In this document: piece by piece, positions 1 to 28,837 of the stretch
How the letters are laid out: every line of letters begins with the position of its first letter
Position numbering within the stretch: position 1 is the stretch's first letter
DNA from: Chrysochromulina tobinii
Lineage: Eukaryota > Haptophyta > Prymnesiales > Chrysochromulinaceae
Length of the DNA stretch: 28,837 nucleotides
Reading direction: 5' to 3'
Assembly: GCA_001275005.1 (NCBI GenBank)
Contig: JWZX01003299.1
Location: 1-28,837 of the forward strand
Made by a program: the position numbers and the translations under genes
Notes under the pieces: model-generated
Told to the model about the DNA's origin: nothing
Database searches by the model: none
The model's input: only the letters and a program-made list of their open reading frames with translations

Positions 1-440
1 TGGGGGGAGGGGTGGGGGGTGGGGTTTTGTCAACCGTCATCGTATCTCTGCCGTCGTTGTCTCGCCGCTGCCTCTTCGTTCACGTTCACGTTAATTGGCC
101 ATCACGGCGAGACGCACAGCCACAGGTCCCGTGGAGACCCATCGTGGGGGGCGCAAAGATGTTCAGTTTCGTCGCGGTCCACCCACGCAAGCAAACTTGG
201 GGTGGCAACTTCTGGATTGCGGCCTGATAATTCAGAGAACCTGCTTACAGGGCCCAGCTCTCTTTCTTGCACGGAACAATGTGCAACTCTCCGCGGGCAT
301 GCCGGCCGCCGGGGCAAGGGCGCTGCCATCATCATCTCTCGCCCTCCTCGGACCTCGCACAACTTCGCGGAGCGCGCGCGCGCACCGGGAAACGCCGACG
401 CGCACACGGGCACGCGGCTGCATCTGGCTGTCCCGGCCGC
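1..440. other. 3' flank of the RCC1 gene, no supported gene
   Basis: This stretch lies downstream of the minus-strand RCC1 stop codon. Open frames cross it on both strands, but they are arginine/proline/serine-rich, lack recognisable motifs and look like by-products of high GC. It should hold the RCC1 3' untranslated region. I see no clear polyadenylation signal. The first 24 bases form a G-tract motif that is listed separately. Confidence 0.5.
2..24 (+). other. G-quadruplex-type motif
   Basis: Four G runs of 6, 4, 6 and 4 bases (2-7, 9-12, 14-19, 21-24) are separated by single bases A, T and T. This matches the standard pattern for a very stable parallel G-quadruplex with one-base loops. 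It lies at the window edge, downstream of RCC1, so any role in transcript ending is inference. Confidence 0.6.
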
Positions 441-2686
441 TCAGTCGTCCACCTTCATGGCGACGACCACCATGTGCTGGCCGCCGGCGGCGGCGTCGAG
501 GGCTGCGAGGCCGGTGTACGCGCTACCCGCCTTGCTCTCCTCGACGAGCGCAGGCACGCGCTCGTCGCCGCCCTTGCCGTTGGCGAGCTGCCCCATCTCC
601 CCAAAGCCCCACGTGTAGAGGTCGCCCGAGCGCGCCAGCGCCACGTTCGAGTTGGCCGTGGTCGCCACCTTGCGCACAGCGATGCCCTCGAGAGCAGGCA
701 CGAGGCGCGGCGTCACCTCTTGGTCCGTGCCGTCGCCCAGCCCGAGCTGGTTGTTGTCGCCGCGCCCAAATGAGTAAACCTGGCCAGTGGCCGAGAGCGC
801 GAGCGAGTGGTGCTCGCCGCCCGCGAGCCTCTCAATCTCCTTCCCCTCGAGCGCCGTCACGAGAGTCGGCGTGCCCGTGCTGTTTGGCTCGGGGTCACCC
901 TTGGCTCCCCGCATGCCCAGCCCGAGCTGACCCATGTTGTTGAGCCCAAACGAGTACACGTTGCCGTGCGCCGTGAGCACGAACGAGTGGTACGCGCCGG
1001 CGAAGACGTCGCGCAGCTGCAGCCGCACGTCTAGGCTGCCGCCCTTTCGGCTGAGCTCGCTCACCTCATCCAAGTACGTCTCGCACGCCTCGCGCATCTC
1101 GCTATCGGCCGCGCCGTCGGTCTCGACGATCTTGCGCACGTGCTCGAGGAAGGAGGCATTGAGGCTGCGCACGTGCCGGTCCTTGGCCGAAACGGGCGCT
1201 CCAGCGTGCACACTGGGCAGCGAGACACTCACCGGCTCCGTGGGCAGTAGGTACTTGAACTTGGTCTTCTTCTCCCAGGCGAGCTCGCGACCGAGCTGAC
1301 CTTTCTCGCCGCAGCCCCAGCCGAAGAACGAGTAGCCATCCGTGCTGATCGCGAGCGTGTGGTCCGCGCCCGAGGCCAGCGCCTTGATGCTCGGCAGGTT
1401 GGGCACGAGCGTCGGGGTGGGTGCCTTCCACGGCAGCTCGCCGGGATAGCCCTCCCCCTCGGGCTTCCGGATCGCCTCCGGGCTGTACCCGATGTAGCCG
1501 TTCGAGTCCTTGTACGTGCCCCACGAGTAGACCTGGCCATCCTCGGTGAGGGCGGCCATGTGGCTGTCGCCCGCGGTGATCTTCTTGACGCGCTTGCCCA
1601 CGAGCGCCCCCTCGACGACTGCCGGCATCGACTCATTGCCCTGCCGACCGAGGACCTCGTCGTCGTTGCACCCCCACGTCCAGATTCGCCCATCGAGGGT
1701 GAGCGCGCCCGTGTGCAGGCCACCGCACACGACTTCCTTGATGCGCTGCGCGTCGAGCGTGGGCATGCGCACGAGCTGGTACGAGTCGCGTGTGTCCTCG
1801 TCCTCGTCGCCCAGCCCTAGCTGCCCGCAGTCGCCGTTGCCGACCACAAGTACCACGCCGCTCTCGGCGCCCGTCAACCGGAGCTCTCGCGAGCGCAGCC
1901 GCTTGGCGACCGCGCGATCGGACCCATCGGGTGCCTTCCGCTTCTCCGCGCCGCCGGCGGTGGGCGCGACCGCGGGCGGCTGGCTCCCGCCGAAGACAAA
2001 GCCGCCCGTCGGTGCAGACGCTGCGGCGGGAGCGCCGCTGCCAAAGGTGAAGCCGCCTGCGCCAGCAGCGGGCACGAAGCCGCCGGTTGCGGGCGGGGCG
2101 CCGCCGCTGCCGAAGGCGAAGCCGCCGCCAGCGGGCGCGGGCGCGCTCGCGCCGCCGAAGACGAAGCCGCCGCCAGTGGCGCCGCCGCCAAAGCCACCAG
2201 CCGCTGACGAGGCACCGGCGCCGCCGGCGAACAGGGCCGCGAAGCCGTTGCTCTTGGGCTTTTCGTCAGCGGCCGACGGCGGCCCGTTGACGATGTTGCC
2301 CGACGCGTCCAGCTTGTACTTGGGCGCCGTCTTGTCCACGAGGATTTTCTCGCCGGTTGACTCGTCGATGACCTCTTCGTACTTGTCTTTGAGGAAGTCC
2401 CAGCCCGGCTGCGAAGGCGGCGGAAGATGGGCAGGTCAAGAGTGGCAGAGTGACGTGGGGAGAGAGAAGGGTGCACGAGTCTGAGGGGCGGAGCGGCGTC
2501 GTCGGCAAGAGCTCGCGTGCGTGGCGACGCGGCGCGACGAGTTCTCACCATTTGTTGCGTTGGCCGCGAGCACGCCGCCGAATAAGAGTCGAAGAAGTCG
2601 AAGTCTTCGACGCCGCTGACGCCGCGGAAGGACGCCTGACCAAGTAGGGGTCCTCCGTGGCAGCGAAGACACGCCAAGATGAGCAT
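441..2686 (-). CDS. RCC1: RCC1, Ran guanine-nucleotide exchange factor with FG-repeat N-terminus
   Basis: RCC1 sits on chromatin and loads Ran with GTP, which sets the direction of nuclear transport. The main exon is 441-2408 (stop TGA at 441-443). A 140-bp intron (2409-2548, GTGAGA...CGCAG) joins it in phase 0 to a probable first exon 2549-2686, giving about 701 residues. Roughly residues 119-186 hold five FG dipeptides in Gly/Ala-rich sequence (FVFGG, FAFGS, FTFGS). A basic stretch at about 201-220 (EKRK...AKRLRSR) looks like a bipartite nuclear localisation signal. From about 230 to the end comes the RCC1 propeller, with blades marked by GNGDCGQLGLG, YSWGTYKDSNGYIG, GWGCGEKGQLG, YSFGLNNMGQLGLG and YTWGFGEMGQLA. 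Motifs SGADH and GGEHH align with the family's catalytic Asp and His positions. There is an extra helical insert before the FAGAYHSF blade. Family assignment is very secure; the first exon is less so, since no ATG precedes the FG region within the main exon and 2686 is the nearest ATG upstream in the spliced frame. Confidence 0.9.
2409..2548 (-). other. RCC1 intron 1
   Basis: On the minus strand the donor is ATG|GTGAGA at 2548 and the acceptor is a C/T-rich tract ending TTCGCAG at 2409. Removing it keeps the frame and joins an exon ending in TQQM to one starting PGWDFLKDKY. The sequence just inside the second exon reads as coherent protein back to the acceptor, which is why I extended the gene beyond the first in-frame GTG at 2339. 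Confidence 0.7.
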
Positions 2687-2803
2687 TCGCTGTGTTTCAC
2701 GGAATCGTCGGCGGCTAAAGGCGCGACAGGCGAAGCGAGGCGCATCTAGGCCCACGCCTAGACCGTATCCGAATAGCCTGGAGCAGGGCTGTTCGAGCCA
2801 GCC
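2687..2803. promoter_or_regulatory. Shared divergent promoter region of RCC1 and importin beta-1
   Basis: About 117 bp separate the two start codons, so both promoters and both 5' untranslated regions must fit here or run into the coding exons. I see no TATA box. Near the centre is an inverted repeat, CTAGGC at 2746-2751 and GCCTAG at 2756-2761 with a 4-base spacer, which reads the same from both genes and could bind a dimeric factor. That role is inference. Confidence 0.5.
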
Positions 2804-5596
2804 ATGGGAGACACTGACATCGGACCCATCCTGTTAGCGGCGCAGTCGGCGGATCCGGCCGTGCGCCAGCCTGCGGAGCAGCAGCTCGAGGCTGCCAAGG
2901 CGTCCAACCTGGTGTGCAGACCCTCTGCCCGCGCTCGGCCACATTGCCTGAGCCTGCGCGTACCTCGCCGAGTGGTCCCAATGGCCTCGCCGCTCACACC
3001 CTGCTGCTCACGATGCACCCGCTGCTCCGCTTCTCGCGCTGGCTGACTCGCTTTTGCCCGCTCGTACTCTCGTTCGCAGCCGCTGCTCCTCAATCTGCTG
3101 GCCCGGGAGCTTTCGAACGAGGTCAAGGAGCTCACCACGCGCCAGCTTGCGGGCGTGCTGCTCAAAAACTGCTTGACAGCCAAGTCGGCCGACCTGGTCC
3201 AGCAGAGGCAGGCGGCATGGCTGGCCATTTCGCCGGCGGAGAGGCACACGATCAAGACGGCCGTGCTGGGCGCGCTCGCCTCGCCGCAGCAGTCCGCGCG
3301 CCACACGGCCGCGCAGGTCATTGGCGCGATCGGCGTTATTGAGCTGCCGCATGCCCAGTGGCCGGAGCTCATCCAAGGGCTCGCCGACAACACCACCGCG
3401 TCGGGCAACGACTTTCTCAAGCAGTCGTCGCTCGAGGCGCTCGGCTTCGTGTGCGAGGAGATCGATCCGGCTGTTCTCGAGCCGCAGGCGAACCTGATCC
3501 TGACCGCCGTCGTGTCGGGCATGCGCAAGGAGGAGCCCAACATGGATGTGCGCCTCGCCGGCGTGCGGGCGATGACCAACGCCCTTGAGTTCGTCGAGAA
3601 GAATTTTGAAGTCGAGGTCGAGCGCAATATTATCATGCAGACGGTGTGCGAGGCGACGCAGGCGGAGAAGCAGGAAATCAAGGTCGCCGCGTATGAGTGC
3701 ATCGTGGTGATCGCCGAGCTGTACTACGACAAGCTGCCCGCGTACATGCCCGCGCTGTACCAGCTCACGCTGGCCGCGCTGCAAAAGGCAACGGCGGACG
3801 AGTCGGAGGAGGACGTGGGAAAGCAAGCGATCGAGTTCTGGACGACGATCTGCGACAAGGAGATGGAGATCGAAGACGAGGAGGCGCCGGGGCCCTCGCA
3901 CAACTTCGTCAAACAGGGGATGGGCCAGCTGGTGGGGCTGCTGCTAGAGGCCATGTGCAAGCAGGACGAGGACGAGGACGGCGGGTTCACGCTCGCGAGT
4001 GCGGCGGCGACGTGCCTGGCGCAGATTGCGTTGACGGTGCATGACGATGTCGTTGGGCATGTGATACCTTTCATCCAGGCGAACATCGACTCCGCAGACT
4101 GGCATCGTACCGAGGCGGCGACGCTCGCGTGGGGCTCTGTGCTCGAGGGACCCTCGGATCTGGCCCTGCAGCCCTTTATGGTGCCCGCACTCGAGAAGAT
4201 GATCTCGCTGGTGGGCACGCCCACGACGGCGCTACCCGTGCGAGACACCGCCGCTTGGACGATCGCGCGCATCTGCGAGCATCACACGGCGAGCATCCAG
4301 CCCCAGCACTGGCATGTGATGTTGCGTGAGGGCAGCGTCGATCCTTCGGGCGCCTTGATCGAGCCCGAGGGCGTTCTGCTCATGGCGCTCAAGGACCACA
4401 CCCGGGTGGCGGAAAAGGTGTGTACGGCCTTGTACGCGCTCGCCGAGCAGGTCGAGGACGAGCGCAACAACCCCAGCAATCGGCTCTCCGGGCTCTTTGT
4501 GACGCTCGCCAAGGCGCTCCTCGCATGCACCGAGCGGCACGACGCGGGCGAGAACAACTTGCGCGTGTCAGCATACGAGGCGCTCAACATGGTGATCACG
4601 AACGCGGCCAAGGACACGCATGTCAGCGTGGGCCAACTGCTGCCCCTTGTCATCTCGCGGCTCGAGGGCACCTTCGCGATGCCGATTGTCAGTTCCGACG
4701 ACAGGGAGGCGCAGACGGAGCTGCAAGGGCTGCTGTGCGCGACGCTGCAGGTGATCACGCAGAAATTGGGGCCGCAGGCGGCGCCGCACGCAGACCAGAT
4801 GATGAACCTCTGCCTGCAGGTCTTTGCCTCGAGGAACTCGAGCGTGCACGAGGAGGCGCTTTTGGCGGTGGGCTCGGTGGCGACGGCGACGGGGCGCGCA
4901 TTCGAAAAGTACATGCCGCACTTTCGGCCGTTCCTGTCGCTCGGCCTCTCGAACTACGAGGAGTTCATGGTGTGCAACGTGGCCATCGGCGTCGTGGGCG
5001 ACATCTGCCGCGCGCTCGAGAAGCAGGTGATGCCGTACTGCGACGAGTTGGTGCACCTGCTGCTGCGCAACCTGCAGAACCCGGCGCTCAACCGCAACGT
5101 CAAGCCTCCGATCCTCTCATGCTTCGGCGACATCGCTCTCGCGATCGAGGGGGGCTTCGAAAAGTACATGCAGGTCACCATGTCGATGCTCGTGCAGGCG
5201 TCTCAGACGACCGTCGACACGGAGAACCCCGACCTCGTCGAGTACCTCAACCAGCTGCGCGAGGGCATCTTCGAGGCGTACACGGGCGTGCTGCAGGGCT
5301 TGAGGGCCGAGAACAAGGCGACCGTCTTCGAGCCGTACATGATGGGCGCTCTCGAGTTGATTAGGGTGTGTAATGATGGCGTGCCGCAGAACGTGACGGG
5401 TGACTCGGTCGTGCACGCTGCCGTCGGCCTCATTGGCGATCTCGCCCAGACGCTCGGGGAGCCGTTCAAGAGGGTCGCGAGATCGTCGCCGCACAAGGAG
5501 TACCTCAAGGCGCTGCTCAAGCACGGCAAGGAGTCCCCCAATAAGGAGACGGGAGAAGCGGCAAAATGGGCGTCCCAGATCGCCTTCAAAGACTGA
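2804..5596 (+). CDS. KPNB1: Importin subunit beta-1 (karyopherin beta 1)
   Basis: Importin beta carries cargo, often through importin alpha, across nuclear pores and releases it when Ran-GTP binds. Exon 1 is 2804-2911 (36 codons from MGDTDIGPIL). A 168-bp intron (2912-3079) follows, then exon 2 from 3080 to the TGA at 5594-5596. The spliced product is 874 residues, almost the length of human importin beta (876). HEAT-repeat family signatures run in order along the whole protein: QWPELI, GMRKEEP, MQTVCEATQ, AIEFWTTICDKEME, an acidic loop (KQDEDEDGG), DTAAWTIARICEHH, LLCATLQVITQKLG, GDICRALEKQVMPYCDEL, VKPPILSCFGDIALAI, EAYTGVLQGL and a closing KWASQI. The acidic loop matches the one known to contact Ran. 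It is divergent from RCC1, its partner in the Ran cycle. Coding before the first in-frame start at 3155 is confirmed by family similarity back to the splice acceptor. Confidence 0.95.
2912..3079 (+). other. Importin beta-1 intron 1
   Basis: Donor CTG|GTGTGC at 2912 and acceptor CTCTCGTTCGCAG ending at 3079, phase 0. Splicing joins AKASNL to PLLLNLLAREL, which restores the family's continuous N-terminal HEAT repeats. Without splicing the frame runs through Arg/Ser-rich non-homologous sequence. Confidence 0.85.
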
Positions 5597-5648
5597 GACG
5601 GCGGCTGCGGTTGATCACGCCCGAGGCTTGAGGAGCCGGCAAGGCTGC

Positions 5649-5730
5649 AGAGGTGGAGGAGGCAGCGGAGGTGGCTGCTGCGGCGGAGGAGGCTGCTACG
5701 GTGGAGGAGGCTGCTGAGGTGGAGGAGCCG
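5649..5730 (+). repeat. Degenerate GGTGGAGGAGGCTGCT short tandem repeat
   Basis: About five imperfect copies of a roughly 15-base GGAGG/CTGCTG unit follow each other just after the importin beta stop codon. It lies in the presumed 3' untranslated region. Any open frame across it is repeat-driven. Confidence 0.7.
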
Positions 5731-6020
5731 TCGGACGTGAGCCATCGGACGTCGGCAGAGGACGGTGTTGGCTCTGATCGTTGGCCATTGAACCAATCGG
5801 ATTAGATTGCAGGCGCGCGCGAGGGATGGCCAGACATGTTCGAATCTAGCCGCATCGGGGAGGGCCCGCCCGGGCCCTATGTGTATGTGTTTGGCGTGGC
5901 GGGCGCGTGCCTGCCGGCAGGACAGCAGATTGACGTGCGGAGCGGCGGGCTCACGCCCCAGCATCGAGCTGTCGAGATCTGCCGTGTCGGGCGCCGCTGT
6001 GTGCCCTTGCTTGCCCCTGC

Positions 6021-6088
6021 TTGCCCCGCCGCTTGCCTTGCGTTTTGCTTGCCCCGCCGCTGCCTTGCGTTTTGCTTGCCCCGCCGCT
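6021..6088 (+). repeat. 27-bp tandem repeat, two full copies plus a partial
   Basis: The unit starting GCCTTGCGTTTTGC and ending CCCCGCCGCT occurs at 6035-6061 and again at 6062-6088, identical as far as I can see. A partial copy (CTTGCCCCGCCGCT) precedes them at 6021-6034. The identical copies suggest a recent duplication or a variable minisatellite. Confidence 0.85.
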
Positions 6089-6615
6089 GCGAATCATGTC
6101 ACGTATAAGTACCGCGTGTACTTTGGTGGCGAGTCCCGACGCTCCTCGCGCTCGCGATACACCTGTTGAATGCTGAAAAGTAAACGTACCAAAACCGAAA
6201 ACGCGAACACGTCTCACACGAGATGTCAAGAGATGTCACGCGGGTGACTTTCGACTTAAAACAAACGCCACAGATTCAGCCCTGAGTCACGGCCTGAGCC
6301 TCGAAAAAGGTGACTGGTGAGGAAAAAATCATGGAAACGACAGTTTATTTTTCCACAAAGTGGGTGCTATCATCGCTGGGACGTCCCACGCAAACCTGGT
6401 CCGGCCCAATTTTTTCCCGGTTGCTAAGGTTGGAACGCCCCCCCGGTCCCCGGTGCCCGAACTCCAGTTTTGGGCGCGCGCCACCGCGCGGTACCTGCTC
6501 TATGTCCGGTGCGGCGGAGCCGTTCTAAAAACTGACGGGAGTCGAGACAAAATCTCATTTTGTGCGTCGATCTCGCACGTGTGCGGCGGACAGAAGCGCC
6601 CGAGCGTCGTCCGTC

Positions 6616-7428
6616 ATGGGCGTGGTTGCCATTCGATGCACCCTCGCGGCGGTAATGCCTGGGCTCATCGCAGGCTTGATGCTCGTTCCACTGTCACCTC
6701 TGACGCCGGCTGTGATGACGTCGCGCGCCACTGTCAGCATGCAATTCGCCCAAGGAGGCTACGGCGCGCCGCAGCAAGGTTACGGCGCGCCACAGCAGGG
6801 CTACGGCGCGCAGCCGCAAGCAGGCTACGGCGCGCCACAGCAAGGTTACGGTGCGCCGCCGCAGCAGGTGTACGGCGCTCAGGCAGGCTATGGTGGCATG
6901 CCACAGGCGGGCTGGCATCTCATTCCTCGGGGGGGTGTCACCGGAGTGCTCAGGAGTGACTACACGGTGCCGTTTGGCGGCCAGCAGGTGCTAGGCCGCT
7001 ACGATACGACAGAACAGCCCGGGCAGTACCTGGTGATCTCGCGCCAGCAATGTGTGGTTCAAGTCTCTCCCGCCGGCGTCGCCACTCTGACCTCATTGGG
7101 TAAGCCACCGACCGGATGGAAGCAAGGGCCCCAGTTTCCTTGGACTTGGCTGCCACGTGGTCAGACGGCCACCCTCGGCCAAGGCCATAAGATTAGCTTG
7201 GACCAGACGAATCCTGAAGAGGCGGTCTTTGTTATTCAGCAGGTGGGTACCGAAGCACCTCCCATGCAGGTGCCTGGCGTCATGCAGCCGGGCTATGGGA
7301 ACCCCAACGGTCTCCCGCAGCCGGGCTACCCGCCGCAGCCGGGCTACCCGCCGCAGCCGGGCTACCCACCCCAGCAAGGCTATCCACCGCAACAAGGCTA
7401 TCCACCGCAACAAGGCGGCTATCGTTAG
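6616..7428 (+). CDS. FHA-like domain protein with GYGAPQQ and GYPPQ repeats and a hydrophobic leader
   Basis: The product is 270 residues from the ATG at 6616; earlier in-frame starts are not ATG. Residues 1-41 form a hydrophobic leader followed by SRATVSM-QFA, which looks like a signal plus transit peptide for a complex plastid. Next comes a low-complexity block of about five GYGAPQQ-type repeats. The middle (about residues 103-210) resembles a forkhead-associated fold: a VLGRYDTT start, a VISRQQ motif in the place of the family's SRxH, then a TSLG and LGQGHKISL ending. FHA domains usually bind phosphothreonine, but here the histidine of SRxH is replaced by Gln and the serine-asparagine-glycine loop is not clear. 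The C-terminus is six PGYPPQ/QGYPPQ repeats ending GGYR. The repeats could drive phase separation or surface binding. It is convergent with the next gene. The FHA call is tentative. Confidence 0.65.
   Translation: MGVVAIRCTLAAVMPGLIAGLMLVPLSPLTPAVMTSRATVSMQFAQGGYGAPQQGYGAPQQGYGAQPQAGYGAPQQGYGAPPQQVYGAQAGYGGMPQAGWHLIPRGGVTGVLRSDYTVPFGGQQVLGRYDTTEQPGQYLVISRQQCVVQVSPAGVATLTSLGKPPTGWKQGPQFPWTWLPRGQTATLGQGHKISLDQTNPEEAVFVIQQVGTEAPPMQVPGVMQPGYGNPNGLPQPGYPPQPGYPPQPGYPPQQGYPPQQGYPPQQGGYR
6755..6895 (+). repeat. Coding tandem repeat GYGAPQQ
   Basis: A 21-24 base unit encoding GYGAPQQ (variants GYGAQPQA, GYGAPPQQ, VYGAQA) repeats about six times in the FHA-like gene. The copies differ at synonymous and indel positions, so the array is not newly expanded. 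The region is expected to be disordered. Confidence 0.8.
7317..7416 (+). repeat. 18-bp coding tandem repeat encoding PGYPPQ / QGYPPQ
   Basis: Six 18-base units encode PGYPPQ three times, then QGYPPQ-type copies. Neighbouring units are nearly identical at DNA level, for example CCGGGCTACCCGCCGCAG, which suggests recent slippage or unequal exchange. It forms the C-terminal tail of the FHA-like protein. Confidence 0.85.
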
Positions 7429-7825
7429 CGCTGAACTGCGGACGCGGACGCGAGAGGAATCCGGGAGATCACTCGGAGATCATCCGGCGGGCGCGGGACG
7501 GCAAACACCGGACATCGGCACGCGTTCGTGCGTGGCAACTCGCATGACTATGCTTTTTTGGCAGCCGTACATTCTGCAAGTGATCCCATAGAACGGCGAT
7601 CGCATCTCGTATTTTTCACTACTCGTAATTTTGTCTCACATGGGGACGAACGGAACCCCGTGTGCTGTGAGGGAGGGGTGCCGTACCGTACACTACACAC
7701 TACGAACGGACGCCGAGGCGCCGACCCCGTGTGCCGGCCCCCCGCGCCGTCCCCGCCGGTCGTTGCCGGGTGTCGAGTGTGCGGTGATCAGCGCAGGGGG
7801 TGTACGCGCGACAATTGTTCTCGAC
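7429..7825. other. Intergenic region between convergent genes
   Basis: About 400 bp lies between the stop codons of the FHA-like gene and the minus-strand plastid-type gene, and should hold both 3' ends. Two overlapping plus-strand open frames cross it (7528-7929 and 7631-7921), but both run into the antisense of the next gene and show no domain. I see no RNA gene or repeat array. Confidence 0.5.
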
Positions 7826-8290
7826 CTATTTTTCCCATGGCTTTGGTGGCGCAGACTGCTTTCGGCCGGCTTCTCTGTCGGCTCTTGTTTTCTCGGCCAG
7901 CGCCGCCTCCCGATCCTTTAGCTCTTTGAGGTAAGCGGCCTTCCCTTCTGCCGTCCTCTTTGCCTGCTCAGAGTATCCTGGTGCGTTCATCTGGTTGAAT
8001 TCCTTTCCACTGCTCGTCACCAAGTAGACAATGCTACCGAGTGCTCCCCAGACAACCGCCGTGCGCGATGCGGTCTTCTTGAAGGCCTCAGGATCCACAT
8101 TGTCCGGGTCGAAGTTGGGATCCTTGTTGCCCCGCGGAAGCACCATCGTCACAGCGGGACGCTGAGTGAACGCTCGCGGTAAAGTTGGCGCCGAAGCGAG
8201 AGTTGCGCACTGAGCCTGTGCTGAACATGGAAACGACAGCATGTGTCGAGGAGACATGAACGCCGCGGCGTGGATGGCGAACACGAGCAT
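7826..8290 (-). CDS. Small single-span membrane protein, probably plastid-targeted
   Basis: The product is 154 residues, from the ATG at 8288-8290 to a TAG at 7826-7828. Residues 1 to about 30 are a signal-like segment (MLVFAIHAAAFM start, CSAQA near its end). Then follows a Ser/Thr/Arg/Pro segment ending AFTQRPAVTM, the kind of transit peptide and cleavage motif found in algae with secondary plastids. The mature part starts with an Asp/Pro/Asn-rich stretch (NKDPNFDPDNVDPEAF), then has one predicted membrane helix (VVWGALGSIVYLV), then a charged helix of Lys/Glu/Ala ending PPKPWEK. This layout, a short stromal or lumenal tail plus one span, is common among small thylakoid proteins. I do not recognise the family. 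The frame stays open upstream to 8404, but the ATG there lies before a less typical leader, so I prefer 8290. Confidence 0.65.
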   Translation of the reverse strand: MLVFAIHAAAFMSPRHMLSFPCSAQAQCATLASAPTLPRAFTQRPAVTMVLPRGNKDPNFDPDNVDPEAFKKTASRTAVVWGALGSIVYLVTSSGKEFNQMNAPGYSEQAKRTAEGKAAYLKELKDREAALAEKTRADREAGRKQSAPPKPWEK

Positions 8291-8550
8291 CGCGGGGAGG
8301 CGATCGTCACTCACAAAGAATTTGGACGAAACTCTGATCTCTAGCCAATCAAGACAAGTTGTGTATTTGGATCCATCAACCTTCACCTGGACGCAAGCAA
8401 GCAAGCAAGCAGTTGTGTGTTTCGACTAATTAGCTTGCTTGCTTCACCTTGAAGCATGAAGGAGTGCGGGGCTCTACGAGCCCGGCTGCATGCGGCTGTT
8501 CTCACTCAGCTAGTGCTCTAGATCCCAGTCTTCATAGACCTCGTGTCGAC
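8291..8550. other. Upstream region of the plastid-type gene and 5' flank of the retroelement
   Basis: This stretch should hold the promoter of the minus-strand gene. It has an inverted repeat of the tetranucleotide GCAA (about 8393-8411) with its complement at 8432-8445, and a perfect hairpin GGGCTC-TAC-GAGCCC at 8469-8483. The last bases before the LTR are GTCGAC. I see no gene. Confidence 0.5.
8393..8445. repeat. GCAA microsatellite with inverted arm
   Basis: Nearly five copies of GCAA on one side and GCTTGCTTGCTTC on the other are separated by about 20 bases, so the transcript or DNA could fold with about 12 paired bases. It lies about 100 bp upstream of the start codon of the minus-strand gene. 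Confidence 0.7.
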
Positions 8551-8590
8551 TGATACGTCTCAAACTGCTCCCCCCTTTCACTGTACGTTG

Positions 8591-8654
8591 GCGCCGTGAG
8601 CCAATACGGCGCTAGACCAACCCAACTGTCATTCGGACCTTTAATCGGTCCGAA
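8591..8654 (+). other. Paired RNA stem-loops in the 5' LTR
   Basis: Stem 1 pairs GCGCCGT (8591-8597) with ACGGCGC (8606-8612) around an 8-base loop. Stem 2 pairs TTCGGACC (8632-8639) with GGTCCGAA (8647-8654) around a 7-base loop. The 3' LTR has matching structures: stem 1 at 28280-28287 with 28302-28309, kept through a G-U pair, and a weaker stem 2 with one mismatch around 28327-28347. This suggests structured leader RNA under constraint. Confidence 0.6.
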
Positions 8655-8833
8655 CACATCGACGAGACTGACGATTATACCGTGTGCTTCGGTTCCCTTC
8701 TTTGACGGTTCCCTCGATGGAATCGAACACGCCATATACCCATATTCGGCAATTGCAAGCGTGCGCAAGAGAGAAGGTACGCGCGATAGATAAATACAGG
8801 CCACTTCCAAGAGTGACCCAGAGATCATCGCCA

Positions 8834-8848
8834 TCAGGCCTTGCCTGA
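8834..8848 (+). other. Conserved hairpin TCAGGC / GCCTGA in the 5' LTR
   Basis: TCAGGC (8834-8839), a 3-base loop and GCCTGA (8843-8848) form a perfect small hairpin. The same hairpin, also with a 3-base loop, occurs at 28508-28522 in the 3' LTR even though nearby bases differ. It lies about 30 bases upstream of the ORF A start codon. Confidence 0.6.
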
Positions 8849-8879
8849 CGACTAGAGAGAGAGAAACACGCTACGAAAC

Positions 8880-10940
8880 ATGATCTATTCTATCAACCCC
8901 ATCTTACAGACCAACATTGGTAGCCCCCGGACGAGGATCGTCGGGGAGCCCATTGTGCCCGACGCTCCCCAAAACCCTGCTGACGAATGCAGCCTCACGC
9001 CCCTGACCAGGCCGCACGCCCCGACCAACCTGACCAAACGATCGACGAAGCAGTCGACGACCACGGAGGAGACCGTTCTGATGAACCGCCTCACGCCAAG
9101 AGCGTCGATTATCTCGCCGAGCACGACAAGATCTGCCATCGCTGCGGATCCCGCAGGCCCGCAGCCGACACGGCAGCCGACCGAGATCGCCACGCCGACC
9201 GGACGACCGACGGGGCAGCAGACGCGTCCGGAGGAGAGCTTCCAGGAACTTCCGTCAGAACCAAGATCGTCAAAGAGGTCGCCGAACGCAAGGACTTCTG
9301 CCGATGATGCAGCCTCCGCAGGCACGCAGACGGCAGGGCATTCGAGCGAGCTCGTCACGCCGCCGCACGCGTCGCACGCGAACGAGACCATCACGCGCAG
9401 CACCACGTCGCCGATCGGGATCAGCGATTCCGCGAGCTCGCGCGCGTTCTGGGCGAGCCGTGCCGTCGCAAGAGCACCCGCTGCAGTTTCCGCAGCAACG
9501 CAGGTAGCAACCGCGCCGCGCGTCGACGAGAAGCCGTACGCGACGCGCACGACCGAGCAGACCGAGCGCAGCACCGCCTCGCCGATCACCGTCATCCACG
9601 ACAACACGCCGCGCGCGGACATCTTCACGGGGAAGCCCAAACGCGTCGACAAGGACGGCGCCTGCCTCTTCTCGTCGCTCGGTGGGCAGCACGCCAAGAA
9701 ATTAGTGCGCGAAGCCCTCGGAGACTGGCTCAAGAAGAACCCCCATTTCCCCATCTACACCACCACCCTTGCCCAGTATGTAATGGGCGAGACAGGCGAA
9801 ACGTGGTCTGTGTACTGCGCCCGCATGCAGAGCGATCGCACATGGGGTGGCCTGCCCGAGCTCGTCGCGGCCTCGCAAGTCTGGCGCCGCGTCGTCCGCG
9901 TCTTTGAGAACATCGGCGACGGCCTTTATGTCCTTCGCGCTGTGCTCGGAGAGGAGGGATTCTACACGGTCGCCATCGACCTGGTGCTCGAGAAGAACCA
10001 CTACGACGCGCTCACCGAGGTGCACCAGGCGAAAATGATCCAGCCGGAGAAGGTCGCCGAGGCGTGCCCGCCGAAGACGACCCCGATCGAGGCCCTCACC
10101 CTGGAGCTCAAGGCACTGGGCAGACTCAAGGAACTCGAGTCGTGCCTGAGGCCCAAGATGCCCGAGCAGCTCGTCGAGCCCAGCACGCCCGAGAAGATTG
10201 TCGAGCCCACCGAGCCCGAGATCGAGCACAAGGCGCCCACGCAGCTCGTCGAGCCCGTTGAGCCCAAGCCCGAGAGCAAGGCGCCCGAGCAGCCCGCCAA
10301 GCCCAAGGCCGAGCGCAAGGCCCGCAAGGAGCTCGTCGAACGACAAGTACTCGACGACCTCGCCGAGCGCAAGGAGCTCAAGGAGCTCGAGGAGCATAAG
10401 GCGCGAGAGCGGCATGCGATGCGCAAATTCATCGAACTCCTCGAACTTGTCTCCGCGGAAGTCAAGATCCTCGAGGAGCGCAAGGGCGAAGGCAAGGTAC
10501 CTGATCATCTCACTGTGCCCAAGGCGGAGCCCGAAGCCAAGGACCTCGGCGCGCGCAAGCAGCCCAAGCACTACGAGAGCCGCAAGGTACGGGCAGCTCG
10601 CGAAATGCGGGAAGGATTACTGGCATACCGCGCGCATCGAGCTCTTGAGGAGCGGGCCGCGTACAAGGCGCGCGAGGAGCTCGCGAGAGCAAACGAGGTG
10701 ATCAAGGTGCAACGCGACCGCCAAGCACGCGCAACGTCCAAGGAACGCGAAGCTCAAAAGGCACGTGAGGCAACTGCATGCCGGAGAGGCCAAGGAGCGC
10801 TCGACGCGCCCGCCGAAATTGAGCCACGAGGCAGTCATCAGCCTCAAGACCGCACCCCAAGCAGCCGCTTCCTTACCGTACTTTCCGGAGTGGTTCCACC
10901 TCGGGCAGGACGCGACGGCCGCTCACCATTGGCGCGATGA
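8880..10940 (+). CDS. Retroelement ORF A: OTU-family cysteine protease in a disordered, charged Gag-like protein
   Basis: The product is 686 residues. The ATG at 8880 lies inside the 5' LTR, and the first 12 codons ([12 protein letters not shown]) are nearly duplicated in the 3' LTR. Residues 15 to about 245 are Thr/Ser/Pro-rich and probably disordered. About 250-378 form an OTU deubiquitinase domain: [11 protein letters not shown] carries Asp259 and the nucleophile Cys262, followed by [11 protein letters not shown], the FYTVAIDL strand and NHYDAL with catalytic His374. OTU enzymes cut after the ubiquitin C-terminal Gly-Gly. About 395-480 is a Glu/Pro/Lys repeat (variants of QLVEPxxPE), and about 480-640 is a highly charged helical or coiled-coil region. 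The last 57 or so codons overlap ORF B, which is one frame ahead. The final Arg/Pro-rich residues may be an out-of-frame tail if +1 frameshifting occurs. OTU call is strong by motif. Confidence 0.85.
8917..8930 (+). promoter_or_regulatory. Putative tRNA primer-binding site
   Basis: TGGTAGCCCCCGG starts two bases after the CA end of the 5' LTR. Primer-binding sites start with TGG, which pairs with the CCA end of a tRNA, and the next bases would pair with a GC-rich acceptor stem. I cannot name the tRNA. The site lies within the coding frame of ORF A (codons 13-17), which is possible because the start codon is in the LTR. Confidence 0.6.
9630..10013 (+). other. OTU deubiquitinase domain (within ORF A)
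   Basis: Catalytic motifs are Asp259-Gly-x-Cys262 at 9654-9665 and His374 at 9999-10001, about 111 residues apart, as in compact OTU domains. A Trp-Gly-Gly-Leu-Pro-Glu-Leu motif lies between them, matching the family's W-G-x-x-x-E-L signature. No catalytic residue looks lost. Confidence 0.85.
10702..10937 (+). promoter_or_regulatory. ORF A / ORF B overlap, possible +1 frameshift window
   Basis: ORF B's frame opens after a TGA at 10699-10701 and ORF A ends at the TGA at 10938-10940, so both frames are open for 236 bases. Charged, helix-like sequence seems to pass from ORF A ([11 protein letters not shown]) to ORF B (HAGEAKERS) near 10770-10790, which suggests a +1 shift of the ribosome there. 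I see no certain slippery heptamer. The alternative is reinitiation at the first ORF B ATG, 10966, 25 bases after the ORF A stop. Confidence 0.4.
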
Positions 10941-13900
10941 AGAGATCACGCGTGGACGCCTCGCTATGTCTCGCGTGTTCGAGCTGGCGGTGCCGGCGAA
11001 CCTACATGGCGTCTCGGACCGTGTTCGCCACCAGCGTTGCGGCCGCATCGCCACAGCCCGCATTTCTGCCCTTGCCGCCAGCCGGCCCACCTGCCCGGGG
11101 TCATACGCCCGAGGACCCGAGCCCACCGCCCTCGGAGTGGCGACGACCAGAGCCAAGGAGAAGGAGCAGAGAGCCTGCAAGGCGAGAAAGGACTATTTCC
11201 CACCGAACGACCTGAGTCGCCATCACATCAGCTTCAGCCGGCGCAGCGAGGGTGTCGCCCCCCGAGGATGCAGGCACACGCTGGTCGTTATTCCGAGGGG
11301 AACGAGACGGCGAGAATCGTACGAGCAGACGTACGAGGTCCGGTGGCGAACGTGCGGTGCCAGTGGAGGACCTTGGGGAGAATCCTCGGACGACCCCCTA
11401 TCCGCTCGGCGGGCAAGGTACCAATCCCAACGCCCCCGCGAGCCGACGTCTCCACCTTGTGAGGCACCTTTCCGGTCACGCCGCCACACGCGTCGTGAGA
11501 GCCGACGGGCTGCGGGAGAACGGCCCAGGCACCAACGGCGCTCGTGCTGCTGGCCGAGACCATCCGCGAAAGTAGCCACCCGAACTCTGCCTTCGACCCC
11601 AGCTGGCCTACAAATTTTCGTACGGACCCTCATGGGTGGGACGATCACCATCGAGGTCGAGCCGACTGACTCGATTTGGGACGTCAAGACTAAGGTCCAG
11701 GACAAGGATGGGGTGCCATCCAGTCAACAGCGCATGATTTTCGCTGGTAAGCAGCTCGAGGATGGGTGCCTCGCTGCCGATTGCCACCTCACCAAGGGCG
11801 ACACGGTCCACATGCTGGGCAGCCTCCGTGGTGGCACAGCGCCTGATGCAAGCGCTACAGTCGGCGACGGAGTACAGGAGCTCGAAGAGGACCCTCTGTT
11901 CGAGGGAGATGCCCTGCTCATTGATGGGACCACGGTATTCCCGTGGGAAGAAGACCCTTTCTTCCTTTCCGACGCTTCTGTGCTGCAGCTCGAGGGAGAG
12001 TACCATCCGAATGGGGAGACCATCCCAGCCGCGATTGGTGAACTAACGCTTGTCCCTCCTCAACAGTACCCCCAAGCCATAGCGGTGTCTGTTCCACAAG
12101 GATTCCGCGCCGACTGGCGGGAACAGCTATTCGCATGGGACTGGACCAAAGCACTGCTGGACGAGGCGATCGCGATGAAGCTCGCTGGGATTGAAGCGAG
12201 GCACGCCCCTCTCGGCCCGGCCGCGTATGGTGATTCTAACACTATTGGACCCTACTACCCAAGGTCCAAACCGCCCGCCCAAGATACCCCGATGTATGTT
12301 CCACACGTGCGCATCCCAGAGCTCCCGATGCACGCTCGTGATCCCGATTGGGCCCCCAGGGTGGATCTTAGACGGCAGCTCCTCGAGGCGTACCGCCGAG
12401 GGTACCACCCAGGCCCGGCCAACGTCAGTAATCGCCCGCATCTCAGCCTGCCGAATATGTCGCCCGGGTCGCAGCGCGGACAGCATTACCGTGTCGGCGT
12501 GACCGACAGCGACGGCGAGACTGTCTCGATCAACCTGGCTGGCGGCTACGTAGCGAAGATTGCGAGCTATGTGCGCATCCAGATCAGCCAGATCGAGCCC
12601 TACCTGACCAACCGCCAGGAGCATCCGCCTTCTACGCACAACCTCCCCAACCTACAGCTCGCAATTCGAGGGACACTCACCGAGGCATACGAGTCTATCT
12701 GTGAGGGAATCAGCGCGTACGGTCCGCACGCGACTACCATACCAGTCAAGGAGGAGGTTATCATCCTCGTACTTGCACGCCAACTCGAAGACGACTTCCG
12801 TTGGGCATTCAACTACGCACTCGAACGCCCATATTACAATCTGCCGGTCGCCAGCGTTCGTCTCACAGCTCGGGGTTTGTGCGCCACATCATTCGCTCTC
12901 GGCGTGGCCTTCTCCTTCACTACCTTGACGGCCATCAATACCCACCAACTTGCGAACGCCACTATCCCCACCGAACTGGACCACTGCTTCGCTGCTTGCC
13001 TCCTTATTGAATCACCGACTACGATGCTGCCTCCAACGTCGGAGAGCCTGCAGCTTTTCGTACGGACCCTCACAGGAAGGACGATCACCATCGAGGTAGA
13101 GCCATCCGATACGGTCGAGATCATCAAGACCAAGATCCAGATTAAGGAGGGCACCCCGATTGGCCAGCAGCGCCTGATCCGCGCAGGGGTGCAGCTCGAG
13201 GATGCACGACTTGCCGCTGATTATCACATTGCCAAGGGTGATACACTCCACGTCCTGGGCAGACTTAGTGGAGGCACTCGCCCCAGTGCGCGTCTTGTAC
13301 ACGCCAGTCAGGTCTCAGACCACGACGTGCCACCTGATTTCGGACTCAACGCCGTTTGCGAAAGCCTAGGGCTGGCCATCACCGGCACCCACAGCGTGGC
13401 CACCCGGGAGGCGCGAACAGCCCCAAACCCGAGCGACGACAGATTCGTTGAGCATATGTACTCCCTTCGATGCAGTACGCTTGGGCCACGAAGCGGTGCG
13501 GAATGGGATCTTCTTAACGGGACCCGATGCATTATCCCGCTTCTTCCACTCTACGACTGCCAGGGAATCAAAGAGCAATCGAGTCACGAGCGCCGAGTGG
13601 CGGAGTTGACCGCCATACTCCACTCGAATGGAATGCCAGCGCTTCCATCAGCCAATCGTGTAAGCGGAGGGAAATGGAATCAGGAGCCCGAGCCTCGCAA
13701 CCCTGCCCACAGCGTCGAGGTGGCCATCCGTTTCGGATTGTCCACTAAGACCGACTGGAACTGGCGGGAACACACTCACAGCTTTCCCCGAGTTGAGACG
13801 CTTCGTCCTAACGACGACATCTTCAAGCTCACTGAGGCATTAGGCTATGCGACGGGCGACGCATACGAACATCCCCTCGCTACCTGGACGGACGCTCCGG

Positions 13901-16900
13901 GCTCCCATGATGTACAACTCTGTGAAGCCTGTCGAGCGTTGACCCGATCGCTGGTTACCTCTACCGCGCTTGAGAAGGCCCTCCTCATACCCACCCTGTG
14001 CATGGACTTCACCCATGCCCACGTGCCACACGAGCGGTTCCTACGTGGGCAGTACACCTTCTCTCACGCCTTCCGCCGCGTGTTACTTATCACGACTAAT
14101 TCCCCGACTACCTGGCTCGACAGGCTCGAAGGCCTTGCCGACGCTTTCAACATCAGCTTTTCTTTCGACCCACCACTCCCCTCACCGAGCGCCTCGACCC
14201 TAACTACTGTTAGCTTTGGATGTAAGTGTGCCCTGTACGCCATCGATAGCGACGCTGTTCGCCCAACGACCCTTCGGGCAATCCAGGACTACCAGGGCGC
14301 AGCCGACAGCTGGACGATGCTACCTACCGGGGGCTGGCGCATTCAAGGTTTTGGACCCACGTACCGGGCTCGCCTTGAACACGCGTCCTTTCGGCTATTC
14401 TGCATGGTCCTCAATGCCCTGTCCCACTCCGAGTCCCCCCTTGGAAAGCTTATGCGACGATCCGAGTACTGGCAAGAGGAAGCCAAAGGATGGTGGAGTT
14501 TTGAACCCTACGTCCCTGCTTTCGGCATGCGCAACCCCTTCACGCCCATGGGCATTAGGTACACGTCCGACGAAGCGCAGATCGACTTTTGGTTGGCCGA
14601 TGCCATCAGTCAGACCCTCGTAATTTCCTCCGTCCAGGGCCCAACCGTCGATCCTTGGGGCGGAATGCGATCTGGTCGGCACATCTTTGTGTTCCAAGCC
14701 CATCGATCGATGCTCGTCATCCAGGACCAGCGAGCTGTAAGGGATTCCCGACTTTTGCGATTCGTACTCACGTCGCCAGCCGTGGCCAAGATCGTGTGTG
14801 GTCCCGAACACGCATCTCGACTCCAAATCATTCTATCGCTTCCTGCCGGTGGCGATTGGATGTCGGAATTCTATGACATCTCCGATTTCGTTCCGTACAT
14901 CGCTTCCCCGAGCTCGCGCCAGGGTTCCCTTCGCGCCCTCCACGATTTGATCGGCTACCGAGAGGTGCTCGGAGGGAAATTCACGGGAGGTTCATGGTGG
15001 AGGCCGATGATAGATGAGCGCAACCGCGATCCCCAATACGAGGCCAGTGTCATTAGCGACACCCTCTGGTGTCTGGGCATCCGCGAGCCAGCCCATTACC
15101 TCAGGTGTTTTGATCGCGATGTGAGTACACCTACCGCTGCGACGTACCCTGTGATCGAGCTCCACACCTACCAGCTAGTCTACCGAGGTGGCGACGGGTC
15201 CCCTCACCATAGCGCATGCTCGTGCTGCAAAAAGACGCCCACCAGCTATCACTGCACAGCCTCGGGCTCCATCACCAACCTGGCTGTCCCGAAGCCCCCG
15301 CCTTGGCCGACCTGCTTTTGTGCTGGGCACTACACTCGTTGCCGTTGCTACGTCCGTGCGGTAGCATGGGCAGGACTCTCACCGAATGCAGCACCGTGGG
15401 TGCCGGAGGAACAGGCGACGCAAGCTTATCTCAACCTCGTCGACGCAATTAACTCGAGGCGAGAGGCACCTTTACCTTTTGCGGCGGCAACATCCTCCAA
15501 GCAAGCGGTTCGAGATTTACAACTGTTCAGCAGCCTACCCAAAGACGTCCTGACCATCATCCTCCGTCACGTTGCTGCCGCCTCAATACTCGGCACTACC
15601 CATTTCGTTCAGTCATCCAAGGCTGTCCGGAAGGCCGCCAGATCAGTCTGCTATGAACTCTACCTTGCTAGATGCGTGTGCGACTTCTTTATGATCCCAA
15701 AGCCACAGCAGCACTCTACGCCGGATAGGCAAGGGGAAAGGTCCCTTGTTCGGCACGTCATTTTCACTCTGCTTCCCGACATCGAGCTCCCAATTCTGCA
15801 CCCGACAACGCTACTAGCGCCCCCCGATGGACGGTACGACTGGGCAAGCAAGAATTCCCTCGCTGTCGATCTCTCCAAGACCACAGCCCGCACCGTCACC
15901 CCTGGAGGCCTCCCTTACGTAACTACCGTAATTGACTATGCGTGGATCCGCATACACGCAGCCGACTGGCTCCCGCACATTAACATCTCCCATCGCCGCG
16001 AAGCAAACTTACCGGGCGAGCTAATCGGTACCATCCTCGTCGCGGCCCGCCTCCTGCCTTATGCCGGTCACCGCGCCGTCAGCGCCCTTGTCTGCCGCAT
16101 CAATGAACCGCGCACTACGCACGGATCCGCGAACCTTGTCCACGTCGGACAAGACATAACTCACGCCCGCCACTTGCGCATGCTAGCGCCGACTGGAGCA
16201 AACCGGAGATGCCGCGACGGATGGACATCGATTTTCCTTCATCGAGTCGGAAGCCTAAGACTCGTACCTGCCCGCGAGTACGCAGGTTTTGACACTTTCC
16301 ACGCCCTTACAGTGGCCATCCGCCATGACTTCGATGGCCTTATGCCTAACCCAGCCACCGTACTACAGCAAACGGAGTCGACCACAGCGGCGCGCTCCAA
16401 GGTCACCATGATGGTGACCTCCCTGTCAACCCCAGGCCGATCAACACCCCTCCACCCTAGTGTGCGCTTGCTGGACAGTAGCCATTACACCACCGGCATG
16501 CATATCTCCGCCGCCGTATCTTACTCTAAGCTCCTCGTGCGAGTCTGGCCCCGATTCTTGCTTGCCCAAGTCGTGGAGACCGCCAACAACGAGCAGATCC
16601 TGCCTGATATCGATGAATACCTCGCCTTTGAGTGTGATACTAAAGTCTCCGACCTCTACTTCCGAGTCCATCACCTCTACTTTGCCTACCTTGGATCACC
16701 GCTTCTCCCGAAACCAATGGAGCTCTACCTTACCCACCACGCTCCCGATGGCACTGCAGATGACATCTTCAACACCGACACTCGGATCCAAGACCTCCCA
16801 TACTACACGCACGGTATGAACTGCTCTGTCACGATTGGAGAGCCTGGATTTACTGGCTCACAGCAAGAAACACCATCTGACGACGATGACGAGGAGGAAC

Positions 16901-19900
16901 AGGCCCCTACGCCCTACGTCAGTAGTGCAAGCCAAGGAGAAGGCCAAGGAGAAGGAATGCCCACCCTCCCCACCCTACAAGCCTCGCAGTACGAACAGAG
17001 AACACCACCTACGCAATTCAACACGAAGTCGGTCACCAACTATCTTACCCACCCTGATGACACCGTACGTGGCGATTCTAATTCTACTGAATCTTACTAC
17101 TCTCGACCCAAACCTCGACATGGCACCGCTCTATCCCATCTAGAGTATCCACACCCCGGGTCACACGCCACCATTTCACTCCGCATACGAGGCGGCAGCC
17201 CGAAACACAAAGGCACTGGCACCCGAGCATCGACACTCGGAACATTCCTCTCCCCCGGTACACCTGAGGCGACTGTGGAACCACACGACGCTTCCATCGA
17301 GCCTACACCAGGTTCCGTCACTGTGGATCCCACGACACTGCCTCCCCTTACCGAGATCGGAGCGTCGTCCTCAACAGTAGCGCCCCCCGTTGCGGCTTCC
17401 GAAGCGCCGCCCTCACCACTACTCAGAGCATCGCCCTCAATACCCCCTGCCTTCGATCCGTTCCTTGGGGCATCATCACCAATAGCGCCACCCGATCCTG
17501 GACTTGAAGCAGCACCGATGGCCGCGCCAGACTCTGTTTCGGCAACACTCCTCGACGAACTTCGAGAATCATCAGTGGCACACCATTTAACGCTATCAAC
17601 CCTCACGTTCGACCTCAGCGCCCATATCGATCACTCTCGTGAAGTAACCTTCACCCTGCGGGATTCCCTTGACCGAATCGCCCTTGACCTTAAGGCAAGC
17701 GACACAGACCGCCGTGCCCAACGCGAAGAAGCCGATCGCACCGCTCGTGCAAATAGCGATGCGATTGCAAGCCTCGCTCTAGACCTCAGGTCCAGTAACA
17801 GGGCCAACGACTCATTCCGAGACGAAATGAGACTCTTCATCGAGGCGATAAAACCACGCTCCCTAGACGGACTCTCCCAGCCCGCTCTACTCTCAGCCGA
17901 GACTGACCCAACCGCTGGCGGAACTGAACACGGCGCGTCCCGACTCACCCACGCGATAAAACCACGCTTTGCAGACGCCGAAACTGACCCAACCGCTGGC
18001 GGAACTGAACCCGGCGCATCCCGATTCACCCCCGCACCTTTTGGTCGCGGACGTCCACTTCGAGACACCACTCGTCAACCCTCAAGACTTACTCTTCCTT
18101 GCCACCCGGCCTCGGCAAGCTCGTCTAGTGGCTCCCCCGAACCACCAAGTTACCGTACTGCTGGCAAGTCAAACATGACCCCCACCAGAACAACGCCCCA
18201 GGGCAAACGCCTCACTACATATGGCCGCAAGCTCGACGTTGCGAGTACGCCCGACTCGAAGAAATACGCAATCGTCGCTGTGGTAAACATCAACGGAATC
18301 ACCAATGTATGCGCAACAGAGCAGTTCCGTACGTGGACACTCACACGACCGCAATCCACAAACATCACCATCGAAACCGCTATTTGGAGCCTCCTGCATG
18401 TCGGAGTGATTGATGCACGGAATATATTCGCCGAATTTGACCCGGTCTTTTGCGATTTCCAATTCCGGATCGGATACGGCGACACAACCGACGATACCCT
18501 TGATGGCATCTTACGCCTCACGTTCCCGGACTCACGAGACACCGACCCCCAAACGTCAGTCAACGCTATTGCCCAGACACTACGCGAGATGGATTTTTAC
18601 GACGTCATTACCACATACGTCCAATCCAACGCAGCTGTCAAGGCGACACATATCGCCAACCTCGCGCCTATTGAAATGCCCATCAGGGCCATTGAACGTA
18701 ATGAACTACGTAGGACGCTCGCGGCGGCCCTTATGTGCCACCCCTATTCGGAAGACGTCCAAGCCCCCCACAACCACCGATTGGGCGACACCAGCTCGGA
18801 CCAGGAGCGATCACCTCCGGAACACCGCCGTACCCTATGGAATAGACTCCCCCAGATGGATGTCGCCGCTGCACTTCCACACTGGACTGCAGACCTGAGT
18901 ATACAAGCCTTTCAACAGCTCCTCATCACGACGATCCACACGGACACCGCATCCCTCGTCGCTGACCTACTCCGTGAGCAAGATCCCCTCCAAACGATCT
19001 TAGCAGCCATCCTGCGACGGCACCACGACTCCGCTGAATTCACAATGCTCGTGACCGCCGACATCGCCGAGCACCTCAAGGAGGAGCTCGTGTTCTTTAA
19101 AACCCATCACGCAAACGTCGTCAGTGATGCCCAAATCAACTACACTGACGCTCAACACCACCGCTCATTTCTGAGCGTTCTTTGCGTATGTCTCGCCGCC
19201 ATCCGTAGCGCCTTCCTTGGTACCTCCAGAGACGGCGCCCTCCACTCAGAGGCCCGCCAACTTCTCACACAGATTGCCATCATGCCCTCTAACTCCGATG
19301 TCGAATATCTTCTCGAAGCCAACGCTTATTGGCTACGTTATTCGAAACTGTGGGGCCCAGTCCTACTCCTCAGCTTATGTGACGGCGGCCAAATCCAAAC
19401 CCTTCTGCCATCCGTCACTAGTCGCCTCTCGCCACCCATGCAAGAGCGTATACTCCTTTTCTTTGGCGAAATCGCACACCGCCTTCGAGTCACAAATGAC
19501 GCCGGAAATCTCCCGGCCGCATTCGCGTCGCAGCTCTCCAGCATCTTGACGAAACCTCTAGTCCTCCACTCAACTATCCCCGCACTGCACACCTACGCCG
19601 AATTTTCAGGGCAATCCGCCGTACTAAAGGCAATGCACAATACCGACATGTCCCTGGGCAGCCACACCCACCGCATCGCGCACCCTGCGGACCTCGCATT
19701 TGTTGGCAAAACAGGCGCACTCGCTGATTATTGGCCCGCCATGATGCGACTACTCCTCGGTCATCACAATCGTGTTCTCGTTGCGCCAGCGGCTCAAATC
19801 GCCCTCGTCGCTTGGGATGACATCCAATCCAAGGAACCTGACGACGTGCTCCTTGTCGCCGATGGCCCGAGATTCCGCCCGGGACCGAAAACCATCATCC

Positions 19901-20820
19901 GACAACACGACCGCCTGGCGAGCGCCGCCGATACTCAGTTCACCAAACTCGAAGCTAATGTCAACAAGGCGCACTCGCAAATCGAAACAAAAGTGAACTC
20001 CCTGCAATCAAGTATTGAATCCACCCTCGAAGCCAAGGTCAATTCCCTCCAAGTCAACATCGAGAAACACCTCGGTACCATCCAAGGGACAATAATGAAG
20101 GTCAGCAAGGACCTCGGCTCGCGACTCGACCAACACGATGCTTCCATGGCTGCATTCCACGACCTTAATGCTCATAACGCACAAACTATGCAGCACTGCC
20201 TTCGTAACGTCGCCGACTCAACCACCGAACTCAAGCACGCTGCGACAATCAGAGACGCTGCCGCTGCCATCGGCAAGCATGCTCGAGCCCCTGTGATTCA
20301 CCTTCCTCCCGTATCCGCCGCACCCGCACGTACGACGCTCCTCCATGTGCAAGATACACTAGACGATCCGACCGACGCCATCGCTCACCAATTCGCCATC
20401 GCCTGTGAAACTCACGAAGTCACCTCACTTGACGACCTCCTCGCTTGGGTGGAGACCGACGGCCAACCCGAGCCTTCAGATCTTTTCGCTCTCACCTTCA
20501 ACCGTCGACCGGCCTCCACCGCCCCACAGGGCACTTACAAACTTTCGAAATGGCCCGCCTTAAAATTTGACGACCTTACAGACGCAGCAAAGACGCTCTA
20601 CCTGAAGCGTGACAACGTTACCTCTGCCGAGTCTTACCTATCCGCCACCAACCGCTTATGTACCAACTGCGCACCGGAAAGTCGTCTAATGCCTCACCTC
20701 GAAAGTCGCTGCCCCACGATATACCGACACACTAACCAAGGCCGGAAAGACCGTGATGCCGTTCGACTCGCGCGCGACACGGAACGTTTGAATGAACTCC
20801 AATCCACCACTGCCACCTAG
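10765..20820 (+). CDS. Retroelement ORF B: 3351-codon Gag-like polyprotein with two ubiquitin-like domains and an F-box-like motif
   Basis: This frame is open for 10 kb, and its first ATG is at 10966 (codon 68). In order (residue 1 = codon at 10765): an Arg-rich linker; ubiquitin-like domain 1 (282-357); about 400 unrecognised residues; ubiquitin-like domain 2 (762-837); a region at about 1270-1445 like a degenerate DEDD 3'-5' exonuclease; a Cys/His cluster (about 1481-1530); an F-box-like motif (about 1587-1636); an acidic Asp/Glu run and Pro/Ser/Thr-rich linker (about 2035-2260); a helical stretch with an imperfect 27-residue repeat (about 2270-2425); about 600 unrecognised residues; coiled coil (about 3055-3170); and a C-terminal zinc knuckle, Cys3299-x2-Cys3302-x8-His3311-x4-Cys3316. 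The knuckle, just before a UAG, marks the end of Gag. The length is several times that of ordinary Gag. Whether the N-terminal start is a frameshift from ORF A or an internal ATG is open. Confidence 0.85.
11608..11835 (+). other. Ubiquitin-like domain 1 (within ORF B)
   Basis: The domain is exactly 76 residues, like ubiquitin, from LQIFVRTL to SLRGG, followed by Thr. Position by position it keeps Lys27, Lys29, Lys33, Lys48, Lys63, Leu8, Ile44 and the Leu73-Arg74-Gly75-Gly76 end. It has lost Lys6 (Arg), Lys11 (Gly) and Met1 (Leu). Loss of Met1 means it is made only inside a longer protein. The Gly-Gly end keeps the signature that deubiquitinases recognise. Confidence 0.95.
13048..13275 (+). 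other. Ubiquitin-like domain 2 (within ORF B)
   Basis: A second domain of exactly 76 residues runs from [10 protein letters not shown] to RLSGG, again followed by Thr. It keeps Lys27, Lys29, Lys33, Lys63 and Ile44. Lys48 is Val, Lys6 and Lys11 are Arg, and Arg74 is Ser. It is closer to ubiquitin than domain 1 at some sites (TLTG, EPSDT) and further at others, so the two copies have evolved apart for some time. Confidence 0.95.
14570..15100 (+). other. Possible degenerate DEDD-type 3'-5' exonuclease fold (within ORF B)
   Basis: Residues about 1270-1445 follow the order of secondary-structure motifs in WRN/RNase D exonucleases: a SMLVIQDQ strand, [38 protein letters not shown], a SWWRP motif and [12 protein letters not shown] near the end. 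The acidic metal-binding residues expected in the first two motifs are missing ([15 protein letters not shown]) and the last Tyr-x3-Asp is not in register. If homologous, it is probably inactive. This rests on eye alignment only. Confidence 0.35.
15205..15357 (+). other. Cys/His-rich, probably zinc-binding cluster (within ORF B)
   Basis: Residues about 1481-1531 hold a dense set of Cys and His: CSCCKK, YHC, then [12 protein letters not shown]. Spacing CxCC and CxC...CxC would suit one or two zinc ions. It lies between the exonuclease-like segment and the F-box-like motif. I do not recognise the family. Confidence 0.5.
15523..15672 (+). other. F-box-like motif (within ORF B)
   Basis: Residues about 1587-1636 read [17 protein letters not shown], then a hydrophobic helix and [12 protein letters not shown], matching the F-box pattern of LP-x-D/E-hydrophobic-hydrophobic-x-x-I-L and a later S/C-K-x-hydrophobic-R. 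F-boxes bind Skp1 and place substrates on SCF ubiquitin ligases. It is the third ubiquitin-system module in this element. Motif-level evidence only. Confidence 0.55.
17896..18031 (+). repeat. 81-bp direct repeat in ORF B
   Basis: A unit encoding [11 protein letters not shown]-[HP]-GASR begins at 17896 and recurs at 17977 (period 81 bp, 27 residues). The second copy runs to about 18031. IKPR motifs appear upstream of both. The copies differ by several silent and a few coding changes. The segment lies in a linker between helical regions. Confidence 0.8.
20659..20712 (+). other. Gag-type zinc knuckle at the ORF B C-terminus
   Basis: The pattern Cys-x2-Cys-x8-His-x4-Cys (residues 3299-3316) resembles the retroviral CCHC knuckle, which binds RNA, but with eight rather than four residues before the His. 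It is followed by a basic tail and, about 35 codons later, the UAG. Its place at the end of ORF B supports calling ORF B Gag. Confidence 0.6.
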
Positions 20821-20855
20821 GAAACCTCGGCGCCGTCCATCCAAACCACGGTGCC
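20818..20855 (+). promoter_or_regulatory. UAG readthrough site with downstream hairpin
   Basis: ORF B ends with TAG at 20818-20820 and ORF C continues in the same frame. After an 8-base spacer, GGCGCCGT (20829-20836) pairs with ACGGTGCC (20848-20855) through eight pairs including one G-U, with an 11-base loop. In murine leukaemia virus, Gag-Pol is made by UAG readthrough driven by an RNA structure 8 bases downstream, so the geometry is similar. Host-type genes at 6616-7428 and 7826-8290 end in TAG, which argues against UAG being a sense codon here. Confidence 0.7.
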
Positions 20856-23800
20856 ACCCTACCCTACCACCCACCCACCACTTCCACAGCCCCCCCTTCC
20901 GGCAGATGAGGGGGTGCCCCAAACCGACGCCCTCCCGACTAGCCCTGAGGAGGTCAGCAACCCCCCACCTGCCCCATTAGAGACGCCAACCCGAAATGAG
21001 GGGGTAATAAACCCCACTGAGGCGCATCTCGCCACTTCCTGCTTAGAGGGGGTGACGACTAACCTGGACTTCAATAAGCAGGACAGCGTCGACAGATCAC
21101 CAACCAACGTACCAATACGTACCGTCGTCGACCTATTCTCAGGCTGCGGAGGACTAGCCCTCGCAGCGAGATCGCTCGGATTTCACCACCTAGCCCTCAT
21201 CGAATCCAACGAAAGATGCGTAGCCACGCTCAAGCTTAACGGATTCAGTAACATCATCCACAATCAGCTCGAACACGTCGACCTATCCAACTCCAACGAT
21301 GCTGACCTACTCACTGCAGGACCGCCATGCCAACCCTGGTCCATCGGCGGTAAAAGCCTAGGTGAAGAAGACTCCCGAAACCTATGGGCAACCACCGTAA
21401 GAGCTATCAACGACGTCCAACCGAAGGCTTTCCTGATAGAAATGGTGGACGGCTTCCTCCGACCCAAGTTCGATACCACCCGATGGCAACTTATCGCTGA
21501 TCTCCAGGCCCTAGGCTACTGCGTGCAGATCTCGAGAGTGAATGCCCAGGATTATGGCGTGCCACAATACAGACGACGATGCCTAATCATGGGTCGACGG
21601 TCGTTACTGCCAATCATAGCACCTCCAGGACAGCCTCCTACCACATTACGCGACGCACTCCGAACCCTTGGGGAACCTAACGGCATGAATCGGCACGATC
21701 AGATCGGACAAGCCTCCAGCTACGAGGGCCATGAACCCAGCCACCTCGATGCCCAAGCCAAGACCATCAGGGCAGGCGTGCATGGGCCAGGTGGGGGAAA
21801 CAACACCGTAGATACCGGAAGCGGACCTCGCTACTTCACCATACGGGAAATGGCCAGAATTCAGACTTTCCCCGACGACTACCAATTCGACTCGATCTGG
21901 TCTCATGCCATCAAGGAGATAGGCAACGCATGCCCACCTGCACTTGCTAAATTGTGGCTAGAGTCGCTAGTGGGAGAACCAACCATTGCACCCTCGATCG
22001 CACCCAGCGACGCGCCACAGGCAGACGGAGCCTATGATGTGCCCGCCGAAGGCATCGAATCCCTGCGACGCGAGCTCTCCAGACGCACGAAGCTCACTCA
22101 CATCCTAGAAGCCCATGCCTCAATCCTGCAAGGTCAACTCGACGAGTCCACAGAGGAGATGATCAAGCAAAAGGGGAGTATCGACGCGTATTTACTATCG
22201 TTAAGCGAGCGTGTCGCCGATCTCGAAGGCCATCTCATACCCGACGATCATGACGTCAAGGCCGCACTCGAGCACGCTGACTTATCCTCGCTTGAGCCCG
22301 AGTCCCGACTACGCGTGGGAAAAGCAGTGGACCGCACCTTAGAACTGTCACTACTGCTTCGTACCCTTCGTCAGGAGCGCGCCCTGGCGGAAGCCATTGC
22401 AGAGGGACGGACCACCACCGACACCATGGCCCACCTGCCAGCTTATGAGAGCACTAGATTAACTGAGGCCAGACGTGCTGCCTATCAGCACAGCGTCGAC
22501 TCGTCATTGGACGCTACTACCAATGGTAGCCCCCAGTTGCCCCAGAAGGTCCTCAACCGAGCTGTATTCTTCGAATGCCCGGCCAGACTACTCCAAGAAC
22601 AGGAAGACGAAGCATGCCCCTTGTTCCACGTGCAAGCCATCCCAGACTCAAGAGAAGAAGAGGATGAGGCCTCGATGTACTACTCGGTCCGGGCAGACCT
22701 ACTCATCGATGATGGTACCGGTAAGAAGATTCCCATGAGTAGTGTGGTCGACTCAGGAGCTGCATGGACGGCTCTTAAGCACGCCTTCCTAGCTCGTGTC
22801 GCCCCCGAGCTCCTCAAATTGATACTACCCAGCCAGAAACGATTCAAGGATGCTCAAGGGAACCTCATGGCCATCGCTGGAAGGATTCCGCTAACTATCT
22901 GGATGGGGGGTCTCAAGCTCACGACGTATGCCTACGTATTCCACCAACTCAGCGTAGATTGCCTCCTGGGCGTAAACACCTTGTCCAAGAATCACATGAT
23001 CATCGACTGCAACGCTGGACGACTCTACGCAGCCGCCGCCCCCCACGAGGGCGTACCTATCAGAACAGGCCTGTGTAATACCTGCAACACCTGCCCCCAA
23101 GAATCACGGGTAATTGCGCTATGCGTGGAGTGCTCGCCCGACGACGCGTCCATCCGCCAAACCTCTGTGGCGTACGATGCAGATCATAGCACTTTGCTAG
23201 TAACTTCCCCGAGTGGAAGTGTCGAACTACCTGTGACGCGCTCTAGCTATGCCCCGGCGAAACTCAGACTGGATAGCTCCATCGTCGTGGAACCCGGGAA
23301 GCGTGCAGTGCTCGATCCAAGAATTGTCGGACTCGACCCTGATCGACTGGAGCCCACCCTATTCAGAACCAGCACAGTGATAACCCAACTCGGACTCCTG
23401 TCGTTGGACGAGACCATCCATAACCCTACAAGCCTCAAGGTCCCCTTTACCGTCTATAACCCTACCGATCAACCGATCACTTGCCCGAACCATCTTATCC
23501 TAGCCACCGAGTCACGAGCCAGCGTGGAAGACGAGTACATCACGATCGCAGCTATCCTAGACGAGCCGACGGATGGCCTCAGAGGGGTAGATGACGGAGG
23601 GGTCGAGGACCTACGGGGACTAGGATTCAACTTGGATCATGCCATCGATCCCGACCTTCCCAGGTTCCCTGATGGAAAATATCAACCTCTCCATGAAGAT
23701 AAGAAACGAGAGATCTACGTAGTCGCCCTACGCTACCATTACGTGTGGGCGCGAGATGCCAAGGTACCGCAAATCTCGTACCTGGTAGTCATAGACATAC

Positions 23801-26800
23801 CTACGGGGACCTCGCTACCCCAGTCGCAGTCGGCTTATCAAATCCCCGCTAAGCTCCGAGATTCTGCAATGGCGGAAATCGACAAGCTCCTCAAGGCGGG
23901 ACTTATAGAGCCAAGCATGAGCGACTGGGCTTCCCCAGCACTGATTCGAGTAAAGAAGGACTCGACGCCCGAGGATGTCAAGATCAAATTTGCCATCGAC
24001 TACCGTAGGGTTAATGCAGTCACCGTTCCCGATGCCGGTGGCCTCGGGACTCAATCCGACATCTTGTACGGTCTTGGCGGCCGCTTTAAGTTCTTGGGAC
24101 TCTGCGATGCCGCTGGAGGATTCTATCAATTCCTACTATCAACCAGTTGTCGGCATAAGTCGGCTTTCATACTCCCCAGTGCCATGGGGGGTACTTTATT
24201 CCAATGGAGGGTAGCCCCATATGGGCTTACGAGAAACCCAGCCGGCTACTCGAGAGGGATGCAGTTCGCCCTCAAGGGGCTGCACCGTCGTAAGGACCTC
24301 GATGGTGGACGAGGTGAGGGTGGAGCCACCTCCTGGATCGACGACATTTGCATGCGGGCTACCACATTCGGAGCCTTTGTTGACCTCTTCGAAAGAGTAC
24401 TGTCCCGGCTCGCAGTGGCTGGCATATCTCTCAAGGGCGCTAAGTGTGCCCTACTACTGCCTGAAGCCGATGTCCTCGGATTTGTCGCCACGCCTCATGG
24501 ACTGCAGCTCCAGAAGCCGAAAATCGAGGAAATCATGAGTAAAGGGATCCCCTCTAATCCCAAGGAGGCTGGAACATTCCTCGGCGCGATTGCTTTCCTA
24601 CGTCGAATGATCCCCAGAGTATCTCTTCTCGCCGCGCCAATGATAGATGCCTGCAAGAGGCATAAGGCCCGATCCAGTAGTCGGAACAGAGCGCAAAGCG
24701 GCAAGTTCTCCCCCGAATCGTTCAATGGAGACGAGCAAGACGATGTTAATCAGTCATGGCAGGCGATGGTTGATCACCTGGATGGTGCAGCTATCCTCGC
24801 GCCCCCCGAATTCGATGATCCCAATGCTGAGTTTGTGCTGTGTACCGACGCATCAGACTACGCAGTTGGTGGCGTCCTCATGCAGTGGCAGCATAAGGAA
24901 TTCCCAGGACCTCCCCCTCCCCCATTGGGCAAGGAAGAACCGATTAAACCCGCTAGTAAGGACCCACTGGATATCCACTGGAGACGGCAACTGGGATGGG
25001 AACTACGGATCATAGGATTCTACTGGAAGACGCTTATTGAGGCGCAGAAGAATTACGCCGCGTTTGATAAGGAGGCGGGTGCGATCCTACTCTGCGTCAG
25101 ACACTGGGCCGAAATTATTACGTACCACCCGACTACCGTGTACACCGACTCGGCAGTGGCGACCTCCATGCTCACAAAGCACATCGCCCCACCGAGACTG
25201 CAACGCTGGGGAATGGAATTGGGTACTTTCCTCCCACATCTCAAGATCGCCTACCGTAAAGGAGCCGACAATGGGCTGGCCGACTTGCTTAGCCGGTTCA
25301 CCGCCTTTCGTAAGTACGTCAAGGTACGAGACGATACCGCAGAGTTACCTGATGATCTCTTCGAGTACATTGGAGATGCTCCCCTATTCGTAAGGTCACC
25401 AACCGTCACGGGCAAGCGGTACCTGTCTGAGGCAACGTATCGCCTGTATGAGCCCAGACTTCGAGCGGATGACCCTGATGGTTTCTGGTCCGCCGCCGGA
25501 GCACCCGAGATCCCCGGTCGGGGTATGCGAGACCGAGTAGCAGGAGTCACGAAGGATAACGATATGCTGAGCCTCGAGACCCACGCTCAGATCGCATGTG
25601 CCCTCTGCCGAAACCCGGATAAGTTAAGCCAGATGACGATGCAGGTGGGTAAGCAGATAGACGAGGCTCACCATACCTCCTGCCCGCGCCTGCGACAGTG
25701 GCTTCGATATGTGCACGCCTTCCACAAGGATGCCGGGAGGCCGCCTTCAGTAATAGTTATCGCTGACGGAGAAGAGTTCACCGCCCAGGATACTGGGGAC
25801 CTTCTTGCGATCTCCACGCGAGCTGCCACCGAAGTGGGCTGCGTGGTATACCCCGAGAGCCTTTGCGACATGGCAGACATCATGATATCTATCGGATCTC
25901 GATCGCCGCGTACTTTCGGCAGAGCCGAGGAAGTCTTGCGACTACGGCCGGCGCTGACTTTAGGTGAATTGCACTTCGAATCAACCGGACAAATCATGGT
26001 CGACACCGCCATCGGTGCCGTGGTCCTGGAGAGCGAGTTCGCCATCGAACCCTCTTTCGCTCGCCCCCTGCGTGGCGTTCATGCGCCTCCAATCGAACTA
26101 CAATCGGCCATCGCCCAAGCTGTAGCTCGACTACTCAGAAATTGCGGCATACCTACGCTCCCCGATTGTAACCTCTCCACTGGATCAGCAGTCTTGGCCA
26201 AATGGGTCAATGAGGGCATCACGTCACCCCCCACAACTATGTTGGTCTTGACTGACCACATACCCGAAGGGGTAGCAACCGCTCCCAGCGACAGCTTCGC
26301 CTGGCAGGACAGACCTGATAGGGAGACACTGGATCGCCGACACCCAACCGAGGACCCCTCCCTCTCTGATCAGTTGTCCGACTCCGACTGCAAGATCATC
26401 ATCAACGTCTTGCAAGGAGCAGCGAAAATCCCCAACCATGAGCGGATTAGAGCAGCGGACAAGTACGAGTTGCGTCCGGACGCACTGTACCGACGTACCT
26501 TCCGGGATGGAGAGCCTTCACGGGCTATCGTCGTGCCCAGACGTGTCAGATCGGCTATACTCTCACGACATCACTTCTCATTAGCCGATGGCGGAGGTCA
26601 TACTGGAGGCGAAACGATGTATAGACAACTACGGCACCACTACTGGTGGGCGGGAATGGAAAGGGAGTGCCACTCTTTCGCTGCAGCCTGCGAAAAGTGT
26701 GGTGGCACCAGGTCCCAGGCCACTATGGTGATACCGGTTGGCTCTGCCCCAACACCGAACCGACCGTTCGAGGTCATCCACCTGGACCACAAGGGGGAGC

Positions 26801-28236
26801 TCCCCGCCTGCGACAACTACAAACACGTACTTGCGGTGGTCTGCGCGCTGACCAAGTTCACCCTGTACATCCCGGTCAAGACCACCACGGCTGTAGAGAC
26901 CCTGGATGCGTTGATTTCGCATGTATTCTCTATTTTCGGCCACCCCCTCATCATCATCGCGGATAATGGCGGCGCTTTCGCCAACAAACTGATGGAGGCC
27001 TCAGAGCAGCTTTACGGGTATCGCATGATCCACGTCATGCCCCACACCCCTATGGCGAACGGTCTTGCTGAGGCGGCCGTTAAGAAACTGAAGATCGCCC
27101 TCGATCGGCATACTGGTAGCGACTACAATGGATGGAAAGCCCTCCTACCCGCAATCCAATCGTGCGTTAATCAACGCCTGTCGCAGGACACCCAGGTACC
27201 ATTTGTGTCCCTGTTCGGCTACCCACCGCCGACCCTCGCTGCCCTGGAGCAGCCTTACCTCCTCCCCCCCAGTAGCCCGGAGGATCGTACGATTCAGGAA
27301 CTCGGACAACAGATGCGTCGTGTGCACCTTCGACTGACCAGGGAGCTCGACGACCTCAAGGATGCGGAAGCGCGCTCAGCCCCCCCGGTGAAACCGTCGC
27401 GAACTGTCAGCCCCGGGGACAAGGTCTGGCTCAAGTACAGCGATTTGGAGAAGTCACGCTACCTGCGTAAGCATGGGAAAGGGCTTGCTTGGCGACATGC
27501 ATTCACTGTAATTGCCGTCAAACCCCACGCCGTACTGCTCGACATCCCACTGGACGGATCTGTCCCAGATGTACTGCCCTGGCAATCCCTCAGGAAGTGT
27601 AGTTTCGCTGCTCCTTTCTTTCACAACCCCGACCTCCTACTCCCGGATGTCGATGAACATGCACTACCTATGATCCCTGAGGCACGTGTTCCCGCCGCAA
27701 ATCGTACCGTCTTGAACCCCGCTTTACCTGTCGATATCACGCCGGACGAATGGCATACCTGGGACGAGAAAGCGCTGTATGAGATCGAAAGCATCGTTGG
27801 TGCTGAGCAGTCTGGTCGTGGATGGAAGGTGCAAGTGAAGTGGGAGAACCACCCCACTATTACTACCGAACGACTCTCAGCTATCTTAAGTCGAGTGTCC
27901 GATCCTCGCATATTAAGGGAGGTTGAATCTCGCAAGGCCGAGTACCTCGCCCGATATTCTACAGATGCCTCGGATGTCACTGTCGTTCCCAAGACTGTAC
28001 CTATCCCGGTCGCCCCGGCCCGAATCCAGCCAAGCCGCTTAAGTCGTGCGCAACCTATGTTCCTCCTTACCGTGCTGGGTGATGGGACTGATTGCGTATT
28101 GTTTACCCATGCCTGTTCCATCCTTCGTGCTGACTCGGGGAAGAGGACTCAGTCGCTGCGCCAGCTCGAGGACATCCCCTGGGAGACGTACCTAGATGCA
28201 GAGAGCCCTCGTACTACTGCGGGCTCGAGGGGGTGA
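20821..28236 (+). CDS. pol: Retroelement ORF C: Pol polyprotein with N-terminal DNA cytosine methyltransferase
   Basis: About 2470 residues (residue 1 = codon at 20851). Domains: Pro-rich linker (1-88); C5 methyltransferase (about 89-373); helical region with Glu/Arg-rich coils (about 390-550); aspartic protease with Asp634-Ser-Gly and LLG at 705-707; a Cys-x2-Cys-rich and beta-rich linker; reverse transcriptase with Asp1086 (CDAAGGFYQ) and Trp-Ile-Asp1164-Asp1165; RNase H with Asp1333, Glu1408, Asp1433, Asp1478; about 400 extra residues (about 1485-1885); integrase with His1908/His1917/Cys1947/Cys1950 and Asp1979, Asp2038, Glu2074 (D-35-E); a GPY-like region; and a chromodomain (about 2309-2355). 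There is no ATG before 21442, which lies past the methyltransferase Pro-Cys motif, so a separate start is unlikely and readthrough from ORF B is favoured. The TGA at 28234-28236 directly abuts the 3' LTR. All key catalytic residues are present except an Asn in the methyltransferase. Confidence 0.93.
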   Translation, partial: ETSAPSIQTTVPPYPTTHPPLPQPPLPADEGVPQTDALPTSPEEVSNPPPAPLETPTRNEGVINPTEAHLATSCLEGVTTNLDFNKQDSVDRSPTNVPIRTVVDLFSGCGGLALAARSLGFHHLALIESNERCVATLKLNGFSNIIHNQLEHVDLSNSNDADLLTAGPPCQPWSIGGKSLGEEDSRNLWATTVRAINDVQPKAFLIEMVDGFLRPKFDTTRWQLIADLQALGYCVQISRVNAQDYGVPQYRRRCLIMGRRSLLPIIAPPGQPPTTLRDALRTLGEPNGMNRHDQIGQASSYEGHEPSHLDAQAKTIRAGVHGPGGGNNTVDTGSGPRYFTIREMARIQTFPDDYQFDSIWSHAIKEIGNACPPALAKLWLESLVGEPTIAPSIAPSDAPQADGAYDVPAEGIESLRRELSRRTKLTHILEAHASILQGQLDESTEEMIKQKGSIDAYLLSLSERVADLEGHLIPDDHDVKAALEHADLSSLEPESRLRVGKAVDRTLELSLLLRTLRQERALAEAIAEGRTTTDTMAHLPAYESTRLTEARRAAYQHSVDSSLDATTNGSPQLPQKVLNRAVFFECPARLLQEQEDEACPLFHVQAIPDSREEEDEASMYYSVRADLLIDDGTGKKIPMSSVVDSGAAWTALKHAFLARVAPELLKLILPSQKRFKDAQGNLMAIAGRIPLTIWMGGLKLTTYAYVFHQLSVDCLLGVNTLSKNHMIIDCNAGRLYAAAAPHEGVPIRTGLCNTCNTCPQESRVIALCVECSPDDASIRQTSVAYDADHSTLLVTSPSGSVELPVTRSSYAPAKLRLDSSIVVEPGKRAVLDPRIVGLDPDRLEPTLFRTSTVITQLGLLSLDETIHNPTSLKVPFTVYNPTDQPITCPNHLILATESRASVEDEYITIAAILDEPTDGLRGVDDGGVEDLRGLGFNLDHAIDPDLPRFPDGKYQPLHEDKKREIYVVALRYHYVWARDAKVPQISYLVVIDIPTGTSLPQSQSAYQIPAKLRDSAMAEIDKLLKAGLIEPSMSDWASPALIRVKKDSTPEDVKIKFAIDYRRVNAVTVPDAGGLGTQSDILYGLGGRFKFLGLCDAAGGFYQFLLSTSCRHKSAFILPSAMGGTLFQWRVAPYGLTRNPAGYSRGMQFALKGLHRRKDLDGGRGEGGATSWIDDICMRATTFGAFVDLFERVLSRLAVAGISLKGAKCALLLPEADVLGFVATPHGLQLQKPKIEEIMSKGIPSNPKEAGTFLGAIAFLRRMIPRVSLLAAPMIDACKRHKARSSSRNRAQSGKFSPESFNGDEQDDVNQSWQAMVDHLDGAAILAPPEFDDPNAEFVLCTDASDYAVGGVLMQWQHKEFPGPPPPPLGKEEPIKPASKDPLDIHWRRQLGWELRIIGFYWKTLIEAQKNYAAFDKEAGAILLCVRHWAEIITYHPTTVYTDSAVATSMLTKHIAPPRLQRWGMELGTFLPHLKIAYRKGADNGLADLLSRFTAFRKYVKVRDDTAELPDDLFEYIGDAPLFVRSPTVTGKRYLSEATYRLYEPRLRADDPDGFWSAAGAPEIPGRGMRDRVAGVTKDNDMLSLETHAQIACALCRNPDKLSQMTMQVGKQIDEAHHTSCPRLRQWLRYVHAFHKDAGRPPSVIVIADGEEFTAQDTGDLLAISTRAATEVGCVVYPESLCDMADIMISIGSRSPRTFGRAEEVLRLRPALTLGELHFESTGQIMVDTAIGAVVLESEFAIEPSFARPLRGVHAPPIELQSAIAQAVARLLRNCGIPTLPDCNLSTGSAVLAKWVNEGITSPPTTMLVLTDHIPEGVATAPSDSFAWQDRPDRETLDRRHPTEDPSLSDQLSDSDCKIIINVLQGAAKIPNHERIRAADKYELRPDALYRRTFRDGEPSRAIVVPRRVRSAILSRHHFSLADGGGHTGGETMYRQLRHHYWWAGMERECHSFAAACEKCGGTRSQATMVIPVGSAPTPNRPFEVIHLDHKGELPACDNYKHVLAVVCALTKFTLYIPVKTTTAVETLDALISHVFSIFGHPLIIIADNGGAFANKLMEASEQLYGYRMIHVMPHTPMANGLAEAAVKKLKIALDRHTGSDYNGWKALLPAIQSCVNQRLSQDTQVPFVSLFGYPPPTLAALEQPYLLPPSSPEDRTIQELGQQMRRVHLRLTRELDDLKDAEARSAPPVKPSRTVSPGDKVWLKYSDLEKSRYLRKHGKGLAWRHAFTVIAVKPHAVLLDIPLDGSVPDVLPWQSLRKCSFAAPFFHNPDLLLPDVDEHALPMIPEARVPAANRTVLNPALPVDITPDEWHTWDEKALYEIESIVGAEQSGRGWKVQVKWENHPTITTERLSAILSRVSDPRILREVESRKAEYLARYSTDASDVTVVPKTVPIPVAPARIQPSRLSRAQPMFLLTVLGDGTDCVLFTHACSILRADSGKRTQSLRQLEDIPWETYLDAESPRTTAGSRG
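21115..21969 (+). other. C5-cytosine DNA methyltransferase domain (within Pol)
   Basis: The domain shows all main motifs in order: motif I VVDLFSGCGG (92-101), motif IV GPPCQPW with the catalytic Cys160, motif VI IEMV with Glu197, motif VIII QYRRR (239-243), a short recognition region with AKTIRAGVHGPGG, motif IX REMARIQTFPD (332-342) and motif X GNACPP (358-363). It is compact (about 285 residues) like bacterial Dcm-type enzymes. The usual Glu-Asn-Val of motif VI is Glu-Met-Val. Cytosine methyltransferases inside gypsy-like elements are known from dinoflagellates, so this is a rare but precedented fusion. Confidence 0.93.
22690..23025 (+). other. Retropepsin-like aspartic protease domain (within Pol)
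   Basis: The catalytic loop is VVDSGAAWTAL at 22744-22776 (Asp634) and the second motif is CLLGVNTL at about 22960-22983. This is the single-domain form that acts as a dimer. A partly unknown strand-rich region follows, including CNTCNTC and CVEC pairs that could bind zinc. Confidence 0.8.
23830..24660 (+). other. Reverse transcriptase domain (within Pol)
   Basis: Typical Ty3/gypsy motifs run in order: a LLKAGLIEPSMSDWASP start, FAIDYRRVN, CDAAGGFYQF with Asp1086, FQWRVAPYGLTRNPAGY, WIDDICM at 24334-24354, LSRLAVAGISLKGAKC and VLGFVATPHGL. The usual Tyr (or Phe) before the Asp-Asp pair is Trp-Ile here, a rare variant. Confidence 0.97.
24830..25300 (+). other. RNase H domain (within Pol)
   Basis: The four acidic residues are in family context: CTDASDYAVGGVL, DKEAGAILLCVRHW, VYTDSAVA and NGLADLLSRF. 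The loop between the first two strands holds a Pro/Lys-rich insert (about 24900-24960). Confidence 0.9.
25300..26510 (+). other. Unrecognised ~400-residue segment between RNase H and integrase
   Basis: In ordinary Ty3/gypsy Pol, integrase follows RNase H after a short tether. Here about 400 residues intervene. They include an ACALCRN...HHTSCPRLRQW stretch with possible metal ligands and an alternating hydrophobic region (SVIVIADGEEFT, VGCVVYPE, MADIMISIG) that looks alpha/beta. I cannot assign a family. Confidence 0.6.
26555..27180 (+). other. Integrase zinc-binding and catalytic core (within Pol)
   Basis: The His-His-Cys-Cys finger (RHHFSLADGGGHTGG ... YWWAGM ... ACEKCGG) is complete. The core has HLDHKGELP (Asp1979), IIADNGGAF (Asp2038) and NGLAEAAVKKLK (Glu2074); the last two are 35 residues apart, the hallmark D,D-35-E spacing. 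A KVWLKY...GLAWRHAFTVIAV segment follows, like the GPY/F module. Confidence 0.95.
27772..27915 (+). other. C-terminal chromodomain (within Pol)
   Basis: YEIESIVGAEQSGRGWKVQVKWEN matches the chromodomain pattern of an aromatic-Glu-hydrophobic-Glu start and a V-x-V-K-W core, followed by a helix. Chromodomains at this place in chromoviruses guide integration to marked chromatin. Two of the usual three aromatic cage positions look filled. Confidence 0.7.
28225..28236 (+). promoter_or_regulatory. Purine-rich tract before the 3' LTR
   Basis: CGAGGGGGTGA lies directly before the TGATACG start of the 3' LTR. Such polypurine tracts prime plus-strand DNA synthesis. It overlaps the Pol stop codon, so coding and priming signals are fully compacted. 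Confidence 0.65.
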
Positions 28237-28590
28237 TGATACGTCTCAAACCTCTTCCCACTTCTAACACCGTACATCGGTGCCGTGAGCCTCAGAGCCA
28301 ACACGGCGCTAACCCAGATGACTCATTCGGTCCTTTAACCGGCCCGAGCATACTGACGGACCCCGTGATTCCACCGTGCTCCGGCCCATGTAAGGTAACG
28401 GGGCGCGAGATGGAATACTAAATCCGGCAATTGCGCACGCGCATATTGCCGCAGTTTCGATCAACTAAACAGCACAGCCAACCAGCTGCGCCACAGAGTT
28501 GCCGACGTCAGGCCCTGCCTGACACATACAGAGAGAGAAAGAGACCGAGAGAGATGATCTATGCTATCAACCCCATCTTACAGACCAACA
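28237..28590 (+). repeat. 3' long terminal repeat
   Basis: This copy is 354 bp and starts TGATACGTCTCAAAC. It keeps the stem-loop region, the TCAGGCC-CTGCCTGA hairpin, the GA-rich leader, and an ATG at 28554 followed by [12 protein letters not shown]. The nucleotides differ from the 5' LTR at about a third of positions. The ATG here opens a 30-codon frame ending TAA at 28646, outside the LTR. Confidence 0.85.
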
Positions 28591-28649
28591 ATGCGGACCT
28601 AAGGACCTCGGTCTATCGGTCTTGCGTTATTATAAACGAACAGTAACAA

Positions 28650-28682
28650 AAAGCCTGTATTATCATAATACGAGTAGGCTTT
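28650..28682. other. Bipartite inverted repeat
   Basis: Outer arms AAAGCCT (28650-28656) and AGGCTTT (28676-28682) and inner arms GTATTAT (28657-28663) and ATAATAC (28665-28671) are perfect complements; only GAGT is unpaired apart from the tip. The form resembles a bidirectional terminator. Confidence 0.7.
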
Positions 28683-28704
28683 AGTTCACGTGCTTTCTAC
28701 ACAA

Positions 28705-28743
28705 CCGCGGCGCTTTTGCGCCGCGGGGCTCGTCTAGTTTTTT
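28705..28743 (+). terminator. Perfect 9-bp GC hairpin followed by a T run
   Basis: CCGCGGCGC (28705-28713), a TTTT loop, and GCGCCGCGG (28718-28726) form a perfect stem. Six T residues follow at 28738-28743, 12 bases later. In bacteria or plastids this would suggest a terminator or 3' end stabiliser; in nuclear DNA its meaning is unclear. Confidence 0.4.
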
Positions 28744-28837
28744 GTACAGTAACTGCCAGTAAAAACCAGAAACACTTCGCGTCTTTTCTCCCAAATCGGA
28801 CTCCCATTTGAGACCTGGGGCCTTTTTGCCTAGGCCT

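Follow-up and report, generated by a model that had tools for sequence, protein, structure and literature searches.

A giant retrotransposon of Chrysochromulina tobinii that carries an OTU protease domain, two ubiquitin domains and a naked ubiquitin tail

We describe a giant Ty3/gypsy-type LTR retrotransposon of about 20 kb in the haptophyte Chrysochromulina tobinii; public sequence sets contain relatives of it. By its sequence it encodes an OTU protease domain, two ubiquitin domains and, downstream of both, a third, 'naked' ubiquitin tail (LRIRGG), which is new and absent from the first-pass annotation of this DNA. Comparison of the element with its relatives suggests a reading to which we assign a probability of roughly one half, in which the OTU domain would cut the element's own polyprotein at its ubiquitin tails, in the way that the PLpro of coronaviruses cuts at LXGG. 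The retrotransposon that had been placed at 8880..15672 is real, but its true span within the window (the whole stretch of 28,837 nucleotides analysed) is larger, and its 5′ portion and upstream reading frames are organised as follows.

8551 to 28590 (approximate), + strand: whole retrotransposon, from LTR repeats and Pfam
8551 to 8916, + strand: 5′ LTR (TG...CA), repeated at 28237-28590 and holding the ATG of ORF A
8917 to 8940, + strand: putative primer-binding site (TTGGTAGCCC...), directly 3′ of the 5′ LTR and also coding (IGSPRT)
8880 to 10940, + strand: ORF A, OTU protease protein of 686 aa, from ORF and Pfam
9645 to 10019, + strand: OTU domain, Cys262 box to His374 box, from Pfam (13/13 members) and catalytic boxes
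10765 to 20820, + strand: ORF B, 3351 aa counted from a GTG placed mechanically as the start; out of frame with ORF A, which it overlaps (the two share a frame in the sister element C1667)
11608 to 11835, + strand: ubiquitin domain 1, ending LGSLRGG/T (site 1); PF00240, 61% to host ubiquitin
13048 to 13275, + strand: ubiquitin domain 2, ending LGRLSGG/T (site 2); PF00240, 62% to host ubiquitin
15520 to 15684, + strand: F-box-like segment, ORF B residues 1586-1640; hhalign 82-84%, missed by Pfam
17179 to 17199, + strand: naked ubiquitin tail LRIRGG/S (site 3); motif in 4/4 ORF B proteins, no fold upstream
28237 to 28590, + strand: 3′ LTR (TG...CA), repeat of 8551-8916

The two LTRs of the window copy are identical at 233 of 341 aligned bases (68%), and by eye there are no matching flanks at either end that could represent a target site duplication; the copy is therefore mosaic or rearranged. 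The LTR start and the primer-site motif recur in C1667, where the primer site again lies directly after the LTR; the site is putative, called from its position and motif. The ORFs of 3351 and 2461 aa stay open in the window.

The OTU assignment of ORF A rests on a family-wide sequence comparison, and the catalytic Cys262 and His374 sit exactly where the first-pass annotation had put them. Pfam OTU matches all 13 members of the ORF A family alignment at E<=0.1; with the window protein it gives 21.8 bits for the whole of ORF A, under the 23.3 cut-off, and 25.3 bits for the cut-out domain, over it. The catalytic Cys is kept in 12 of the 13 members, the exception being P0018, which is truncated and lacks that part, while the His-Tyr-Asp box is kept in all 13. 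Eleven ORF A relatives from public data have the region, among them C490 from the C. tobinii genome itself, and six of the 11 bear a precomputed Pfam OTU label. Against the PDB, the family profile matches chains named OTU1 together with chain 6dx3 (E 0.0043-0.044), the latter named as an RNA-dependent RNA polymerase and presumably a nairovirus OTU. OTU enzymes normally need Gly at the cut position. Across the genome we counted 21 OTU matches, this element's own included.

Both ubiquitin-like domains proposed at first pass, ORF B residues 282-357 and 762-837, each ending Gly-Gly-Thr, are true ubiquitin domains as judged by sequence profile (PF00240, E 4.5e-40, two stretches) and terminal Gly-Gly. 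Leu73, Gly75, Gly76, Ile44 and His68 are kept in 4/4 element ubiquitins, while residue 72 is Ser in three and Arg in the second domain of the window. Since Arg72 is required by E1 enzymes for ubiquitin activation, its loss in three of the four makes these domains more likely to be cut sites than conjugable modifiers. Besides the window's own, there are 22 ubiquitin matches in the genome, eight of which (L010, L019, L022, L025, L030, L015, L021 and L026), with frames read by eye, look like host genes for polyubiquitin, a kinase, an ankyrin-type protein and others. A third ubiquitin-like domain, suspected by eye near ORF B residues 1900-2030, never scored above 1.1% in the 39 scan windows and was dropped.

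At site 3, each of the four ORF B proteins known, the window counted, has LR(I/L)RG(G/S), against a chance expectation from shuffling of 0.003-0.0045 per protein for a pattern picked after the sites had been seen. These four proteins represent about three independent lineages, because P0004 and the window share 81% identity. C1667, which has no ubiquitin domains, carries SLRLRGSG at both its second and its third site, so that its tails end Gly-Ser (LRLRGSG), not Gly-Gly. A profile-profile scan revealed no ubiquitin fold upstream of site 3 in the window or of the two sites in C1667; a degenerate ubiquitin considered before site 2 of C1667 scored 0.6% at best. The site-3 regions of C1667 and of the public relative P0005 can be aligned (40.8% over 76 columns, E 8e-7), and the score of the 45 aa downstream of the site in the window and P0005 was reached by 4/500 shuffles. 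Downstream similarity was not significant for window-C1667 (111/500 shuffles), P0004-P0005 (68/500) or P0004-C1667 (66/500), and in the full-length alignment the window site lies out of register with those of P0005 and C1667. Among 120 Pol relatives, LRLRGG-type motifs occur three times, versus 0.54 expected, at the equivalents of residues 1518, 1536 and 1721 and hence at no common site.

The relatives argue against a one-off chimera: modules are carried by P0005, which has both ubiquitins, the middle protein, the F-box-like segment and site 3 in one protein, by P0013, which joins the OTU domain to part of a (truncated) ubiquitin, and by the 11 public ORF A relatives. The three modules vary in company: P0005 combines both ubiquitins with the F-box-like segment, whereas C1667 has the OTU domain and the F-box-like segment without ubiquitin folds, so that the ubiquitins do not always come along. 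The frame arrangement also differs: C1667 reads OTU and ORF B in a single frame and the window in two overlapping ones, so that in the window copy the OTU domain would reach ORF B only in trans or after a frameshift. In P0010, P0015 and P0016, three more of the ORF A relatives, the frame goes on into the beginning of ORF B, and part of what opens ORF B in the window is joined without a break to ORF A in relatives. Rough NG86 estimates of dN/dS, at dS of 0.6 to 2.4, are 0.45 for the OTU domain (against both C490 and C1667), 0.39 for the middle protein, 0.23 between the two ubiquitins and 0.06 for ORF C. A second, distantly related giant retroelement of the same genome carries a USP-type deubiquitinase. 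In viral contigs searched with the middle protein and the reverse transcriptase (RT), no relative was confirmed; among genome contigs of bacteria and archaea, a single MAG contig matched, in Pol only, and it ends before the upstream part. No retrotransposon with ubiquitin and OTU was found among the matches listed from open-licence full texts.

The F-box-like motif reported at first pass (10 residues, ORF B 1591-1600, nt 15535-15564) stands out in profile-profile comparison and goes unmatched by the Pfam F-box model, which misses all four members of the middle-protein alignment; the genome's 31 PF00646 matches at E<=0.01 all lie on other contigs. In an hhalign scan against 25 of the 31 host F-boxes, the three scan windows containing the whole motif scored 82.2-84.4%, one ending inside the motif 62.0%, and the other 35 of 39 at most 0.4%. 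The segment can also be aligned between the window and three relatives; it is a candidate F-box, which would bind SKP1.

Downstream of site 3, the probable Gag end and Pol bear the following features.

20659 to 20712, + strand: zinc knuckle of CCHC-like form that closes ORF B and probably marks the end of Gag; C-X2-C-X8-H-X4-C seen by eye, and again in the element C1312
20818 to 20820, + strand: one UAG, in frame, that separates ORF B from ORF C, same in C1312
20829 to 20855, + strand: 8-bp hairpin resembling a readthrough signal, 8 nt after the UAG; fold z -3.35
20821 to 28236, + strand: ORF C (Pol) with DNA methyltransferase, aspartic protease, RT, RNase H and integrase, from Pfam
21121 to 21960, + strand: C5 DNA methyltransferase domain, PF00145, E 2.1e-51

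The zinc-knuckle-like end, which we take for Gag, follows the third site, and the description of all of ORF B as a 'giant Gag' is probably wrong. In ORF C, protease, RT, RNase H and integrase (residues 628-712, 1085-1211, 1323-1460 and 1895-2059) follow one another in an order that fits Ty3/gypsy, and the LTR mismatch leaves this order unaffected. RNase H and the integrase zinc domain exceed their Pfam cut-offs, while RT (28.7/29.6 bits), the integrase core (26.6/32.6) and the aspartic protease (24.8/28.2) fall under the curated ones; close Pol relatives bear RT and integrase labels. A lone in-frame stop with a predicted RNA structure downstream is present in both elements examined at the DNA level, the window and C1312, whose hairpin counterpart (z -4.20) shows one compensatory pair, and the ORF B-Pol junction is probably a retrovirus-like stop readthrough.

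In the mechanism that we propose, ORF A and ORF B would be made as one polyprotein, as they literally are one frame in C1667, and the OTU domain would cut this at sites 1, 2 and 3, in each case behind the Gly-Gly that ends the ubiquitin-type tail. The cuts would release an OTU protein with a basic extension, a spacer, the F-box-like middle protein and a Gag-like C-terminal part, leaving Pol to the aspartic protease; at sites 1 and 2, an older site made of the tail alone would have been improved by capturing a ubiquitin fold as a recognition handle. The idea that the OTU domain processes the giant protein had been raised at first pass, and it gains from the foldless third site with its counterpart motif in 4/4 ORF B proteins, from the naked tail at the second site of C1667 and from the in-frame relatives, while the cleavage itself we infer. 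More tentatively, the OTU domain and its ubiquitin or naked-tail sites may have co-evolved in one polyprotein, replacing or supplementing the usual protease, with the two C1667 tails drifting in concert (both LRLRGSG) and the released F-box-like protein acting on host factors; together with the USP-type element, this might make deubiquitinases a recurrent tool of giant haptophyte retrotransposons. If the OTU domain does cut the tails, a retrotransposon has independently reached the processing logic of coronavirus papain-like proteases, the foldless tails show a minimal site, and enzyme and substrate on one molecule offer a natural system for the evolution of deubiquitinase specificity, one that bears on why deubiquitinases recur in mobile elements.

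The modules might instead act on the host, a reading that we consider possible if somewhat doubtful: the OTU domain would remove ubiquitin from silencing factors or from the element's own proteins, the F-box-like protein would recruit host factors to an SCF ligase, and the ubiquitins would be sorting or degradation tags on Gag-like proteins. The F-box-like segment, alignable with three relatives, and the USP-type deubiquitinase in the second giant retroelement fit this, as do OTU/Ulp1 accessory domains in Ginger and some Helitrons, for which a ubiquitin-pathway role has been proposed (PMC2836005). Such a role leaves unexplained, however, why foldless tails stand at defined places, even in the ubiquitin-less C1667, and it leans on an F-box that Pfam does not recognise. 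It is unlikely, in our judgement, that host deubiquitinases cut the tails in place of the element's OTU domain, which would then have another job. Natural linear ubiquitin fusions are routinely cut by host enzymes, and both the 21 OTU matches and the separate OTU and ORF B frames of the window copy would suit this account; yet most host enzymes cut naked, foldless tails poorly, and the changed tail shared by C1667's two naked sites is what would be expected of sites following the element's own enzyme.

That the ubiquitin domains and tails are functionless captured leftovers in a mosaic element seems very improbable. The mosaic state of the window copy, the missing fold in C1667 and the truncated ubiquitin of P0013 speak for it, but the ubiquitin pair is shared with P0005 despite a flanking protein only 40% identical, Gly-Gly and Ile44/His68 are kept in 4/4 domains, and the dN/dS between the two ubiquitins is about 0.23. 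We give almost no credence to an assembly artefact joining unrelated pieces in one contig, although the LTR mismatch, the absent target duplication and a genome drafted from 454 and Illumina reads (PMC4580454) would allow it. P0005, from another source, unites two ubiquitins, middle protein and site 3; P0013 unites OTU and ubiquitin; and the long ORFs are open.

Processing at ubiquitin-type sites is a trick of some RNA viruses. Pestivirus polyproteins, like this element, may contain an inserted ubiquitin that is used as a cut site; unlike this element, pestiviruses with such insertions are not known to have an OTU of their own. Coronavirus PLpro belongs to a different protease family from OTU. 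The likeness lies in a deubiquitinase-type cysteine protease that shares a polyprotein with ubiquitin-tail motifs, PLpro being also a deubiquitinase that cuts after three LXGG motifs in its own polyprotein (PMC10933793); the differences are that PLpro is viral, that cleavage is proven there and inferred for this retrotransposon, and that two sites of this element end a whole ubiquitin domain. Ginger1 and some Helitrons are likewise mobile elements with an OTU domain, but they are DNA transposons, the Ginger1 domain lies at the transposase C-terminus, and the available portion of that account describes no ubiquitin domains or tails (PMC2836005). KnitGypsy-Dnmt3 and the Symbiodinium DNMT retrotransposons also have a C5 DNA methyltransferase in a Gypsy Pol ORF, in an account whose text mentions neither ubiquitin, OTU, haptophytes nor Chrysochromulina (PMC5890265). 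Murine leukaemia virus similarly has gag and pol in one frame, separated by UAG, with an 8-nt spacer and a stimulatory RNA structure, although there the structure is a pseudoknot, the spacer is unstructured and readthrough has been measured (PMC4178896), whereas this element has a predicted hairpin only, with extra outer pairs reaching into the UAG. Besides the proposed ubiquitin-type processing, the element thus has a Pol that includes a DNA methyltransferase and, probably, stop readthrough of the retroviral kind.

The giant LTR retrotransposon is organised as three long open frames bounded by two LTRs:

8551-8916: 5' LTR, the start of the element
8880-10940: ORF A, starting within the 5' LTR
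10765-20820: ORF B, overlapping ORF A in a different frame
to 28236: ORF C, encoding C5 DNA methyltransferase, aspartic protease, RT, RNase H and integrase
28237-28590: 3' LTR, the end of the element

ORF A has its ATG within the LTR, and its coding sequence also covers the putative primer-binding site (8880-8940). The two LTRs are identical at 233 of 341 aligned bases (68%), with no target duplication or matching flanks at the pair, and the copy therefore looks mosaic despite open frames of 3351 and 2461 codons, unless the contig is misjoined.

The first-pass annotation had assigned ORF A an OTU protease with catalytic Cys262 and His374, and both residues were found at exactly these positions. 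In a profile search the OTU domain scored 25.3 bits, above the cut-off of 23.3, and the whole ORF 21.8 bits, below it. At E<=0.1 the Pfam OTU model matched every one of the 13 sequences in the family alignment; all 13 have His-Tyr-Asp, and 12 have the Cys box, the exception being P0018, in which this stretch is missing. Against the PDB, the family profile gave weak matches of the right kind (E 0.0043 to 0.044), to chains named OTU1 and to chain 6dx3, which we take to be a nairovirus OTU. In the relatives P0016 and P0017 (C490, a contig of the same genome), the full OTU domain is preceded on its N-terminal side by an additional, incomplete OTU-like Cys box, which in C490 has another residue in place of its Cys.

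The two ubiquitin domains proposed for ORF B were likewise recovered: PF00240 matches in two stretches (E 4.5e-40), at residues 282-357 and 762-837. Identity to host ubiquitin is 61% for the first and 62% for the second, and the pair are 64% identical. Across four element ubiquitins, two from the window and two from the public relative P0005, Leu73, Gly75, Gly76, Ile44 and His68 are retained in every case, position 71 is changed from Leu to Gly in all four, and position 72 from Arg to Ser in three. The proposed F-box-like motif fared less evenly: a Pfam F-box search gave no match to the ORF B segment, but an alignment of its four members compared with a profile built from 25 of 31 host F-box matches reached 85.5%. 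When the same comparison was slid along the whole middle protein, the part of ORF B that holds the segment, it gave 82.2-84.4% in the three of 39 windows containing the complete motif, 62.0% in one ending within it and <=0.4% in the other 35. From these profile comparisons the segment is best described as F-box-like.

Relatives of the element were sought in public proteins and in the organism's own genome (53 Mb in 2253 contigs, the window being C2140). The available text of the genome paper (PMC4580454) reports 59 Mb, 3,472 contigs and 63.4% GC, and contains 0 words beginning 'transpos' or 'ubiquitin'. ORF B residues 838-2200 matched two public proteins: P0004 (81% identical), whose start lies past the ubiquitins, and P0005 (40% identical), which has two. 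ORF A has 11 public relatives, among them P0017 from the same genome and P0013, which also has a partial ubiquitin; the ORF of the relative Ctob_007991 (Chrysochromulina tobinii) lies on C490 (24,909 bases). In P0010, P0015 and P0016, ORF A runs on without a frame change into the beginning of ORF B, and in the own-genome contig C1667 OTU and ORF B occupy one 2452-aa frame, open past the contig edge. The idea that the modules travel together thus held in part, with two ubiquitins in P0005 and OTU elsewhere, but C1667 has OTU without a ubiquitin fold at site 2, the place where the window's second ubiquitin ends. Its Pol is about 77% identical to that of the window (RT 91%), whereas OTU and ORF B are merely about 30-42% identical; the contrast between 77% for Pol and 30-38% for ORF B suggests that the 5' half was exchanged or is fast evolving. 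On C1667 (L049 and L050) the order is Pol, single LTR, then the 5' half of an element, representing either tandem copies with a common LTR or an assembly loop.

A tail scan identified a further ubiquitin-like tail, site 3, at ORF B 2139-2144 in [13 protein letters not shown], with no ubiquitin fold found upstream in a sliding scan of 39 windows. Its counterparts (slash after the tail) are SPLRLRGG/G in P0004, [10 protein letters not shown] in P0005 and PSLRLRGS/G in C1667, which at site 2 has MSLRLRGS/G, again without a fold. Shuffling gives an expected 0.003-0.0045 such motifs per protein, for a pattern defined after the sites were known and with P0004 a near relative of the window. In the full alignment, the window's site 3 does not fall in register with P0005 and C1667. 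The region is alignable between P0005 and C1667 (E 8e-7), and similarity of the downstream part was matched by 0/500 shuffles for this pair and for window-P0004, was modest for window-P0005 (4/500), and was non-significant for window-C1667 (111/500), P0004-P0005 (68/500) and P0004-C1667 (66/500). Three Pol relatives (P0055, P0096, P0117) have LRLRGG or VRLRGG in the RNase H-integrase linker, against 0.54 expected among the 120 listed.

We propose that the OTU would cut the polyprotein after ubiquitin-type tails. Such cuts would release the OTU protein, a middle protein with the F-box-like segment and, beyond site 3, a part, probably Gag, that ends in a CCHC-like knuckle. Two observations count against this model in its simplest form: the tails of C1667 have Gly-Ser, and the window copy has a frame break. 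Rough NG86 estimates of dN/dS (dS 0.6 to 2.4) were 0.45 for OTU against both C490 and C1667, 0.39 for the middle protein and 0.06 for ORF C, so the element proteins are constrained, Pol more than OTU and the middle protein. The ubiquitins gave 0.23 against each other within the element, and 0.42 and 0.31 against host ubiquitin.

Within Pol, the C5 DNA methyltransferase (21121-21960, E 2.1e-51), RNase H and the integrase zinc domain exceed Pfam curated cut-offs in the window copy; RT, integrase core and aspartic protease fall below them. Pol residues 80-1500 matched 126 public proteins; of the 120 listed, a methyltransferase label is attached to the top 30 (P0019 to P0048) and to none of the other 90. 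The available text of a microeukaryotic DNA methyltransferase survey that includes haptophyte enzymes (PMC9998398) has 0 occurrences of Chrysochromulina. ORF B and ORF C share a frame, separated by a single UAG (20818-20820), as in own-genome contig C1312 (L083; ORF B part 58%, ORF C part 65% identical). In both, a hairpin of 8 bp with an 11-base loop is predicted 8 bases past the UAG (fold z -3.35 in the window, -4.20 in C1312), the two differing by one compensatory pair and one G-U to A-U change. We regard 20818-20855 as a candidate retrovirus-like readthrough signal, similar overall to that described in the available text on murine leukaemia virus (PMC4178896), whose spacer is unstructured, whereas here additional outer pairs are predicted to extend into the UAG.

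A different giant retroelement in this genome (C2236; L084, L085) has an RT 29-31% identical to the window's. Its upstream part codes for a deubiquitinase of the USP type and a helicase of the SF1 type, and follows a 543-aa ORF with an in-frame UGA at its end.

The available texts already report OTU domains in DNA transposons (PMC2836005) and methyltransferases in Gypsy Pol (PMC5890265); among the open-licence literature matches listed, none describes a retrotransposon with both ubiquitin and OTU. The proposed OTU-tail mechanism is directly testable and would resemble that of coronavirus PLpro, which in the available text (PMC10933793) cuts after LXGG, as the OTU of this element would cut after a tail motif.
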